From: Kaistia dalseonensis
GTDB lineage: Bacteria; Pseudomonadota; Alphaproteobacteria; Rhizobiales; Kaistiaceae
Direction of reading: 5' to 3'
Assembly: GCF_030814715.1 (NCBI RefSeq)
Contig: NZ_JAUSVO010000005.1
Coordinates: forward strand, 248,001-312,000
Length of the DNA: 64,000 nt
Below are positions 1-64,000 of this stretch, one piece after another. The translations under genes were made by a program, and so were the position numbers. Each line of letters starts with the position of its first letter. Position 1 is the stretch's first letter. A model generated the notes under the pieces. That model saw nothing but the letters and a program-made list of their open reading frames with translations, had not been told where the DNA came from and searched no databases.

Positions 1-694
1 TCACATAGAACTCCGTGATCTGCATCAGCACCTGCGCCGCGTGGTCGCCCTCGCGGCTGATCTCGGCCATCATGTCGGTCGAAAGCAAGGTCGTCATGGT
101 GACGTCCATGCCGACCAGCGTGACATTGGCGCCGGACTGCACGACGATGTGCGCCGCCTCGGGATCATTGGCGAAATTCGCGTCGACCATGGGCGGGATC
201 GGGCCATGGATGCCGGGATGGAAGATCGTCGAACCCATGACGACGATCTCCTTCACCAGCTTCGCGATCTCCGGCGCCTTGGTCAGCGCCAGCGCGACAT
301 TGGTGATCGGGCCGACGGGGCAGAGCGTGATCTCGCCGGGATTCTCCTTGATCATGCGGATCATCAGGTCGATCGCATGCTCGTCGATCGCCTTGATCTT
401 CGGCGCCGGCAATTCGACATTGCCGAGCCCGTTCGAACCATGGACGTGGTCGGCCATCCGCTTGTAGGGCTTGATCAGCGAGCGGCCGACGCCGGGCGCG
501 ACCGGGATCTCTGGCCGGCCGAGCAGTTCCAGGATCTTCAGCGTGTTCTCGGTCGCGATCACCGTGTCGGTATTGCCGAAGGTCGTCGTCAGCGCCTCGA
601 GCTTAATGCCCGGGCGACGGATGGCGTAGAAGATCGCCATGGCGTCGTCGATGCCGGTATCGACATCGAGGATCATGCGGCAGGTTTCGGTCAC
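1..694 (-). CDS. Nucleoside hydrolase (IUNH family), 3' end outside window
   Basis: Predicted to hydrolyse the N-glycosidic bond of a ribonucleoside, giving base and ribose, in the cytoplasm. The N-terminus carries the calcium-binding signature DVDTGIDDA at about residues 10-18, with all four aspartates of the family. 231 codons are visible of about 310 usual, so the C-terminal quarter lies beyond the window. The GTG start at 694 is chosen because AAGGAAAGG lies 7 nt upstream; an in-frame ATG at 676 would cut six residues. It follows the second permease by 25 bp and is probably the last gene of the nucleoside ABC operon, which supports a role on the imported substrate. The exact nucleoside cannot be told. 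Confidence 0.9.
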   Translation of the reverse strand, partial: MTETCRMILDVDTGIDDAMAIFYAIRRPGIKLEALTTTFGNTDTVIATENTLKILELLGRPEIPVAPGVGRSLIKPYKRMADHVHGSNGLGNVELPAPKIKAIDEHAIDLMIRMIKENPGEITLCPVGPITNVALALTKAPEIAKLVKEIVVMGSTIFHPGIHGPIPPMVDANFANDPEAAHIVVQSGANVTLVGMDVTMTTLLSTDMMAEISREGDHAAQVLMQITEFYV

Positions 695-719
695 GATCGG
701 GCCTTTCCTTCTTGTGGCG

Positions 720-1643
720 TCATGCATGCGCCGTGATCGTCTCGCTCACGCGGCTCCTGCGCCGGCGATGGCTGATCACCAGCGCGATCAATGTCACGAC
801 ATAGGGTACGACATCGGTGAGCTGGTTGGGGAGGCCCTGGCCCTGGAGGCGCACCGAAAACGCATCGGCGAGACCAAAGAGCACGCAGGCGAGCGCCGCC
901 CAGAGCGGATGGTTGCGACCGAGCATGACCGCGACGACGGCGATCCAGCCGCGGCCGGCGCTCATATCCTCGGAGAAGATGCTGACCGTGCCGAGCGAGA
1001 GCTGCGCGCCGCCGAGGCCCGTCAGCGCGCCGGCGACGAGCACGGTGACGACGCGGTAGCGCGTCACGTCGATGCCCATGGTCTCCGCCGCGCTCGCATC
1101 TTCGCCGACGCCGCGCAGGCGCAGGCCGAGCGGGGTGCGAAACATCACGATGGTCACGATCGCCGTCAGGATCCAGGCGAGCCAGGTGATCGCCGTCTGG
1201 CGCGAGAAGATCCAGCCGATCCACGGAATGGTGTTGATCGCCGCGATCCTGATCTTCTCCAGCCCGACAATGCCGGGATCGCTGAACGTGCCGGAGACGC
1301 CGAACATCTGGCGGAGCAGATAGGCGGTGAGCCCCGAGGCGAGCAGGTTCATGCCGATGCAGATGACGACGGAGTCGCCGCGGAAGACGGTTGCGCCATA
1401 GGCGAGGATCAGCGAGAAGCCGACGGTCGCCACGATCGCCACGATGACGCCGCCGAGCGCGCTGCCGGTATAGAAGCTGCCGACGACGGCTGCGAAGGCG
1501 CCGACGAGCAACTGGCCTTCCATCGCCATGTTGAACACGCCGACGCGGCCGCAAAGCGTGCCGGCCAGCGCCGCGAGCAGGATCGGCGTGATCGCCTGGA
1601 CGGCGGAATTGATCAGGAACGGGGTGATGAAGCCGCCCATCAT
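720..1643 (-). CDS. BMP-type nucleoside ABC transporter permease 2 (YufQ/NupQ-like)
   Basis: Inner-membrane permease of 307 residues, strongly hydrophobic throughout with about eight membrane segments. It fits the BPD_transp_2 family used by sugar and BMP-type nucleoside importers. The ATG at 1643 overlaps the stop of the preceding permease as ATGA, so the two should be translationally coupled and form the transmembrane heterodimer. A conserved cytoplasmic stretch around residues 165-190 (GVGEDASAAETMGID) fits the coupling loop of this family. The assignment rests on operon order (binding protein, ATPase, two permeases, nucleoside hydrolase); substrate specificity is inferred from that context. 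Confidence 0.88.
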   Translation of the reverse strand: MMGGFITPFLINSAVQAITPILLAALAGTLCGRVGVFNMAMEGQLLVGAFAAVVGSFYTGSALGGVIVAIVATVGFSLILAYGATVFRGDSVVICIGMNLLASGLTAYLLRQMFGVSGTFSDPGIVGLEKIRIAAINTIPWIGWIFSRQTAITWLAWILTAIVTIVMFRTPLGLRLRGVGEDASAAETMGIDVTRYRVVTVLVAGALTGLGGAQLSLGTVSIFSEDMSAGRGWIAVVAVMLGRNHPLWAALACVLFGLADAFSVRLQGQGLPNQLTDVVPYVVTLIALVISHRRRRSRVSETITAHA

Positions 1644-2668
1644 GATGCCCGCCTCCCGACGCCGTGGCGGATCGCCAGGAACAGGATGATGATCGCCTGC
1701 AGCACCATGGTCAGCACGCGCGGGATGGCGGTTTCACGCTGCATGGCGAAGCCGCCGGTCTGGAGGGCGGCGAAGAACAGGCCAGCCCCAGTCGCGCCGA
1801 GCGGCTCGCCGCCGGCGAGCAGCGCCGCCATCAGGCCCGACCAGGTGTAGCCCGGCGAGAGCAGCGCGCCATCCTGGAAGCGATATTGCGAGCCGAGCAC
1901 GATGATCGCGCCGACGAGGCCGGCGATCGCGCCGCTCGCGAACATGATCCGCACCGTCTGCGGCCCGAGGCTGACGCCGCCATAGCCGGCGAATTTCGCG
2001 TTCAGCCCGCGCATCCGCAGTTCATAGCCGCCGACCGTGCGGCGATCATAGAAGACAACCGCGATCGCCACGATCATCATCAGGATCAGCCCGACATTGA
2101 GCGGCCCGGATATAGTCGGCAGCCGCGCCGCGTCGGGGATCATCACGGTCTGCGCCAGGCCGGTCGTCGTGTCGCGCAAGGGGAAGCCGACGATATAGGA
2201 GGCGACGCCGATCGCCGGATAGGAGAGCAGCAGGCTCGAGATCAGCATCGGAATGCCGAAGCGCGTCTCGCCCCAGGCGGCGATCGAGGCGTAGAGGCCT
2301 GCCGCGATCATCGCCGCGATGATCGCAACGATGGTGAGCAGCGGGCCGGGGCCGGGCAGATAGAGCGGCACCAGCGCGGCGACCAGGCCGCCGACGACGA
2401 GTTGCCCATCACCACCGAGATTGACCATGCCGCCGCGCAGCGGGATCGCCGCCACGAGCGTCATGCCGACCAGCGGCACGGCCCAGTTCAGCGTGTTCGG
2501 CCAGTTGGCGGGGGCCAGCGCGCCGATGAGGATCTCGCGATAGGCGGCAACCGGATCGCCGCCCGAGACGAGCACCAGCAGCGCGCCGAGCACGACGCCG
2601 ACAAGCACGGCGAGCGGCACGGCCGGAATGCGCGGCAGACGGAAGGACGAACGCGCGGAGCCGCTCAT
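1640..2668 (-). CDS. BMP-type nucleoside ABC transporter permease 1 (YufP/NupP-like)
   Basis: Membrane permease of 342 residues with one N-terminal hydrophobic helix and about eight further segments; it pairs with the permease ending at 720. I place the start at the ATG at 2668 (MSGSARSS) because GGAG lies 6 nt upstream and because this ATG overlaps the stop of the upstream repeat ORF as ATGA. An in-frame ATG at 2695 would add nine residues (MSDGRVEHA) encoded by sequence that looks like repeat flank. The 772 bp between this gene and the ATPase gene is filled by a tandem repeat, so distance alone could reduce its expression unless coupling is kept. Confidence 0.87.
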   Translation of the reverse strand: MSGSARSSFRLPRIPAVPLAVLVGVVLGALLVLVSGGDPVAAYREILIGALAPANWPNTLNWAVPLVGMTLVAAIPLRGGMVNLGGDGQLVVGGLVAALVPLYLPGPGPLLTIVAIIAAMIAAGLYASIAAWGETRFGIPMLISSLLLSYPAIGVASYIVGFPLRDTTTGLAQTVMIPDAARLPTISGPLNVGLILMMIVAIAVVFYDRRTVGGYELRMRGLNAKFAGYGGVSLGPQTVRIMFASGAIAGLVGAIIVLGSQYRFQDGALLSPGYTWSGLMAALLAGGEPLGATGAGLFFAALQTGGFAMQRETAIPRVLTMVLQAIIILFLAIRHGVGRRAS

Positions 2669-3444
2669 GGCGTGCTCCACTCGGCCGTCCGACATTGCCA
2701 GGAAACGGCACCATCGTTGGACGCTTTGCCGATGAAATCCGCCGGCAGGCTCTCTCTCCCCGAAGGGGGGAGAGTTGGAGAGGGGGCTCGTTGGGGCGAG
2801 AGATACTCGAACTGGGGAAAAATTTGCTCGGAGAGGCCGTGCCCCCTCCCTAGCCCTCCCCCCTTCGGGGAGAGGGGATGGGCCGGTGCCCGGCGGAGCA
2901 GTGTCTGCGGTTTGTCTGGCGCACTCATGCCGCCTCCGCGACGCGGCCGGTATTGCCTGCGAGCCGCACCATCGTTGGACGCTTTGTCGATGAAATCCGC
3001 CGGCCCGCCCTCTCTCCCCGAAGGGGGGAGAGTTGGAGAGGGGGCTCGTTGGGGCGAGAGAGGCTCGAGCCGGGACAAGATATGCATGAAGAGGCCGTAC
3101 CCCCTCCCTAGCCCTCCCCCCTTCGGGGAGAGGGAACGGGCCTGTGCCCGGTGGAGCGGCACGTGCCGCCTATTGAGCGCGCTCATGCCGCCTCCGCGAC
3201 GCGGCCGGTATTGCCAGGAAACGGCACCATCGTTGGACGCTTTGCCGATGAAATCCGCCGGCCCGCCCTCTCTCCCCGAAGGGGGGAGAGCTGGAGAGGG
3301 GGCTCGTTGGGGCGAGAGAGGCTCGAACCGGGACAAGATATGCATGGAGAGGCCGTACCCCCTCCCTGGCCCTCCCCCCTTCGGGGAGAGGGGATGGGCC
3401 TGTGCCCGGCGGACCAGTGTCTGCCGCTTATTGAGCGCACTCAT
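2665..3444 (-). CDS. Repeat-encoded ORF, 3 x 86 residues, coupled by ATGA at both ends
   Basis: An open frame of 259 codons runs through all three 258 bp repeats, because 258 is a multiple of three. Each 86-residue unit contains LSPKGGG, SPQRAPSPTLPPSGRE and ADFIGKASNDGA-type segments rich in P, G, S and R. The start ATG at 3444 overlaps the ATPase stop (ATGA) and has GGAGG 5 nt upstream; the stop at 2665 overlaps the permease ATG at 2668 (again ATGA). Each repeat copy also carries GGAGGCGGCATGAG. The composition is unlike a folded enzyme and the frame may simply keep ribosomes moving through an inserted repeat. I see no known domain. Whether the protein accumulates is unknown. Confidence 0.35.
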   Translation of the reverse strand: MSALNKRQTLVRRAQAHPLSPKGGGPGRGYGLSMHILSRFEPLSPQRAPSPALPPSGREGGPADFIGKASNDGAVSWQYRPRRGGGMSALNRRHVPLHRAQARSLSPKGGGLGRGYGLFMHILSRLEPLSPQRAPSPTLPPSGREGGPADFIDKASNDGAARRQYRPRRGGGMSAPDKPQTLLRRAPAHPLSPKGGGLGRGHGLSEQIFPQFEYLSPQRAPSPTLPPSGRESLPADFIGKASNDGAVSWQCRTAEWSTP

Positions 3445-3471
3445 GCCGCCTCCGCGACGCGGCCGGCCATG
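2697..3471. repeat. Three tandem copies of a 258 bp palindrome-containing repeat
   Basis: The anchor ACCATCGTTG occurs at 2710, 2968 and 3226, giving a period of exactly 258 bp. Each unit holds an inverted pair: CTCTCCCCGAAGGGGGGAGAG followed later by CCCTCCCCCCTTCGGGGAG. Each also ends with a copy of the last 30 or so bases of the neighbouring ATPase gene (GCCGCCTCCGCGACGCGGCC). Copies differ at scattered positions, so they are not a recent assembly artefact. The GGAGGG core (2842-2877, 3100-3135, 3358-3393) recurs once more at 29433-29470. The copied ATPase tail suggests the array grew by unequal duplication at the ATPase-permease junction. Confidence 0.9.
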
Positions 3472-4961
3472 AGCAGGCCGAGCGTCTCTTCCGTGGCCTC
3501 AGCCGCCGGGACCTCGGCGAGGATGCGGCCGTCGAACATCACGAGGATGCGGTCGGCGAGCGCCATGATTTCCGTCAGCTCGGCCGAGACCAGCAGCACG
3601 GCCCTGCCCTTGTCGCGCTCGGCGACGAGCTGACCGTGGATGAACTCGATCGCGCCGACATCGACGCCGCGCGTCGGCTGCTCGGCGATCAGCAGCGGCG
3701 CGGTATGGGAGAGTTCGCGCGCGACGACGATCTTCTGCAGATTGCCGCCGGACAGCGTCTTCACGGGCAGCTTCTCGCTGCCGATCTTGACGCCGAAGCG
3801 GGCGATCAGGTCGCGGGCATGGGCGGTGATCGCCTTGCCGTCGAGCAGGCCGCTGCGCGAGAGCGGCGCGTGGCGCTGGAAGCCCATGGCGAGATTATCG
3901 GCAGCACTCGCGGGCAAGGCCGTGCCGGTCGTCGCGCGGTCTTCCGGAATATAGGCGAGGCCGGCGTCGCGATGGCGCTCGACATCGAGCGCGGTGACGG
4001 GCTTGCCGCGCAGCGTGACCGTGCCGGAATCGGGAATCCGCAGGCCGGTCAACGCCTCGATCAGCTCGGTCTGGCCATTGCCGGCGACGCCCGCAATGCC
4101 GACGATCTCGCCGGCGCGCACATCGAGATCGACATGGTCGACGACCGGCTTGCCGCCGTCGGCGCCCACAGTCAAGCCGCGCGCCGCAAGCACGACGGCG
4201 CCCGGCTGCGACGGCCCCTTCTCGACCTTCAGATTGACGGCGCGGCCGGTCATGGCGCGGATGATCTCGCGTGCCGAGGTCTCCTTCGTCACCATGCGCT
4301 CGACGACGCGGCCGTCGCGCAACACGGTGACGCGGTCGGTGATCGCCATGACCTCGTGCAGCTTGTGGGTCACGAACAGGATGGTGCGGTCGTCGGCGGT
4401 CAAGTTGCGGATCACGTCGAACAGGCCGTCGCGCTCCTGCGGCGTCAGCACGGCCGTCGGCTCGTCGAGGATCAGCACGCGCGCGTCACGATAGAGCGCC
4501 TTCAGGATCTCGACGCGCTGGCGCACGCCGACCGAGAGCTTTCCGACGATCGCGTTCGGATCGACCAGCAGGCGGTAGCGCGCGGCGAGCGCCGCCACAT
4601 CGGCCGCCGCCTTCTTCCGGTCGATCAGCCCGGCGCGGGTCGGCTCCATGCCGTAGACGACGTTTTCCCAGACGCTGAGCGAATTGAACAGCTTGAACGC
4701 CTGGTGAACCATGCCCATCCCCGCGCCGATGGCATCGAGCGCCGAGCGATAGTGCATCTCGGCTCCGCGCAGGATGATGCTGCCTTCGTCGGGCGGCTGC
4801 ATGCCGTAGAGGATCGACATCAGCGTCGACTTGCCGGCGCCGTTTTCGCCCATCACGGCATGAACCTCGCCGCGCAGGACGGAGAGGTCGATATGATCAT
4901 TGGCGACGAGCGGGCCGTAGCGCTTGACGATGCCGATGGCTTCGAGTTCGACCGTCGCCAT
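3441..4961 (-). CDS. BMP-type nucleoside ABC transporter ATP-binding protein (two ABC domains)
   Basis: Cytoplasmic ATPase of 506 residues that energises nucleoside uptake. Domain 1 has Walker A GENGAGKST at 38-46, a signature region LSVGVRQR at about 141 and Walker B VLILDEPT near 163. Domain 2 has the degenerate P-loop GVAGNGQTE near 290 and the signature LSGGNLQK near 405, as is usual in sugar/nucleoside type tandem ATPases. It lies 17 bp after the binding-protein gene. Its last 30 bp are repeated three times downstream. The stop codon is part of an ATGA junction with the repeat ORF; before repeat insertion it probably overlapped the permease start directly. Confidence 0.93.
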   Translation of the reverse strand: MATVELEAIGIVKRYGPLVANDHIDLSVLRGEVHAVMGENGAGKSTLMSILYGMQPPDEGSIILRGAEMHYRSALDAIGAGMGMVHQAFKLFNSLSVWENVVYGMEPTRAGLIDRKKAAADVAALAARYRLLVDPNAIVGKLSVGVRQRVEILKALYRDARVLILDEPTAVLTPQERDGLFDVIRNLTADDRTILFVTHKLHEVMAITDRVTVLRDGRVVERMVTKETSAREIIRAMTGRAVNLKVEKGPSQPGAVVLAARGLTVGADGGKPVVDHVDLDVRAGEIVGIAGVAGNGQTELIEALTGLRIPDSGTVTLRGKPVTALDVERHRDAGLAYIPEDRATTGTALPASAADNLAMGFQRHAPLSRSGLLDGKAITAHARDLIARFGVKIGSEKLPVKTLSGGNLQKIVVARELSHTAPLLIAEQPTRGVDVGAIEFIHGQLVAERDKGRAVLLVSAELTEIMALADRILVMFDGRILAEVPAAEATEETLGLLMAGRVAEAA

Positions 4962-4978
4962 GACGATGCAGCCGACGC

Positions 4979-5992
4979 TTACTTCGTCAGCTGCATCGGG
5001 TCCGCGACCTTGAGCTTGCCGGAGACGATATCGTCGCGCAGCGCCTTCACCTTGGTGATGACGTCAGGATATTTCGCGATCAGGCAGCCGGAGCTCTCGA
5101 CGCCCGGCTCGATGCCGGTCAGCGTCATGCCGCCTTCCGCGAGGCCAAGGGCCGCGACCTGGGGCTGGTCGCCCTTGAAGATGCCGGCGACGCCCTTCTC
5201 GATCACGATGTCGGTGCGCTTCTCGACATTGTCCATCACGAGGCCGGGCGCCTGCGGGCACTGGTTGGTGTCGACGCCGAAGGCGGCGGCGCCGGGCAGG
5301 TCTTCCATGCCCTTGAAGATGCCGCCATTGGAGCCGGCGCCGGCCGCCATGACGCGGTCGACATTGTCGGAAACGAGCACGCTCGCGCGCTGCTGGCCGC
5401 GGGCGGGATCGGAGAAGGGATTATTGCCGCCGACCCAGACGCTCGGCGCGACCTCGACATCGGCCTTCACATGCTTGGCGCCCTCGCCGAAGGCGTCGGT
5501 GTAGCGGTGGATGAAGGGGATATCGAGCGCGCCGATGGCGCCGACCTTGCCGGTCTCGGTCGTCAGCCCGGCCTCGGCGCCGGCGAGGAAGCTCGCCTCA
5601 TATTCGCGGAAAACCGAACAGAAGATGTTGGGATGCAGCGTCTTCGGGCACGAATCGACGACGAGGAACTTCACGTCCGGATAGGCGGCGGCGACTTCGG
5701 GCACGATGTCGTCGAACTGGAACGAGATCGCGATCACGACCTTGGCGCCTTCCTTGGCGGCGGCTTCCAGGTTCTGGCGGCCGGTGGTCGGGTCGGTGCT
5801 CTCATAGGTCTTGGCGGTGGCGCCGAGTTCGGCGGCGACCTTTTCCGTGCCCGCCTTGCCGAGCTTCAGGAAGTCGTTCACGCCGATCGGATTGGGCGAA
5901 ACATAGACGATGAGCGGCTTGTCCTGCGCGTTCGCCACAGAAGCGGCCATCATGGACGCGCCAACCAAAAGACCCCGAAGCCGCATTCTCAA
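4979..5992 (-). CDS. BMP family ABC transporter substrate-binding protein (PnrA/Med-like)
   Basis: Periplasmic binding protein of 337 residues. Residues 1-22 form a signal peptide (basic MRMRLR, hydrophobic core, AxA-like cleavage at VANA). The mature part starts DKPLIVYVSPNPIGVNDF and continues with alternating Rossmann-like strands typical of the basic membrane protein (Bmp/PnrA) family, whose studied members bind purine or pyrimidine nucleosides. There is no lipobox cysteine, so the protein is soluble in the periplasm. It is the first gene of the operon and should set substrate specificity. A nucleoside substrate is supported by the family and by the terminal nucleoside hydrolase. Confidence 0.9.
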   Translation of the reverse strand: MRMRLRGLLVGASMMAASVANAQDKPLIVYVSPNPIGVNDFLKLGKAGTEKVAAELGATAKTYESTDPTTGRQNLEAAAKEGAKVVIAISFQFDDIVPEVAAAYPDVKFLVVDSCPKTLHPNIFCSVFREYEASFLAGAEAGLTTETGKVGAIGALDIPFIHRYTDAFGEGAKHVKADVEVAPSVWVGGNNPFSDPARGQQRASVLVSDNVDRVMAAGAGSNGGIFKGMEDLPGAAAFGVDTNQCPQAPGLVMDNVEKRTDIVIEKGVAGIFKGDQPQVAALGLAEGGMTLTGIEPGVESSGCLIAKYPDVITKVKALRDDIVSGKLKVADPMQLTK

Positions 5993-6170
5993 TCTCCTGA
6001 ATTCTGGACTGCCGGAACGATATCGGTTCGCCCCGGTGCCGACAACATCGATTGACCCTCATTCGATCATGCCTATTCTGCACGCAGGCGATATCCACGA
6101 CCATCGTCGTCACAAACGCAATGTGCTGCTGAACGAAACGGCCCCGCAAGGCCGCGCAATGGAATGACTC
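5993..6170. promoter_or_regulatory. Divergent promoter region between nucleoside ABC operon and SDR operon
   Basis: 178 bp separate two divergent starts. GAACGATATCGGTTC at 6015-6029 is an imperfect inverted repeat (GAAC, central GATATC, GTTC) lying 23 bp upstream of the binding-protein start, a plausible operator position. No regulator gene lies next to it, and no riboswitch-like structure was recognised. Confidence 0.4.
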
Positions 6171-7010
6171 ATGTCGAAATACACGACCACCAAGGCTGAA
6201 ACGACGCTGCCCGTGCGTGAAAGCCGCATCTTTCCGGTGCATGAGGGCAAGGGCATCATCGTGACGGGCGCGACCGGCGGCATCGGCAAGGCGATCGTCG
6301 AATTGCTGCTGGCGCAGGGCGCCAAGGTGGTGGTGGCCGATCTGAGGGAAGAGACCGTGGCCGCGACCGCCGCCTCGTTCGGCGGCGCGGAAAAGGGCTG
6401 CTTCGGCGTCGCGATCGACGTCGCATCCGAGGCCGCCGTCGCGGCCGGTGTCGCGAAGAGCGCAGAGTTGCTGGGCCGGATCGACGGCCTCGTCAATTGC
6501 GCGGCGATCGTGCTCCATTCCGACCCGCTCGCCATCCCCCGCGCCGACTGGCAGAAGCAGTTCGAGATCAACCTGTTCGGCGCCTATGACATGGCGCGGC
6601 TGGTGGCCCGCCACATGATCGACCACGACATCAAGGGCGCGATCGTCTCGATCGCGTCCGAGGCCGGCAAGAAGGGCCACAAGGAATCGCTCGCCTACAG
6701 CGCCTCCAAGGCCGCCGTCATCTCGATGACGCGTATGCTCTCCGAGACGCTGGCGCCCTATGACATCAACGTCAATTGCGTCTGCCCGGGCGGCGTCGCG
6801 ACGCCGATGCTGCGCGAGGTCTCGGTCGCCTATTCGGGCTTCACGGCGGAGCCGGCGCCGGCGATCTTCGACAAGATGCTGTCGCAGCAGCTCGTGCGCC
6901 ATCTCCAGCCGGTCGAGGTCGCGCGCGTCACCTCCTTCCTGCTCTCCGACGATGCGATGCTGATCCGCGGCCAGGCGGTCAATGCCGATGCCGGCGAAAC
7001 ACCCTATTGA
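6171..7010 (+). CDS. SDR family NAD(P)-dependent oxidoreductase
   Basis: Classical short-chain dehydrogenase of 279 residues. The cofactor motif TGATGGIG is at about 33-40, the catalytic YSASK at about 180-184, and PGGVATPM follows the active site. An N-terminal extension of about 28 residues precedes the Rossmann fold. It is the first gene of a plus-strand unit with a phosphoribosyltransferase and a P1 peptidase, divergent from the nucleoside importer. An oxidation of a ribose- or base-derived alcohol would fit, but the substrate is unknown. Confidence 0.88.
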   Translation: MSKYTTTKAETTLPVRESRIFPVHEGKGIIVTGATGGIGKAIVELLLAQGAKVVVADLREETVAATAASFGGAEKGCFGVAIDVASEAAVAAGVAKSAELLGRIDGLVNCAAIVLHSDPLAIPRADWQKQFEINLFGAYDMARLVARHMIDHDIKGAIVSIASEAGKKGHKESLAYSASKAAVISMTRMLSETLAPYDINVNCVCPGGVATPMLREVSVAYSGFTAEPAPAIFDKMLSQQLVRHLQPVEVARVTSFLLSDDAMLIRGQAVNADAGETPY

Positions 7011-7020
7011 GGCGCTGACC

Positions 7021-7641
7021 ATGACATCGCCCCTGCCGCCGCAGACCTGGCCGCTCGACGTGGCCGGCTTCGCGGTCGAGCTGCCGATCGTGCCGATCAA
7101 GCCTGATTTCGCCATTTCGCTGATGATGGTGATCGATCTCGGCGTGCGCTTCGGCGAACATGTCGGTGCCGAACTGGCGAAGAAGCTCGCCCCACTCAAG
7201 CCCGATATCGTCGTCGGCGCAGCGACGCTCGGCATTCCGATCGCGATCGAGGTGACGCGCGCGCTCGGGCTCGACCGCTACGTCATCCTGCAGAAATCGC
7301 CCAAGATCCATTTGGCCGACGCGCGCGTGCAGACCATCACCTCGATCACGTCGAAGGGCGAGCAGCGCCTGCTGCTCGACCGCGCGGCCGAACCGCTGCT
7401 TACGGGCAAGCGCGTGGTTGTGGTCGACGATGTCGTGGCGTCGGGATCGAGCCTCGCCGGCTCGCTGGCGCTGGTGCGGGCATCAGGTGCCGAGGTGGTC
7501 GGCATCGGCGTGGTGCTGACGGAAGCGAATGAATGGCGCGACGTTCTCGGCGCCGATGCGGCGCTGGTGCATGATCTCGCCCATATCCCGCAATTCGTGC
7601 CCGCCGATGGCCGCTGGGAGCCGATCGCGTCAACGCTCTAG
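7021..7641 (+). CDS. Phosphoribosyltransferase-family protein
   Basis: 206 residues of type I phosphoribosyltransferase fold. The PRPP-binding signature VVVVDDVVASGSS is at about 124-136, flanked by GKR upstream and hydrophobic strands; PDIVVGAATLGIPIA near 60 fits the preceding strand and loop. The start at 7021 (MTSPLPPQ) lies 10 bp after the SDR stop with GAGG upstream; an in-frame ATG at 6982 would overlap the SDR. A role in salvage of a base released by nucleoside hydrolase, forming the nucleotide from PRPP, fits the neighbourhood. The family also includes regulators, so the role is inferred. Confidence 0.85.
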   Translation: MTSPLPPQTWPLDVAGFAVELPIVPIKPDFAISLMMVIDLGVRFGEHVGAELAKKLAPLKPDIVVGAATLGIPIAIEVTRALGLDRYVILQKSPKIHLADARVQTITSITSKGEQRLLLDRAAEPLLTGKRVVVVDDVVASGSSLAGSLALVRASGAEVVGIGVVLTEANEWRDVLGADAALVHDLAHIPQFVPADGRWEPIASTL

Positions 7642-7670
7642 ACAAGAAAAGCAGCCACGGGGAGAAGACC

Positions 7671-8666
7671 ATGACCGATTTGAACCTGATCACCGACATT
7701 GCCGGCATTTCGATCGGGCATGCGACCGACCTGAAGCTCGGCTCGGGCGTCACCGTCGTGCGGTTCGATCGGCCGGCGGTTGCTTCCGGCGTCGCCCTTG
7801 GCGGTGCGCCGGGCGGGCGCGATACCGGCCTGCTCGCGCCTGAAATGACCGTCGAGACGGTCGACGCCTTCGTGCTCTCCGGCGGCTCGGCCTTCGGCCT
7901 CGATGCGGCCGGCGGGGCGCAGGCCTCGCTGCTCAAGGCGGGGCGCGGCTTCCCGCTCGGCGATGTGCTGATCCCGATCGTGCCGCAGGCGATCCTGATG
8001 GACCTGCTCAATGGCGGCGACAAGAACTGGGGTCCGCGCTCGCCCTATTGGGACATGGGCTTCGCGGCGGCCGAAGCGGCGCGGCCCGGCGCCTTCGCGC
8101 TCGGCACGGTCGGCGCCGGCACGGGCGCCACGACGGCGACGATCAAGGGCGGCCTCGGCTCGGCGAGTGCGACGACGCGCTCCGGCCACCGCGTCGGCGT
8201 CGTCATCGCGGTGAACGCGGTCGGCACCGCCACCATTGGCGACGGGCCGCATTTCTGGTCGTCGCCCTTCGAGCGCGACGGCGAATTTGGCGGGCGTGGC
8301 TGGCCGGCGACGTTCACCGCCAGCGATCTGGCGCTCAGGGCCAAGGGCGTGCAGACGACCGGCACGACGATTGGCGTGATCGCGACCGACGCCGTGCTGA
8401 CCAAGACGGCCGCCCATCGCCTTGCGCTGATGGCGCATGACGGGCTCGCCCGCGCGCTGTTCCCGACGCACCTGCCGATGGATGGCGATACGGTGCTCGC
8501 CGCTGCGACCGGCGAGAAGCCGATCGAAAATCCGGATGATTGGGTGGAGATTTGCCATCTCGCGACCCAGGTCGCGGCGCGTGCGATCGCGCGTGGCGTC
8601 TATGAGGCGACCGCCCTGCCGGTCGCCAATGCCCAGCCCGCCTGGCGGGACCGGTTCGGCGGCTGA
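7671..8666 (+). CDS. P1 family peptidase (DmpA/BapA-like aminopeptidase)
   Basis: 331 residues matching the P1 family of self-processing N-terminal nucleophile hydrolases, which cleave N-terminal D-, L- or beta-amino acids from small peptides and amides. Visible family features are the N-terminal GISIGHATD, the glycine-rich VLSGGSAFGLDAAGG near 65-80, GVGTGAT-like VGAGTGATTATIKGGLGSAS near 145-163 and VVIAVNAVG near 178. The substrate could be an amide or small peptide linked to the nucleoside pathway. RBS GGGGAGAAG precedes the ATG at 7671. The gene ends 7 bp from the convergent response regulator, without a recognisable terminator. Confidence 0.87.
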   Translation: MTDLNLITDIAGISIGHATDLKLGSGVTVVRFDRPAVASGVALGGAPGGRDTGLLAPEMTVETVDAFVLSGGSAFGLDAAGGAQASLLKAGRGFPLGDVLIPIVPQAILMDLLNGGDKNWGPRSPYWDMGFAAAEAARPGAFALGTVGAGTGATTATIKGGLGSASATTRSGHRVGVVIAVNAVGTATIGDGPHFWSSPFERDGEFGGRGWPATFTASDLALRAKGVQTTGTTIGVIATDAVLTKTAAHRLALMAHDGLARALFPTHLPMDGDTVLAAATGEKPIENPDDWVEICHLATQVAARAIARGVYEATALPVANAQPAWRDRFGG

Positions 8667-8673
8667 CGCGGTT

Positions 8674-9066
8674 CTACGCCTTGTTCGCTGAATTGCCCGA
8701 GATCATGGTACGCACCCGATCGCCGAGATCGTCCATGTCGAAGGGCTTCCCGACGACATCCATGCCTTCGCCCAGCACGGGCATGCCCATGCCGGCGGAG
8801 GCGTAGCCGGTCGCGAACAAGATCTTGAGCGAAGGTCGAAGCTTGCGCGCTTCCTGGGCGAGCGCGTGGCCGTCCATGCCGGGAAGGCCGATATCGGTCA
8901 GAAGCAGGTGGATCGGATCCGAACTGGCAATGACCGGCAGCGCCGCCGCCGCGTCGCGTGCCTCGATCGTCGTGTAGCCGAGCTCGTTCAGATAATCGAC
9001 GACAAGCATCCGCACCATCGGTTCGTCTTCGACGACCAGAATCGACTCATTGGCCGCACCTCCCAT
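8674..9066 (-). CDS. Orphan single-domain response regulator (CheY-like receiver)
   Basis: 130 residues forming one receiver domain and nothing else. Acidic pocket VVEDEP near 9-14, phospho-acceptor aspartate in LLTDIGLPGMDG near 55, the switch threonine in FATGYA near 85 and the lysine in GKPF near 107 are all present. I chose the ATG at 9066 (MGGAANES), with AAGGA upstream, over an upstream TTG. No histidine kinase or output domain lies nearby, so it acts with partners coded elsewhere. A possible EcfG-type promoter lies at 9164-9188, which would place it in a stress-signalling network. Confidence 0.88.
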   Translation of the reverse strand: MGGAANESILVVEDEPMVRMLVVDYLNELGYTTIEARDAAAALPVIASSDPIHLLLTDIGLPGMDGHALAQEARKLRPSLKILFATGYASAGMGMPVLGEGMDVVGKPFDMDDLGDRVRTMISGNSANKA

Positions 9067-9163
9067 ATCGGGCTCGTCCTTCAGGCAAACGGATTGGTTC
9101 AAAAGAGACGGCCGGGCGGCCGACGGCGATCAATCGGGGCTTTCACCCTTCTTAACGGAAGAA

Positions 9164-9188
9164 AATGCCGACGGCGAAATCCAGTTCC
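9164..9188 (-). promoter_or_regulatory. Candidate EcfG-type promoter for the response regulator
   Basis: On the minus strand GGAAC (9188-9184) is followed after 16 nt by CATT (9167-9164), about 98 bp upstream of the start. The alphaproteobacterial general stress sigma factor EcfG prefers GGAAC-N16/17-CGTT, so the -10 has one mismatch. Such near matches occur by chance. Confidence 0.35.
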
Positions 9189-9212
9189 ACGCATGGAAAG
9201 GTTTTTTGTCGA

Positions 9213-10019
9213 TCAGGCAGACCGATGATCTGCCAACCATTTCGCCGCCAGGGCCGATGGCGTCAGGACGGGGGGAAGGCCCAGGAAGCGCGCCAACTCG
9301 ACCGGGTCCGGCACTTCGACGCCGGCCTTGCGGGTGAGCTCGTCGCTAGTGAAGAAATCGAGCGTCGGCAGGTCGGCCGCGATGCGGCCTTGCGCCAAGG
9401 CGAGAACGCGGCTCGCCCGGCGGGCGACGAAATCCATGTCGTGACAGACGAGGATGACGCAGGTGCCGGCCTCGGCCTCTTCCGCGACGATCGCCTCCAG
9501 CCGCGCCATGGCATTGGCGTCGAGGCCGCGCTGCGGCTCGTCGAGCAGCAGCACGGGCGGCTTCATGGCGAGCACGGAGCCGAGCGCGACGAGACGGCGC
9601 GCCGCCGCATCGAGGTCGAGCGGATGGAGCTGCGCCGCATCGGCAAGCCCGATGCGGCCGAGCACCTCGGCAATGCGTGCCTCGAGCGCCGCGCCGGTCA
9701 GGCCCTGCTGGCGCGGGCCGAAGGCGATCTCATCATGCACCTTGGCATTGAAGATCTGCTGCTCCGGCGCCTGGAAGACCGTGCCGATATGATGCGCGAG
9801 GACGTGAACCGGCGTGTCGGCCGTGTTCAGCCCGTCGACGGTGACCGTGCCCGATGCGGGCTGGCGGAGGCCGTTCAGCAGGCGGAGCAGCGTGCTCTTG
9901 CCGGCGCCGTTGCGCCCGACAATGGCGAGGACTTCGCCACGCCGCACGGAAAAGGCGATGTCGCTCAGCACCGGATTGCCGCCCGGATAGGCGAAGTCGA
10001 CGGATGCGACGTCAAGCAC
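9213..10019 (-). CDS. ECF transporter ATPase A' with degenerate signature motif
   Basis: 268 residues, one of two ATPases energising the ECF transporter. Walker A GRNGAGKS is at 35-42, the Q-loop at 83, Walker B VLLLDE at 156-161, D-loop GLD near 166 and the switch histidine at 193 (CHDMD). The LSGGQ signature is missing: the corresponding stretch reads LDLDAAARR at about 134-142. The GTG start at 10019 has AGGGAGG upstream and overlaps the preceding ATPase gene by 8 bp. In the dimer the broken signature would face the Walker A of the partner ATPase, which is itself degenerate; see the findings. Confidence 0.9.
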   Translation of the reverse strand: MLDVASVDFAYPGGNPVLSDIAFSVRRGEVLAIVGRNGAGKSTLLRLLNGLRQPASGTVTVDGLNTADTPVHVLAHHIGTVFQAPEQQIFNAKVHDEIAFGPRQQGLTGAALEARIAEVLGRIGLADAAQLHPLDLDAAARRLVALGSVLAMKPPVLLLDEPQRGLDANAMARLEAIVAEEAEAGTCVILVCHDMDFVARRASRVLALAQGRIAADLPTLDFFTSDELTRKAGVEVPDPVELARFLGLPPVLTPSALAAKWLADHRSA

Positions 10020-10860
10020 GGGCAGCCTCCCTGAAGGATTGCTCGGCCACGGCGAGCGTCAACGGCAGAGCGAGGCCCTCGGGCCAGCGGCCGGCTTCGC
10101 GAATTTCGAAGGCCGCCCGCGCCACGGCGGTCATGCCCAACGTCTCGATGCAGCGCGGATGGGCCAGGACCGTTTCGGGCGTACCGTCGACGACGATCCG
10201 GCCCTCGTCGAGCAGCATGAAGCGGCGGGCCAGGCCGAGCGACGGCCGGAGCGCGACTTCGAACACGATCACCGTCAGGCCGGCCGGCAGCGCATCGAGC
10301 TGCGCGATGAAATCATCGCGCGATTCCGGATCGAGATTGGAGGTCGGCTCGTCGAGGATCAGCACGCGCGGCTGCATGGCGAGCGCCGCGGCGATCGAGA
10401 GGCGCTGCTGTTCGCCGCCGGAGAGCGTGAACGGGTCGCGCTTGGCGAGGTGCTTCAAATTGCAGACGGCGAGCGCCTGCTCGACGCGGGCGCGCACCTC
10501 GCCCTCGGGCAGGGCCAGATTGCAGGGGCCGAAGGCGATTTCCTCATAGACGGTGAAGGCGCAGCCGGTAAGCTGCTGCGAGGGCACCTGACCCACGAAC
10601 TGCACGGCGGCGGCGCGTTCGGCCGCCGACCATTGCGGCCAGGGCTTGCCATCCATCGAGACATGGCCCCGCTCGGCCACCAGCCCGCCATCGGGATAGA
10701 GGCCGGCCAGCCAGCGGGCGAGCGTCGTCTTGCCAGCGGCGTTCGGCGCGAGGATCGCGACACGCTCGCCCTGCTCGAAGGCGACGGACAAGCCATCGAG
10801 AACCGGCGCCTTGGCCTGCGGATAACGAAAGAAGAGATCTTCGACCTTGATCAGCGCCAC
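10012..10860 (-). CDS. ECF transporter ATPase A with degenerate P-loop and switch histidine
   Basis: 282 residues. The signature LSGGE is intact at 146-150 and Walker B VLILDE at 166-171. However, Walker A reads APNAAGKT at 38-45 (first glycine replaced by alanine), and the switch histidine expected near 202 is valine in the segment TVIVFEVAL. A C-terminal extension of about 55 residues follows the ABC core. It overlaps the EcfT gene by 10 bp and the A' gene by 8 bp, so all are translationally coupled. It pairs with A' to drive the T and S components. Confidence 0.9.
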   Translation of the reverse strand: MALIKVEDLFFRYPQAKAPVLDGLSVAFEQGERVAILAPNAAGKTTLARWLAGLYPDGGLVAERGHVSMDGKPWPQWSAAERAAAVQFVGQVPSQQLTGCAFTVYEEIAFGPCNLALPEGEVRARVEQALAVCNLKHLAKRDPFTLSGGEQQRLSIAAALAMQPRVLILDEPTSNLDPESRDDFIAQLDALPAGLTVIVFEVALRPSLGLARRFMLLDEGRIVVDGTPETVLAHPRCIETLGMTAVARAAFEIREAGRWPEGLALPLTLAVAEQSFREAARA

Positions 10861-11645
10861 AGCAGCGGAATTCCCAATTGAGCGATCGCGAGGACGATGA
10901 GGACGCGGCGGAGCCAGACCTGGAACCGGTCGTCCGGCGGCGCATCGATCACGGTGCGGTGCTTCTGCGCGCGGAAGGCACGGCTGTTCAGGATGGAGGC
11001 GCGATGGTCGAGATCCGACAGAGCGAGCGTGATCAGCGGGATCAGCAGCGCCGGCAGCGCCTTGAAGCGCGCCTTGAACGTGCTCGTCAGATCGAGGCCA
11101 CGGGCGCGCTGCGCATCGCGGATCGCCTTGGCGCGCTCGGAGAACGGCTCGATCAGGAGCAGCGGGCTCGCGATCAGATAGCTGACGCCGGGCGAGACGC
11201 CGCGCTGGTCGAGCGATTTCAGGATGTCGCCGGGATGGGTCGTGGTGACGAAGATCAGCGAGGCCGTCAGCATGGCGCCGATGCGCGTCACGACCTGCGC
11301 CGCATATTCGAGGCCCGTCGGGCTATAGGTGAGCGGCCCGACCAAGGGTATGAAATCGGGCCGGCTCACGAGAAAGCCGTGCACCACCAGCAGCGCCACG
11401 AGCAGCGGCAGCATGGTGATGACGAGGCGCTTGGTCACGCGCGGGCCGACGCCCATGGCGAAGGAGAGCGCGACGCCTGCGACGATCAGGATGGTGGTCC
11501 CGATCGTCGGCAGGACCGCTGCGGCCGAGATCATCCAGAGCATGAAGATCAGCGACGTCAGCGGATTGGCACGGTGGAGCAGGCTGTCGCCCGGCAGAAA
11601 CAGAAGGGCAGTCTGGCCGGATTGCGGCCCGCTCCTACTCGACAT
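10851..11645 (-). CDS. ecfT: ECF transporter T component (EcfT)
   Basis: 264-residue membrane protein with about five or six hydrophobic helices that links the ATPases to the substrate-binding S component. The coupling motif AQRARGLD near residue 180 and a second motif of similar type (SRAFRAQ) near 225 match the two ARG-type coupling helices of EcfT proteins. It starts 5 bp after the S gene stop. A complete set of S, T and two ATPases in one operon marks a dedicated (group I) system rather than a shared module. Confidence 0.9.
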   Translation of the reverse strand: MSSRSGPQSGQTALLFLPGDSLLHRANPLTSLIFMLWMISAAAVLPTIGTTILIVAGVALSFAMGVGPRVTKRLVITMLPLLVALLVVHGFLVSRPDFIPLVGPLTYSPTGLEYAAQVVTRIGAMLTASLIFVTTTHPGDILKSLDQRGVSPGVSYLIASPLLLIEPFSERAKAIRDAQRARGLDLTSTFKARFKALPALLIPLITLALSDLDHRASILNSRAFRAQKHRTVIDAPPDDRFQVWLRRVLIVLAIAQLGIPLLWR

Positions 11646-11650
11646 TCAGA

Positions 11651-12223
11651 TCACGCCTTCGAATAGCTGAAGAAACCGAAGCTCGACGTCAGCCGGGTCG
11701 GCAGACGGCTCGCGACGACCCACGCTATGAGGGCGGCCAAGGCCTTGTCCAGAATGTTGATGCCGAGATTGGAGAATGCAACGGACTGGATCAGCGACGT
11801 GCCGACGGCGAGCAGGTAGGCCGCAGCAAAATCCGGGCCGCCGCCAGTGACGCCGCCGAACATGTAGACGATGATCGGCACGGCGATGATCGTGCTCGGA
11901 ACGGCGATGATGGCGCCGGAAATGATCGACTGCCACCAGGACTTGAACCAGCCGGCGCGGGCGAGGAAGCCGGCGGCGATACCGATCACCAGCGCGACCG
12001 GCGCGAAGGCGGCGGCGACGGGATTGAGGATCAGGCCCCAGACGAGATTGGTGAGCAGACCGGCAATGCCGCCCGCCCACGGACCGGCGAGAATGCCGAC
12101 CAGGATGGTGCCGACGGAATCGAGATAGAGCGGCAGCTTGACGAAATGGGCGATCTGGCCGCCCACAATGTTGATCACGATCGCCGCCGCGATCAGGATC
12201 AAGGTCCTGGTGTCGAATTTCAT
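11651..12223 (-). CDS. ECF transporter S component, substrate unknown
   Basis: 190 residues, hydrophobic, with about six membrane segments. An N-terminal stretch AAIVINIVGGQIAH is followed by LPLYLDSVGTILVGILAG, a glycine-rich pattern typical of S components, which bind a vitamin-like ligand in the membrane. I cannot match it to a known specificity (thiamine, HMP, riboflavin, biotin, pantothenate and others are possible). The neighbouring NMT1/THI5-type transporter and nucleoside genes make a pyrimidine- or vitamin-like ligand reasonable, but that is inference. Confidence 0.85.
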   Translation of the reverse strand: MKFDTRTLILIAAAIVINIVGGQIAHFVKLPLYLDSVGTILVGILAGPWAGGIAGLLTNLVWGLILNPVAAAFAPVALVIGIAAGFLARAGWFKSWWQSIISGAIIAVPSTIIAVPIIVYMFGGVTGGGPDFAAAYLLAVGTSLIQSVAFSNLGINILDKALAALIAWVVASRLPTRLTSSFGFFSYSKA

Positions 12224-12279
12224 TGTCGTTCCCCGGTTTTGAAGTGCAGTAGCCCCGTGACCAGTCCCTCAGCCCGTGA

Positions 12280-12732
12280 TCAGGCCTTGGGGCGGATCAC
12301 CAGTTCGTCCCAGGTCGAGATCGGGCAATATTCCCGGCTGAAGACCATGTCGGTGAGTTCGACGAGGACGATTTCGCAGGTGGTGCGGGTGAGGCAGCCC
12401 GACAGCATGTGGCCGCCGAACATGTCGCCATTCTCATCCGAACAGGAGATGTGCACGTGGCAGCCGGTGGCCTCGACCGTGCCGATCATCGAGACGATCT
12501 CGAACAGGCCTTCGCGCAGGGCGCCGACCGGGCGCGCCGCATAGCGGATCATGGCGTGGGTCAGGCTGCCGACCACGGTGACGATGCCGGCCGCCTTGAT
12601 GTCGTTGGCGGTGACGAAGGCCTGCAGCGTGTCGAGCACGTCCTCGCCCGGCTTCAGCCGCATGGCGTAGAAGCGGCCGCCGCTCACGATGGGCTCCGGC
12701 AGGCTGGCTGCGGGGGAGGTGTTTTCCGTCAT
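12280..12732 (-). CDS. PPC (DUF296) domain protein
   Basis: 150 residues making a single plants-and-prokaryotes-conserved domain. The pattern GTVEATGCHVHISCSDENGD with GGHM at about 89-115 contains the conserved histidines and the GGH loop of the family, which forms trimers. Bacterial stand-alone PPC proteins have no settled function. It is the first gene of the ECF operon, 56 bp before the S component, and a GntR-type motif lies 28 bp upstream of its start. A GTG at 12747 is an alternative start. Confidence 0.85.
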   Translation of the reverse strand: MTENTSPAASLPEPIVSGGRFYAMRLKPGEDVLDTLQAFVTANDIKAAGIVTVVGSLTHAMIRYAARPVGALREGLFEIVSMIGTVEATGCHVHISCSDENGDMFGGHMLSGCLTRTTCEIVLVELTDMVFSREYCPISTWDELVIRPKA

Positions 12733-12760
12733 TCGAATGATGTCCACGCAAAAGCCAATT

Positions 12761-12770
12761 CTGTATGCAG
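12761..12770. promoter_or_regulatory. Candidate GntR operator, ECF operon side
   Basis: CTGTATGCAG, a near-palindrome, lies just upstream of the PPC gene. It shares TGTATGCA with motifs at 12885-12894 (reverse) and 18804-18813, all near starts that flank the GntR gene ending at 13765. GntR/FCD regulators typically bind short palindromes of this shape. Confidence 0.5.
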
Positions 12771-12884
12771 ACTATCCTACTCGTGGATAAGCCGGGTCAA
12801 GACTTGGCGTTGAGGAAATAGCGGTCGGCCATGCACTCGCTTTAGGCATGAACGGCACGTCCATTCCGCGCTAAAGTGCGGAAG

Positions 12885-12894
12885 TTGCATACAA
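12885..12894. promoter_or_regulatory. Candidate GntR operator, hydrolase side
   Basis: TTGCATACAA, whose complement is TTGTATGCAA, lies 16 bp upstream of the hydrolase start at 12911. The same ten bases recur at 55658-55667. Together with 12761-12770 it frames the divergent promoter region 12733-12910, in which I saw no TPP or other riboswitch. Confidence 0.5.
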
Positions 12895-12910
12895 ACATCC
12901 GAGTTCCGGC

Positions 12911-13753
12911 ATGTCACGAACGACCGACGCTGTTTTGGCGCCAGGATTGGAATTTTCACGTCATCCCGCCATGACGGCCGGCACCGTGCACCGCGACCGC
13001 GTGACGCTGCACTATCGCGTCGCCGGCGCGGGCGAGCCGACCCTGATGCTGATCCATGGCTGGAGCTGCAACCAGACCTTCTGGGCGCCGCAGATCGCGG
13101 CCTTTGCCGGGCAATTCCGCGTCGTGACGCTCGATCTCGCCGGCCATGGCCGCTCCGCCGCCGCGACCGACCAGCGGCCCTGGTCGATGGCCGACTTGGC
13201 CGGCGACGTCGAAGCGGTCGCCGACGCGATCGGTGCCGAGAGCGTCATGCTGGTCGGGCATTCGATGGGCGGCGCCGTCGCCGTCGAGGCGGCGATCCGG
13301 ATGGGCCCGCGCTGCCGCTTCATCCTCGGCGTCGACACCTTCGACGAGGCGGCTTTCTATGGCGCCCGGCCGCCCGACGAAATCGCCGCGCGGCGGCGCA
13401 TCTTTGAGCATGATTTCGCCGGCACGATGCGCGGCATGGTGCGCAACATCACCGGTGAAACGGCTAATGCGGCCGTGATCGACGCGATCGGCGACGGCAT
13501 GGCGTCATCCGAGCCCGCCGTGGCGCTCGCCGTGCTGGAACAATTGCTGGCCTGGGATATCGCGGCGCGCTGGCCGGCGCTGACGGTTCCCGTCGCAACG
13601 ATCAATTCCGCCATGCTCGCGCGGCGGAACGAACTGCTCGCCCTCGACCGCCTCGAGATCGGCCTCATCGAAGGCGTCGGGCATTTTCCGATGCTGGAAG
13701 ATCCGGACGCCTTCAACGCGCTCGCGCTGGAGATCCTGCGCCGCCAAGCTTAG
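12911..13753 (+). CDS. Alpha/beta hydrolase
   Basis: 280 residues with the standard fold: oxyanion segment LIHGWSC near 48, nucleophile elbow GHSMGG near 116 and catalytic histidine in GVGHFPML near 255. The first 20 residues are not conserved in the family, and an ATG at 12971 (MTAGTVHRD) is an alternative start. There is no signal peptide, so it is cytoplasmic. It is monocistronic and convergent with the GntR gene 11 bp away. Position between the ECF operon and the NMT1/THI5-type transporter suggests ester or C-C hydrolysis in the same pathway; substrate unknown. Confidence 0.87.
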   Translation: MSRTTDAVLAPGLEFSRHPAMTAGTVHRDRVTLHYRVAGAGEPTLMLIHGWSCNQTFWAPQIAAFAGQFRVVTLDLAGHGRSAAATDQRPWSMADLAGDVEAVADAIGAESVMLVGHSMGGAVAVEAAIRMGPRCRFILGVDTFDEAAFYGARPPDEIAARRRIFEHDFAGTMRGMVRNITGETANAAVIDAIGDGMASSEPAVALAVLEQLLAWDIAARWPALTVPVATINSAMLARRNELLALDRLEIGLIEGVGHFPMLEDPDAFNALALEILRRQA

Positions 13754-13764
13754 CGCGGGAGCGC

Positions 13765-14493
13765 CTATGAGGCCTGTGTCAGCGTCGGCGGCAGTGAGGC
13801 GATGAAATCGGCCATGTCGTCGCCGAGCAGGTTCACATGCTCGCTCGCCGCCTTGAAGGCGGCCTCCGCATCGGCGCGCTCGATCGCGTCGAGGATGCGC
13901 TGATGCTCGCCGATCGTCGCGGCCATGCGCCCCGGCTGGTAGGTCACGTAGCGGCGATAGGCGGCGACGCGCTTTCGCAGCGCCCGGGTCTGGCTCGCGA
14001 TGAAATGGGTGTGTGCGGCGTCATAGAGGAGTTCGTGGAACTCCGAATTGATCGCATAGAAGGCGTCTGGATCGCTCTTTGACAGCGCCTCGGTCAGGCG
14101 GGCATGGATCTCGCGAAAGGCGACCTTTTCGGCGACCGTGGCGCGCCGGGCGGCGAGCTTGGCGCAGAGCCCTTCCAGCGCCGCCATCATGTCGAACATT
14201 TCGAGCAGGATCGGGATCGAGATCGTCGCGACGGTGACGCCCTGCCGGCCCTTGACCTCGAGCAGGCCCGTCGCGATCAGCGCCTTGAGCGCCTCGCGGA
14301 CCGGCGTGCGCGACACCTTGAATCGGGCGGCGAGTTCCGCCTCGTCGAGGCGCTCGCCCGGCTCCAGCGCGCCCGAGACGATCATCTCCTCGAGCGTGCC
14401 GCGAAGCTCTTCGGAAAGCGTCGCCGCGCGGCCACGCGGGCCGTCTTCTTCATTGATCGACACGGTCGACATCGTCCGCTGCCCCTGCGCCAT
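13765..14493 (-). CDS. GntR family transcriptional regulator (FadR subfamily, FCD domain)
   Basis: About 242 residues. The N-terminal winged helix contains ERLDEAELAARFKVSRTPVREAL near 45-67; the rest is an all-helical FCD ligand-binding domain with the metal-ligand pattern EFHELLYDAAH and EHQRILDAI. The start is uncertain: ATG at 14493 is used, with ATG at 14472 (MSTVSINEED) an alternative. It is the last gene of the ABC transporter-aldolase operon and probably controls it and the flanking units through TGTATGCA-type sites at 12761, 12885 and 18804. The ligand is likely a pathway intermediate carrying a carboxylate. Confidence 0.9.
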   Translation of the reverse strand: MAQGQRTMSTVSINEEDGPRGRAATLSEELRGTLEEMIVSGALEPGERLDEAELAARFKVSRTPVREALKALIATGLLEVKGRQGVTVATISIPILLEMFDMMAALEGLCAKLAARRATVAEKVAFREIHARLTEALSKSDPDAFYAINSEFHELLYDAAHTHFIASQTRALRKRVAAYRRYVTYQPGRMAATIGEHQRILDAIERADAEAAFKAASEHVNLLGDDMADFIASLPPTLTQAS

Positions 14494-14511
14494 TTTCTTC
14501 GGTCGCAATCC

Positions 14512-15300
14512 CTAGTTCCGGTAGCTCGGATCGATGCGGTCGAGCAACCGAATAAAAGCGGGCCACTCGCGCGAGCCGGCCGCGCGGATGTCGCCATGGT
14601 GATCGTTGAACTGGCTGGCGGCCTTGGTGGTGATCTCTTCCCTCGGAAAGGCGAGTTTCGCACCGCCGGCGCCCGCGCTCTGGGCCAGGATCTGCACGCG
14701 CGCCGCCTTCTCGAAATAATAGGCGAGGATGAAGGCCTCCTGGATCGTCCGCCCGGTGGTGAGCACGCCGTGATTGCGCAGGACCAGCGTATTGTGCGGC
14801 CCGATATCGTCGATCAGGCGCTGGCGCTCGTCGGTATCGATCGCGACACCCTCATAATCATGCACGCCCATATGGCCCTGATAGCGCATGGCGAACTGGC
14901 TGATCGGCAGCAGCCCCTCCTCCAGCGCCGAGATCGCGGTCGCGGCTTCCGAATGGGTGTGGAGCACGCAGAGCGCATCCTCGCGGCCGGAATGGATGGC
15001 GCTGTGGATGACGAAGCCGGCCTGGTTCACCTCATAGTCGGACGGCTCGACCTTGTTGCCGTCGAGGTCGATCTTGACGAAGCAGGAGGCGTCGATCTCG
15101 GAAAAGAGCAGGCCGTAAGGATTGATCAGGAAGTGATGATCGGGCCCGGGCAGGCGGACGGAGATGTGGTTGTAGATCAGGTCGTCCATGCCGAAATGCG
15201 CCACGAGGCGGAAGCAGGCGGCAAGCTGGATGCGCAGCGCCGCCTCGTTCTGCGGCGCGACTTCGAGCGCCGGATCGGCATTGGCCGGGAAGGACGACAT
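14512..15300 (-). CDS. Class II aldolase/adducin family protein
   Basis: 262 residues. Zinc-ligand histidines are visible in HTHSEAATAI near 108 and RNHGVLTTG near 167, matching class II aldolases (fuculose- and ribulose-phosphate aldolase family). It could split a phosphorylated sugar or a hydroxy-acid, or act as a decarboxylase. The ATG at 15300 is preferred over that at 15306 because GGTGGAG lies 6 nt upstream. It overlaps or abuts the stop of the upstream permease and sits between transporter and regulator genes, so it belongs to the same catabolic unit. Confidence 0.87.
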   Translation of the reverse strand: MSSFPANADPALEVAPQNEAALRIQLAACFRLVAHFGMDDLIYNHISVRLPGPDHHFLINPYGLLFSEIDASCFVKIDLDGNKVEPSDYEVNQAGFVIHSAIHSGREDALCVLHTHSEAATAISALEEGLLPISQFAMRYQGHMGVHDYEGVAIDTDERQRLIDDIGPHNTLVLRNHGVLTTGRTIQEAFILAYYFEKAARVQILAQSAGAGGAKLAFPREEITTKAASQFNDHHGDIRAAGSREWPAFIRLLDRIDPSYRN

Positions 15301-15302
15301 AT

Positions 15303-16058
15303 TCATCTCCACCATACGAGTTTGCGATCGATCGCGACGAGGACGCCATAGAGGACGAGGCTGCCCAGCGAGGCGACGAAGACGGCGGCCCAGACGGTGA
15401 GATAGTCCACCTGGGCCGTCGATTGATAGATGATCTGGCCGATCCCGGCATAGGCGCCCATCATCTCGGCCACGATCACCGCAATGGTGCTCCGCGCGAG
15501 GCCGACGCGCAGGCCGGTGACGATGGACGGCATGGCGGCGGGTAGCTGCAGCCGCCACAATATGCCGAGCCGCGAAGCGCCGAAGGAGCGCATCAGGTTG
15601 ATCGCGTCGGCTTCGGGCCGCTTCAGCCCGGCGAGCGCGTTCAGGAGCACGACGAAGGAGACCGCGAGCGCGCCGATGGCGACCTTGGAGCCGATGCCGA
15701 GGCCGAACCAGATCAGCACCAGCGGCACGAAGGCGATCGAGGGCACGGAATTGATCACGATGACGAGCGGGATCAGCGCGACTTCGAGCGGTGGCGCCAG
15801 GATCATCAGGACCGCCGCGGCAAGGCCGATCAGCGTGCCGACGAAAAAGCCGAGCACGGCCTCGACGCTGGTGATCCAGAGCCCGCTGCCGAGCAGGCCG
15901 GCCTTCTCGATCGCGGTCGCCACGATCGCGCCGGGGCGCGGCAGGATATAGGTCGGCACGTCGAACAGCATCGCGCCGAGCTGCCAGAGCAGCAGCAGGC
16001 CGATCAGCGCGGCGGCGACGGGAAGCGCGGAGCGGAGAAAGCTCAATCGGGACGCCAC
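15303..16058 (-). CDS. ABC transporter permease (NitT/TauT/ThiX type) 2
   Basis: 251 residues with six predicted membrane helices. The EAA-type coupling loop is visible at about 155-180 (DAINLMRSFGASRLGILWRL with PAAMPSI). The GTG start at 16058 has AGAGGAGG 8 nt upstream and overlaps the previous permease by 16 bp; a longer upstream frame is not supported. With the permease at 16043 it forms the transmembrane dimer of an importer for a nitrogen- or sulfur-containing or pyrimidine-like compound. Confidence 0.9.
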   Translation of the reverse strand: MASRLSFLRSALPVAAALIGLLLLWQLGAMLFDVPTYILPRPGAIVATAIEKAGLLGSGLWITSVEAVLGFFVGTLIGLAAAVLMILAPPLEVALIPLVIVINSVPSIAFVPLVLIWFGLGIGSKVAIGALAVSFVVLLNALAGLKRPEADAINLMRSFGASRLGILWRLQLPAAMPSIVTGLRVGLARSTIAVIVAEMMGAYAGIGQIIYQSTAQVDYLTVWAAVFVASLGSLVLYGVLVAIDRKLVWWR

Positions 16059-16807
16059 CAGACGAACCTCCTCTCGATCAGGGCCAGGAAGCCGTAGAGA
16101 ACCGTGCCGAGCGCGCCGCAGGCGACGATCAGCACCCAGACGCGCGGAATCTGCTCGAAATAGAGCGATTGCAGCAGCATCACGCCGAGCCCGACCGTAT
16201 CGCCGAACCATTCGCCGACGATCGCGCCGGCAAGGCTCAACGAAATACCGAGCTTGAGACCGATCATGATCGAGGGCAGCGCGGTCGGCAGAGCGAGCTT
16301 CAGGAAGAGCTGCAGCCCCGAGGCGCCGAAGCTCTTCATCAATGCGATGCGCTGCGGATCGGTCGTCTCCAGCCCGCGCAGCGTGTTCACCGCCACGGGA
16401 AAGAAGGCGAGATAGAGCGCGATCACGACCTTCGCCATGATGGTATTGCCGAACCAGATCACGACGATCGCGCCGAAGGCGATGACCGGCACGGTCTGCA
16501 GCGCCACGAAGATCGGGAAGAAGGCGCGTTCGAGGAAGCGCAGATAGGCGAAGCCGACGCCGAAGGCGATGCCGAGGATCGCGCCGGCGAGAAAGCCGAG
16601 CACCGTCTCGAGCAGCGTGCGCCAGAGGCCGGCCGCGAGATCGCGCCAGACCGACATTCCATCGGCGAAGACGACCGAAATCGGCGGCAGGAAGCGCGGC
16701 TCGATCTTGAAGAGCGGCACCGCGATCCACCATGCGAGCGCCACGATCACGATGGCCGCGAAGGGATTGGCGAGGACACGTCGCAGCGCGTTCGGGCTTC
16801 CGCTCAT
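16043..16807 (-). CDS. ABC transporter permease (NitT/TauT/ThiX type) 1
   Basis: 254 residues, six hydrophobic helices, with coupling loop LMKSFGASGLQLFLKLALPT near 163-182. The start at 16807 (MSGSPNAL) overlaps the ATPase stop as ATGA; upstream in-frame codons fall in the ATPase gene. It is a paralogue of the next permease, sharing the IWFG and SFGAS segments. Two different permeases in one operon imply a heterodimeric channel, which is less common in this class than a homodimer. Confidence 0.9.
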   Translation of the reverse strand: MSGSPNALRRVLANPFAAIVIVALAWWIAVPLFKIEPRFLPPISVVFADGMSVWRDLAAGLWRTLLETVLGFLAGAILGIAFGVGFAYLRFLERAFFPIFVALQTVPVIAFGAIVVIWFGNTIMAKVVIALYLAFFPVAVNTLRGLETTDPQRIALMKSFGASGLQLFLKLALPTALPSIMIGLKLGISLSLAGAIVGEWFGDTVGLGVMLLQSLYFEQIPRVWVLIVACGALGTVLYGFLALIERRFVWWRPD

Positions 16808-17634
16808 GCGGCCCCCGCGGCGGCGAAGGTCTTCATGCTCTCTTCCTCGACGATGGCGAGGAGCTTGCGCTTGATCGCCATGAATTCCTGCGTGGTGACG
16901 ACCGAGGCGTCGCGCGGGCGCGGCAGCGTGATCGTCTCCTCGCATTTGATCGTGCCCGGCCGCGCCGTCATGACGACGACCTTGTCGCCGAGGAAGATCG
17001 CCTCGTCGATGTCATGGGTGATGAAGAGCACAGTGCGCTTGTGCTTCGCCCAGATATCGAGCAGCCAGCGCTGCATCATGCTGCGCGTCAGCGCATCGAG
17101 CGCGCCAAAGGGCTCGTCGAGCAGGATCAGGTCGCGCTCGAACAGGAAGGTGCGCATCAGCGCGACGCGCTGGCGCATGCCGCCGGAAAGCTGCTGCGGA
17201 TAGTGCTTCTCGAAGCCCTTGAGCCCGAATTCCGGAAAGAGCGCCTCGGCCTTCTGCCGCGCGGCCTTCTTCGACATGCCCTCGACTTCGAGCGCGAGCG
17301 TCGCATTGTCGAGCACGGTGCGCCAGGGAAAGAGCAGGTCGCGCTGCGGCATGAAGGCGATCTTGCCGAGCAGCGCGCCATCCTGCTGCGGCTGGCCCTT
17401 GAAGACGACCGAACCGTCGGGATCGGGCGGCAGCAGGCCGGCAATCATGTTGAACAGGGTGGACTTGCCGCAACCGGACGGGCCGATCAGCGTCACGAAT
17501 TCGCCGGGCTGGATCGCGAGATCGACATTGCGCACGGCAACCGTCTGCCGCTCGCCCTCGCCGAAACGCTTCCAGACATTGACGAGCTGGAGGTGGGCGG
17601 GGCCGGAGGCGCCCTCTGCTCTCTTGTCCAGCAC
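16804..17634 (-). CDS. ABC transporter ATP-binding protein (NitT/TauT type)
   Basis: 276 residues with Walker [10 protein letters not shown] near 52-60, signature LSGGMRQR near 150, Walker B LILLDEPFGALD near 170 and switch histidine in ITHDIDEA near 203. The GTG at 17634 is taken as start because AAGGAG lies 6 nt upstream. It energises the two following permeases. A strong hairpin lies between this gene and the upstream binding-protein gene, probably tuning their relative expression. Confidence 0.92.
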   Translation of the reverse strand: MLDKRAEGASGPAHLQLVNVWKRFGEGERQTVAVRNVDLAIQPGEFVTLIGPSGCGKSTLFNMIAGLLPPDPDGSVVFKGQPQQDGALLGKIAFMPQRDLLFPWRTVLDNATLALEVEGMSKKAARQKAEALFPEFGLKGFEKHYPQQLSGGMRQRVALMRTFLFERDLILLDEPFGALDALTRSMMQRWLLDIWAKHKRTVLFITHDIDEAIFLGDKVVVMTARPGTIKCEETITLPRPRDASVVTTQEFMAIKRKLLAIVEEESMKTFAAAGAA

Positions 17635-17711
17635 TGCATTCTCCTTGTTCGCGTCACGGTCGCGCCGGGCGCGGCAATGACGGTCAGTGTGCCGTGGCCG
17701 GCGAATGGATC

Positions 17712-17741
17712 CCGCCATCCCCGCTGGCGCGGGGATGGCGG
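17712..17741. other. Intercistronic hairpin between binding-protein and ATPase genes
   Basis: CCGCCATCCCCGC and GCGGGGATGGCGG form a 13 bp perfect stem with a short loop. It lies between the binding-protein stop (17776) and ATPase start (17634) and has no T-tract, so it looks like an mRNA-stabilising or partly attenuating element rather than a full terminator. Confidence 0.7.
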
Positions 17742-17775
17742 AATGTGAGGCGGAACGTGTGGGGCAGCGCCCCGC

Positions 17776-18786
17776 TCACATCTTCTTGTCTTCGGCCGGA
17801 ACCTTGGCGAAGAATGTCGTGTCGAACGCGGCGGCGAGGTCGACCGGGGCCTTCATCGCCTTGAATTCGACGAGGCTGTCCTGCACGGCGGCGATCGACT
17901 TCATGTCGATGGCGCCGAGGCCTTCCGTGGTGCCGAGCTTGGCGACCATCAGCTTCTCGATCTCGTCGAGCATCAGCTCCTGGTGCTTGCGCTCGAGGCC
18001 GGAGCCGGCGGCGAGCACGATATCGACCGCTTCGGCCTTGTGCTCGAAGGCGTATTTCCAGCCCTTCAGCGTGGCATCGAGGAAGGCCTGAACCTGCTCG
18101 GGCTTCTCCTTGATCATCTTCTCGGAGGTGACGATCGAATCCTGCTGCGTCGTCACGCCGGAATCATCGGGCAGGAACAGCTTGATATCGGTGATGCCCT
18201 GCTCCTTCAGCGTGTTCAGCTCGTTATAGAGCGTGACCGTCGCGACATCGTACTGCTTGTCGATGAAGGGCTGCATCGAGAAGGGCTGCGAGACGACCTG
18301 CAGGTCGGACTGCGCGAGGCCTTCATGGGCGAGGACGGAAAAGAGCGTGTATTGCGGGCCGGTGAACCAGGTCGCGACCTTCTTGCCCTTGAAATCCTTG
18401 ACGGAATTGATGCCCGATTCCGTATAGGCGACATAGGCGAAGGGCGTCATCTGCTGCGACATGCCGATGCAGACGAGCGGCAGGCCCTTCTCGCGGGCAT
18501 AGAGCACGCCTTCCGTACCGCTGGCGATGCCGAACGTGTCGGCGCCGGAGGCGACGAGCGTCTCGACATTGATGTTGGGGCCGCCCGGATTGACGGTGAC
18601 ATCGAGGCCGCCGGCCTCATAGAAGCCCTTGGCCTTGGCGACATAGATGCCGGCGAACTGCGCCTGCGGCAGCCATTTCAGGCGGACGGAAACCGGCTCG
18701 GCGGCGCCGGCCGGCTGGGTGGCGCCCCAAAGGGTCAGCGCCGCGACGAGTGCCGCGCCGGCACCACGCATCAGACTCTTCCTCAT
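17776..18786 (-). CDS. NMT1/THI5-type ABC transporter substrate-binding protein
   Basis: 336 residues. The signal peptide covers about residues 1-28 (MRKSLMRG, hydrophobic core, PAGAAE). The mature part opens with RLKWLPQAQFAGIYVAKAKGFYE, the conserved start of NMT1/THI5-like periplasmic proteins that bind pyrimidines, riboflavin, sulfonates or related small molecules. The ATG at 18786 has AGGAG 9 nt upstream. It heads the operon and a GntR-type motif lies 18 bp before the start. A shorter, signal-less relative is coded at 25625, sharing the PQAQFAG segment. Ligand unknown. Confidence 0.9.
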   Translation of the reverse strand: MRKSLMRGAGAALVAALTLWGATQPAGAAEPVSVRLKWLPQAQFAGIYVAKAKGFYEAGGLDVTVNPGGPNINVETLVASGADTFGIASGTEGVLYAREKGLPLVCIGMSQQMTPFAYVAYTESGINSVKDFKGKKVATWFTGPQYTLFSVLAHEGLAQSDLQVVSQPFSMQPFIDKQYDVATVTLYNELNTLKEQGITDIKLFLPDDSGVTTQQDSIVTSEKMIKEKPEQVQAFLDATLKGWKYAFEHKAEAVDIVLAAGSGLERKHQELMLDEIEKLMVAKLGTTEGLGAIDMKSIAAVQDSLVEFKAMKAPVDLAAAFDTTFFAKVPAEDKKM

Positions 18787-18803
18787 TCCCGACACTCCTG
18801 TTG

Positions 18804-18813
18804 ATGTATGCAG
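18804..18813. promoter_or_regulatory. Candidate GntR operator before the NMT1/THI5 ABC operon
   Basis: ATGTATGCAG lies 18 bp upstream of the binding-protein start and in the region shared with the divergent amidase operon. It differs by one base from CTGTATGCAG at 12761-12770. Confidence 0.5.
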
Positions 18814-18964
18814 AAGAGCATCAGCAATATACATGCCAGCCTTCACACGGCACCGGGATCAAGGGGAGTCGTCGCCATTTTGCCGAGGACCGGATGCAAA
18901 GCCGACAAAACGAGCGCGTCGCGCTCAGAATATGAGCACGGAATATCCAAAACGTCGTTTATTG

Positions 18965-18970
18965 TATAAT
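18965..18970 (+). promoter_or_regulatory. Possible -10 element for the amidase operon
   Basis: TATAAT within TTGTATAATTGTG lies 49 bp upstream of the amidase ATG. No clear -35 at the expected spacing is seen. The first half (TTGTAT) also resembles a half of the GntR motif. Confidence 0.35.
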
Positions 18971-19018
18971 TGTGTTTGGCGACGCAGGCGTTGCCGCGTA
19001 TCTCGACGAGGATCCGAT

Positions 19019-20419
19019 ATGGCTGACGACGAGCTCTGGAGCGCCCCCTTCACGACGCTCTCGCCTCAGATCCAGAGCGGCGCGCTGTCGCCGATCGATC
19101 TGACGGAGCTCATGATGGAGCGGATCGCGCGCCATGATGCCGGTCTCCACTCCTATATCACGGTCGCCTCCGACCATGCGCGGGAGCGGGCCCGCAAGGC
19201 CGATGCCGAAATCCGTGCCGGTCGCTATCGCGGGCCCCTGCACGGCATTCCGATGGCGGTGAAGGACGTGTTCTACACGACCGAGATCAAGACCGGCCTC
19301 GGCTCCTCGATCTATGACGACTGGCAGGCGCCTTATGAATCGACGGCGACGCAGCGGCTGAACGATGCCGGTGCGGTCATGCTCGGCAAGCTCACCGCGA
19401 CCGAGGGCGTCTATGCCCAGCACCATCCGACCATCACCGAGCCGATCAACCCCTTCGGCGCTGCGCACTGGACCGGCAATTCCTCGAGCGGATCGGGCGT
19501 CGCCGTCACGTCGGGGCTCGCCTATGCCACGCTCGGCTCCGATACGGGCGGCTCGATCCGCCTGCCCTCCTCCTGCTGCGGCCTGGTCGGGATCAAGCCG
19601 ACCTGGGGCCGCGTCAGCCGGCACGGCGTGATGGCGCTCGCGGAATCGCTCGATCATGTCGGGCCGATGGCGCGCTCGGCGAGGGACGCCGCCGTACTGC
19701 TCGGGCTGATCGCCGGCGCCGATCCGGCAGACCCCACCGCCTCGCCGCTGCCGGTGCCGGACTATCTCGACGGCATTGAGGACGGCATCGTCGGCCTCAC
19801 CATCGGCATCGACTGGGCATTCCTGCGTGCGCGGGCGAATGACGAGGTGCTCGCCTCGATCGAGGGCGTCGTGAAGACCCTGGAAGGGCTCGGCGCACGT
19901 TTCGTCGCCGTCGAATTCCCCAATCCCGATGCGATCCTCTATGGCTGGCACACGCAATGCGCCGTCGAGGCGGCGATCGCGCACCGCGACACATTCCCGT
20001 CGCGCCGGGCCGAATATGGCCCGCGCCTCGCGGCCCTGCTCGATCGCGGCGCCGAAATCACCGGCCTCGAACTGGGCGATGCGCTCAAGTCGCGGCGCGC
20101 CTTCAACGGCGGCGTCGCGCTGATGTTCGCGGAGATCGACCTCTTCCTCGTTCCCGCCCTGCCCGTCGCCGGACCGACGCTCGAATACATGGCTTCGCTC
20201 GGACCCGATCCCGATGGTATCCTCGCCGTCGGCCCCTTCAATGCGCCGTTCGACGTCTGCGGCTATCCGACCATCACCACGCCATGCGGCGCGACCAGCA
20301 AGGGCATCCCCATGGCCCTGCAGCTGGTCGGCAAGCCCTTCGCCGAAGCCCTGCTCTGCCGCGCCGCCCATGCCTATCAAAGCGCGACCTCCTGGCACAA
20401 CCGCCGGCCGACGCTCTGA
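19019..20419 (+). CDS. Amidase (amidase signature family)
   Basis: 466 residues. The Ser-cisSer-Lys triad is visible: lysine in GIPMAVKDVF near 78, serines in GNSSSGSGVA near 155 and in GSDTGGSIRLPSS near 178, followed by GLVGIKPTWGRVS. It hydrolyses an amide to acid and ammonia in the cytoplasm. The ATG at 19019 (MADDELWS) is the start; the longer upstream frame runs through promoter sequence. It is the first gene of the plus-strand catabolic run and is divergent from the NMT1/THI5-type transporter, so the imported compound may contain or yield an amide. Confidence 0.92.
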   Translation: MADDELWSAPFTTLSPQIQSGALSPIDLTELMMERIARHDAGLHSYITVASDHARERARKADAEIRAGRYRGPLHGIPMAVKDVFYTTEIKTGLGSSIYDDWQAPYESTATQRLNDAGAVMLGKLTATEGVYAQHHPTITEPINPFGAAHWTGNSSSGSGVAVTSGLAYATLGSDTGGSIRLPSSCCGLVGIKPTWGRVSRHGVMALAESLDHVGPMARSARDAAVLLGLIAGADPADPTASPLPVPDYLDGIEDGIVGLTIGIDWAFLRARANDEVLASIEGVVKTLEGLGARFVAVEFPNPDAILYGWHTQCAVEAAIAHRDTFPSRRAEYGPRLAALLDRGAEITGLELGDALKSRRAFNGGVALMFAEIDLFLVPALPVAGPTLEYMASLGPDPDGILAVGPFNAPFDVCGYPTITTPCGATSKGIPMALQLVGKPFAEALLCRAAHAYQSATSWHNRRPTL

Positions 20420-20436
20420 TTTCAAAGGAGAATGCC

Positions 20437-21420
20437 ATGACCGAGGTCATCGCCAAGACGATCGATACGGCCAAGACAGCTGATACTGCCAGGACAATCG
20501 ATATGGCCGAGATGCCGGTGCAGCTTCCCGCCCATCCGGCCGGGTCCGCCGAGGCGCGGGCGCGCTTCTTCAATTCCGGCAATGCCTTCAACGTCAAGCT
20601 GCCGCCAGTTCCGGCGGCGGGCTTCACCGACGAGATCGCGGCCGCCTTCGGCGCCACAATGACCGGGTTCTTCCCTTGCGACCAGTCCGCCGCGATCGGC
20701 GCGCCCTTCACGGCAACGACGCCTCTGATGCTCGCGCGCTATGCATCGATTGCGCCGAACGACCGGCTTACGGCGGATTTCGTCGCGACCGGTGCGATCT
20801 GGTACGTGATCAAGGGCGCGGGCGCGGCGACGATCGGCGCCGAAGCCTTCGCATGGGGCGCGGGCGACGTCTTCCTCGCGCCGGGCGGCACTCCGACCAT
20901 CCTCACCGCCGGCGCCGAGGGTGCGGTGCTCTGGGTCGTCACCAACGAGCCGCAGCTCGCCTTCGACAGCCTGCGTCCGGCTGATAGCGACCACGCGCCG
21001 GTCAAGGCCGTGCACTATCCGGCGGCCGAAATCGCCACGCAGTTGCAGAAGGTCGTGCAGGCCTCCCAGAACGCCACCACATCGGGCATCGCGCTGATCT
21101 TCTCCTCCGAGGAGCAGGAGAAGAGCCGCAACATCCTGCCGACGCTGACGCTCTCATTGAACACCGTTCCGGCCGGCGAGCAGCAGCGCGCGCACCGGCA
21201 TAATTCGGCGGCGATCACCCTGATCCTCAAGGGCGAGCATTGCTATTCGATGGTGGGCGGGAAGCGCTGCGACTGGTCGCCCTTCGCCACGCTGGTGACG
21301 CCGGCGACCGATCCGCATTCGCACCATAATGACAGCGACGAGCGCGCCATGTTCCTGATCGTGCAGGATGGCGGGCTCTATTATCACGCCCGCACCATGG
21401 GTTTCACGTTCCTGGAGTGA
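20437..21420 (+). CDS. Bicupin-domain protein
   Basis: 327 residues with two cupin-like halves. Metal-binding histidines are clearest in the C-terminal half: HRHNSAAI near 247 and HSHHNDSDE near 288. The N-terminal half lacks an obvious HxH. The layout resembles gentisate dioxygenase-like bicupins, but the identity is too uncertain to name a reaction. The first 25 residues contain a T/A/D-rich stretch (TIDTAKTADTARTIDMAE). AAAGGAG lies 7 nt before the ATG, 17 bp after the amidase stop, so the two are cotranscribed. Confidence 0.8.
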   Translation: MTEVIAKTIDTAKTADTARTIDMAEMPVQLPAHPAGSAEARARFFNSGNAFNVKLPPVPAAGFTDEIAAAFGATMTGFFPCDQSAAIGAPFTATTPLMLARYASIAPNDRLTADFVATGAIWYVIKGAGAATIGAEAFAWGAGDVFLAPGGTPTILTAGAEGAVLWVVTNEPQLAFDSLRPADSDHAPVKAVHYPAAEIATQLQKVVQASQNATTSGIALIFSSEEQEKSRNILPTLTLSLNTVPAGEQQRAHRHNSAAITLILKGEHCYSMVGGKRCDWSPFATLVTPATDPHSHHNDSDERAMFLIVQDGGLYYHARTMGFTFLE

Positions 21421-21466
21421 CGCCGGCGCGTAAGTCCGCTTCGATCGTTGCCACCATGCAAAACGT

Positions 21467-21548
21467 CGTCATCCCCGCGAAAGCGGGGACCCATTCAGCC
21501 ACCAGCGGACATCGGCTGAATGGATCCCGGGTCAAGCCCGGGATGACG
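21467..21548. repeat. REP-like four-arm palindromic element, copy 1
   Basis: Outer arms CGTCATCC and GGATGACG enclose three hairpins: CCCCGCGAAAGCGGGG, CCATTCAGCC with GGCTGAATGG, and CCCGGGTCAAGCCCGGG. Related copies lie at 47406-47504 and, in reverse order, 51317-51398. It fills most of the gap between the bicupin and nucleoside hydrolase genes. Confidence 0.85.
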
Positions 21549-21597
21549 GCGTTCTGGTTGGCACCATCCATCCGATAGCCCACATCGAGTTCCCTCC

Positions 21598-22542
21598 ATG
21601 ACCACCCGCCTGATCATCGACACCGACACCGCCGGCGACGACTGCTTTTCCCTGCTGCTCGGCCTGCTTCACCCGAAGGCGAAGCTCGAGGCCGTGACGA
21701 TCTGCAATGGCAATGTCGATTTCGACCAGCAGGTCGAGAATGCGCTGCACACGATCGAAGTGACCGGGCGCGGCGGCGAGGTTCCGGTCTATCTCGGCAG
21801 CGCGCGGCCGCTGATGGGGCGCTGGCAGGCGGCGAGCTTCCACGGCTCGAACGGCATGAGCGAGCGGCAGTTCGAGCCGGCGAAGCAGCGGCCGGAGTCG
21901 AAACACGCGATCGACGCTATCATCGATCTCGTCATGGCAAATCCCGGCGAGATCTCGATCATCGCGCAGGCGCCGCTGACCAATATCGCGCTCGCCTTCC
22001 TGAAGGAGCCGAAGATCGCCAAGGCGCTCAAGCATCTCTGGATCATGGGCGGCACCGACCACGCCTTCGGCAACATCACGCCGATGGCCGAGTTCAACTT
22101 CTTCGTCGATCCCGAAGCGGCCAAGATCGTGCTCGGCGCCGGCTTCAACATCACGCTCTCGACCTGGACGCTGACGCTGAAATCCGGCTCGTTCGACGCG
22201 GCGACCGTGGACGCGATCGAAAAGCTCGATACGCCGCTCTCGCGCTTCTACATGCAGGTGACGGAGACGCCGCGCCGCGTCGCGTTCGAGCGCTATGGCG
22301 AGACGATCTCGACCCATCCGGATTCGCTCACTTGCGCCATGGCGATCGATGAAAGCCTGATTCTCGAAAGCGCCGCTGTGGTGGTCGATGTCGAGGTCGG
22401 CGGCGATCTCTCGCGCGGCCATTCGAGCGTCTATCCCGCCCGCCTCGTCGAGCGCTGGCCCGATCGCGACGCCAATGCGCGCATCGTGCGCACCGCCGAC
22501 ACCAAGGGTTTCGCCAATATGATGATGTCGGTGCTCGCATGA
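21598..22542 (+). CDS. Nucleoside hydrolase-like protein (IUNH family), paralogue A
   Basis: 314 residues. The calcium-site signature reads DTDTAGDDC at 8-16, keeping all four aspartates at the positions they hold in characterised inosine-uridine hydrolases but replacing the usual P-G by T-A. C-terminal THPDSLTCAMAID near 238-250 supplies the later histidine and aspartate. It should cleave an N-glycosidic bond, possibly of an unusual nucleoside. It is very similar to the product of 30433-31392. Its stop overlaps the next start (ATGA), coupling it to the flavin monooxygenase. Confidence 0.9.
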   Translation: MTTRLIIDTDTAGDDCFSLLLGLLHPKAKLEAVTICNGNVDFDQQVENALHTIEVTGRGGEVPVYLGSARPLMGRWQAASFHGSNGMSERQFEPAKQRPESKHAIDAIIDLVMANPGEISIIAQAPLTNIALAFLKEPKIAKALKHLWIMGGTDHAFGNITPMAEFNFFVDPEAAKIVLGAGFNITLSTWTLTLKSGSFDAATVDAIEKLDTPLSRFYMQVTETPRRVAFERYGETISTHPDSLTCAMAIDESLILESAAVVVDVEVGGDLSRGHSSVYPARLVERWPDRDANARIVRTADTKGFANMMMSVLA

Positions 22543-23843
22543 AGCGTCAGATCCATTTCGGCCTCTTCATCATGGGCACCGGTAGCCATATTGCCGGCTG
22601 GCGCTATCCCGGCGCCTTCGACAGCTTCCAGAATTTCGACCAGATCAAGGAGATCGGCGCCGCCGCCGAGCGCGGCAAGTTCGACCTGATCTTCATGGGC
22701 GACAATCTCTATGCCGATCCGGCCGCGCACCCCTCCTATACGCTGCGCCTCGAACCGCTGACGATGCTGGCGGCGCTCTCGCAATCGACCAGCCATATCG
22801 GCCTCGGCGCGACGGCCTCGACGACCTATGGCGACCCGTTCTCGACGGCGCGCGCCTTCGCCTCGCTCGACCATATCTCCAAGGGCCGCGCGGCCTGGAA
22901 CGCAGTCACGACCGCGAATGCCGTCACGGCGGCGAATTTCGGCCGCGACCATCCCGACCACAGCCAGCGCTATGCGATCGCCGAGGAATTCGTCGGCGTG
23001 GTGCGCGGGCTCTGGGATTGCTGGGACGATGACGCGCTGGTCGCGAACCGCGAGACCGGGCTCTATATCGATCCCGCCAAGGTGCGCCCGCTGAACCATG
23101 AGGGCGCGTTCTTCCAGGTCAAGGGCCCGGTCAATATCGGCCGTTCGCCACAGGGCCAGCCGGTCATCCTGCAGGCCGGCGGCTCCGCGCCCGGCCAACG
23201 CCTGGCGGCACGCACGGCCGACGTGATCTTCTCCGTGGTGCAGGATTTCGACGAGGCGGCGAAGCAATATGCCGGCTTCAAGGCCCAGCTCGCCCAGTTC
23301 GGCCGCCGGCCCGAGGACGTGACGGTGCTGCCCGGCTTCATGCCCGTCGTCGGCCGCACGGAGCGCGAGGCGTTCGACAAGCTCGCGACATTGCAGGGCT
23401 TCGTCTCGACGACCAATGCGCTCACCATGCTCTCGGAACGCTTCGGCACCGATATGAGCGCCTATGATCTCGACGGCCCGGTGCCGGACATCCAGTTTCC
23501 CGACACCTACCACTCCTTCACCAGCGTGATGATCGCCAAGGCGCGCCGCGAAAACCTCACCTTGCGCGACATCTATAATCTGACGGCGGCGGCGCGTGGC
23601 CATTGGGTGCTGTGCGGTTCGGCCGAGATGATCGCCGATACGCTGCAATACTGGTTCGAGAACGGCGCCGCCGACGGCTTCAACGTCATGCCGCCCTATT
23701 TCCCGGACGGCTTCAACGATTTCGTCGACCTCGTCGTGCCGATCCTGCAGGAGCGCGGCCTGTTCCGCACCGAATACGAAGGCACGACGCTGCGCGACCA
23801 TCTCGGCCTCACGCGGCCGGCGGTCGGGGAGTGGGCGGGATGA
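22539..23843 (+). CDS. LLM-class flavin-dependent monooxygenase (NtaA/SnaA/DszA family)
   Basis: 434 residues, an FMNH2-dependent TIM-barrel monooxygenase. Family segments are FGLFIMGTGSH near 7, the long LGATASTTYGDPFSTARAF near 88 and DHISKGRAAWNAVTT near 110-124. Relatives oxidise nitrilotriacetate, dibenzothiophene sulfone, pristinamycin or cleave riboflavin, often at C-N or C-S bonds. Coupling to a nucleoside hydrolase suggests attack on the released heterocycle. It needs a flavin reductase, and none is evident here. A 187 bp inverted-repeat element follows. Confidence 0.9.
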   Translation: MKRQIHFGLFIMGTGSHIAGWRYPGAFDSFQNFDQIKEIGAAAERGKFDLIFMGDNLYADPAAHPSYTLRLEPLTMLAALSQSTSHIGLGATASTTYGDPFSTARAFASLDHISKGRAAWNAVTTANAVTAANFGRDHPDHSQRYAIAEEFVGVVRGLWDCWDDDALVANRETGLYIDPAKVRPLNHEGAFFQVKGPVNIGRSPQGQPVILQAGGSAPGQRLAARTADVIFSVVQDFDEAAKQYAGFKAQLAQFGRRPEDVTVLPGFMPVVGRTEREAFDKLATLQGFVSTTNALTMLSERFGTDMSAYDLDGPVPDIQFPDTYHSFTSVMIAKARRENLTLRDIYNLTAAARGHWVLCGSAEMIADTLQYWFENGAADGFNVMPPYFPDGFNDFVDLVVPILQERGLFRTEYEGTTLRDHLGLTRPAVGEWAG

Positions 23844-23872
23844 GCACGAGCCGCTCTTGGCGTGCGCCTTCC

Positions 23873-24059
23873 TTAACCCGCCCCTTGCGGACGGGTCGAA
23901 AACGCCCTCGCGTTTTCGGGGCGGGGTTAGCCTTGGCGAAGCCGAGGCGTTCTTTCGCCAGCTTGTCCTTATCCTGCCGGGCCGGCGGCAGGGCGCACCA
24001 ACCCGACCCCGCCCCAAAACCGCTACGCGGTTTTGACCCGCCCGCAAGGGGCGGGTTAA
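23873..24059. repeat. 187 bp MITE-like element with 18 bp perfect terminal inverted repeats
   Basis: The left end TTAACCCGCCCCTTGCGG (23873-23890) and right end CCGCAAGGGGCGGGTTAA (24042-24059) are exact complements. Inner arms include AAAACGCCCTCGCGTTTT and AAAACCGCTACGCGGTTTT. There is no transposase. It occupies most of the 285 bp between the monooxygenase and aldehyde dehydrogenase genes and could fold into a long hairpin in the transcript. Confidence 0.8.
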
Positions 24060-24128
24060 GCGGAGACTGCATCATCCGTCGCGCCTCACCTTACTGCGCC
24101 GCGACCACACTGTTGACCCGGAGGTCCC

Positions 24129-25628
24129 ATGTCTGACCAACCCCTCTGGAGCGGCAACCGGCTCTATTATGGCGGCACATGGCAGGTCGCGAAGGGCTCC
24201 GGCTCGATCGCTGTCGCCAGCCCGGCGACGCAGGAGGTCTATGGCGCCGTGCCCATAGCCAATGCCGAGGACGTCGAGGCAGCCGTGGCGGCGGCGGAGG
24301 CTGCCGGTCCGGCCTGGGCGGCAATGGATGCGCTCGATCGCGGGCGGCATCTGCGCGCCGTGGCCGACATCGTGCGCGCCCGCATGGGCGATCTCGCCAC
24401 CATGGAAGCGGCCATCACCGGTCGCCCGATCCGCGAGATGCGGGCGCAGATGGGCCGCATTCCCGAATGGCTCGATTATTTCGGCGGCATAGCGGCAGGA
24501 CTGGAAGCGGAATCAAATCGCCTGCGCGGCGGCTTCCTCTCCTACACCGCCTATGAGCCGCACGGCGTCTGCGCGCTGCTGACGCCGTGGAACCATCCGA
24601 TCCTGATCCTGGTCAAGAAGCTCGCGGCGGCACTCGCCGCTGGCAATACGGTGGTGATAAAGCCGTCCGAACTCGCACCCGCGACGCCGCTTCTGTTCGC
24701 GCAATGGTGCACCGAGGCCGGGCTCCCCGCCGGCGTCGTCAATGTCGTGACCGGCGACGGCACGACCGGCGCCCTCCTCTGCGACGCGCCGGCCGTGCGC
24801 CATATCGACCTGACCGGCGGCACTGTGACGGGAAAACGCGTCGCGGCAGCGGCGGCCGCGCGGCTCGTGCCCTGCACGCTGGAGCTCGGCGGCAAGACGC
24901 CCGTGGTGATCTTCGAGGACAGCAACATCGAGGAAGCGGCGGCCGGTGCGGTCTTCGCCGCCTTCGTCGCCGCCGGGCAGACCTGCGTCTCCGCCAGCCG
25001 CTTCATCGTGGCCGAGGCGATCTATGACGAGTTCCTCGAAGCCTTCGTCAGGCGCGTCAAGGCGTTGAAGGTCGGCGACCCCGCCGATGTCGCGACCGAT
25101 GTCGGCCCCGTCATTTCGGCCGCCTCGCAGGCGCGCTGCCGCGCCCATATCGAGCGCGCGCAGGCCGAAGGGGCGCGGCTCGTCGCCGGCGGCGGCACGC
25201 CCGTCCTGCCGGCTCCCTTCTCCAGCGGCAATTATGTCCAGCCGACCGTCTTCGCCGATGTGACGGCGAGCATGACGCTTTTCCGCGAGGAAGTGTTCGG
25301 GCCGATCGCCGCAGTGACACCGTTCCGCGACGAGGCGGAGGCGCTGAACCTCGCCAATGACACGCCCTATGCGCTCGGCGCCTCGATCTGGACGCGCGAT
25401 GTCGCCCGCGCCCATCGCATGGCCGGCAAGGTCCGCGCCGGCATGATCTGGGTCAATGATCATCACAAGAACGACCCGCGCTCGATCTGGGGCGGTTTCG
25501 GCGATAGCGGCTACGGCACGGAAAACGGCTGGGACGCGCTCAAGAGCTACCAGCGGAAGCGAAACGTCGTGGTGAGCACGGCGACCGGCTTCGACGACTG
25601 GTTTGCCGGTGGAAAGCGATACGGATGA
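24129..25628 (+). CDS. Aldehyde dehydrogenase family protein
   Basis: 499 residues. The catalytic cysteine lies in AAGQTCVSASRF near 282, the general-base glutamate in LELGGKTPVV near 250, and the NAD-binding region in PWNHPILILVKKLAAAL near 157. It oxidises an aldehyde to a carboxylate with NAD(P). GGAGG precedes the ATG at 24129. Its stop overlaps the next ATG (ATGA). In the run it would oxidise an aldehyde made by the flavin monooxygenase or by the dehydrogenase complex; the substrate is not known. Confidence 0.92.
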   Translation: MSDQPLWSGNRLYYGGTWQVAKGSGSIAVASPATQEVYGAVPIANAEDVEAAVAAAEAAGPAWAAMDALDRGRHLRAVADIVRARMGDLATMEAAITGRPIREMRAQMGRIPEWLDYFGGIAAGLEAESNRLRGGFLSYTAYEPHGVCALLTPWNHPILILVKKLAAALAAGNTVVIKPSELAPATPLLFAQWCTEAGLPAGVVNVVTGDGTTGALLCDAPAVRHIDLTGGTVTGKRVAAAAAARLVPCTLELGGKTPVVIFEDSNIEEAAAGAVFAAFVAAGQTCVSASRFIVAEAIYDEFLEAFVRRVKALKVGDPADVATDVGPVISAASQARCRAHIERAQAEGARLVAGGGTPVLPAPFSSGNYVQPTVFADVTASMTLFREEVFGPIAAVTPFRDEAEALNLANDTPYALGASIWTRDVARAHRMAGKVRAGMIWVNDHHKNDPRSIWGGFGDSGYGTENGWDALKSYQRKRNVVVSTATGFDDWFAGGKRYG

Positions 25629-26569
25629 ACGACGCCCCCTTGACCACGATCCGCATCCGGCTGCTCTGGCATCCGCAGGCGCAGTTTGCCGGCTATCTGA
25701 TTGCCGAGCACGAGGCGCTGGCGCGCGATGCCGGCCTCGCCATCCAATGCGTGCCGCTCGATTTCGCCAAGGGGCCGATCCAGGCCCTGCTCGATGGCGA
25801 CGTCACCTTCGCGGTCGCGAGCCCGTCGCATATGCTGGAATCGGGCCGCGCCGACGAACTCGTCTTCCTCGCCGCGATCCAGCAGACGAGCTCGCTCGTC
25901 TATCCCGCGCGGAGGAGCGCCGGCATCGAGAAGCCGACCGATCTCGCCGGCCACAAGCTCGGCGTCTGGCCGGGGCGCGAGGATCTCGAGCTGACCTGGA
26001 TGCTGCATCGCGCCGGCCTTTCCGTCGATGCCTATGAGCGCGTGCCGGTTGGCGATACCGTTGCGGCCATGCTCGACCGCTCGGTCGATTGCGCGCAGAT
26101 GACGACCTATCACGAGATCCATCATCTGGAGCACGCGAGCGGCTCGCTCGACGATTTCGTACTGTTCAAGGCGGCCGATTACGACGCCTCGCTGTTGAAG
26201 GACGGTCTGATCGCCCGGCGCGACTGGGTCGCCGCCCATCCGGCCGAGACGCAGGCCGTGATCGACGCGGTGCTGACCGGCTGGACCAAGGCGTTCCACG
26301 AACTCGACGCCGCGATCGAGCTTTGCAGCAAGCTCCGCCCCGATATGAGCCGGCTCGAGCATGAGGGCCAGCTTGGCGACATCCGCGCTCTGTCGCTCAC
26401 CGGCGCGACGCTGACCGAAGGCCTCGGCTTCCCCGACCCCAGGCACGTGACGCAGGCGCTGATCGCCATGAGCGAGGTCGAGGGTCACGCCGTTGGTGAC
26501 GCGGCCGGCCTCGTCGACGATCGCTTCTGGCGCGCGGCCCCCGAGGCAGTCCGGGGCCGATCGTGGTAG
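25625..26569 (+). CDS. NMT1/THI5-like protein without signal peptide
   Basis: 314 residues with the fold of NMT1/THI5 substrate-binding proteins: IRLLWHPQAQFAGYLIAEHEA at 11-31, then AVASPSHML and DLAGHKLGVWPGRED. It begins MNDAPLTTIRIRL with no hydrophobic leader, so it should stay in the cytoplasm. Fungal THI5 is an HMP-phosphate synthase with a CCCFC motif, and no such motif is present. The gene is coupled by ATGA to the aldehyde dehydrogenase and overlaps the next gene by 7 bp, so it is expressed with enzymes, not with transporter subunits. Function unknown: a ligand carrier, a sensor, an enzyme, or a binding protein that lost export. Confidence 0.8.
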   Translation: MNDAPLTTIRIRLLWHPQAQFAGYLIAEHEALARDAGLAIQCVPLDFAKGPIQALLDGDVTFAVASPSHMLESGRADELVFLAAIQQTSSLVYPARRSAGIEKPTDLAGHKLGVWPGREDLELTWMLHRAGLSVDAYERVPVGDTVAAMLDRSVDCAQMTTYHEIHHLEHASGSLDDFVLFKAADYDASLLKDGLIARRDWVAAHPAETQAVIDAVLTGWTKAFHELDAAIELCSKLRPDMSRLEHEGQLGDIRALSLTGATLTEGLGFPDPRHVTQALIAMSEVEGHAVGDAAGLVDDRFWRAAPEAVRGRSW

Positions 26570-27711
26570 CGGGCGCGGATGTCATCGTCGTCGGCGCCGG
26601 CGTGGTCGGCGCGGCGGTCGCGGAGGCGCTGAGCCGGACCGGCCGTAGCGTGCACGTCGTCGAGCAGGGCCTGCCCGGCGGCGCCGTGTCCGGCGCCAGC
26701 CTCGCCTGCATCGGCACGCATATGAACGACGAGGAGGAACTGCCGTTCCTCAAATGGTGCTGCGATGAATGGGCCGCTTTCGACGCGCACACGCCGACCT
26801 TCGAATATGACCGCTGCGGCCAGCTCCGGTTCCTGAAGCAGGAGAGCGAGCTGAATTCGGCGCGGCACTGGATCGATGTCGAGCGGAACGCCGGCCTCGC
26901 GCCCGAACTGCTCGATCCGGCCGAGGTGCGCCGGATCGAGCCGCTTTTGACCGGGCCGATCCATTCCGCGACCTGGTCGCCCAATTCGGCGGTCGTGAAC
27001 CCCTTCCTCGCCGTGCGCATGCTGCTCGAAACCGCACAGGCGCAGGGCGTAAGACTCACCAGCCGCGCGCCGGCGACGAAGCTGCGCCTCAAGGGCGATC
27101 GCGTCATCGGCGTCGAGACCAGCGCGGGGCCGATCGATGGCGATCATGTCGTGATCGCGGGCGGGCCCTGGACGGCGAAGCTCGCCGCGACCGCCGGCGT
27201 CGATCTCCCGATCGTGCCGCGCAAGGCGCAATGCCTTGCCACAGTCTCACAACCGCGCTCGATCCGCACCGTCGTTGGCGCCTGCAAGGCCGAGGGTGGC
27301 GTCGATGCTGGCTATACCCAGATCCAGCAGGCGATGAGCGGGCAGATCCTGTTCAATACCGTCCTCGAAGGTGGCGTGACGGCGCATGGCAGCCCGGATG
27401 CCGTGCCGGAGGTTGATCGCGCCTTCATCCGCGATTCGGTCGAGACGCTGCTGTTCCTTTTTCCGAGCTTCGCCGAGATCGAGCTGCTGCGCTCCTGGGT
27501 GCGCTATGAGGCGGTGACGCCGGACGATCGTTTTCTCACCGGCCCGGTCGGCCCCGACGGCCTCTATATTGCGGCGGGCGATGGCGGGGTGGGCTTCTGC
27601 CGGTCGGTCGGCATGGGACGGATCATCGCCGACCAGATCGAGGGCCGGCCCTCGCCCTTCCGCACCGATCTCTACGATCCCGCCCGCTTCGAGCGGAGGC
27701 AGGCGGCATGA
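26563..27711 (+). CDS. FAD-dependent amino-acid oxidoreductase, DadA/HcnC-like subunit
   Basis: 382 residues of D-amino-acid oxidase type. The FAD-binding dinucleotide fold DVIVVGAGVVGAAVAEAL is at 6-23, and GDGGVGFCRSVGMG near 345 closes the FAD site. The GTG start at 26563 overlaps the previous gene by 7 bp; the stop overlaps the next ATG. Together with the following two genes it forms a three-part dehydrogenase like HcnABC (hydrogen cyanide synthase), opine oxidases or D-hydroxyproline dehydrogenases, which oxidise a C-N bond of an amino acid at the membrane or in the cytoplasm. The substrate is not determined. Confidence 0.88.
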   Translation: MVAGADVIVVGAGVVGAAVAEALSRTGRSVHVVEQGLPGGAVSGASLACIGTHMNDEEELPFLKWCCDEWAAFDAHTPTFEYDRCGQLRFLKQESELNSARHWIDVERNAGLAPELLDPAEVRRIEPLLTGPIHSATWSPNSAVVNPFLAVRMLLETAQAQGVRLTSRAPATKLRLKGDRVIGVETSAGPIDGDHVVIAGGPWTAKLAATAGVDLPIVPRKAQCLATVSQPRSIRTVVGACKAEGGVDAGYTQIQQAMSGQILFNTVLEGGVTAHGSPDAVPEVDRAFIRDSVETLLFLFPSFAEIELLRSWVRYEAVTPDDRFLTGPVGPDGLYIAAGDGGVGFCRSVGMGRIIADQIEGRPSPFRTDLYDPARFERRQAA

Positions 27712-27956
27712 CGATCGTGATCCACATCGATGGACGCGCCGTCACGGCCGAAGCCGGGCGGCCACTCGGCGCGATCCTGCATCGCGAGACCAACGCCGTG
27801 CTGCGCGAGACGCCGAAGAGCCATGCGCCGCGCGGCCTCTTCTGCGGCATGGGCGTCTGCTTCGATTGCCTCGTGACGATCGACGGCCGGGCCAATGTCC
27901 GCGCCTGCGTCACGCCGGTCCGCGACGGCATGCGCGTCGAGACGAGGCGGTCATGA
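27708..27956 (+). CDS. (2Fe-2S)-binding subunit, HcnA-like
   Basis: 82 residues. The cluster ligands are C-GMGV-C-FD-C at about 46-54 and a fourth cysteine in RACVTP near 65, the plant-type ferredoxin pattern used by the small subunit of HcnABC-like dehydrogenases. It passes electrons between the flavins of the two larger subunits. It is coupled to both neighbours by ATGA overlaps. Confidence 0.9.
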   Translation: MTIVIHIDGRAVTAEAGRPLGAILHRETNAVLRETPKSHAPRGLFCGMGVCFDCLVTIDGRANVRACVTPVRDGMRVETRRS

Positions 27957-29347
27957 AGGTTTTCAAGACCGATATCGCCATCATCGGCGGCGGCCCGGCC
28001 GGACTCTCGGCGGCGCTCGCAGCCGCCAAGGCCGGCGCCAGGGTCGACATCATCGATGCCGGCTTCCTGCCCGGCGGCCAATACTGGATGCAGGACCCGA
28101 CCGGCGCCCCGCCGCTCTCCGATCAGGTGAGCGAGGGCCGCGACGCGATCGCGACCATTCGCGCCGCCGGCGTCACCATCCATTCCGGCGCCGAAGTCTG
28201 GACCGTGTTTCCCGATCTGAAGATCGGCGCCAACGGGCCGGATGGGCCGTTCGAGATCGTGCCGCGCGCGATCATCGTGGCGAGCGGCGCGCATGATCGC
28301 GTCATGCCCTTTCCCGGCTGGACGCTGCCCGGCGTGATGACGCCCGGCGCCGGCCAGCGGCTCGCCAAGCTCGGCGGAATGAGCGCCGGCGACCGCGTCG
28401 TGCTGGCCGGCAGCGGTCCGTTCCTGCTCGCCGTCGCCGAGACGTTGGCCAAGATCGGCAAACCGCCGATCGCGCTCATTGAGGCGAAGCGCACCAATGC
28501 CGGCATCCTCGCCCATATGGCGCGCCATCCCGCGCGCTGGCGCGAGGCAGCGCGACTGCTCGCCACGGCGCGCGCCATACCCGACCGCCGCGCGGGCTGG
28601 ATCGTGACCGAAGCGCTCGGCACGGAGCGCGTCACCGCCGTCCGCATCGCTCCGATCGCGACCAATGGCGTGATCGCGCATGACGACGCCGAGGTGATCG
28701 CCGGCATCGACGCGCTACTGGTCGGCTGGGGCTTCCGGCCGATGATCGAGGTGACGGCGCTGCTGCGCTGCCGGCATGAGTATGACCGCGCGCAAGGCGG
28801 CTGGTTCTGCGCCACCGATCCGAAGAGCGGCAGGACATCGGTCGAACACGTCTATGCCGCTGGCGAAGTGACCGGCATTGCCGGTTCGGTGCCCGCGCGC
28901 CTCTCCGGCCGCCTCGCCGGCCTCGCCGCCGCCGCCGATCTCGGCTTCATTGGTTCAGACCCCGCCGCCGCGCAGGCGGAGGCCGTTGCGAAACTCATGC
29001 CCGCGCGGCGCTTCGCCTATGGCCTCGGCCGGCTCTATGCGCCGCCCGAAAGCCTCGCCGATCTCGCGCAGGACGACACGGTGCTCTGCCGCTGCGAGGA
29101 AGTGACGAAGCGCGATGTCGCCGCCGCTCTCGATGCGGGAACGCAGGCCGTTTCGGGCGCCAAGATGTGGACGCGCGCCGGCATGGGCCGCTGCCAGGGC
29201 CGCGTCTGCGGCTGGGGCATCGCCGAAATCGCCGCGCGGATCACCAGCACGACACCGGAGGCCGCCGGCTTCAACGCCCCCCGCATCCCGCTCCGCCCCG
29301 TCCCTCTCTCGGTCGTTCTGGAAGCGACGCGGGAGGTGGAAGCGTGA
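27953..29347 (+). CDS. NAD(P)/FAD-dependent oxidoreductase, HcnB-like subunit
   Basis: 464 residues. The N-terminal FAD motif IAIIGGGPAGLSAALAAAKAG is at 8-28, a second dinucleotide fold VVLAGSGPFLLAVAE is near 145, and a C-terminal BFD-like cluster region has CRC near 382 and CQGRVC near 417. This two-domain layout with a C-terminal iron-sulfur module matches HcnB/OoxA-type subunits. The ATG at 27953 overlaps the 2Fe-2S gene stop; a longer upstream frame is antisupported by this coupling. It completes the heterotrimer begun at 26563. Confidence 0.9.
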   Translation: MKVFKTDIAIIGGGPAGLSAALAAAKAGARVDIIDAGFLPGGQYWMQDPTGAPPLSDQVSEGRDAIATIRAAGVTIHSGAEVWTVFPDLKIGANGPDGPFEIVPRAIIVASGAHDRVMPFPGWTLPGVMTPGAGQRLAKLGGMSAGDRVVLAGSGPFLLAVAETLAKIGKPPIALIEAKRTNAGILAHMARHPARWREAARLLATARAIPDRRAGWIVTEALGTERVTAVRIAPIATNGVIAHDDAEVIAGIDALLVGWGFRPMIEVTALLRCRHEYDRAQGGWFCATDPKSGRTSVEHVYAAGEVTGIAGSVPARLSGRLAGLAAAADLGFIGSDPAAAQAEAVAKLMPARRFAYGLGRLYAPPESLADLAQDDTVLCRCEEVTKRDVAAALDAGTQAVSGAKMWTRAGMGRCQGRVCGWGIAEIAARITSTTPEAAGFNAPRIPLRPVPLSVVLEATREVEA

Positions 29348-29639
29348 GTCGGCCGGCCAATCTTCCTTGTCCCCTCCCCTTTATTGGGAGGGAGAAGCAA
29401 GGGTGTTCCACCACGCAGGCTTCGGCAGCTCGCCCCCTCCCTAACCCTCCCCCGCTTCGCGGGAGAGGGGACGCACCCGCGGCCAACGACGATGTCAACC
29501 AAACGCCCGCCCTGCCGGGCGACGAGCGGGGCGTCGACGATTGCGCAACCGGACAGCTGGGTCTCCCCCCACCTCCCCCGCGAGGGTGGAGGCGAAGGAA
29601 GGACCCGCCACACCAACACACCACCACAGGAGACTTTCC
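29348..29639. repeat. Intergenic palindromic sequence sharing the core of the 258 bp repeat
   Basis: The gap contains CCCCTCCC with GGGAGGG at 29370-29395 and, at 29433-29470, a core almost the same as in the tandem array at 2842-2877 (CCCCCTCCCTAACCC followed by a GCTTCGC hairpin and GGGAGAGGGG). A third stem CCACCTCCCCCGCGAGGGTGG lies near 29570. No gene is supported here. Confidence 0.7.
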
Positions 29640-30425
29640 ATGGATCTGCGTTTGACCGGCAAGACGGTTCTCATCACCGGCGCATCGCAGGGGATCGGCG
29701 CCGGGCTGGCGCGGGCCTTCGCCGAGGAGGGCTGCCATCTCGCGCTCACCGCCCGCAACACCGAGAAGCTCGAAGCGGTGAAGGCCGATATCGAGGCTGA
29801 TTACCCCGACCTGCCGATCAAGCTGGTGCCGCTCGACCTGACCGTGCCGGGCGCGCCCGAGACGCTGATCGACGAGGTCGGCGATGTCGACATTCTCGTC
29901 AACAATGCCGGCGTCATTCCCTCGGGCTCGCTGTTCGACATCGACGAAGCCAAGTGGCGCGCCGGCTGGGAACTGAAGGTGTTCGGCTACATCAATCTCT
30001 GCCGGCTCTATTATCCGCGCATGAAGGCGGCCGGCGGCGGCGTCATCATCAACAATATCGGCAATGGCGGCGAGGTGACGGACCCGCGCTACATCGCCGG
30101 CGCCGTCGGCAATGCCAGCCTGATGCACTTCACCCGCGCGCTCGGCGGTTCCAGCCTCGACGACAATATCCGCGTCGTCGGCGTCAATCCCGGCCCGGTC
30201 AACACCGACCGCATCTTCAACATGCTGAAGAAGCGCGCCAAGGACCTCTATGGCGAGGAATCCCGCTTCGAGGAACTGGCGAGCACCTATCCGCTCGGCC
30301 GGCCGGCCCATGTGCACGAGATCACCGACCTGATCGTATTCCTCGCCTCCTACCGTTCGGGCTACACCTCGGGCACGATCATGACCGTCGATGGCGGCAT
30401 TGCCTCGCGCCGCTCGATCATCTGA
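29640..30425 (+). CDS. SDR family protein lacking the usual YxxxK
   Basis: 261 residues with an intact cofactor motif TGASQGIG near 12-19 and NNAG near 85. At the active site, YIAGAVGNASL near 142-152 has tyrosine, but the lysine four residues on is alanine and the spacing to the following helix is three residues longer than in classical SDRs. It may belong to a divergent SDR group that keeps GNASL, with altered or absent redox activity. CAGGAG precedes the ATG at 29640. It is followed after 7 bp by a nucleoside hydrolase. Confidence 0.85.
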   Translation: MDLRLTGKTVLITGASQGIGAGLARAFAEEGCHLALTARNTEKLEAVKADIEADYPDLPIKLVPLDLTVPGAPETLIDEVGDVDILVNNAGVIPSGSLFDIDEAKWRAGWELKVFGYINLCRLYYPRMKAAGGGVIINNIGNGGEVTDPRYIAGAVGNASLMHFTRALGGSSLDDNIRVVGVNPGPVNTDRIFNMLKKRAKDLYGEESRFEELASTYPLGRPAHVHEITDLIVFLASYRSGYTSGTIMTVDGGIASRRSII

Positions 30426-30432
30426 GCCCGTC

Positions 30433-31392
30433 ATGCGGCTGATCATCGACACGGACACGGCCGGCGACGACTGCTTCTCGATCCTGCTCGCGCTCAGGAA
30501 CCCGGCGGTGAAGCTGGAGGCGATCACGATCTGCAACGGCAATGTCGATTTTGCACAGCAGATCGAGAACGCGCTCTACACGCTGGAGATCGCGGGCGCC
30601 GGCGGCCGCGTCCCGGTCCATCCCGGCTGTCCACTGCCGATGATCCGCAAGCCCGTCGACGCCACCGAGTTCTTCGGCGCCGACGGCATGAGCGATGCGA
30701 ACTATCCCAAGGCGGCACAGCGTCCGGACCCGAAGCACGCGGTCGATGCGATCATCGATCTCGTGATGAGCCATCCGGGCGAGATCGACATTCTCGCGCA
30801 GGCGCCGCTCACCAATATCGCCGCCGCCTGGGTGAAGGAGCCGCGGATCGCCACGGCCACGCGCCATCTCTGGGTGATGGGCGGGATGGACAATTCGATC
30901 GGCAATACGACGCCGGCCTCCGAATTCAACTTCTATGTCGACCCGGAAGCCGCGAAGATCGTCGCCAAAGCCGGCTTCAATCTGACGCTCTCGACCTGGA
31001 CGCTGACGCTGAAATCCGGAACGCTGCCGGACGAGGTCCTCGCCGAAATCGCTGCCATGGACACGCCGCTTGCGCGCTTCTTCATGCGGATCAGCGAGGC
31101 GCCGTTCGAGCGCACGCGCATCCGCTATGGAAGGCCACTCAGTACGCACCCGGACTCGCTCACCTGCGCGCTGGCGATCGACGAGAGCCTGATCCTCGAC
31201 AGCGCAGACTGCCTGCTCGATGTCGAGACGCAGGGCGAGCTGACGCGTGGCTATTCGAGCCTCTGCGTGCCCAACCAGGGCCTCGACGCGATCGCAGACC
31301 CGCTCTGGCCATCGGGCAAGCCCAATTGCCGCGTCGTGCGGGAAGCCGACACCGCCCGCTTCGGTGCGATGCTGGTCGACGCGCTCCGATAG
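30433..31392 (+). CDS. Nucleoside hydrolase-like protein (IUNH family), paralogue B
   Basis: 319 residues beginning MRLIIDTDTAGDDCFS; the aspartates of the calcium site are at 6, 8, 12 and 13. It matches paralogue A (21598-22542) along its length: same TICNGNVDF, QAPLTNIA, STWTLTLKSG and HPDSLTCA segments. Both differ from the canonical family member at 1-694. An N-glycosidic substrate related to that of paralogue A is likely. A perfect 12 bp hairpin follows the gene at 31426-31457. Confidence 0.9.
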   Translation: MRLIIDTDTAGDDCFSILLALRNPAVKLEAITICNGNVDFAQQIENALYTLEIAGAGGRVPVHPGCPLPMIRKPVDATEFFGADGMSDANYPKAAQRPDPKHAVDAIIDLVMSHPGEIDILAQAPLTNIAAAWVKEPRIATATRHLWVMGGMDNSIGNTTPASEFNFYVDPEAAKIVAKAGFNLTLSTWTLTLKSGTLPDEVLAEIAAMDTPLARFFMRISEAPFERTRIRYGRPLSTHPDSLTCALAIDESLILDSADCLLDVETQGELTRGYSSLCVPNQGLDAIADPLWPSGKPNCRVVREADTARFGAMLVDALR

Positions 31393-31425
31393 GCTCCAGC
31401 CGACCGGGCGCGACGTCACGCTTCG

Positions 31426-31457
31426 GCGCATTCGCGGCCTCAAGACCGCGAATGCGC
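31426..31457. terminator. Terminator-like hairpin between convergent genes
   Basis: GCGCATTCGCGG and CCGCGAATGCGC form a perfect 12 bp stem with an 8 nt loop between the nucleoside hydrolase and sulfatase stops. No T-tract is present, so termination efficiency is uncertain. Confidence 0.55.
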
Positions 31458-31467
31458 GCTGTATCGC

Positions 31468-32904
31468 TCAGTCGGCGCCGTCCAGCTGCCATTCTTCTTT
31501 CGGCAGTGCCGGCGGCAGGGCGAGGCGGTCGCGCATCGCCTGGAACTCGGTTGCCAGAAACAGGGGCTTGGCCGCCGTTGCTGCAAGTTCGTTGGCGCGC
31601 TTCTCAAGGGTCGCGACCGTGTCGGGATGAGCCGCCGCCACATCGTTCTTCTCGTAGGGGTCGTCGGCGATATTGTAGAGCTCGACCGACTGGGGCAGCG
31701 GCGTGCGCCAGATCAGCTTCCAGTCACCCTCGCGGACGCCGGCGCGGAACGGCTCGATATTATAGATGATCTCCGTGCGCGGCGAAGGCGCCCCCTCGGC
31801 GATCGCCGGCCAGACATCCACGCCATCGAGCGGCTTGTTCTTGTCGAACTTGCCTCCGGCGAGATCGACCAGCGTCGGATACATGTCGACGACATGGATC
31901 ATGCCGTCGACGACCGTGCCCGGCTTGATCTTGCCCGGCCAGTTGGCGAGCGAGATCACCCGCGTGCCGCCTTCATAGAGCGAAGCCTTGCCGTCCCGAT
32001 AAGGGCCGTTGTCGACGGGAATCTTGATCTTCGACATGTCGCCTTCGCCGGCGAACATCGGATTATTGGTGCCGCCATTGTCGCTCTGGAAGACGATCAG
32101 CGTGTTGTCGCGCATGCCCTTCTCGTCGAGCGCGGCGACGACGCGGCCGATCTGGTCGTCCATGGCCGTGATCTGCGCGGCATAGGCCTGGCGGCTCGGA
32201 TCCTCGATCGTCTTGTACTGGTCCAGATAGTCCTGCGGTGCCTGATAGGGCGTGTGTGCCGCATTGAAGGTCAGATAGAGATAAAGCGGCTTCGCGGTGT
32301 CGTGCCCTTCGATCAGCTGCACCGCGTCATTGCCGAGCAGCGTGGTCGAATAACCCGGCTCGTCGACCTGCTTGTTGTCGCGATACCAGTCGATGACGCC
32401 GTGCTGCTTGTGGGTGAAATAGTCGATTTCACCGATCAGCGGGCCATATTGATGGTCGAAGCCGCGCTGGCGCGGCCAGTATTTCGGGTCGGCATGGCCC
32501 AGATGCCATTTGCCCACGATCGCCGTCTCGTAGCCGGCCTCTTTCAAGGCCTGCGGCAGCAGCCATTCCTCGGTCGAAAGGCCATAGGTATGGTTCGAGG
32601 CGATGACGGCGGTCTGCAGGCCATAGCGGAACGGATAGCGCCCGGTCATCAGCGCCGCGCGCGTCGGCGTGCACATGGGCTGGGCATAGAACTGCTCCAT
32701 GCGCGCGCCCGTCGCGGCGAGTTCGTCGATATTGGGCGTGTGGATCGGAGAGCCGTGATAGCCGACATCCTTCCAGCCCTGATCGTCGGATACGATGTAG
32801 ACGATGTTCGGCGGTTGTTGGGCGATGGCCGAATCCCTGGGCCATGCCACCGCCGTAACCGCCACCAGCGCACAGGCTGCCACACTCATCCGAGGCAACT
32901 TCAT
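31468..32904 (-). CDS. Exported arylsulfatase-type sulfatase
   Basis: 478 residues. A signal peptide spans about 1-29 (ends DSAIAQ). Metal-site aspartates are in NIVYIVSDDQGW near 33-44, and the sulfatase signature MCTPTRAALMTGRYP near 78 carries the cysteine converted to formylglycine (C-T-P-T-R). It cleaves a sulfate ester in the periplasm or outside. The ATG at 32904 (MKLPRM) is chosen because a signal peptide follows directly. No maturation enzyme or sulfated-glycan cluster lies nearby. The gene is alone, divergent from an aldehyde dehydrogenase. Confidence 0.92.
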   Translation of the reverse strand: MKLPRMSVAACALVAVTAVAWPRDSAIAQQPPNIVYIVSDDQGWKDVGYHGSPIHTPNIDELAATGARMEQFYAQPMCTPTRAALMTGRYPFRYGLQTAVIASNHTYGLSTEEWLLPQALKEAGYETAIVGKWHLGHADPKYWPRQRGFDHQYGPLIGEIDYFTHKQHGVIDWYRDNKQVDEPGYSTTLLGNDAVQLIEGHDTAKPLYLYLTFNAAHTPYQAPQDYLDQYKTIEDPSRQAYAAQITAMDDQIGRVVAALDEKGMRDNTLIVFQSDNGGTNNPMFAGEGDMSKIKIPVDNGPYRDGKASLYEGGTRVISLANWPGKIKPGTVVDGMIHVVDMYPTLVDLAGGKFDKNKPLDGVDVWPAIAEGAPSPRTEIIYNIEPFRAGVREGDWKLIWRTPLPQSVELYNIADDPYEKNDVAAAHPDTVATLEKRANELAATAAKPLFLATEFQAMRDRLALPPALPKEEWQLDGAD

Positions 32905-33300
32905 CTCACACTCTCCCGCCGAGCTGGCAATGCACCAGCTTGCGCACACGCCTCCCGATTTTGGGCATTATTCTGATGCACGGCCACAGCGCGACATTTC
33001 GCCGCTCACGGCGCGTTTACCGATCATTGCGCTTTTGCCAGATCGCCCGATCAACCGCCGCAAGCCATTGGAGCCCGCTTGCCGGCGGAACGAATTCGCC
33101 CCAAATCGGTTAGGTGCCCGCGCGCCGTGGCCCTGCCTCAACTTCCCCGAGGAACGCAGCGGCCTGCGACCCGATCGGGGTGCTTGAATGGTATCATGAC
33201 GATCATCATATAAGCGCTCCATTTTCGATCTCATTGCGAGCCCGCTGACGGCCTGTAGACTGGCCGCAGCGCCGCTCGGCGCTATTTCAGGAGTTCAGTC
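32905..33300. other. Divergent intergenic region, sulfatase / aldehyde dehydrogenase
   Basis: 396 bp without a supported gene; the short open frames here have no family features. AT-richer sequence near 33190-33235 (ATCATGACGATCATCATATAAGC) may hold the aldehyde dehydrogenase promoter. No convincing operator or structured RNA was seen. Confidence 0.5.
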
Positions 33301-34905
33301 ATGACGACGATCACCGGCGACCTCATCATCGGTTCGAGCTTCGTCACAAGCGGGCAGCGAAGTTTCCGCGCCACCAACCCCGCGACCAGCGTCCGGCTCG
33401 ACCCGGTCTTCGCCTTTGCCGGCGACGCGGAAGTCGACCGCGCGGCTGAACTCGCCTGGTCCGCCTTTGATCGCTATCGCGAGACCGACCTCGAAACGCG
33501 CGCGCATTTCCTGGAGACGATCGCCGACAACATCATGGATCTCGGCGATGCGCTGATCGAGCGCGGCACGGCCGAGACGGGCTTGTCAGCCGCGCGGTTC
33601 GGCATCGAGCGCGCGCGGACCGTCAACCAGCTTCGCCTGTTCGCGCGCGTCGTGCGCCAGGGCGAGTGGCTCGATCTGCGCATCGATCCCGCCCTGCCGG
33701 ATCGCAAGCCCTTTCCGCGGCCCGATCTCCGTCTGCGCGAAATCGCCATCGGGCCGGTCGCGGTCTTCGGCGCCAGCAATTTCCCCCTCGCCTTCTCGGT
33801 TGCCGGCGGCGATACGGCAGCGGCGCTCGCCGCCGGTTGTCCCGTGATCGTCAAGGGCCACCCCGCCCATCCCGGCACGGGCGAACTGATCGGCCGTGCG
33901 ATCCAGGCGGCGGTCGCGAGCTGCGGCCTGCCGGAGGGCGTGTTCTCGCTGCTGCTCGGAGCGGCCGAGACGGGCGCGGCGCTGGTGCGCCATCCCCGGA
34001 TCAAGGCGGTCGGCTTCACCGGCTCGCGCGGCGCCGGCACCGCGCTGGTCGCCATTGCCGCGGCCCGGGCGGAGCCGATCCCGGTCTATGCCGAGATGAG
34101 TTCGATCAACCCGGTCTTCATCCTGCCCGCCGCACTCGCCGAGCGCACCGAAGCGATCGCGAAGAGCTATGTCGATTCGCTCGCGCTCGATTCCGGGCAG
34201 TACTGCACCAATCCCGGCCTCGTCTTCGCGCTGGATGGGCCGGATCTCGAAGCCTTCCTCGCCCATACGCAGGCGGCCATCGCGACCAAGCATGCGCAAT
34301 CCATGCTGACGGCGGGCATACACGAGGCCTTCGACAAGGGCGTCGACGCCCTCGCCGGCCATCCGGACGTACAGACGATCGGACGCGGACTGACGGGCGA
34401 CGCGGAGAACAGCACGCCGCCGGCGCTCTTCCTGACCGAGGCGAAGAGCTTCGAGACGGATGAGAAGCTCGGTCATGAGGTCTTCGGCGCATCGTCGCTG
34501 GTCGTGCGCTGCCGAAGCATCGAGGAGATGATCGAGGCGGCCGAGCGCATGGAAGGCCAGCTCACCGCGACGCTGCAGCTCGACGAGGCCGATATCGACA
34601 CGGCGCGCCGGCTGATGCCGACGCTGGAGCGCAAGGTCGGCCGCATCCTCGCCAATGGCTGGCCGACCGGCGTCGAGGTCAGCCACGCCATGGTGCATGG
34701 CGGCCCGTTCCCGGCGACCTCGGACAGCCGCTCGACCTCGGTCGGCACGCTTTCGATCCGCCGGTTCCTGCGCCCGGTTTCCTACCAGAACCTGCCGGAC
34801 GCGCTGCTGCCGACCGTGCTGCAGGCCAAGCACCAGATCCGCCTGCCGCGCCTCGTCGACGGGCAGCATCTGGAAGGCTGGGGCGAGCCCGAACCGACGC
34901 AATGA
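33301..34905 (+). CDS. Aldehyde dehydrogenase, alpha-ketoglutarate semialdehyde dehydrogenase type
   Basis: 534 residues, the longer form typical of NADP-dependent 2,5-dioxopentanoate dehydrogenases. The catalytic cysteine is in DSGQYCTNPGLV near 300, the NAD(P) region in FGASNFPLAFSVAGGD near 157-172, and GFTGSRGAG near 239. This enzyme type converts alpha-ketoglutarate semialdehyde to alpha-ketoglutarate at the end of sugar-acid or hydroxyproline breakdown. CAGGAG precedes the ATG. It is convergent with a DapA-family lyase gene 60 bp away, a type of enzyme that often makes the semialdehyde. Confidence 0.9.
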   Translation: MTTITGDLIIGSSFVTSGQRSFRATNPATSVRLDPVFAFAGDAEVDRAAELAWSAFDRYRETDLETRAHFLETIADNIMDLGDALIERGTAETGLSAARFGIERARTVNQLRLFARVVRQGEWLDLRIDPALPDRKPFPRPDLRLREIAIGPVAVFGASNFPLAFSVAGGDTAAALAAGCPVIVKGHPAHPGTGELIGRAIQAAVASCGLPEGVFSLLLGAAETGAALVRHPRIKAVGFTGSRGAGTALVAIAAARAEPIPVYAEMSSINPVFILPAALAERTEAIAKSYVDSLALDSGQYCTNPGLVFALDGPDLEAFLAHTQAAIATKHAQSMLTAGIHEAFDKGVDALAGHPDVQTIGRGLTGDAENSTPPALFLTEAKSFETDEKLGHEVFGASSLVVRCRSIEEMIEAAERMEGQLTATLQLDEADIDTARRLMPTLERKVGRILANGWPTGVEVSHAMVHGGPFPATSDSRSTSVGTLSIRRFLRPVSYQNLPDALLPTVLQAKHQIRLPRLVDGQHLEGWGEPEPTQ

Positions 34906-34913
34906 CCGGCGCC

Positions 34914-34940
34914 TGAACCTTCGATCTCGAGGAAGGTTCA
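34914..34940. terminator. Terminator-like hairpin between convergent genes
   Basis: TGAACCTT and AAGGTTCA form an 8 bp stem, extended by flanking CCGGC and GCCGG, in the 60 bp between the convergent dehydrogenase and DapA-family genes. There is no T-tract; it could serve both directions. Confidence 0.55.
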
Positions 34941-34965
34941 AGCCGGCTGCGGCGGCGCTTTCGGG

Positions 34966-35853
34966 CTAGATGGCCGCGAGCGCCGCGAACTGCGCGTCGT
35001 CGAGGGCGACATGGGGCGGGCGAACGCGGCGCCAGCCATCATGGCCGCTCTTCTGCGCCAGCATCGCCTTCAGCGTCGCGATCTGCGGATAGGAATTGCC
35101 CTTGTTGCGCGTGCCGACGATTTTGGCCTGCGCGGCGGCGACCAGATCGGCCTTTTCGGGGTCGGCATGGTTCAGGAAGATCGTCTTCAGCTCGGCGGCG
35201 ACGAGGTTGGACGTTGCCGTGATGCAGCCGGCGCCGCCCTGGCCGAGCAGCGGCAGGAGCAGCGGATCGGCACCGGCCAGGATCGACAGGGTCGGGAAGG
35301 TCTGTGCGAGCTTCACCATGTGATCGAGCTCGCCGCCGGAATCCTTGATGCCGACGATCGTATCCGGATAGGCCGCGAGCAGGCGCTCGACCACGCCGAA
35401 GGTGATCGGGATCTGCGCCATCGGCGGGATATGATAGAGCACCACCTTGAGCCGCGCGTCGCCGATCGTTTCGATGACATGGCTGTAGGCGGCGACGAGG
35501 CCGTCATCGGAGACGCCCTTGTAATAGAAGGGCGGCAGCATCACGACGGTCTCGACGCCGAGCGACAGTGCATGTTTCGTCAGCGCGATGGTCTCGGGCA
35601 GGGCGCAGACGCCCGTTCCCGGCAGCAACCGGCCGGGCGCGATGCCGCCTTCGACCATCGCCGCGAGGATCGCCTTGCGCTCGTCGAGCGAGAAGGAATT
35701 CGCCTCGCCCGTCGTGCCGAGCAGCGCGATGCCGTCACAGCCCTCGGCGATGAGATGCTTGCAGTGGCCGAGCAGCGTCGCATGGTCGGGCGACAGGTCG
35801 GCGTTGAGCGGTGTCAGGCTGGCGGAAAAGACACCGCGCGGATAAGCGGACAT
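34966..35853 (-). CDS. DapA/NanA-family lyase or dehydratase
   Basis: 295 residues, TIM-barrel Schiff-base enzyme. GTTGEANS near 47, the active-site tyrosine in VVLYHIPP near 138 and the Schiff-base lysine in VGIKDSGG near 166 are present. Members act on pyruvate-derived substrates: dihydrodipicolinate, sialic acid, keto-deoxy-sugar acids, hydroxypyrroline carboxylate. Which one applies cannot be read from the sequence. It is the last gene of the sialidase-SDR-PdxA operon; the neighbouring semialdehyde dehydrogenase favours a keto-deoxy acid dehydratase, whereas the sialidase-like gene would favour a NanA role. Confidence 0.88.
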   Translation of the reverse strand: MSAYPRGVFSASLTPLNADLSPDHATLLGHCKHLIAEGCDGIALLGTTGEANSFSLDERKAILAAMVEGGIAPGRLLPGTGVCALPETIALTKHALSLGVETVVMLPPFYYKGVSDDGLVAAYSHVIETIGDARLKVVLYHIPPMAQIPITFGVVERLLAAYPDTIVGIKDSGGELDHMVKLAQTFPTLSILAGADPLLLPLLGQGGAGCITATSNLVAAELKTIFLNHADPEKADLVAAAQAKIVGTRNKGNSYPQIATLKAMLAQKSGHDGWRRVRPPHVALDDAQFAALAAI

Positions 35854-35894
35854 GGACGTCTCCTCGGGCGGTTCCCCTGCCCTCTTTCGGTGAA

Positions 35895-36908
35895 TCAGCT
35901 CGTCTTCTTCGATGCCGCCAGCTTCCGCGCATAGGCGATCGCGGCCAGCATGTTGACGTGATTGGCCTTGCCGGTGCCGGCAATGTCGAAGGCCGTGCCA
36001 TGATCGACCGAGGTGCGGTCGATCGGCAGGCCGAGCGAGACGTTCACCGTGGTGTCGAAGGCGATCAGCTTCATCGGGATATGGCCCTGATCGTGATATT
36101 CGGCCACCACGAGGTCGAACGCGCCATTATAGGCGCGGTAATAGACCGTATCGGCCGAGATCGGGCCCTGGACGTCGATGCCCTCGGCGCGGGCGAGTTC
36201 GACGGCCGGCAGGATCGCGTCGACATCCTCCGTGCCGAACAGGCCGTTCTCGCCGCAATGCGGATTGATGCCGGCAACCGCGATGCGCGGGCTTTCGAGG
36301 CCGAGGCGCTTCAGATGCGTGTGACCGGCGCGGATGGTCGCCAGTACGCGCTCCGTCGTGGCGCGGCCGATCGCGTCCCTGAGCGACACATGCGTCGAGA
36401 CGTGGATCGCCGAAAGCCGCTCGGAGGCGAGCAGCATGAAGGAGGCGCGCGATCCGGTCAGCGCGGCCAGCATGCCGGTATGACCGTCATAATGATGGCC
36501 GGCCTTGTTCAGCGCCTCCTTGTTGATCGGCGCGGTGACGATGCCGGCCACCTTGCCGGCCTCGGCCAGCCGCACCGCGCGCTCGATATAGCGGAAGGAG
36601 GCATCGCCGCCGACCGGATCGAGCTTGCCGAAAGGCAGAGGCAGGCCGGGCAGGTCGATCTCCTCCACCGCCACGCTGCCTGCGTCGCCGGCCGAGCCGA
36701 ACGCGTGCAGGCCGAAATCGGCGCCGACGATCGGACCGGCGCGTTCGAGAACGCTCCGCGTGCCGACGACGACGACGCTGGCGCGCTCCTCCGCATTCAT
36801 GGCGCCGAGCGCCTTCAGGATCACTTCCGGGCCGACGCCGGCCGGATCGCCGAGCGTGATCGCGATCGGCAGGACTGCGTTGTCGTTCGTCATGGTCGCA
36901 TTCGTCAT
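35895..36908 (-). CDS. pdxA2: PdxA2-like 4-phospho-hydroxyacid dehydrogenase
   Basis: 337 residues of the PdxA family. The three metal-binding histidines are in HHYDGHTGM near 137, NPHCGENG near 208 and [10 protein letters not shown] near 263; the N-terminal [10 protein letters not shown] is characteristic. PdxA2-type members oxidise and decarboxylate 4-phospho-D-threonate or -erythronate to dihydroxyacetone phosphate, acting after a DUF1537 kinase. Such a kinase is coded at 44990 in the divergent operon. The biosynthetic PdxA role (vitamin B6) is less likely because of the catabolic context. The start overlaps the SDR stop as ATGA. Confidence 0.88.
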
Positions 36909-37666
36909 GGCATCAACTGTCCGCCGTTCACCTCGATGACCTGGCCGGTGATGTAGCCGCTCATCGTGTCGTCCGCGAGGAATTCATAGGCTCCAGCGCA
37001 ATCCTCCGCCGTGCCGAGCCGGCCCATCGGAATGCCGCGACGCGACGCCTCGAGCTGTTCCGGGGTCGAGTTCTTCTCGTGGAATGCGGTCAGGATCACG
37101 CCCGGCGCCACCGCATTGACGCGCACGCCGATCGGCGCAAGCTCCTTGGCGAGCACGCGGGTGATGGTCGAGACGAAGCCCTTGGCCGAGCCATAGAGGC
37201 CGGCGCCATCGCCGCCGCCGGTGCGGGCCGCGATCGAGGTGGTGTTGATGATCGCGCCGGATTTCTGCGCGCGGAAGATATTGGCGGCGCGGCGCGAAGC
37301 GAAGAAGACCGAGCCGATATTGAGGTCGATCACGTCGTCATATTGCGCGTCGGCCGCGTCCGCGATCGCGGTGCGGCCGAACATGGTGCCGGCATTGTTG
37401 ACCAGAATGTCCAACCCGCCGAGCAGTTCGGCGCCCTCGTCGACCACCGAGGCGGCGATCGCGCGATCCGAAACGTCGCCCTTCAGCAGATGGGCCGTGC
37501 CGCCCGCGGTGGTGATCGCGGCCACGACGGCCTCGGCGCCCGCTTCATTGCCGTTATAATGCACGACGACCCGGGCGCCCCGCGCCGCGAAGCGCGCCGC
37601 AACGGCCGCGCCTATACCAGAACTTGCGCCGACGATCAGCGCCTTCTTGCCCTCAAGCCCGCTCAC
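36905..37666 (-). CDS. SDR family NAD(P)-dependent oxidoreductase
   Basis: About 253 residues. Cofactor motif VGASSGIG near 12-19, NNAG near 89, catalytic YGSAK near 158-162, and C-terminal GQVIEVNGG. The GTG at 37666 (VSGLEGKK) is preferred because GGAG lies upstream at good spacing; an ATG at 37687 would add seven residues. It lies between sialidase-like and pdxA2 genes, so it probably oxidises a hydroxyl of the sugar acid or of its parent sugar or lactone. A sugar dehydrogenase role is inferred from context only. Confidence 0.86.
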
Positions 37667-37726
37667 ACGCAGTCTCCATGTCCTCATCCCCCGCGGGGGA
37701 CGCTTGATCGAATGCCCTCGTCGGAT

Positions 37727-38908
37727 TCAGGCGGACTGCATCGCCCAGTCTTCGCTCAGGCGAACATATTTGATCGCCCGCCGAAAATAGGTGTAGGCGA
37801 CATGCACCGTGCCGTCGGCGGACTGCGTTACCGTGGGATAGGAGAGCTCCCGGTTGCGGCTCGCCTCCCGGGACTCGTTGCTGAGGCAGTAGCCATCGCC
37901 GGTCTCGATGTCGCGGCGGAAGCGCCAGGTCACGCCGTCATCCTCGGAGAGCGCGATCGAGAGCGGTGCCCGCGGCACGCCCCAGACGGCAGCCCGATCC
38001 GGCCGCAGCGCCGTCACCGTCTCGCCGCCGCCATCGATTTCGTCATAGAGCGAGCGCCTGCGCTCGACGGAATCGGCCGCGCTCTTGTGGTTGTAGACAA
38101 CTGCGAGGCGGCCGCTCGCGAGCCGGCTGACCTGGATCGAGGAATTATTGTTGGGAAGCGGCGTCGCGACCGGCGCGCTCCAGACCCGGCCATCCCTCGA
38201 CGTGCTGCGCAGGATGAAATCGGCCCAACGGCTGCGATAAAAGGCGACAAGCCCGTCCGCGGTCTTGAGAACGTTCATGTGCACGGCACCGAGACTGTCC
38301 GGCACATTGTATTGCGTCCAGTTCCTGCCGCGATCGGAGGAGATGCGAACGGCGCTGGTATCGTTGCTGCCATCCCATTTCCCGTTCGCATTCGGACGGC
38401 ACAGGAAGATCGGCAGCAGCCAGTCGCCATTGTCGAGAACGACGATACGCTGCCGGATGAAGACGCCCTGATCCTCGAAGAGTTGGCCGATCGGCCCCCA
38501 GCTCTCGCCCCCATCCTCGGAGATCCGGTACTTGATGACCGAAGTGTCCTGATTGCCGAAATCCTGAGACGTGTAGAGAAGCCAGAGCCTGCCGTCGGGC
38601 GCCGGGAACAGAACCGGATTCTGCTCGGAATGGCCGGGGTCGTCCGAAAGCTTGACCGCCTCGCTCCACACCGCTTCGCCCGCCTTGAGCTTCGACCAGT
38701 AGATCGAGATATCGGGCAGTCCCTCCTGCGTCCCGGCGAACCAGACACAGGCGAGATCGCCATTCGACAGCGGCAGAAGGTTTGCCGCGTGGCTCTGGGG
38801 AACAGCAGAAGGCAGCAGCGCCTCGGCGCGGGCCTCATCCCCGGCGACAGGACGGATTTCACCATCAAGGACGAGTTCGAGAGCAGCTTCTGTCGTGGTG
38901 GCGGCCAT
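37727..38908 (-). CDS. Sialidase-superfamily (BNR repeat) beta-propeller protein
   Basis: 393 residues with at least four Asp-box motifs (SxDxGxxW): SEDGGESW near 129, SSDRGRNW near 186, SRDGRVW near 235 and SEDDGVTW near 321. That is the six-bladed propeller of exo-sialidases and related glycosidases or lyases. No signal peptide is seen, so it is cytoplasmic, unusual for a true sialidase. The substrate need not be sialic acid: no sialic acid kinase, epimerase or TRAP transporter lies nearby. As first gene of the operon it may open a glycosidic bond of an imported glycoside containing a sugar acid. AGGAAA precedes the ATG. Confidence 0.85.
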   Translation of the reverse strand: MAATTTEAALELVLDGEIRPVAGDEARAEALLPSAVPQSHAANLLPLSNGDLACVWFAGTQEGLPDISIYWSKLKAGEAVWSEAVKLSDDPGHSEQNPVLFPAPDGRLWLLYTSQDFGNQDTSVIKYRISEDGGESWGPIGQLFEDQGVFIRQRIVVLDNGDWLLPIFLCRPNANGKWDGSNDTSAVRISSDRGRNWTQYNVPDSLGAVHMNVLKTADGLVAFYRSRWADFILRSTSRDGRVWSAPVATPLPNNNSSIQVSRLASGRLAVVYNHKSAADSVERRRSLYDEIDGGGETVTALRPDRAAVWGVPRAPLSIALSEDDGVTWRFRRDIETGDGYCLSNESREASRNRELSYPTVTQSADGTVHVAYTYFRRAIKYVRLSEDWAMQSA

Positions 38909-39269
38909 GGCGTTTCCTAGAGTTTTCCTTGGGACTGGCTGGGGCAGGCAGACGCCGTGGCACGAGCCGGGCGCGCCTGCGGGGCGCTGTGCGTCCGACG
39001 CGATCTTTTTCGGCGAAGACCTTCGTCAGCGCATCTCCTCGACGCCAAACTGTCCGATGATGACCGGCCTGTCAAGTTATCAAATTCAACCAGCAGTCGA
39101 CCACTACACAACACAACCTATTGATATAACTCATTTTGCCGTAATTTACCGGGAAGCCGTGTCGCCAAATGGTTCAAAAAAACATCGGTACAATTGACAT
39201 GTTTCCAATTCAGACTAAGTTGACAGCGTCCGGTCGCCGACATGCGATCGACGTCTCGGGAGGACAAAA
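38909..39269. promoter_or_regulatory. Divergent control region of the two sugar-acid operons
   Basis: 361 bp separate the sialidase-like and binding-protein starts. CTGTCAAGTTATCAA at 39069-39083 matches 12 of 15 bases of the perfect palindromic TTGTCAAGTTGACAA at 46035-46049. A second partial match, AAGTTGACA, lies at 39217-39225. The stretch 39060-39225 is AT-rich compared with its surroundings, as expected for promoters facing both ways. GGGAGGACA is the ribosome-binding site for the plus-strand operon. Confidence 0.55.
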
Positions 39270-40898
39270 ATGTCAGAAGTCGATAAGGGGCCGAAGGGCC
39301 TGACGCGTCGTGGCGTGTTCAAGGCCGGAGCGGGCGTCGCGCTCGGCGTATCGCTGTTTGGATTTCTGGATCGCGAGGCCCAGGCGGCCGAGCAGGTCCT
39401 GAAGATCGCCCATGGCGGATTCGATATGGACTGGTCGCCCATGCGCGGCGGCGGACGGCCGTTCCGCTGGCAGTCGCTCTGGTGGGCCTCGCCCATGCGC
39501 TTCGATTCGAGCGGAGCAATCCAGCCCTATGTCGTCACCTCGTGGGAGCCGAGTGCCGACCTCACGACCTGGACGTTCCATCTCGATCCCAAGGCCGTCT
39601 TCTCCGATGGCAGCCCGATCACGGCCGCCGACATCAAGGGATCCTGGGAACTCGCCGCGATGCCGTCGAGCAAGCATCAGCGCGTGAACCAGGTCGCCGC
39701 CAATATCGTCGGCTATGACGAGATCGTGGCCGGCACGGCCAAGGAAATGCCCGGCCTCGTCGCCAAGGACGACAAGACGCTGGTCGTCACGCTGAAGGCG
39801 GCCGATCCGATCTTCTTCATGCGCATCGCCAATCACCTGATCCCGATCGTGAAGGCCTCCGAGGCCCGCGACGCGGATGGCAACGAAGTGCTGGAATGGT
39901 GGAGCCCCGAAGGCGGCGGCGTGACGTCCGGCCCGTTCAAGATCACCTCGCTCGATCTCGATGCCGGCAAGATCGGCTTCGCCCCGAACGAGAACTTCTT
40001 CGGCGAGAAGCCCAAGCTCTCGGGCGTCGAGATCCAGGTGGTCGAAGACCCGGTTGCCGCCACGGCCCTGCTGCAGAAGGGCGAGATGCAGGCCCACACG
40101 GAACTCGTCACCTCGACGATCATCAAGGATCTCGGCAAGGAATTCTCCGCAGGCCCCCAGATCCCGACCGGGCAGCATTTCTGGTTCAACGTCAACGCCG
40201 CGCCGCTGAACGACCCCAAGGTTCGCCAGGCGCTGATCATGGCGGTCGACCGCGAGGGCCTGATCAAGGCCTCCTTCCCCGACGGGCCGCACAAGAAGAC
40301 CGACATGGTCCTGACAGCCGTTCCGGGGATCGACGACCCGAAATACGTGCCCTTCCCTTACGATCCGGCCGCCGCCAAGAAGGCGCTGGCGGAATCGAGC
40401 TATGGCGGGCCCGAGCGGCTGCCGAAGCTGATCCTTGCCGGCACGACGACGCCGGCCATCACGGCGGCGGCGCAGTTCATGATCGAACAGTGGCGCCAGA
40501 ATCTCGGCATCACCGCCGTGGAACTGAAGCCGACCATCGACAACTTCAATCCCGCCGACGTCCATATCTTCCGCGATGATGCCGGCACGCGCGTTCCCGA
40601 CGCCGCGACCTACCTCATGTCGTCGATCCATTCGAGCTCCGGCATCGCCAAGGGCAAGATGAACGGCTACAAGAATCCCGAGGTCGATCGCCTGCTCGAA
40701 GAGGCGATCACCAAGCCGGCGGACGATCCGCAGCGCGTTGCGCTTGCGCAGGAAGCGCAGCGGCTCTTCCGCGACGATTACGCGTTCATCCCCTGGTACG
40801 GCGAGACGATGTCACGCTGGGCCCTGCCGAACGTCAAGGCCATGGACAAGAACCTCGATTGGCAGGTCGTCGCGCCCTGGGCGATCGAGATCGAGTAA
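39270..40898 (+). CDS. Oligopeptide-type ABC transporter substrate-binding protein, Tat-exported
   Basis: 542 residues of the extracellular family 5 (DppA/OppA) type. The leader has twin arginines in GLTRRGVFKAG at 10-20, then a hydrophobic core and AQA cleavage near 38, so export should be by the Tat route as a folded protein. The mature domain has YVVTSWEPSADLTTWTFHL and WFNVNAAPLNDPKVRQAL, both family hallmarks. In spite of the name, the family also takes up glycosides and oligosaccharides. With the sugar-acid kinase downstream, an acid-sugar-containing glycoside is a reasonable ligand. Confidence 0.9.
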   Translation: MSEVDKGPKGLTRRGVFKAGAGVALGVSLFGFLDREAQAAEQVLKIAHGGFDMDWSPMRGGGRPFRWQSLWWASPMRFDSSGAIQPYVVTSWEPSADLTTWTFHLDPKAVFSDGSPITAADIKGSWELAAMPSSKHQRVNQVAANIVGYDEIVAGTAKEMPGLVAKDDKTLVVTLKAADPIFFMRIANHLIPIVKASEARDADGNEVLEWWSPEGGGVTSGPFKITSLDLDAGKIGFAPNENFFGEKPKLSGVEIQVVEDPVAATALLQKGEMQAHTELVTSTIIKDLGKEFSAGPQIPTGQHFWFNVNAAPLNDPKVRQALIMAVDREGLIKASFPDGPHKKTDMVLTAVPGIDDPKYVPFPYDPAAAKKALAESSYGGPERLPKLILAGTTTPAITAAAQFMIEQWRQNLGITAVELKPTIDNFNPADVHIFRDDAGTRVPDAATYLMSSIHSSSGIAKGKMNGYKNPEVDRLLEEAITKPADDPQRVALAQEAQRLFRDDYAFIPWYGETMSRWALPNVKAMDKNLDWQVVAPWAIEIE

Positions 40899-41075
40899 GG
40901 CCCCGACTGGCCGGCGGCCGCCGCCCTTCCCCGCGAGACGCGGGCAGAGCGGCTGTCGCGGCAGGCCTTTCGGGTGATTTCGAGGTTCCATGACCGGCCC
41001 GGCTCATTCCCCGACCGTCCGCGCTTTGCGGCGAAGGGAGCGACAGCCGGCGGTCATCAGGTTGGGAATCAGGCC

Positions 41076-42026
41076 ATGCTTCGCTACATCGCCACCCGGA
41101 TACTGATCTGGATTCCGTCCGTCGTGGTGCTGCTGCTCGCGATCTACGCCCTCGCCTTCTATGGCGCGGGCGATCCGATCAAGCTCATCTTCCTGCGTGC
41201 GCCCGGTGACGTCGCCTTCGATCCGGTCCGCATCGAGGCGATCCGCGAGCAGGCGGGGCTGAACCAGCCCTTCCTCGTTCAGTTCGCCAATTACATCTGG
41301 AAGGTCCTGCACGGCAATTTCGGCAATTCGCTGCTGAGCGGCCGGCCGGTGTGGAAGACCGTTGCGGCGGCCGCGCCGATCTCGTTCCAGATCGGATTGC
41401 TCGCCATCCTGCTGACCGCGATCGTCGCGATCCCGCTCGGCGTCCTCGCGGCGCTCAAGCAGAACAGCCGCCTCGACTATCTGATCGTCAGCGTCTCGCT
41501 GTTCCTGTGGGCGATCCCCGCCTATGTCGCGGGACCGCTCCTGATGGTGCTGCTGATCGCCATCCTGCCCGGCGCCGATATTCCTTATGGCTGGGGCGGC
41601 ATCTTCGATCCGCGCATCGTCTTGCCGCTGCTGGTATTGTCGTTCCAGCCGATCGCGCTGATCACCCGCCAGACCCGCGCCGCCGTGATCGAGATCATGT
41701 CGGAGGATTTCGTGCGCACGGCGCGCGCCAAGGGCGTGCCGGAGTTGGTGGTCGCTTTCAAGCACATCATGCGGCCAGTGCTCACCCCCGTGGTGACACA
41801 GCTCGGCCTGATCATGATCACGCTCGTGAACGGCGCCATCTTCGTCGAATATGTCTTCGGCCTGCCGGGTCTCGGCCGTCTCACCGTGCAGGCGATCCTG
41901 CACAACGACTATCCGATCATCCTCGCGGTTACGCTGATCGGTGTCACGGTGGCGATGGCGACCAATCTGATCGTTGATCTGCTTTACCCCATTCTCGATC
42001 CGCGCGCGGGTCAGGGAGGACGTTGA
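41076..42026 (+). CDS. ABC transporter permease, DppB type
   Basis: 316 residues with six membrane helices, starting MLRYIATRILIWIPSVVVLL. The coupling-loop region DFVRTARAKGVPELVVAFKH near 210-229 followed by PVLTPVVTQLG is typical. The ATG at 41076 is the start; the longer frame through the 177 bp upstream gap contains stem-forming sequence and is not supported. The stop overlaps the next ATG (TGATG). Confidence 0.91.
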   Translation: MLRYIATRILIWIPSVVVLLLAIYALAFYGAGDPIKLIFLRAPGDVAFDPVRIEAIREQAGLNQPFLVQFANYIWKVLHGNFGNSLLSGRPVWKTVAAAAPISFQIGLLAILLTAIVAIPLGVLAALKQNSRLDYLIVSVSLFLWAIPAYVAGPLLMVLLIAILPGADIPYGWGGIFDPRIVLPLLVLSFQPIALITRQTRAAVIEIMSEDFVRTARAKGVPELVVAFKHIMRPVLTPVVTQLGLIMITLVNGAIFVEYVFGLPGLGRLTVQAILHNDYPIILAVTLIGVTVAMATNLIVDLLYPILDPRAGQGGR

Positions 42027-42990
42027 TGGCCGTCGAAACGCTTGCGGCTCCGGCTTCCGCCGCCGATATCGAAAAACACGCCAGCCTCTGGTCCGACGCC
42101 TGGCACAGGCTTCTGGCCAACCGTCTCGCCATGGTGGGCCTCGCCGTCATCGTGCTGCTGATCCTGGTCGCGATATTCGGACCGTGGATGACGCCTTACG
42201 ATTTCCTGAGCCAGGACCTCAACGCGCGCAACGAACTGCCCAATGCGGCGCACTGGCTCGGAACCGACGAACTCGGCCGCGATGTGCTCGCACGCGTCAT
42301 TTATGGCGCGCGAACCGCCCTGATCGTGTCGCTGATCGTCACCGCGATAGCGGTTGCGATCGGCGTGACGCTCGGAGCGATCGCGGGCTATGCCGGCGGA
42401 CCGCTCGACAGCGCCATCATGTGGTTGACCGACATGACCATGTCGGTGCCCAACCTGCTCCTCGCCGTCGTGATCAATGCCTCGCTGAAGCCACCGCTCA
42501 CCGCCTGGATGGACCGGATGTATCAGGCGACGCTCAATCCGATCTGGCGCAACTCCCTCATCGTCGATTTCGTGCTCGTCTTCGGCGCCATGGCGCTGGT
42601 CTCCTGGCCGGCCTATTGCCGGCTCGTTCGGGCGCAGGTGCTCTCGGTCCGCTCGCGCAATTATGTGACGGCGGCACGCGCTCTCGGCCTGCCCACGCGG
42701 GTCATCCTGATGCGCTATATCGTGCCGAACGCGATCGGCCCGCTGATCGTCGCCGTCTCGGCGGGTCTCGGCGCGGCCATGGTGCTCGAGAGCGCCTTCT
42801 CGTTCCTCGGTGTCGGCGTCAATCCGCCGGCCCCCTCCTGGGGCAACATGATCTCGGATGGCCTGCGCGTCTGGCGCACCTATCCGCATCTGCTCGCAGC
42901 ACCCGCCGCCGTGCTCGGCATCGCCACGATCGCCTTCTCCTTCTTGGGCGACGGCCTCAACGACGCGCTCAATCCGAAGGGGCGGAAGTA

Positions 42991-42991
<1 letters not shown>
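42026..42991 (+). CDS. ABC transporter permease, DppC type
   Basis: 321 residues. An N-terminal cytoplasmic stretch is followed by LAMVGLAVIVLLILVAIFGPW (first helix, 37 onward), the DppC hallmark LGTDELGRDVLARVIYGAR near 78-96 and the coupling loop NYVTAARALGLPTRVILMRY. It pairs with the DppB-type permease. Stop and next start overlap (TAATG). Confidence 0.92.
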
Positions 42992-43997
<1,006 letters not shown>

Positions 43998-44001
<4 letters not shown>

Positions 44002-44993
44002 CGATCCATCAGCAGACTCCGGAAGCGCTGCTCAAAATCGAGAACCTGCGCAAATATTTCTACGTCAAGCTCGGCGCCTTCGGTGACAAGGCCGGCGTGG
44101 TGCACGCGCTCGACCGCATCTCGTTCGACATCTTCAAGGGCGAAACGCTGAGCCTCGTCGGTGAATCCGGCTGCGGCAAGTCGACGGCGGGCTTCACAAT
44201 CCTGCAATTGCACAAGCCGACCGAAGGCAAGGTGCTCTATGACGGCGCCGACCTCGCCACGCTCTCCGAGAAGGAACTGCGCGCCTATCGCCGCCGGCTC
44301 CAGATCGTGTTCCAGGACCCCTATTCGACGTTGAATCCCCGCATGACGGTCGGCGATTGCATCGCCGAGCCGGTGCGCTTTCACAAGCTCGCTGCCAAGA
44401 AGGATATCCCCGCCCGCGTCGACCAGCTGCTCGCCGATGTCGGCCTGCCGGCGCGCTTCGCCAACCGCTATCCGCACGAGCTTTCCGGCGGCCAGCGCCA
44501 GCGTGTGGTGATCGCGCGCGCGCTCGCCTGCGAGCCGGAATTTCTCGTCTGCGACGAGGCGATCTCTGCGCTCGATGTCTCGATCCAGGCGCAGATCATC
44601 AACCTGCTGCAGGATCTGCAGGAGAAATACGGCCTCACCTATCTCTTTATCGCCCACGACCTCGCCGTGGTCCGGCATATCTCCGACCGCGTCGCCGTGA
44701 TGTATCTCGGCCGCTTCGCCGAGATCGGGCCGAAGGACGCGGTGTTCAACGCGCCGCTGCATCCCTATACCAAGGCGCTGCTTTCAGCCGTGCCGGAGCC
44801 TGATCCGGTCGGCGAGCGCACGCGCCAGCGGCAGGTTCTGCAGGGCGACGTGCCGAGCCCGCTCAACCCGCCCTCGGGCTGTCATTTCCATACGCGCTGC
44901 CCGGTCGCGATGGAGATCTGCAGGTCGCAGGTCCCGGCATGGCGCGATGTCGGCGGCGGGCGCTCGGTCTCCTGCCATGCGGTGCCGGGATGA
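43998..44993 (+). CDS. ABC transporter ATP-binding protein, DppF type
   Basis: 331 residues. Walker A GESGCGKST near 57-65, signature LSGGQRQR near 160, Walker B with LVCDEAISALD near 181 (alanine replaces the usual proline after DE) and C-terminal CHFHTRCPVAMEIC near 296-309, again the cysteine cluster. It forms a heterodimer with the DppD-type protein. The stop overlaps the kinase start as ATGA, so transporter and kinase are made together. Confidence 0.93.
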
Positions 44994-46129
44994 CGAGGCT
45001 TGCGGTCGCGATCATCGGCGATGACCTGACGGGCACGCTCGACGCCGCCGCCCCCTTCGCCGCACGCGGCTTCTCGACCGCCATCGCCATGGCGCCGGAG
45101 GACGCGCCGGCCGCGCTCGCCACCGGCGCAACGGTCGTCGCGGTCAACAGCGTCTCGCGCGCCATGGATGCCGACGGCGCGGCGCTGGCCGTGCGCCGCG
45201 CGGCGGATGTGCTGGCCGCCGCTAATCCGGCCATCGCCTTCAAGAAGATCGATTCCCGCCTCAAGGGCAATCTCGCCACGGAAACCGCCGCGGCGCTGGA
45301 TGGATTTCGCCGCCTGCGCGGCATCGTCTGCCCGGCGATCCCCGAATTCGGCCGCATCGTCGAGCACGGGCGGCTGCAGGGCTTCGGCGTCGACGAGCCG
45401 ATTGTCGTCGCCTGCCGCTTCGGCATGGTCGCCGGGCGGCTGTCGGCACCGGATGCGTCGCGGCCCGCCCATCTCGACGCCATCGCCGCGCTGCTGCATG
45501 GCGAGGCGGAATCGCATCTGGCGATCGGCGCGCGCGGCCTTGCGGACGCGCTGGCGGCACGACTCGCCGGCAATCAGCCGATTTTGCCCCGCTCTGCCCC
45601 GCTGGCGCGGCCGATGCTCTTCGCCATCGCCTCGCGCGATCCGATCACGATCGGCCAGGTCGAGCGGCTGCGCGGCCGGCTTTCGCCCGGCGCCGAACGC
45701 GCGGCACCGAATGGCGATGTCGCACCCGCGCGCCTGCCGGCCGACATGGAGATCGGCCTTGCGCTCGCGACGATGGGCGACGGCGAGGCGAGCGCGGAGA
45801 GCGTGGCGGAACGCTTCGCGACGGGCGTGGCGGCGCTGGTCATGGGCCGCGAGATCGGCACGCTGGTGCTTTGCGGCGGCGAGACCGCCTTCGCCGTGCT
45901 GCGCCGGCTGGGCATCACCGTGCTCGGAGTCGGCGGCGAGGCGGCGGCGGGAATTCCCTGGTGCCACGCCACGGTCGACGGCCGCGCGATGGCGATCCTG
46001 ACCAAATCCGGTGGCTTCGGCGGCCCTGATGAACTTGTCAAGTTGACAAACATAGCTGACAAGCGCGATTCAGCTGTAACAATGGCGGGCGATGATAGGC
46101 TTCGCGCGAACGGAACGGCTGGCGGATGA
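44990..46129 (+). CDS. dtnK: Four-carbon acid sugar kinase (DUF1537 family)
   Basis: 379 residues, slightly shorter than the usual 400-430. The N-terminal VAIIGDDLTGTLDAA near 6-20 is the acid-sugar binding signature of DUF1537 kinases; FKKIDSRLKGN near 85 and the C-terminal LTKSGGFGG near 350 are also family features. Studied members phosphorylate D-threonate, L-threonate or D-erythronate at C4 with ATP. A PdxA2-like enzyme in the divergent operon would take the product to dihydroxyacetone phosphate. A palindromic operator-like site is embedded in the last 100 bp of the gene. The exact sugar acid is inferred. Confidence 0.88.
   Translation: MTRLAVAIIGDDLTGTLDAAAPFAARGFSTAIAMAPEDAPAALATGATVVAVNSVSRAMDADGAALAVRRAADVLAAANPAIAFKKIDSRLKGNLATETAAALDGFRRLRGIVCPAIPEFGRIVEHGRLQGFGVDEPIVVACRFGMVAGRLSAPDASRPAHLDAIAALLHGEAESHLAIGARGLADALAARLAGNQPILPRSAPLARPMLFAIASRDPITIGQVERLRGRLSPGAERAAPNGDVAPARLPADMEIGLALATMGDGEASAESVAERFATGVAALVMGREIGTLVLCGGETAFAVLRRLGITVLGVGGEAAAGIPWCHATVDGRAMAILTKSGGFGGPDELVKLTNIADKRDSAVTMAGDDRLRANGTAGG
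46035..46049. promoter_or_regulatory. Perfect palindromic operator inside the kinase gene end
   Basis: TTGTCAAGTTGACAA is a perfect 7-1-7 inverted repeat, 77 bp before the GntR start. It encodes part of LVKLTN in the kinase. A related site lies at 39069-39083 in the divergent promoter region. Autoregulation by the GntR product is the simplest reading. Confidence 0.6.
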
Positions 46130-46872
46130 CCGAGATTCAGAACCTCTCCGACAACAGTGCGGGCGGCCGGCAGAAGGCCTCGTCGCTGGCCGATCGCGTC
46201 TACCATCTCCTGTTCAGCCGGATCTCCTCAGGCGACTATCCCTCCGATCAGCGGCTGCCGAGCGAGAACGAGCTCGCCTCGGAGTTCGACGTTTCGCGGC
46301 CGATCGTGCGCGACGCGCTGGAGCGGTTGCGCAAGGACGGGCTGATCTATTCGCGCCAGGGCGCCGGCAGCTTCGTGCGCACCAAGACCGACCAGCGCGT
46401 GCTCGGCTTCTCGCCGGTCGAGACCATCGCCGATATCCAGCGCTGCTATGAATTCCGCCTGACGATCGAGCCCGACGCCGCCTTCTATGCCGCCCGACGC
46501 CGCAATGATGCGCTGATCGCGCGGATCGAGGGCGCGCTCGACCTGCTTTCCGATGCGACGCGCCAGCAGCGCCATCGCGAGGATGCCGATTTCGCCTTCC
46601 ACGTCGCGGTCTCGGAAGCCTCGAACAATCACTATTATTCGTCGTCGATGCAGGCGCTGAAGAACCACATCGCCGTCGGCATGAAGCTGCACGGCCTCTC
46701 GCTGATGGGGCCGCAACCCGGCGGATTGCAGCATGTGCTCGACGAGCACCGCGCGATCTTCGAGGCGGTCCGCGACGGCGACGCCGAGACGGCCCGCGCC
46801 GCCATGCGCGGTCATCTCGAAGGCTCGCGCGACCGCCTGTTCGAGGGCAAGGTGCTCGACCTCTCGCTCTAA
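46126..46872 (+). CDS. GntR family transcriptional regulator (FadR subfamily, FCD domain)
   Basis: 248 residues. The winged helix contains QRLPSENELASEFDVSRPIVRDALERL near 43-69, followed by the wing GAGSFV. The FCD domain has the metal-ligand pattern DFAFHVAVSEAS near 157, DEHRAIFEAV near 205 and RGHLEGS near 227. The start overlaps the kinase stop (ATGA). It probably represses both sugar-acid operons through TTGTCAAGTTGACAA-type sites and responds to the sugar acid or its phosphate. Confidence 0.91.
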   Translation: MTEIQNLSDNSAGGRQKASSLADRVYHLLFSRISSGDYPSDQRLPSENELASEFDVSRPIVRDALERLRKDGLIYSRQGAGSFVRTKTDQRVLGFSPVETIADIQRCYEFRLTIEPDAAFYAARRRNDALIARIEGALDLLSDATRQQRHREDADFAFHVAVSEASNNHYYSSSMQALKNHIAVGMKLHGLSLMGPQPGGLQHVLDEHRAIFEAVRDGDAETARAAMRGHLEGSRDRLFEGKVLDLSL

Positions 46873-46874
46873 GG

Positions 46875-46919
46875 AGCTTCCGAGCGAAGTGGGCGCCGGC
46901 TCGTGTAAATAAAGCACGA
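46875..46919. repeat. Degenerate Hyphomicrobiales-type palindromic repeat
   Basis: Contains CGAGCGAAGTGGGCGCCGG then TCGTG and AAATAAAGCACG, the same layout as the better copy at 48367-48409 (AGCGAAGTG, GGTTCACGTGAA, GAAAACGC). From memory such elements are common between genes in this order; the family name is not known to me. Confidence 0.5.
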
Positions 46920-47012
46920 TAGATCAAATAGATAGATCATATCGGCATTGGCATGAGACGGTGAATTGATCGGGTCTCGGTCGACCGACGCTGCGCCTTT
47001 CGCACCTTCGCC

Positions 47013-47037
47013 GGAACCATTCCTGCCAGGCTTCATT
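47013..47037 (+). promoter_or_regulatory. Candidate EcfG-type promoter for the CsbD gene
   Basis: GGAAC at 47013-47017 and CATT at 47034-47037 are separated by 16 nt, one mismatch from GGAAC-N16-CGTT, 40 bp before the start. CsbD-family genes are common members of the general stress response. Confidence 0.45.
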
Positions 47038-47076
47038 GACTAGCCGTGATCAATGATGCGCTAAAGGAGAGCCATT

Positions 47077-47292
47077 ATGGGCAGCACCAGCGACAAGATC
47101 AAAGGCGTTACGAACGAGGCCGTCGGCAATGTGAAGCAGGGCGTCGGCAAGGCCGTCGGCTCGGAGAAGCTTCAAGCCGAAGGGCTGATGCAGGAGGCCA
47201 AGGGCGAAGCCCAGCAGGCCGTGGGCAAGACCAAGGACGCCGTGAAGAAGGCAGCCGACAAGGTCTCCGATGCGGCGCACCGCAACCTGTGA
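47077..47292 (+). CDS. CsbD family stress protein
   Basis: 71 residues, hydrophilic and helical, with repeated [13 protein letters not shown] and [18 protein letters not shown] segments typical of CsbD-like proteins. No enzyme activity is known for the family; members are induced by general stress. AAAGGAGAG lies upstream of the ATG. It is monocistronic, with an EcfG-like promoter and a strong intrinsic terminator. Confidence 0.93.
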
Positions 47293-47343
47293 TATAAGTG
47301 ATTCTGGCGCTGCGTTTCCCCCGAAGCGCGGTGCCAGACGAGA

Positions 47344-47371
47344 AAGGGGTCGATTTTTCGACCCCTTTTTT
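47344..47371 (+). terminator. Intrinsic terminator of the CsbD gene
   Basis: AAGGGGTCGA and TCGACCCCTT form a 10 bp stem with a TTTT loop, followed by TTTT and TATT. This is the clearest rho-independent terminator in the window. Confidence 0.9.
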
Positions 47372-47405
47372 ATTGTCGGCTCGCGGACCCCGCAATCAGC
47401 GCCGC

Positions 47406-47504
47406 CGTCATCCCCGCGGAAGCGGGCATCCGTTCAGCCTGCGCCCCGAACATTGGACGCCTCGGCTGAACAGGTCCCGGGTCGCGGCTTCGCCTGACCC
47501 GCGG
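47406..47504. repeat. REP-like four-arm palindromic element, copy 2
   Basis: CGTCATCCCCGCGGAAGCGGGCATCC, GTTCAGCC with GGCTGAAC, and CCCGGGTCGCGGCTTCGCCTGACCC follow the same plan as 21467-21548, with a longer middle loop and one degenerate outer arm. It lies between the CsbD terminator and the end of the SDR gene. Confidence 0.75.
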
Positions 47505-47574
47505 TGGCCTGGCACGATCTTGACAGGGACTGGATGCGGAAGGGCTGCGCCCCTCTCCCCCTGCCAGCTTGGCC

Positions 47575-48348
47575 CTACCAGCAGGTATAACCGCCATCGA
47601 CGACCACGACCGAGCCGGTCATGAGGCTTGCCGCCTCGCCGGCGAGGAAGAGCACGACCGAGGCGATCTCCTCGATTTCGCCCATGCGGCCCATCGGCGT
47701 GCCGCCGATCCAGGCGTCGTACATCTTGGGGTCGGTCTTCACGAAGGCATTCAAGGGCGTGTTGATATAGGTCGGCGCCACCGCATTGACGCGCACGCCG
47801 CGCGCGCCCCATTCGGCCGCAAGCGACTTGGTCAGGTGATGCACGGCCGCCTTCGAGGCGTTGTAGAAGGCCTGCTCCTGCGGCTTGTTGACGATGAAGC
47901 CCGACATGGAGCCGATATTGACGATCTTGCCGCTGCCGGCCTTCAGCATGTAATTGCCGAAGGCGCGGCAGCACCAGAACGTGCCGTTCAGGTTGACGTC
48001 GAGCACGTTCAGCCAATGCTCATCCGTCACGGTCTCGGCCGGCGTCATGCTGCGGGCGATGCCGGCATTGTTGACGAGGATGTCGATCTTGCCATGGTCG
48101 CGGACGACCTCGTCGGCAACCTGGTTCACGCGCGCGGAATCCGTCACGTCCATGATCGCGAAGTCGACATTGTAGCCCTTGGCGCGCAGCGAGTCGCGGC
48201 CGGTCTCGCCGATCGAGGGGTCGCGATCGGCGATGATGACCTTGGCGCCCGCCTCGGCGAGCGCCTCGGAGCTGGCGAGGCCGATGGCCTGGCCGCCGCC
48301 GGTTACGAGCGCCACCTGTCCATCGAGGCGGAACTTTTCGAGATACAT
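47575..48348 (-). CDS. SDR family polyol dehydrogenase
   Basis: 257 residues. Cofactor motif TGGGQAIG near 17-24, NNAG near 95, catalytic YNASK near 160-164, and C-terminal GSVVVVDGGYTCW. The ending VVDGGYTCW and EQAFYNASK fit the arabitol/galactitol/sorbitol dehydrogenase branch of SDRs, which oxidise a polyol to a ketose with NAD. It is the last gene of the polyol transporter operon, 100 bp after the ATPase gene, the gap holding a palindromic repeat. Which polyol is used is not determined. Confidence 0.88.
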   Translation of the reverse strand: MYLEKFRLDGQVALVTGGGQAIGLASSEALAEAGAKVIIADRDPSIGETGRDSLRAKGYNVDFAIMDVTDSARVNQVADEVVRDHGKIDILVNNAGIARSMTPAETVTDEHWLNVLDVNLNGTFWCCRAFGNYMLKAGSGKIVNIGSMSGFIVNKPQEQAFYNASKAAVHHLTKSLAAEWGARGVRVNAVAPTYINTPLNAFVKTDPKMYDAWIGGTPMGRMGEIEEIASVVLFLAGEAASLMTGSVVVVDGGYTCW

Positions 48349-48366
48349 GGTCGATACTCCTCTAAA

Positions 48367-48409
48367 GCGTTTTCAAGCGAAGTGTTCACGGTTCACGTGA
48401 AGAAAACGC
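48367..48409. repeat. Palindromic intergenic repeat
   Basis: GCGTTTTC (48367-48374) pairs with GAAAACGC (48402-48409); inside lie AGCGAAGTG and the perfect palindrome TTCACGTGAA (48392-48401). It sits in the 100 bp between the transporter ATPase and SDR genes and resembles an abundant element of Hyphomicrobiales genomes. A weaker copy is at 46875-46919. Confidence 0.7.
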
Positions 48410-48448
48410 GACTAAGCAAAGGGTTGGGGCGGATAGGGAGGGCCCGCA

Positions 48449-49453
<1,005 letters not shown>

Positions 49454-49476
49454 GGCTGTTTTTCCCGTGAAGGCGA

Positions 49477-50307
49477 TTACTTGACTGCGCCGAAGGTGAG
49501 GCCGCGCACGAGCTGCTTCTGGCTGAACCAGCCGAGAACCAGGATGGGCGCGATGGCGAGGGTGGAGGCGGCCGACAATTTGGCCCAGAACAAGCCCTCG
49601 GGGCTCGAATAGGAGGCGATGAAGGCGGTGAGCGGCGCGGCGCTCACCGTGGTGAGGTTCAGCGTCCAGAACGCCTCGTTCCAGGCGAGGATGATGTTGA
49701 GCAGCACGGTCGAGGCGATGCCGGGCACCGCCATCGGCGCCAGCACGAAGACCAGTTCCTTGCCGATCGTCGCGCCATCCATGCGCGCGGCTTCGAGGAT
49801 GTCCTTCGGGATTTCCTTGAAGTAGGTGTAGAGCATCCAGATCACGATCGGCAGGTTGGCCATGAACTCGATGAAGATCAGCCCGACATGGGTGTCGAGC
49901 AGGCCGGTATCGCGAAACAGCAGATAGATCGGGATCAACACGCCGACGGCCGGCATCATCTTGGTCGAGAGCATCCAGAGCAGGGTCTGCCGGGTCCGCT
50001 CGGTTGGTGCGAAGGCCATCGACCAGGCGGCCGGGATGCCGACCACGAGACAGACCAGCGTCGAGCCGAGCGCCAGGATGATCGAGTTCATCGCATGGTG
50101 GACATAGTCGCTGCGCGTCTGGACGATGGCGTAATTCTCCGTCGTCCAGTGGAAGAACAGGAATTGCGGCGGCGTCGAGAAGGCGTCGAGCTCCGTCTTG
50201 AAGCTCGTCAGCACCATCCAGAGGATGGGGAAGAAGATCAGGAAGCCGACGAGCCAGCCGGCGGCGGTGACGGTGATCCTGCGGGTCGTCGTGATGCGGC
50301 GTGCCAT
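49477..50307 (-). CDS. smoG: Polyol ABC transporter permease (SmoG/MalG type)
   Basis: 276 residues, six membrane helices, coupling loop [21 protein letters not shown] near 180-200 with the EAA motif. Starts [10 protein letters not shown] two bases after the SmoF-type stop. Hydrophobic start [21 protein letters not shown] is typical of carbohydrate uptake family 1 permeases. Confidence 0.9.
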
Positions 50308-50309
50308 GA

Positions 50310-51182
50310 TCAAGCGTCCAGATTCTTGCCGACGAGGCGCACGAGGAAGATGGCGACGATGTTGGCGAGGACGACCGCGACAATGCCGCCGGCCGAGGCG
50401 CCGCCAATGTCGTATTGCAGCAGAGCCTGCGCATAGACGAGGAAGGCGATGTTGGTGGTAGCTAAGCCCGGCCCGCCGCCGGTGGTCACGAGGATCTCGG
50501 CGAAGACGGAGAGCAGGAAGATCGTCTCGATCAGGATCACCACCGTGATGGCGCGCGCGAGATGCGGCAGGATCATCAGGAAGAAGAAGGCGAGCGGCGG
50601 GGTGCCGTCCATCTGCGCCGCCTCCTTCTGCTCCTCGTCGAAGGACTGCAGCGCCGTCAGAAGGATCAGCGTGGCGAAGGGCAGCCATTGCCAGGAGACG
50701 ATCAGGATGATCGCAAGCAGCGGATAATCGGTGAACCAGTCCACCGGCGTCAGGCCGAAGAGCTTGGAGACCCAGGCGAACAGCCCGGAGACCGGGTGCA
50801 TCAGCAGGTTCTTCCAGACCAGCGCCGAGACGGTCGGCATCACGAAGAAGGGCGCGATCACCATCAGGCGGACAATGCCGCGCCCGAAGATTGGCTGGTC
50901 CATCAGCAGCGCGATGAGGACGCCGCCCACGACCGTGATCGCGAGCACCGCGCCGACCAGCACCAGCGTATTGGCGAGCGCGGTGAAGAATGCGGGGTCG
51001 GTCAGGAAATACTGGTAGTTCAGCAGCCCGACGAAGCTCTCCGAGCCCGGATCGAGCAGACTGTAGCGCAGCAGCGAGAACCAGATGGTCATGCCGAGCG
51101 GCACGATCATCCAGAGGAAGAGCAGGACGATCGACGGCGCCACGAGAATGCGCCCGAGAATATGTGTCTGCCGCGTGGCCAC
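50310..51182 (-). CDS. smoF: Polyol ABC transporter permease (SmoF/MalF type)
   Basis: 290 residues, six membrane helices; coupling loop [21 protein letters not shown] near 198-218. The GTG at 51182 (VATRQTHIL) is taken as start, with GGGAG upstream; the longer frame runs into the palindromic repeat between this gene and the binding-protein gene. It forms a heterodimer with the SmoG-type protein. Confidence 0.89.
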
Positions 51183-51316
51183 TGCCTTCGCTCCCCGAGC
51201 CGGATTGTTCCTGGGAAAGGGCCGCCCGGCCGAAGCCGGGCGGCAGTCTTGGGAGGTGGTCGTTGCCCTAGCCCGCTCGCGGGCGGCCCAGAGCGGCGGC
51301 GCGCGCAACCGACCTT

Positions 51317-51398
51317 CGTCATCCCGGGCTCAGCCCGCGATCCATTCAGCCTGAGACGCCTCAGGCCTGGATGAAGCCCCGCTTTCGCGGCGATGACG
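51317..51398. repeat. REP-like four-arm palindromic element, copy 3 (reverse order)
   Basis: CGTCATCCCGGGCTCAGCCCG, CCATTCAGCCTG with CAGGCCTGGATG, and CCCCGCTTTCGCGGCGATGACG give the same arms as 21467-21548 in reverse. It lies between the binding-protein stop (51434) and the first permease start (51182) within the polyol operon. Confidence 0.8.
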
Positions 51399-51433
51399 GA
51401 GCGAGGCCCACGCAAGCCCGCCCGTGGCAGCGG

Positions 51434-52747
51434 CTACTTGATGTAGCCGGCCTTGGTCATCTCGCGGGTCGTGACCTGCTGGGCCGAAGCGAGAGCCTCG
51501 TCGACCGTACTCTTGCCGGCCAGCGCCGCCGAGAACAGCTGCCCAACCGTCGTGCCGAGACCCTGGAATTCAGGGATCGCGACGAACTGGACGCCGGTAT
51601 AGGGCACCGGCTTCACGGTCGGATGGGTCGGATCAGCCGAGTTGATCGAATCGAGCGTCATCTTCGCGAAGGGCGCGGCCTTCTGGTATTCCGGGTTCGC
51701 ATAGAGCGAGGCGCGCGTGCCCGGAGGAACGTTGGCCCAGCCCTCCTTGGACGCGACGAGGTCGAGATAGCCCTTGCTGGTTGCCCAGGCGATGAACTTC
51801 TCGGCGGCTTCCGTCTTCTTCGATCCGGCAGGAACCGCAAGCGACCAAGCCCAGAGCCAGTTGGCGTTCTTGCCGAGGCCCTTGTTCGGAGCGAGCGCGA
51901 AGCCGACCTTGTCGGCGACCTTCGAATCCTTCGGGTTCGTCACGAAGGACGCGGCGACAGTGGCGTCGATCCACATGCCGCACTTGCCGGAATTGAAGAG
52001 GGCGAGGTTCTCGTTGAAGCCGTTCGAGGACGCACCGGGCGGTCCGGCTTCCTTCATCAGGTTGACGTAGAAGGAGAGCGTATCCTTCCATTCCGGCTGG
52101 TCGAACTGGGGCTTCCACTGCTCGTCGAACCAGCGGGCGCCGAACGAGTTCGACATGGCGGTCAGGAAGGCCATGTTCTCGCCCCAGCCGGCCTTGCCGC
52201 GCAGGCAGATGCCATAGACTTCGCCGGGCTTGTCGGTGATCTTCTTGGCGGCCTCGGCGATGAAGTCCCAGGTCGGGCTGTCGGGCATGGTCAGCCCCGC
52301 CTTCTCGAACAGGTCCTTGCGGTACATCACCATCGAGCTCTCGCCATAGAACGGCGCGGCATAGAGCTTGCCGTCGAGCGAAAGGCCGTCGCGGATCGGC
52401 GGCAGCAGGTCGGCGGTGTCGTAATCGGCGCCGAGATGATCGAGCGGCACCAGCCAGCCCTTCTTGGCCCAGATCGGAACCTCATAGGTGCCGATGGTCA
52501 GCACGTCGAACTGGCCACCCTTGGTGGCGATGTCGGTGGTCACCTTCTGGCGCAGGACGTTTTCTTCGAGCGTCACCCATTCGAGATCGATGTCGGGGTT
52601 CTTCGCCTTGAAGTCGTCGGTCAGCGTCTGCATGCGGACCATGTCGCCATTGTTGACGGTCGCGATGGTCAGTTTCTCCGCGGCATAGGCCTGACCTACA
52701 GCCAGCATGGAAGCCGCGCCCAGAAGGGCGCCCAGCACTATCCTCAT
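51434..52747 (-). CDS. smoE: Polyol ABC transporter substrate-binding protein (SmoE type)
   Basis: 437 residues, extracellular solute-binding family 1. Signal peptide about 1-22 (ends AYAAEK). The mature start KLTIATVNNGDMVRMQTLTDDF and the internal YEVPIWAKKGWLVPLD and YGESSMVMYRKDLFEKAGL segments closely resemble sorbitol/mannitol binding proteins of alphaproteobacteria. AGGAGG lies 5 nt before the ATG. Two GAGCAATTG-type palindromes in the upstream gap are candidate SorC operators. Polyol specificity is inferred from resemblance and operon content. Confidence 0.9.
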   Translation of the reverse strand: MRIVLGALLGAASMLAVGQAYAAEKLTIATVNNGDMVRMQTLTDDFKAKNPDIDLEWVTLEENVLRQKVTTDIATKGGQFDVLTIGTYEVPIWAKKGWLVPLDHLGADYDTADLLPPIRDGLSLDGKLYAAPFYGESSMVMYRKDLFEKAGLTMPDSPTWDFIAEAAKKITDKPGEVYGICLRGKAGWGENMAFLTAMSNSFGARWFDEQWKPQFDQPEWKDTLSFYVNLMKEAGPPGASSNGFNENLALFNSGKCGMWIDATVAASFVTNPKDSKVADKVGFALAPNKGLGKNANWLWAWSLAVPAGSKKTEAAEKFIAWATSKGYLDLVASKEGWANVPPGTRASLYANPEYQKAAPFAKMTLDSINSADPTHPTVKPVPYTGVQFVAIPEFQGLGTTVGQLFSAALAGKSTVDEALASAQQVTTREMTKAGYIK

Positions 52748-52770
52748 ATCATCCTCCCTGTCGTGCTGCG

Positions 52771-52780
52771 AGCAATTGCT
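52771..52780. promoter_or_regulatory. Candidate SorC operator, proximal
   Basis: AGCAATTGCT is a perfect 10 bp palindrome, 23 bp upstream of the binding-protein start. A related site GAGCAATTGTTC lies at 52902-52913. Confidence 0.45.
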
Positions 52781-52901
52781 ACAACACTGATCATATGCTC
52801 ACGTTGACTGAGGCAAATTGTCAATGGCAATTCGTTGCCGCAGAGCAGCGAAGCCTCCGCCGGCAACGGAGGGCAGCAGGGCGCAACAATGCTAACGGAT
52901 T

Positions 52902-52913
52902 GAGCAATTGTTC
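52902..52913. promoter_or_regulatory. Candidate SorC operator, distal
   Basis: GAGCAATTGTTC, one base from perfect symmetry, shares GAGCAATTG with the proximal site 131 bp away. SorC-family regulators bind as tetramers to paired sites, so looping across the promoter is possible. Confidence 0.45.
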
Positions 52914-52963
52914 CCTTTCGCATTGCAAAAGGGCGTTGCTCGAAATCGGTGGCCGTGACGGCT

Positions 52964-53923
52964 TCAGCCGAGGTCGAGCAGGGTCTTCGCGGTGGTCTCG
53001 TTGGTGATGAGGCCGTTCACGATTCCCCCGCGCAGCGCCGCGCGGATTGCCAACGCCTTGCTCAGGCCCATGGCGACGGCGACGACCAGCCCGGTCGCCG
53101 GGACGGGTCGCGGCACGCTGGTCAGGCGGTGATTAGTGCCGCCGTCTATGATCCGCCCGGCCGCATCGAAGGCCCAGCCCGTGACTTCGCCGACGGCGCC
53201 GAGGCGCTGCAATTCGGCGAGTTCGCCGGTCGAAATGAAGCCGTCTATGTAGAGCGGGGCATTCTCGTCGAGCCGGCCGATGCCGACCAGCGTCATATCG
53301 GCGTCGGCGGCGAGCTCGCGCAGCCGCTGGACCGGATGGAGCGCTATCAGTTGGTCTCGCTCTGCGCGGCTCGGCATGACCACGGGCAGCGGCATGGGAT
53401 AATGCGGCGCCTGTACCAGGTCGGAAAGTCGCGCCAGCACGTCGAAAAAGCTCGCAGAACCTTCCATCGAGATATGCCCGACCAGCGAGACCAGGCGGTG
53501 ATGCTGGCAGTTGAGGCGGGGAACCTGCTCGACGGCGGCGCGCAGGCTGCGGCCCGTTCCGAGCCCGACGACGATCGGCTCCGTGCCGCGCAGCTTCTGC
53601 TCGAGCAACGAGGCGGCGGCCTCCGCAATGCCCACGGACGAGCTTTCGGATGTCGGATCAGCGGGCACGATCTGGCAGTGTTGGAGGCCATATCGTTCCG
53701 TCAGCCGCGCCGCCAGCTCCATGCAGGCGGCGATCGGATGATCGAGGCGGAAGGTGATCAGCTTCTCGGACAGGGCGAGCGATACCAGCCGCTGCGCCGT
53801 CGGCCGCGAGATGTTCAGCTTGCGGGCGATCTCGTCCTGGGTGTTGCCGGCGATGAAATAGAGCCAGCCGGCGCGCGCGGCGTCGTCCAGCCTGGAGCGC
53901 TCGGCGTCGCTGGTGTGGCTCAT
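52964..53923 (-). CDS. SorC family transcriptional regulator
   Basis: 319 residues. The N-terminal helix-turn-helix is NTQDEIARKLNISRPTAQRLV near 27-47. The C-terminal sugar-phosphate isomerase-like effector domain has VGLGTGRSLRAAVEQ near 118 and GGIVNGLITNETTAKTLL near the end, the classic SorC phosphate-ligand sites. It should sense a phosphorylated sugar or polyol product and control the transporter operon. Start overlaps the HAD gene stop (ATGA). Confidence 0.93.
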   Translation of the reverse strand: MSHTSDAERSRLDDAARAGWLYFIAGNTQDEIARKLNISRPTAQRLVSLALSEKLITFRLDHPIAACMELAARLTERYGLQHCQIVPADPTSESSSVGIAEAAASLLEQKLRGTEPIVVGLGTGRSLRAAVEQVPRLNCQHHRLVSLVGHISMEGSASFFDVLARLSDLVQAPHYPMPLPVVMPSRAERDQLIALHPVQRLRELAADADMTLVGIGRLDENAPLYIDGFISTGELAELQRLGAVGEVTGWAFDAAGRIIDGGTNHRLTSVPRPVPATGLVVAVAMGLSKALAIRAALRGGIVNGLITNETTAKTLLDLG

Positions 53924-54597
53924 GCGTCGATCTCTGCCACAGGCTGCGGCAGCATCGCCGCCATGGTCGCAACCACACGGTCGGCGCCGGCCGACGACAG
54001 CAGGCCATGCCCGTCGCGCCCGCCATAATGGCTGCCACCGACGAAGCCCCAGACCGTCATGCCCGCCGCCTTTCCGGCCGTGACGCCGCTGACGCTGTCC
54101 TCGATGACGAGCGTGCGCGCCGGCGCCACGCCCATCTCGGCCGAGGCCTTGAGGAAGAGATCCGGCGCCGGCTTGCCACGCGCAACCATGGCCGCATTGA
54201 AGATCCGCCCTTCGAAGAACGCGGAAAAGCCGGTCAGGCCGAGCGAGATATCGATCCGCTCGGCATCCGAGGACGACGCCAGGCAATAGGGCCGCCGCAT
54301 CGACTGCAACAAGGCCCCTGCCCCCTCGATCGCGCGCAGTTCCGCGCGGTAGCGGCGGAACATCTCCGCCCGCAACGCGTCAACGAAAGCGGCGGACATG
54401 GGCTGGCCAGTCTGGCGCTGGAAATCATCCCGGACGATCGCAAAGCTCCGCCCGAGATAGCGCTCGATCACGTCGGCCGTGGACATGGCGATACCGTGCC
54501 GGGTGAGCATCTCGGCGAGGCAGCCACAGCTCAGGATCTCGCTGTCAATCAGGACGCCGTCGAGATCGAAGATGACCAGATCGAAATCCGAAATCAT
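53920..54597 (-). CDS. HAD-superfamily phosphatase (beta-phosphoglucomutase/GPP-like)
   Basis: 225 residues. Motif I DLDGVLIDSE at 10-19 with both aspartates, motif II in CLASSSDAERI near 105, motif III lysine in ARGKPAPD near 140 and motif IV EDSVSGVTAGKAAGM near 161. It dephosphorylates a small sugar or polyol phosphate. Coupled to the SorC gene; similar HAD-SorC pairs head smo-type loci in rhizobia as far as I recall. The gene is first in the unit. Confidence 0.9.
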   Translation of the reverse strand: MISDFDLVIFDLDGVLIDSEILSCGCLAEMLTRHGIAMSTADVIERYLGRSFAIVRDDFQRQTGQPMSAAFVDALRAEMFRRYRAELRAIEGAGALLQSMRRPYCLASSSDAERIDISLGLTGFSAFFEGRIFNAAMVARGKPAPDLFLKASAEMGVAPARTLVIEDSVSGVTAGKAAGMTVWGFVGGSHYGGRDGHGLLSSAGADRVVATMAAMLPQPVAEIDA

Positions 54598-54700
54598 GAT
54601 GCTGCTCGCTTCCCTCGCGCCTGGAGCGCGCCCTAGCAGATCATTCTTTCACATGCAGAGCAAATATTCAGCCATGAACTGCAAATGGCCGTGCGCGCGA

Positions 54701-54916
54701 TCATCGCTTCGCACGGCCGCTGGCGCCACCCTGTTCGATGAAGCGATCGGCGTCGAGGTCCTTTTCGTCCTTACCCTTGTGCTCCGTCTTCACGGTCTCC
54801 TTGGCCTGCGGACGCGGGGACGGCTTGGACTTGTCACCCTGAATGTCGCTCGGGCGCTCGGTATTGCCAAAGCTGCTATTGCCGCCGCTGCGGGCCTGTT
54901 CGTAATTCGTGGTCAT
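54701..54916 (-). CDS. Small hydrophilic protein, unknown function
   Basis: 71 residues (MTTNYEQARSGGNSS onward) with many K, D, E and P and no cysteine or hydrophobic stretch, so probably disordered. CAGGAGG lies 7 nt before the ATG at 54916, which argues for real translation from this codon rather than the ATG at 54982. A near match to an EcfG promoter lies 35 bp upstream. I do not recognise the family; a stress-related role is inference. Confidence 0.65.
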   Translation of the reverse strand: MTTNYEQARSGGNSSFGNTERPSDIQGDKSKPSPRPQAKETVKTEHKGKDEKDLDADRFIEQGGASGRAKR

Positions 54917-54950
54917 GATTGGTCCTCCTGTCCGCCCCCTCAGGAAGTCC

Positions 54951-54975
54951 AACATCGGGTGAGCGATCAGGTTCC
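54951..54975 (-). promoter_or_regulatory. Candidate EcfG-type promoter for the small hydrophilic protein
   Basis: On the minus strand GGAAC (54975-54971) and TGTT (54954-54951) are 16 nt apart, one mismatch from GGAAC-N16-CGTT, at a sensible distance from the start at 54916. Confidence 0.4.
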
Positions 54976-55108
54976 GGGCCAAGGTCCCAGAAAAGCGTGC
55001 GGACGCCGCTGCGCCCGTGGCGTCATCAGCGGCACGAGCGCCTGGATGAACAAAAGGACCGGTCCGACCACACCGATGCCGTCGAGGCTCGGATGACCGG
55101 GCGATGCC

Positions 55109-55462
55109 TTATTGCGATGTCGTGGCGAGCGCGCCAGCTTCGGCGACCTCCGGCTCGATCACGGGCTTGAGGCCTCCGCGCAACGCTCGCGCGGCGCTCG
55201 CATCGATACCGGCGGCACTGACCTCCGTCGAATGCGGCACGCGGGACCATGCGACCTGCGGGGCGGCTGTGCCCGAAGGGACCGCTCCACCACGCTTGAG
55301 CGCAGCGCTGCTCCCGTCGACGGGAACGTCGGCGCCATTGGCCGGCGTCATGTCGCGCGCCATGGCGCAAGGCGCAGCGATGATGAGTCCGAAGGCCAGC
55401 AGCGCTGTTGCCCGCGCGGGATTGCTGCAGATGCTTGGAACCATCGAGCGGATGCGGCTCAT
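55109..55462 (-). CDS. Small exported protein, unknown function
   Basis: 117 residues. A long signal peptide is visible: basic MSRIRS, hydrophobic ATALLAFGLIIAAP, and cleavage near CAMA at 35. The mature part is about 80 residues, without cysteines, repeats or a domain I recognise. GGAGG lies 8 nt before the ATG at 55462; the longer frame upstream is not supported. It stands alone in a non-catabolic stretch. Confidence 0.6.
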   Translation of the reverse strand: MSRIRSMVPSICSNPARATALLAFGLIIAAPCAMARDMTPANGADVPVDGSSAALKRGGAVPSGTAAPQVAWSRVPHSTEVSAAGIDASAARALRGGLKPVIEPEVAEAGALATTSQ

Positions 55463-55913
55463 GTCTTCATCCTCCAGTAGATCCGGCTTATCCGTGAAGT
55501 TGACGTGCAAAGAACCTCGAGATCGGAATCGCCTCCGATCACCCCCAAGTTCAACGTGAAATTTCTGACAGGCAGATTGGCTCTGCGTCCCAATATTGAT
55601 CCGGGCACGAGCCACCAATGACAACATTGCATGCAATATTTATTTGAGTCAAATGGATTGTATGCAATTCTCAAAGACTTAGAACGATCAATATCGCGTA
55701 TTACATTATTATTTCAGTCATGTTTATGCTGCACTGCATTGTCTTCGAGCAGGTCTGCTTTGCGGCTGCGTTCGCCAGCATGTCATCGGAAGGCGCCTGT
55801 TGAGGGCGAACGCGACTGACGCTTGTCGCCTTGGGACACCTCGTGCTTTAGGCTAAGCCCACTAGACGAGACCGTCGGATCACGACGGACTGCAGATCCG
55901 AGGGATGGAAGTC
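55463..55913. promoter_or_regulatory. AT-rich upstream region of the FGGY kinase operon
   Basis: 451 bp without a gene, markedly AT-rich between 55560 and 55740. It carries two palindromes 31 bp apart, ATTGCATGCAAT (55626-55637, perfect) and ATTGTATGCAAT (55657-55668, one base off). They are candidate operators for the kinase operon. The lower GC content may just reflect a large promoter region or an older insertion. Confidence 0.5.
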
Positions 55914-57590
55914 ATGGCGTTCTTCATCGGTGTCGACGTTGGGACGGGCAGCGCGCGCGCAGGCGTGTTCGATGATCGCGGACATCTCCTCGCCTCGGCG
56001 AAACGGCCGATCGCGATCTGGCACGCGCCCGGCGACATGGTCGAGCAATCCTCGGACGACATCTGGAACGCCGTCGTGGCTTCCGTGCGCGAAGCCGTCG
56101 CGCGGTCCGGCGTCCGGGCCGAGGATGTCGCCGGTATCGGTTTCGACGCAACCTGCTCTCTGGTGCTGATCGGCGCGAATGGAGCACCGGTTCCGGCGGG
56201 CCCTTCCGGCGATCCGGCGCGCAATATCATCGTCTGGATGGACCATCGCGCCACGGACCAGACGCGGCGGATCAACGAGACCGGCCATCGCGTCCTCGCC
56301 TATGTCGGCGGCGCGGTCTCGCCCGAAATGGAAACGCCGAAGCTGCTCTGGCTCGCCGAGCACTTGCCGCAGAGCTTCGCCGCGGCGGAGCATTTCTTCG
56401 ATCTCTCCGATTTCCTGACCTGGCGGGCGAGCGGAAGCCTCGATCGCTCGATCTGCACGCTGACGTGCAAATGGACCTATCTCGCCCATGAGCAGAGCTG
56501 GGACGAAGGCTACTTCCGGATGATCGGTCTCGGCCCGTTGGCCGATGAAGGCTTTGAACGCATCGGCACACGCGTCGTCGAGCCCGGTACGCCCCTCGGT
56601 GCAGGCCTCACGCCGGAAGCCGCCGCCGAATTCGGCCTGCTGCCGGGAACGGCCGTCGCGGCCGCCCTGATCGATGCGCATGCCGGCGGCGTCGGATCGA
56701 TCGGCGCGCGTGACATGGCAGGCGAGCCCACCGATCCCACCCGTCAGCTGGCCTATATCTTCGGTACGTCGGCCTGTGCCATGGCGACGGCCGTCGAGCC
56801 CAATTTCACGCCCGGTGTCTGGGGCCCGTACTTCTCGGCCATGCTGCCCGGCCTCTGGCTGCTCGAAGGCGGACAATCGGCGGCCGGCGCCGCGATCGAC
56901 CATCTCGTCGACCTGCATCCCGCCACGCCTGCGGCGCGCATCGAGGCCAAGGAGGCCGGGATTTCCCTGCTCGCGCTGCTTGAAAAGCGCGTGACCGCGC
57001 GCGCGGCGACTTCCGAGGCGACGGCAAGGCTCGCATTCGATCTTCACATCGTGCCTGAATTCCTCGGCAATCGCTCGCCCAAGGCCGACCCGGCGGCGCG
57101 CGCCGTGATCGACGGCCTCGACCTGAACGATGATCTGGATAGCCTCGCCAAGCTCTATCTTGCGGGCCTCTGCGGCCTCGGCTACGGCGCGCGGCAGATC
57201 GTCGAGGCGCTCGCGATCCAGGGCATGGAAATCGACGCCATCGTCCTGAGCGGTGGTGCGGGTCAGAGCCCGCTCGTGCGCCAGGTGCTGGCCGATGCGA
57301 CCGGCCTCGACGTGGTGGTGCCGCAGACGGCTGAGCCGGTGCTGCTCGGGGCGGCGATCCTGGGCGCGGTGGCTGCCTCGGCGTTCGCCTCGATACCCGA
57401 AGCGATCGATAGCATGTCGCGGCTCGGCGTCGTGCACGAGCCAGCGAAGGGCGCGGCAAAGCGCATCCACGACGCCAAATACGAGATCTTCCTCCAGATG
57501 CAGGAGCTCGATCGCCGCGCGCGGGCGCTGATGGGCGATGCGCTCGCGGCAGATGTGGATCAGGCCGACATCACACGCCAGGACGCTTGA
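55914..57590 (+). CDS. FGGY-family pentulose kinase (D-ribulokinase type)
   Basis: 558 residues. The N-terminal ATPase lobe starts FFIGVDVGTGSARAGVFD at 3-20; GFDATCSLVLI near 75 and the metal/phosphate segment WMDHRATDQ near 108 follow; the C-terminal lobe has VLSGGAGQSPLVRQVLAD near 445. Length and DATCS pattern fit ribulose kinases rather than xylulokinase or glycerol kinase. It phosphorylates a ketose, possibly the one made by the polyol dehydrogenase at 47575. ATG at 55914 is preferred; one at 55905 is in frame. Confidence 0.9.
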   Translation: MAFFIGVDVGTGSARAGVFDDRGHLLASAKRPIAIWHAPGDMVEQSSDDIWNAVVASVREAVARSGVRAEDVAGIGFDATCSLVLIGANGAPVPAGPSGDPARNIIVWMDHRATDQTRRINETGHRVLAYVGGAVSPEMETPKLLWLAEHLPQSFAAAEHFFDLSDFLTWRASGSLDRSICTLTCKWTYLAHEQSWDEGYFRMIGLGPLADEGFERIGTRVVEPGTPLGAGLTPEAAAEFGLLPGTAVAAALIDAHAGGVGSIGARDMAGEPTDPTRQLAYIFGTSACAMATAVEPNFTPGVWGPYFSAMLPGLWLLEGGQSAAGAAIDHLVDLHPATPAARIEAKEAGISLLALLEKRVTARAATSEATARLAFDLHIVPEFLGNRSPKADPAARAVIDGLDLNDDLDSLAKLYLAGLCGLGYGARQIVEALAIQGMEIDAIVLSGGAGQSPLVRQVLADATGLDVVVPQTAEPVLLGAAILGAVAASAFASIPEAIDSMSRLGVVHEPAKGAAKRIHDAKYEIFLQMQELDRRARALMGDALAADVDQADITRQDA

Positions 57591-57647
57591 CTCGACGGCA
57601 CGCGCGCGTCCTCCTCGTCTCCACGATCCAGCCGGGACTTCAACAGC

Positions 57648-58757
57648 ATGAGCAAGACCTTCGCCTTTGTCGGCAGCCTCAATCGCGCCATGCCCGACAT
57701 GCCGCCCGCCCATGGCGACGGCATTTCCGTCTATTCATTCGACGAGGCGAGCGGCGCTCTGGCGCTGGTCAAGACCTTCGATGGCATCGACAATCCGACC
57801 TTTCTCGCCATCGACGCCGAGAAGCGCAGGCTCTATGCGAGCACGGAATGGGCTGGACGAAATGAAGGTCTCGCCGTCGCGCTCGCGATCGATCCGGAGA
57901 CGGCGTCGCTCTCCCACATCAACATGCAGCCGACGCTGGGCAGCGTAACCTGCCACCTCTCCTTCGATCGCGACGGCGCCTATCTCTTCGCGTCGAACTA
58001 TACGGTCGCCGATCTGGGTGCAAAGCCGGGCGCGGCCGTTGCGGCCTATCCGCTGCGCGCCGATGGCAGCATCGCGCCGCCCGTCGCCTCTGTCGCGCAT
58101 GAAGGCGCCGACGCGGTTCTGCCGGTCGAGACGCGCTCCCATGCCCATTCGGCGATCGTCTCGCCGGATAATCGCTATCTGATGGTCTGCGACCTCGGTC
58201 TCGACCGGGTGATGAGCTATGCGCTGCCGCCGGAAGAGGGAAAGCTGGCACTGGCCCCGGCTCCCTTCGTGGCGCTACCCGCCGGCAGCGGCCCGCGGCA
58301 TCTGACGTTCCATCCGAATGGCCGCACCGCCTATGTGATCAATGAGCTCAACAACACCATGTCCGTGCTCGGCTATGACGCCGAGACGGGCGGGCTGACG
58401 CTCGAGCAGACGATCTCGACCTTGCCGGCGGATTTCTCCGGCACCAGCTATTGCGCCGAGCTCGCGCTCAGCCCCGATGGACGTTTTCTCTACGGCTCCA
58501 ATCGCGGCCATCACAGCCTGGTGCGCTTCGTCATCGATGGCGAAGGCCGGCTGAGCCTGCCCGCCTGGACATCGACCGGCGGCGCATGGCCGCGCAATTT
58601 CACCTTCGATCCGTCGGGCCGCTTCGTGCTGGTAGCGAACCAGCATGGCGACAACATCGTCGTCTTCCGCTACGACCCGGTCACCGGCGCACTGAACGAC
58701 ATTGGCGAGGCGGTGCAGACCGGCACGCCGATGCGGATCGTATTTGGCCGGTTCTGA
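57648..58757 (+). CDS. Beta-propeller lactonase (6-phosphogluconolactonase-like)
   Basis: 369 residues of the seven-bladed lactonase family. Repeats such as GPRHLTFHPNGRTAYVINEL near 207-226 and WPRNFTFDPSGRFVLVANQ near 305-323, plus SHAHSAIVSPDNRYL near 160, are typical. It opens a sugar lactone, perhaps a pentonolactone rather than phosphogluconolactone given the pentulose kinase 57 bp upstream. No signal peptide, so cytoplasmic. Confidence 0.88.
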   Translation: MSKTFAFVGSLNRAMPDMPPAHGDGISVYSFDEASGALALVKTFDGIDNPTFLAIDAEKRRLYASTEWAGRNEGLAVALAIDPETASLSHINMQPTLGSVTCHLSFDRDGAYLFASNYTVADLGAKPGAAVAAYPLRADGSIAPPVASVAHEGADAVLPVETRSHAHSAIVSPDNRYLMVCDLGLDRVMSYALPPEEGKLALAPAPFVALPAGSGPRHLTFHPNGRTAYVINELNNTMSVLGYDAETGGLTLEQTISTLPADFSGTSYCAELALSPDGRFLYGSNRGHHSLVRFVIDGEGRLSLPAWTSTGGAWPRNFTFDPSGRFVLVANQHGDNIVVFRYDPVTGALNDIGEAVQTGTPMRIVFGRF

Positions 58758-58936
58758 GCCAGGGTTGGCGAGGGAGTCGGTTTCAACTCCATTTGGGAAA
58801 GCCTCTGCCGGCGACCGCTCCGGCCGTGACGGACCAGGCTTGGTTTGGAGCAAGCCTCCGGCAGAGCTCTGCTGAAATCAAACCGTCATGAGCCAAGCCT
58901 AAACGGGGCCGCACTTCACCAGACAGGCACCCCATC

Positions 58937-59767
58937 ATGGCATTTCTCGATCGCGCCCCCTTTGATCCGGCCAAGGCCGCGCCCACGGAACGCACGCGGC
59001 ACATGCTCGACGCGGCGCTCGCCGGCGCGGCGGCAATCGCCGCCGGGCGCGAGCGCGTCGAAGGCGCGGCGCTGACCCTGAAAGGCCAGCGCGATTTCCA
59101 GACGCAATCGGATGTCGCCTCGGAGCGCGCCATCACCGCGCATCTGACCGCGATCTTCCCGGATCACGGCCTCCAGGGCGAGGAAGAGACGGATATCGAC
59201 GGCACCGCCGGCCGCTTCCTGATCGATCCCATTGACGGGACGACCAATTTCGCCTGGGGCCTGCCCTTTTTCGGCATCTGCATTGCCCTGGTCGAGGATG
59301 GCGAGACCGTCGCGGGCGTGGTGTACGACCCCTCGCTGGAAGAAGCCTTCGTCGCCGAACGCGGCCTCGGCGCCTTCGTCAATGGACGGCGGCTCGCCAT
59401 CAACCGGACATTGACGCCGGACGAAGCGGTGATCGGCGCCAGCCTGCCCGTGCCGGGACAGGTCAAGACCGTGCCGGTCGAGGATTATCACCGGGCGCTG
59501 CGCGCCATCATGGACCGCGCCTCCGGCATGCGCCGCCTGGGCTCGGCCGCGCTCAGCCTCTGCTATGTCGCGGCCGGGCGGCACGACGCCTTCTTCGAGG
59601 ACGGACTGAGCCCGCACGACTATGCCGCCGCGGCGCTGATCGCGAGCGAAGCCGGCGCCATCGTCAGCGGCTTCGACGGCGCACCGATCCCCGCATCAGG
59701 CGCGGTGCTCGCGTCCAACGCCTCGCTTCATCCCTGGCTCGTCGAATTGCTCTCGAACAGGGCCTGA
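58937..59767 (+). CDS. Inositol monophosphatase family protein
   Basis: 276 residues. The metal-binding signature is LIDPIDGTTNFAWGLPFFG near 94-112, the first glutamates are in LQGEEE near 74-79, and the third metal aspartate is in GLSPHDYAAAALI near 228. Members remove phosphate from myo-inositol 1-phosphate, histidinol phosphate or similar compounds. It overlaps the glycerophosphodiesterase gene tail to tail by 40 bp, and the pairing suggests breakdown of glycerophosphoinositol-like compounds; other phosphate esters are possible. Confidence 0.88.
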   Translation: MAFLDRAPFDPAKAAPTERTRHMLDAALAGAAAIAAGRERVEGAALTLKGQRDFQTQSDVASERAITAHLTAIFPDHGLQGEEETDIDGTAGRFLIDPIDGTTNFAWGLPFFGICIALVEDGETVAGVVYDPSLEEAFVAERGLGAFVNGRRLAINRTLTPDEAVIGASLPVPGQVKTVPVEDYHRALRAIMDRASGMRRLGSAALSLCYVAAGRHDAFFEDGLSPHDYAAAALIASEAGAIVSGFDGAPIPASGAVLASNASLHPWLVELLSNRA

Positions 59768-60579
59768 AGCACGCCCGGCTCGTCGGTCGTGATCTGATCG
59801 GCGCGCAGCGCGACGAGGCGGCGGAGCGTCGCCTCGGCACGGGGATGGTCGGCATTCAGCGTATAGGCGTCGATGCGCTTTCCCGCCTTGTGGAAGTCCT
59901 CGATGATATCGAGCCCCATCGCGTCGCAATGCAGGACGATGCGATAGTCGAGATAGATCATCGAGGCTTCAGGCGCCCGGGCGAGCGCGCTCTCGACAAA
60001 GGCGTGGACGTCATTGACATTACGAAGCCGGCTTATCGTCTTGTCATCGCAGGGATCAAAGCCGATGGCGAGACCCGAGACATCGGCGCCGAGCCGCGTC
60101 ACGGCCAGCCAGTCGCCGCCGCTGAGGATGAAGCGATGGGCGACCGGCGCGATCAGCGCCTTGAACGCCGCGGCCGTCTCCGCGTCGAGAACGGCATCGT
60201 CCTCCTTCAGGTCCAACTGGATCACGGCGCCATCCGCCCCGTCGGCGGCGGCAAGATGAGCGAGGTCGTCGAGCAGCAGCACGCGCTCCTCGGACGGGTC
60301 GCCATTCTTCTCGCGCATGGTCAGTCCGCGCAATTCCGCGACGCTCGCCGCACCGACCGGGCCATGCCCCGTGGTCTCGCGGTCGAGATCGTCGTCATGG
60401 AGCACGGCAAAGCCGTGTTCGCCATGGCGACGGAGATCGACCTCCATCGAGGCGCCGAGCGCCAGCCCCTCGGCGAGGCGGCGCGGCGTGAACGGGATAT
60501 CGGCGCGCTCGCGCTGCAGGCGGTGCCATTTGAGCCAGGTGCGATGACCGTCACTGTCGATCGCGATGCCGTCAGCCAT
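59728..60579 (-). CDS. Glycerophosphodiester phosphodiesterase family protein
   Basis: 283 residues. The catalytic region has the metal-binding EVDLRRHGEHGFAVLHDDDLDR near 46-67 (family pattern ExDxxxTxDxxxVVxHD). The first motif, usually AHRG near the N-terminus, reads KWHRLQRE near 17-24, so the histidine and arginine remain but the glycine is lost. It would cleave glycerol-3-phosphate from a glycerophosphodiester. No signal peptide, so it acts after uptake. It is the last gene of the ABC operon, 20 bp after the ATPase gene. Confidence 0.87.
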   Translation of the reverse strand: MADGIAIDSDGHRTWLKWHRLQRERADIPFTPRRLAEGLALGASMEVDLRRHGEHGFAVLHDDDLDRETTGHGPVGAASVAELRGLTMREKNGDPSEERVLLLDDLAHLAAADGADGAVIQLDLKEDDAVLDAETAAAFKALIAPVAHRFILSGGDWLAVTRLGADVSGLAIGFDPCDDKTISRLRNVNDVHAFVESALARAPEASMIYLDYRIVLHCDAMGLDIIEDFHKAGKRIDAYTLNADHPRAEATLRRLVALRADQITTDEPGVLQALFESNSTSQG

Positions 60580-60599
60580 GTTGCAAGGTCCTTGTTGGT

Positions 60600-61682
60600 T
60601 CAGGCGGCGATCGGGATGGCGGCCGGCCGGGCCGTTCCATCCGCGCCGAAAAGGATCAGATGCTCCGGGCGCAATGCGAGCGTATCGCCGACGGCGATGC
60701 GCCGTCCCTTGCCGATCTGGGCCTTCAGCACCAGCCCGGCATCAATGCGGATATCGGCCATGCGGAACGCGCCGAGATCGATGATGCGCTCGACCACGCC
60801 GGCGACGCTGCCAGCGCTGCCCACCTCGACCAGGCTGAAATCCTCCGGACGCACAGCGAGCGTGACCGGGCCTTCCGGCGCGTCGACCGCGATCGCGATC
60901 GGGCCGAGCCGGGCGGCCCCGCCTTGGACGCGGGTCTCGATCATGTTCATCGTGCCGATGAAGCCCGCGACGAAGCGCGTGCCCGGACGACCATAGATGC
61001 TGTCCGGCGTGCCGATCTGCTCGATGCGGCCGGCATTCATGACGACGATCCGGTCCGCGAGCGTCAGCGCCTCTTCCTGGTCGTGCGTCACGAACACGGT
61101 CGTGAGGCCGAGCCGGCGCTGGATCGTCCGCACCTCCTCGCGCAGGCGCACGCGCAGATGCGCATCGAGCGCCGAGAAGGGTTCGTCCATCAACAGGATC
61201 TTCGGTTCCAGCACGACACAGCGCGCGATCGCGACACGCTGCTGCTGGCCACCGGAAAGCTGCCCGGGATGGCGATGCTCGAAGCCCTTGAGACCGACAA
61301 GCTCGAGCACTTCGGCGACCTTCTGGTTCACCGTCGCGCGCGGCAGATGGCGCAGCTTGAGACCGAAGGCGATGTTTTGCGCGACCGTCATGTGCGACCA
61401 GAGCGCATGGCCCTGGAACACCATGCCGGTCGGCCGGCGGTTCGGCGGCAGCGTGCCGACATCCTCGCCATCAATGGCGATGCGGCCTGCGCTCGGCATT
61501 TCGAAGCCGGCGACCATGCGCAGCACGGTCGACTTGCCGCAGCCGGACGGACCGAGCAGGCAGACCAGTTCGCCAGTCGGAATCGAGAGGGAGACATCGT
61601 CGACGGCGACGGACGGGCCGAAGCGCTTGACGATATGGTCGATGGAAAGCTTGTCCAAGGTGGACCTCGTTTGATCCCTCAT
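60600..61682 (-). CDS. ABC transporter ATP-binding protein (PotA/FbpC/UgpC type)
   Basis: 360 residues. Walker [10 protein letters not shown] near 44-52, signature LSGGQQQR near 141, Walker B ILLMDEPFSALD near 161, switch histidine FVTHDQEEA near 194, and a C-terminal TOBE-like domain from about 270. The ATG at 61682 overlaps the permease stop (ATGA) and has AGGAGG upstream. It powers import by the two preceding permeases; the terminal phosphodiesterase gene suggests an organophosphate substrate. Confidence 0.92.
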   Translation of the reverse strand: MRDQTRSTLDKLSIDHIVKRFGPSVAVDDVSLSIPTGELVCLLGPSGCGKSTVLRMVAGFEMPSAGRIAIDGEDVGTLPPNRRPTGMVFQGHALWSHMTVAQNIAFGLKLRHLPRATVNQKVAEVLELVGLKGFEHRHPGQLSGGQQQRVAIARCVVLEPKILLMDEPFSALDAHLRVRLREEVRTIQRRLGLTTVFVTHDQEEALTLADRIVVMNAGRIEQIGTPDSIYGRPGTRFVAGFIGTMNMIETRVQGGAARLGPIAIAVDAPEGPVTLAVRPEDFSLVEVGSAGSVAGVVERIIDLGAFRMADIRIDAGLVLKAQIGKGRRIAVGDTLALRPEHLILFGADGTARPAAIPIAA

Positions 61683-62500
61683 GCGCCGACACCTCCTGCA
61701 ATGGTGCGAGCGTTCAGGATCTTGCGCGCGAAGAGAAGGGCGATGAAGGACGGCACCCAGAGCAGCACCGACAGGACCGCGCCATACTGGACGACGATCT
61801 GGTTGTTGATGAGCGAGATCATCAGGACCGGCATGGTGCGGATATTGGGCGCGCCGATCAGGAAGGCCCCTTCGGTCTCATAGAAGGTGCCGACGAAGGT
61901 GAGCAGCAGAGCCGCGGCGATTGCGGGGCCGGCCTGGGGCAGCGTTACCGAGACGAAGGTCCGGATCGGGCCGGCGCCGACGTCGCGCGCGGCCTCTTCG
62001 AGGCGGATATCGACATTCTGGAACGCACCCACGGGAATCCAGATCATCAACAAGAGTGTGTTGACGAGTTGCACCACCACCACGCCCGTGAAGGTCCCGA
62101 CGAGACCGAGGGAAAAGAAGATCGTGGCAATCGCGATATAGAGGCCGAATTTCGGAAAGGCCTGGATCGTCAGGAACGAGAGGAGCAGCAAGGACTTGCC
62201 GGGAAACTCGAGCCGCGCGAAGGCATAGGCCGCCGGCAGGCAGATGATCGCCGAAAGTCCCGTGACGATCACGGAGAGCAGCAGCGACGTCCGGAACGCC
62301 TCCCAGACATCGGCCCGGCCCAGCATCATGCCCCAGAAGCGAAAGCCCCATTGCGTCGGCAGGATCGAGGGATAGCGCCAGACCTCGGCGAAGGCCCAGA
62401 GGAAGACGCCGGCGATCGGCAGCACGATGAAACCGACCAGGAGCAGCGTGATGAGCGCGCCGGGAAGCTCATGTACCATCTTGCGGAGGATCGCGCTCAA
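61679..62500 (-). CDS. ABC transporter permease (PotC-like)
   Basis: 273 residues, six membrane helices. The coupling loop is EEAARDVGAGPIRTFVSVTLP near 184-204. Starts at the ATGA junction with the previous permease. The class is shared by spermidine, iron, thiamine and aminoethylphosphonate importers, so it does not itself define the substrate. Confidence 0.9.
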   Translation of the reverse strand: MSAILRKMVHELPGALITLLLVGFIVLPIAGVFLWAFAEVWRYPSILPTQWGFRFWGMMLGRADVWEAFRTSLLLSVIVTGLSAIICLPAAYAFARLEFPGKSLLLLSFLTIQAFPKFGLYIAIATIFFSLGLVGTFTGVVVVQLVNTLLLMIWIPVGAFQNVDIRLEEAARDVGAGPIRTFVSVTLPQAGPAIAAALLLTFVGTFYETEGAFLIGAPNIRTMPVLMISLINNQIVVQYGAVLSVLLWVPSFIALLFARKILNARTIAGGVGA

Positions 62501-63375
62501 CGGCCCGCCCTCCGGTTCGCGATGATGGTGCGGACATAGATCACGCCGGCGACCGAGCAGCAGAGGAAGGTGATCATGGCCTGCGTCGCCGCCTGCACGG
62601 GATCCTGCAGATCGCCGAAAGTGCGCTGCATATAGACGCCCATCGATTCAGGTGAGGCGGGGCCGAGCAGATAGGGCTGCGTGAAGGCGCCGAAGATCCG
62701 CAGGAATTCGAGCGAAAGCGCCACGATGATCGAATTCCTGATCAGCGGCAGGATGATGAAGACGAGGATGCGGAGCGGACCGGCGCCGACATCGCGCGCC
62801 GCATCGATCGCCGCCTGCGGCACCTGCGACAGGCCCGAGACGAGGACGAGCAGCGTCAGCGGAATTCCCTCCCAGAGCAGGCCGATCACCGGTCCCCATG
62901 TGGTCAGATAGGGCGTGCGGTAGCCATGCAACCCGGCGGCATCGAGCAGCGATTGCAGCGTGCCGTTCGGCCCGATGAAGCGGATCAGCGCATAGGCGAC
63001 GATGATGCCCGGCACGAAGAGCGGGAAGGTCGCGATCGCCTGTACGAAGGCGGGAAGCCGGCCGAAGGAAAAGCGCAGATAGAGCGCGAGCGGCAGGCAG
63101 ACCAGGAAGAGCAGCGCCACGGTCGTCGTTGTGAACCAGGCGGTGAAGCGCAGGTTGCGCAGGCTCTGATCATCGGAAAAGAAGCGCGCATAATTGGCGA
63201 GCGAGAACCTGCCGGCGCCCGCGACATCGACATTGAGCGTCGTCGAGAGCGACGACAGGATCGGATAGATGACGAGCGCCACCACGAGGATGACCGGGGC
63301 GGCGACGAGCAGGAGCCCGACGGGAAACCGTCGGGCCCGCTTTTGCCGGCCGAGCGGGGCCGAGAGAGATGTCAT
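62497..63375 (-). CDS. ABC transporter permease (PotB-like)
   Basis: 292 residues, six membrane helices after a basic N-terminus (RQKRARRFP). The coupling loop is DAARDVGAGPLRILVFIILP near 188-207. It starts 10 bp after the binding-protein stop and pairs with the next permease. Confidence 0.9.
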   Translation of the reverse strand: MTSLSAPLGRQKRARRFPVGLLLVAAPVILVVALVIYPILSSLSTTLNVDVAGAGRFSLANYARFFSDDQSLRNLRFTAWFTTTTVALLFLVCLPLALYLRFSFGRLPAFVQAIATFPLFVPGIIVAYALIRFIGPNGTLQSLLDAAGLHGYRTPYLTTWGPVIGLLWEGIPLTLLVLVSGLSQVPQAAIDAARDVGAGPLRILVFIILPLIRNSIIVALSLEFLRIFGAFTQPYLLGPASPESMGVYMQRTFGDLQDPVQAATQAMITFLCCSVAGVIYVRTIIANRRAGR

Positions 63376-63385
63376 CGAGGCGCGA

Positions 63386-64000
63386 TCAGCCCCGGTTCAC
63401 ATTCGGGGCGACGTTGCGATACCAGCCATCGACCATGGCCGTCTCCCAGTCGCCGCTCGGGAAGGTCGGGATCGAGGCCGGGATGACGTCGGCATATTGC
63501 GTGCGCAGATCCGCCGGCAGATTGCTCCAGTCGACGCCGGGGAAGCCGCCGAGATCCTTCAGGACCGAGGTCTGCACGGCTTCGGACAGCAGGAATTCCG
63601 CGAATTTCAGCGCGCCGGCCTGGTGCGCCGCATTGGTCGGGATGGTGACGTGGGTGAAGCCGCCGCAGAGGGCGAGATCCTGGAGCTGGACCAGCTTGAT
63701 GGTCGGCGGCAGCACGCCCTGGGCGAGGCCCTGCAGCGCCTGATCAGACCAGGCCGGAACCATGGAGACGGCGCCATTGGCCAGAAGCTGCAGCGTCGGG
63801 GTGTTGCCGGCGGTATAGGCGCCGTTGTCATAGAGGCTCGGCGCCAGATCCGACAGGATCTTCCAGGCGCCCGGCAGCATCTTGTCAGCGGATTCCTTGC
63901 TGAAATTGGCGACCGTGAAGAGCGAGGGATCGCGGCCGTTCGCCTCGTGGATCGCGCGCTTGACGAAGTTCTGGCCCGAGCCGCCCTTGTCAGGACGATT
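63386..64000 (-). CDS. Extracellular solute-binding protein, N-terminus outside window
   Basis: The C-terminal 204 codons of a family 1 or 6 type periplasmic binding protein are visible. Segments LQLLANGAVSMVPAWSDQAL and IPTNAAHQAGALKFAEFLLSEAV match the C-lobe of binding proteins that work with PotB/PotC-type permeases. The frame stays open to the window edge. As the first known gene of the operon, it decides specificity; the phosphodiesterase at the operon end points to a glycerophosphodiester or similar ligand. Confidence 0.85.
   Translation of the reverse strand, partial: NRPDKGGSGQNFVKRAIHEANGRDPSLFTVANFSKESADKMLPGAWKILSDLAPSLYDNGAYTAGNTPTLQLLANGAVSMVPAWSDQALQGLAQGVLPPTIKLVQLQDLALCGGFTHVTIPTNAAHQAGALKFAEFLLSEAVQTSVLKDLGGFPGVDWSNLPADLRTQYADVIPASIPTFPSGDWETAMVDGWYRNVAPNVNRG

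Follow-up and report, generated by a model that had tools for sequence, protein, structure and literature searches.

A two-module gene run in Kaistia dalseonensis with a possible role in the breakdown of a non-canonical N-riboside

The genes described here have their closest described counterparts in the OdhBCA/D-hydroxyproline dehydrogenase/HcnABC family of three-subunit dehydrogenases, the nucleoside hydrolases of Sulfolobus solfataricus, the ThiXYZ uptake system for thiamin pyrimidine with the related THI5 enzyme, and the Rut (RutA-G) and reductive (Pyd) pyrimidine routes. To our knowledge, routes that break down modified nucleosides from RNA turnover are hardly known. We analysed a stretch of 64,000 nucleotides (the window) from Kaistia dalseonensis, a soil bacterium, in which genes of known kinds stand in an apparently new combination between positions 19019 and 31392. 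The initial annotation knew of no described pathway with this gene set, and no paper listed in our literature searches described it either.

Gene content of the run and its flanks

All eleven plus-strand genes of the initial annotation were confirmed (Table 1), as were their overlapping stops and starts, with 5 of the 10 junctions overlapping by 4–7 bases each. The largest intergenic gaps, 285 and 292 bases, lie at the two borders between the modules described below, and a third, of 177 bases, lies away from them. The small 2Fe-2S subunit was identified by its cysteine motif alone, and Pfam and NCBIfam scans covered the other ten run proteins; among the NCBIfam matches listed, up to 25 each for the ALDH, DAO subunit, alpha subunit, SDR and amidase, only the monooxygenase and the short-chain dehydrogenase (SDR) reached a cut-off, at subfamily level, the former bearing out its earlier naming as NtaA-type. 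The databases thus yielded no substrate assignment. The flanking NMT1-type ABC and ECF uptake systems were also as annotated, with the correction that the run itself contains one more NMT1-like gene (25625-26569).

Table 1. Features of the run and of the upstream divergent block, in window positions.
Feature	Position	Strand	Module	Basis
Two ECF-type ABC ATPase genes	9213-10019, 10012-10860	-		Pfam ABC_tran
CbiQ-type ECF transmembrane protein	10851..11645	-		PF02361
Substrate-specific (S) component of the ECF system, closest to the CD3073 family	11651..12223	-		PF12822, 33.2 bits
PCC/DUF296-domain protein	12280..12747	-		PF03479
Alpha/beta hydrolase	12911..13753	+		Pfam
GntR/FCD regulator	13765..14508	-	1	PF07729/PF00392
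Class II aldolase/adducin-type enzyme (decarboxylase or aldolase)	14512..15300	-	1	PRK07044, 338.5 bits (cut-off 207)
Putative second ABC permease	15303..16067	-	1	Open frame; similarity of Kaistia counterparts to the first permease
ABC permease	16043..16945	-	1	PF00528; ORF limits, true start possibly internal
ABC ATPase	16804..17718	-	1	PF00005; ORF limits, true start possibly internal
NMT1/THI5-type substrate-binding protein of ABC transporter	17776..18846	-	1	PF09084
Amidase-signature hydrolase	19019..20419	+	1	PF01425, 313 bits
Bicupin, putative ring-cleaving dioxygenase	20437..21420	+	1	
Nucleoside hydrolase A (NH-A)	21598..22542	+	1	PF01156, 260.2 bits (gathering score 34.2)
NtaA/DmoA-family FMN-dependent monooxygenase (LLM)	22539..23843	+	1	TIGR03860, 537.2 (cut-off 279.7)
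Aldehyde dehydrogenase (ALDH)	24129..25628	+	2	PF00171, 527 bits
Presumed cytosolic protein of NMT1/ThiY/THI5 fold, lacking a signal peptide	25625..26569	+	2	
DAO-type FAD subunit, beta	26563..27711	+	2	PF01266, 199 bits
Small [2Fe-2S] subunit, gamma	27708..27956	+	2	Cysteine motif
FAD/BFD-type subunit, alpha	27953..29347	+	2	PF07992, PF04324, PF17806
Short-chain dehydrogenase (SDR)	29640..30425	+	Accompanies both	PRK06125, 383 bits (261)
Nucleoside hydrolase B (NH-B)	30433..31392	+		PF01156, 254.4 bits (gathering score 34.2)

In the upstream block, the second ECF ATPase has counterparts in six other Kaistia genomes (71–77%), and in the same six the PCC/DUF296-domain gene adjoins the cluster. 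The S component was matched in two of these six and in G112, a genome of another family; it scored 125.5 bits against the CD3073 family (NF045596), under the cut-off of 180, matched the folate family weakly and reached no named family's cut-off. The alpha/beta hydrolase shows 52–58% identity in the six Kaistia and 62% in G112, the class II aldolase is 57% identical in N. galegae, G336 and G459, and Kaistia counterparts of the second permease resemble the first permease at 32–33%.

The closest relatives of both NMT1-type proteins are ThiY, 4nmy with its bound thiamin, and THI5; for the periplasmic one (17776-18846) the nearest solved structures are 4nmy, ThiY 3ix1, THI13 and THI5. This kinship does not settle the ligand of either protein. 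The copy inside the run begins at its first beta strand in all 14 orthologues, and no signal-like hydrophobic stretch was detected by hydropathy in the in-frame upstream extensions (up to 60 codons, 13 relatives), where 12-residue hydropathy reached at most 0.49 compared with 1.92 in a periplasmic control; the protein is thus presumed to be cytosolic. It has no phmmer relative in the PDB at E 0.001, whereas a fold search does find relatives, with the overall fold of THI5 HMP-P synthase, and it scored 25.2 against the SsuA-type model TIGR01728 (cut-off 163.5). THI5 HMP-P synthases carry a CCCFC motif, and none was seen in the alignment of the orthologues.

NH-A belongs to a clade of 14 apart from the six other paralogues of the genome included in the tree. 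The N-terminal Asp cluster and the GN.TP..E(F/Y)N..D ribose/Ca motif are kept in all 14 rows (S for P in G268). The His directly before the last Ca-binding Asp, the leaving-group acid by which canonical group I CU-NH enzymes are recognised, is replaced by Pro in 14 of 14. Since the active site lacks this usual general-acid residue, hydrolase activity of NH-A and NH-B is only putative. The nearest solved relatives, S. solfataricus 3t8i/3t8j, lack the same His, and the enzymes of that organism are given as known exceptions in PMC8910321; NH-B, G076 and G268 differ from them in also carrying Phe in place of the loop His. NH-B is absent from the corresponding place in all six other Kaistia clusters (approximately 16 kb on that side); its sister in the tree (support 100/99) is the hydrolase of G076, which is 76% identical and follows the SDR there.

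The bicupin, a putative ring-cleaving enzyme, has the gentisate/salicylate-dioxygenase fold with a 3-His metal site and scored 58.8 bits against gentisate 1,2-dioxygenase (TIGR02272), far under the cut-off of 442.1. Its distant relatives occur in other contexts, none of which points to a substrate: the Variovorax one adjoins a TauD-family gene and acyl-CoA genes, and those of G596 and G765 stand beside a related gene pair that is TauD-like by eye only.

For the dehydrogenase, the beta-gamma-alpha order was found in 13 of 14 module-2 loci, the fourteenth (L044) ending before these genes, and two different [2Fe-2S] motifs are conserved in 13 of 13: C-X4-C-X2-C-X12-C in the gamma subunit and CxC...CX4C in the alpha subunit. 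This is the operon layout of opine dehydrogenase/D-HypDH/HCN synthase-type enzymes and upholds the earlier HcnABC-like description. For the DAO subunit, the top hit in the PDB was 1y56_B, at 125 bits only.

Distribution of the two modules

The run and the divergent NMT1-type ABC block are syntenic in six other Kaistia genomes, at 64–88% protein identity. The recurrence of the same gene order in these genomes argues that the run is more than chance. Compared across genomes, its sequence organisation is that of a fusion of two modules, apparently joined from older gene sets. Module 1 comprises the amidase, bicupin, NH-A, monooxygenase and SDR, to which the GntR regulator, the class II aldolase and the genes of the ABC and ECF transporters also belong; module 2 comprises the ALDH, the cytosolic ThiY/THI5-fold protein and the flavin/2Fe-2S dehydrogenase in opine-dehydrogenase gene order.

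Elsewhere, module 2 comes with a separate transporter and in most cases lacks an adjoining nucleoside hydrolase, as in the stretches compared from G014, G144, G338, L043 and L044 (in L044 only as far as the contig end). G112 carries module 1 on contig C5 without adjoining module 2, the hydrolase/monooxygenase and dehydrogenase modules being split between contigs and accompanied by separate GntR and ABC genes. Four genomes (N. galegae, G336, G459, G112) share a set made up of the nucleoside hydrolase, class II aldolase, bicupin and SDR, which in three of them includes the monooxygenase as well, and the SDR is present in 16 of the 17 stretches compared, missing from the C2 stretch of G112. The initial annotation had read the run as one N-riboside or heterocycle pathway, and the co-occurring sets sustain its linking of N-riboside cleavage with ring oxidation, amine and aldehyde oxidation and amide hydrolysis. 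A single indivisible unit does not fit G112 or the five further stretches; the separation of genes in relatives, named at the outset as evidence against one pathway, was seen in these genomes but not in the six other Kaistia.

The module 1 proteins of G112 are approximately as close to those of the window as are those of other Kaistia (amidase 73–75% in the six Kaistia and G112, 56% in Tistrella). As gyrB/parE do not behave in this way, the similarity suggests transfer of module 1 between lineages and points to a partly mobile cluster. A recent date for this transfer was dropped, the NH-A tree grouping the seven Kaistia rows with G112 just outside (95/99). Both modules are rare: the module-2 marker was found in 11 of 397 sampled genomes of the order and the nucleoside hydrolase clade in 10 of 387, two slightly different samples in which the modules co-occur in two genera only, and the class-wide search for the marker returned its own genome alone (1/385).

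Candidate pathway and alternative readings

The gene families, their order, the cofactor and metal motifs, the two modules and the unusual between-family similarity of module 1 are read from the sequences themselves; for every reaction, the step order and the substrate class we infer the following scheme. With its two joined modules, the locus may serve to import a non-canonical N-riboside carrying a pyrimidine-like base and to degrade it step by step, a reading we favour tentatively. The NMT1-type ABC and ECF systems would import the riboside or base, and NH-A, in the window also NH-B, would cleave the N-ribosyl bond. The flavin monooxygenase and the gentisate-type bicupin would then oxidise and open the ring, the amidase could hydrolyse amide or ureido fragments, the class II aldolase could take off a carboxylate or split the carbon skeleton, and the SDR would adjust an alcohol or carbonyl. 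Module 2 would remove an amine, with its opine-dehydrogenase-type FAD/FMN/2Fe-2S enzyme oxidising a C-N bond and the ALDH the resulting aldehyde, while the cytosolic relative of thiamin-pyrimidine-binding proteins might hold the dehydrogenase substrate or be an enzyme of the THI5 kind. Against the scheme stand the separated modules of G112 and the five further stretches, the ligand left open by ThiY/THI5 kinship, the missing general-acid His, the low S-component and bicupin scores, the S component being matched in two of six Kaistia only, the other contexts of distant bicupin relatives, and the small number of genera behind the co-occurrence.

An alternative is that two independent pathways are merely neighbours, module 1 acting on a riboside or heterocycle and module 2 on a separately imported N-alkyl amine or opine-like amino acid. 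The arrangement in G112, the five stretches without a nucleoside hydrolase and the coincidence of the 285- and 292-base gaps with module borders (the 177-base gap does not coincide) agree with this. Yet in seven genomes module 2 sits between the monooxygenase and SDR genes on one strand and has no separate ATPase and permease, SDRs of one family occur with each module, and the modules co-occur at genus level, hence we consider independence somewhat unlikely. Catabolism of an ordinary pyrimidine nucleoside (uridine, cytidine or thymidine) by a variant Rut/Pyd route would suit the combination of NMT1 ABC, monooxygenase and amidase, and the M20 carbamoylase and aminotransferase of sister loci. 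It is nevertheless hard to credit, as the genome has a RutA over cut-off at C2 and a dihydropyrimidinase with M20 and NMT1 ABC genes at C8, and the monooxygenase of the run scored only 54.4 bits against the RutA model TIGR03612 (cut-off 498.3).

The vitamin substrates of the initial annotation gained no regulatory support: the window and one half of each of seven related loci held no Rfam match to TPP, FMN or preQ1 riboswitches at gathering score. A role in salvaging or degrading thiamin or its pyrimidine moiety (HMP, formylaminopyrimidine) could explain the kinship of both NMT1 proteins and the adjacent ECF system, but we know of no place in thiamin salvage for a nucleoside hydrolase, class II aldolase or bicupin, and regard it as improbable. 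Queuosine/7-deazaguanine, riboflavin or pyridine-nucleoside catabolism is the least credible of these readings. Queuine is an N-riboside base with a secondary amine, and riboflavin lyase is a distant relative of the monooxygenase (203 bits); however, the latter is nearer to 3sdo, YtnJ and DszA than to that lyase, and the S component reached no named family's cut-off. Queuosine salvage (QueT/QrtT with QueK) would call for an S component of QueT/QrtT type; the hits of the one here were to the CD3073 family, under the cut-off, and weakly to the folate family. Queuosine, riboflavin and thiamin were accordingly set low on riboswitch, monooxygenase and S-component evidence (see also PMC11130926).

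Mimosine was considered on account of Rhizobium CB3060, isolated from Leucaena, and dropped, as we know of no such host for the other carriers.

Returning to the riboside scheme, a more specific version, held with less assurance, is a new modified-nucleoside pathway, for example for a tRNA- or plant-derived pyrimidine riboside with an N-alkyl or amino-acid side chain. Here a periplasmic ThiY-type protein would have become a cytosolic carrier or enzyme for an opine-dehydrogenase-type flavoenzyme, and a ring-cleavage module transferred between families would have merged with an amine-oxidation module. The gene set is defined, rare and apparently mobile, and its separate and fused modules form a natural experiment that opens the question of the substrate to ligand-binding and deletion studies.

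Comparison with known systems

With the Rut pathway the run shares an FMN-dependent luciferase-family monooxygenase, the expected opener of an N-heterocycle. It differs in that this enzyme is of NtaA/DmoA type, and no run gene reached the cut-off of a Rut model among the NCBIfam matches listed. The reductive pyrimidine locus at C8 likewise has an NMT1-type ABC near amide/ureido hydrolases, a nitrogen-removing enzyme and an ALDH; in place of dihydropyrimidinase or dihydropyrimidine dehydrogenase, the run has a nucleoside hydrolase, the monooxygenase and the bicupin.

The dehydrogenase shares three subunits, both kinds of Fe-S motif and the Arg-X-Trp of the DAO subunit with the OdhBCA/D-hydroxyproline dehydrogenase/HcnABC family, and its gene order equals the OdhB-C-A order in PMC4575208, where the CxC-to-CX4C spacing is 15–20 compared with 32 in the window. 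It further differs from that family in being tied to an ALDH and a cytosolic ThiY-like protein. ThiXYZ uptake (ThiY) and THI5 have the same fold as the NMT1 proteins and provide their closest solved relatives. The locus departs from them in the lack of a TPP riboswitch in the sequences searched and in one copy that is presumably cytosolic and tied to a dehydrogenase, which would be an unusual use of the binding-protein fold.

Gene run and its conservation in Kaistia

The eleven plus-strand genes at 19019–31392 of the window (contig C5:248001–312000 of the 5.18 Mb genome) were borne out by open frames with high third-position G+C, Pfam and NCBIfam, and the small 2Fe-2S gene was identified from its motif. 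Genes overlap by 4–7 bases at five of the ten junctions, the larger gaps being 177, 285 and 292 bases. The gap between the bicupin and first nucleoside hydrolase (NH-A) genes, 21421–21597, contains a REP-like palindromic repeat whose 27-base core has 11 genome copies at ≤3 mismatches (reversed control 0); by eye, the gaps at 23844–24128 and 29348–29639 look alike in kind. The initial annotation's parts list is good, save for the dehydrogenase gene order and for one NMT1-like gene, apparently cytosolic, which lies within the run.

We searched seven other loci of the genus and two from MAGs with 31 genes of the window (tblastn); gene order was kept in six of the seven Kaistia loci. On the divergent side it reads substrate-binding protein (SBP)-ATPase-permease-permease-aldolase-GntR, followed further out by hydrolase, PCC and ECF genes, and in the run amidase-bicupin-NH-A-LLM (NtaA-type monooxygenase)-ALDH-cytosolic NMT1-DAO-2Fe2S-FAD subunit-SDR. 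We refer to ALDH through the dehydrogenase subunits as module 2 and to the remainder as module 1; the seventh locus, G014, has module 2 alone. Five of the six syntenic clusters (L049, L051, L054, L055, L060) carry an extra NMT1 protein between FAD subunit and SDR, perhaps a remnant of module 2; this protein is missing from the window and G024. The second nucleoside hydrolase (NH-B) was not found at its place by tblastn in any of the six. With a best E below 1e-100 as threshold, the cytosolic NMT1 marker occurs in 8/14 genomes of the genus, 11/397 sampled order genomes and 1/385 class genomes, the latter being the own genome, and the NH clade (E 1e-75) in 10/387 order genomes.

Modules apart and joined

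G112 is a genome from a different family; its contig C5 bears ECF, GntR, aldolase and ABC genes followed by amidase-bicupin-NH-LLM-SDR and an Amdase-like gene, with the module 2 dehydrogenase absent from this stretch, and contig C2 carries GntR followed by ALDH-ABC-SBP-cytosolic NMT1-DAO-2Fe2S-FAD subunit, with no nucleoside hydrolase in the stretch. Likewise, no nucleoside hydrolase was found beside module 2 in 11–39 kb stretches of G014, G144, G338, L043 and L044 (the last stops short of the dehydrogenase genes). All five have an NMT1 ABC of their own, and a GntR of 35–45% identity lies near module 2 in all except G144, where the match is weak and about 12 kb away. In G076, module 2 is followed by an SDR and an NH-B counterpart (76%). 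Judging from this distribution, the Kaistia cluster looks like module 2, minus ATPase and permease, inserted between the LLM and SDR of module 1.

NH, bicupin, aldolase and SDR genes are shared by N. galegae, G336 and G459 (LLM in the first two), where an aminotransferase, hydrolase and M20 amidohydrolase replace module 2. An aminotransferase-SDR-hydrolase-M20 set also occurs in Rhizobium CB3060, Methylobacterium currus and Tistrella, and in G014, G144 and G338, where it coexists with module 2; the two are therefore not simple alternatives. On the N. galegae VafX2 plasmid (L075, 16738–18880), only two separate pieces of the M20 amidohydrolase and a part of the alpha/beta hydrolase align to relatives, hence both frames look broken. 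L107 (G112 C5), L067 (G076), L043 and L044 each have an Amdase/Asp-Glu-racemase-family gene with the cluster; in these four stretches the aminotransferase-hydrolase-M20 set gave no match or a weak one only.

Probable transfer between lineages

GyrB/ParE of the window genome show 86–90% identity to seven other Kaistia and 70–77% to G112, whereas most of the 14 module 1 proteins are no nearer Kaistia than G112 (Kaistia mean vs G112: LLM 81% vs 83%, bicupin 77% vs 82%, GntR 79% vs 84%). Permease, aldolase and NH-A are 1–3 points nearer Kaistia. For the S component, matched in only 2/6 Kaistia, the difference in the same direction is 7 points. The ratio of mean genus-to-G112 distance to mean window-to-other-Kaistia distance was 1.08 for module 1 (ten proteins), an intermediate 1.41 for module 2 (five), 2.13 for gyrB and 3.29 for parE, hence module 1 did not simply follow the genomes. 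We read this as probable transfer of module 1 between lineages, in either direction, with unequal rates as an alternative. Such transfer need not be recent, since the NH-A tree groups the seven Kaistia rows together, G112 falling just outside (95/99). At genus level the two markers co-occur (2 of 4 and 4 in 141, hypergeometric P 0.0036); the counts are small, and the samples, of 397 and 387 genomes, are not quite the same.

Candidate substrate and known systems

Features neighbouring the run, and the reductive pyrimidine locus
Feature	Position	Strand	Remark
Nucleoside hydrolase	C5:247834-248685		left edge of window
BMP-family ABC transporter	window 723-5992		PnrA-like, possibly nucleoside
Phosphoribosyltransferase-domain gene	window 6982-7641		
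Sulfatase, second ALDH	within window 31468-38908		
DHDPS-PdxA-SDR-BNR_2 run	within window 31468-38908	minus	BNR_2 sialidase-like
SBD_N/NBD_C kinase-domain gene	window 44939-46129		
Reductive pyrimidine locus (L128)	G000:C8:92000-108000		own NMT1 ABC

The host genome has 15 nucleoside-hydrolase matches, and window 1–8666, which also holds an SDR alongside the BMP-family transporter, is perhaps a second nucleoside locus close to the cluster; 31468–38908 is a possible sugar-acid locus. RutA scored above cut-off on contig C2, and the C8 locus combines dihydropyrimidinase with M20, class III aminotransferase and ALDH genes, so ordinary uracil is handled outside the cluster and an NMT1 ABC accompanies pyrimidine breakdown in the same genome. 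A 382-aa protein at L128 6830–7978 has no Pfam match at E 0.001. An Rfam scan of the window and of 136.5 kb in seven related stretches, each covering half of one of six Kaistia loci or of the G076 locus, gave no match at gathering score and hence no TPP, FMN or preQ1 riboswitch.

Uracil handling elsewhere, the C8 NMT1 ABC, riboswitch absence and ThiY/THI5 kinship, together with the riboside hydrolases and the nucleoside-type genes of sister loci, tentatively suggest a non-canonical N-riboside with a pyrimidine-like base as the favoured candidate substrate. The main rival, two separate pathways that are merely co-located, is somewhat less probable; the modules do stand apart in other genomes, and they keep one joint order in Kaistia. 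The best lead to the nature of the base is L076 of Rhizobium sp. CB3060, a Leucaena isolate, where aminotransferase-SDR-hydrolase-M20 share a strand with a BMP-family ABC, nucleoside phosphorylase and deoC.

The gene run is confirmed, and its interpretation as one pathway for an N-ribosylated or glycosylated heterocycle partly supported. The initial annotation knew of no described pathway with this gene set, and our literature search, with limited coverage of subscription papers, found no counterpart of the composite. The conserved composite catabolic cluster consists of parts of known kinds in an apparently new combination; its dehydrogenase, previously labelled HcnABC-like, has the subunit order beta-gamma-alpha, which it shares with opine dehydrogenase OdhB-C-A as described in PMC4575208.
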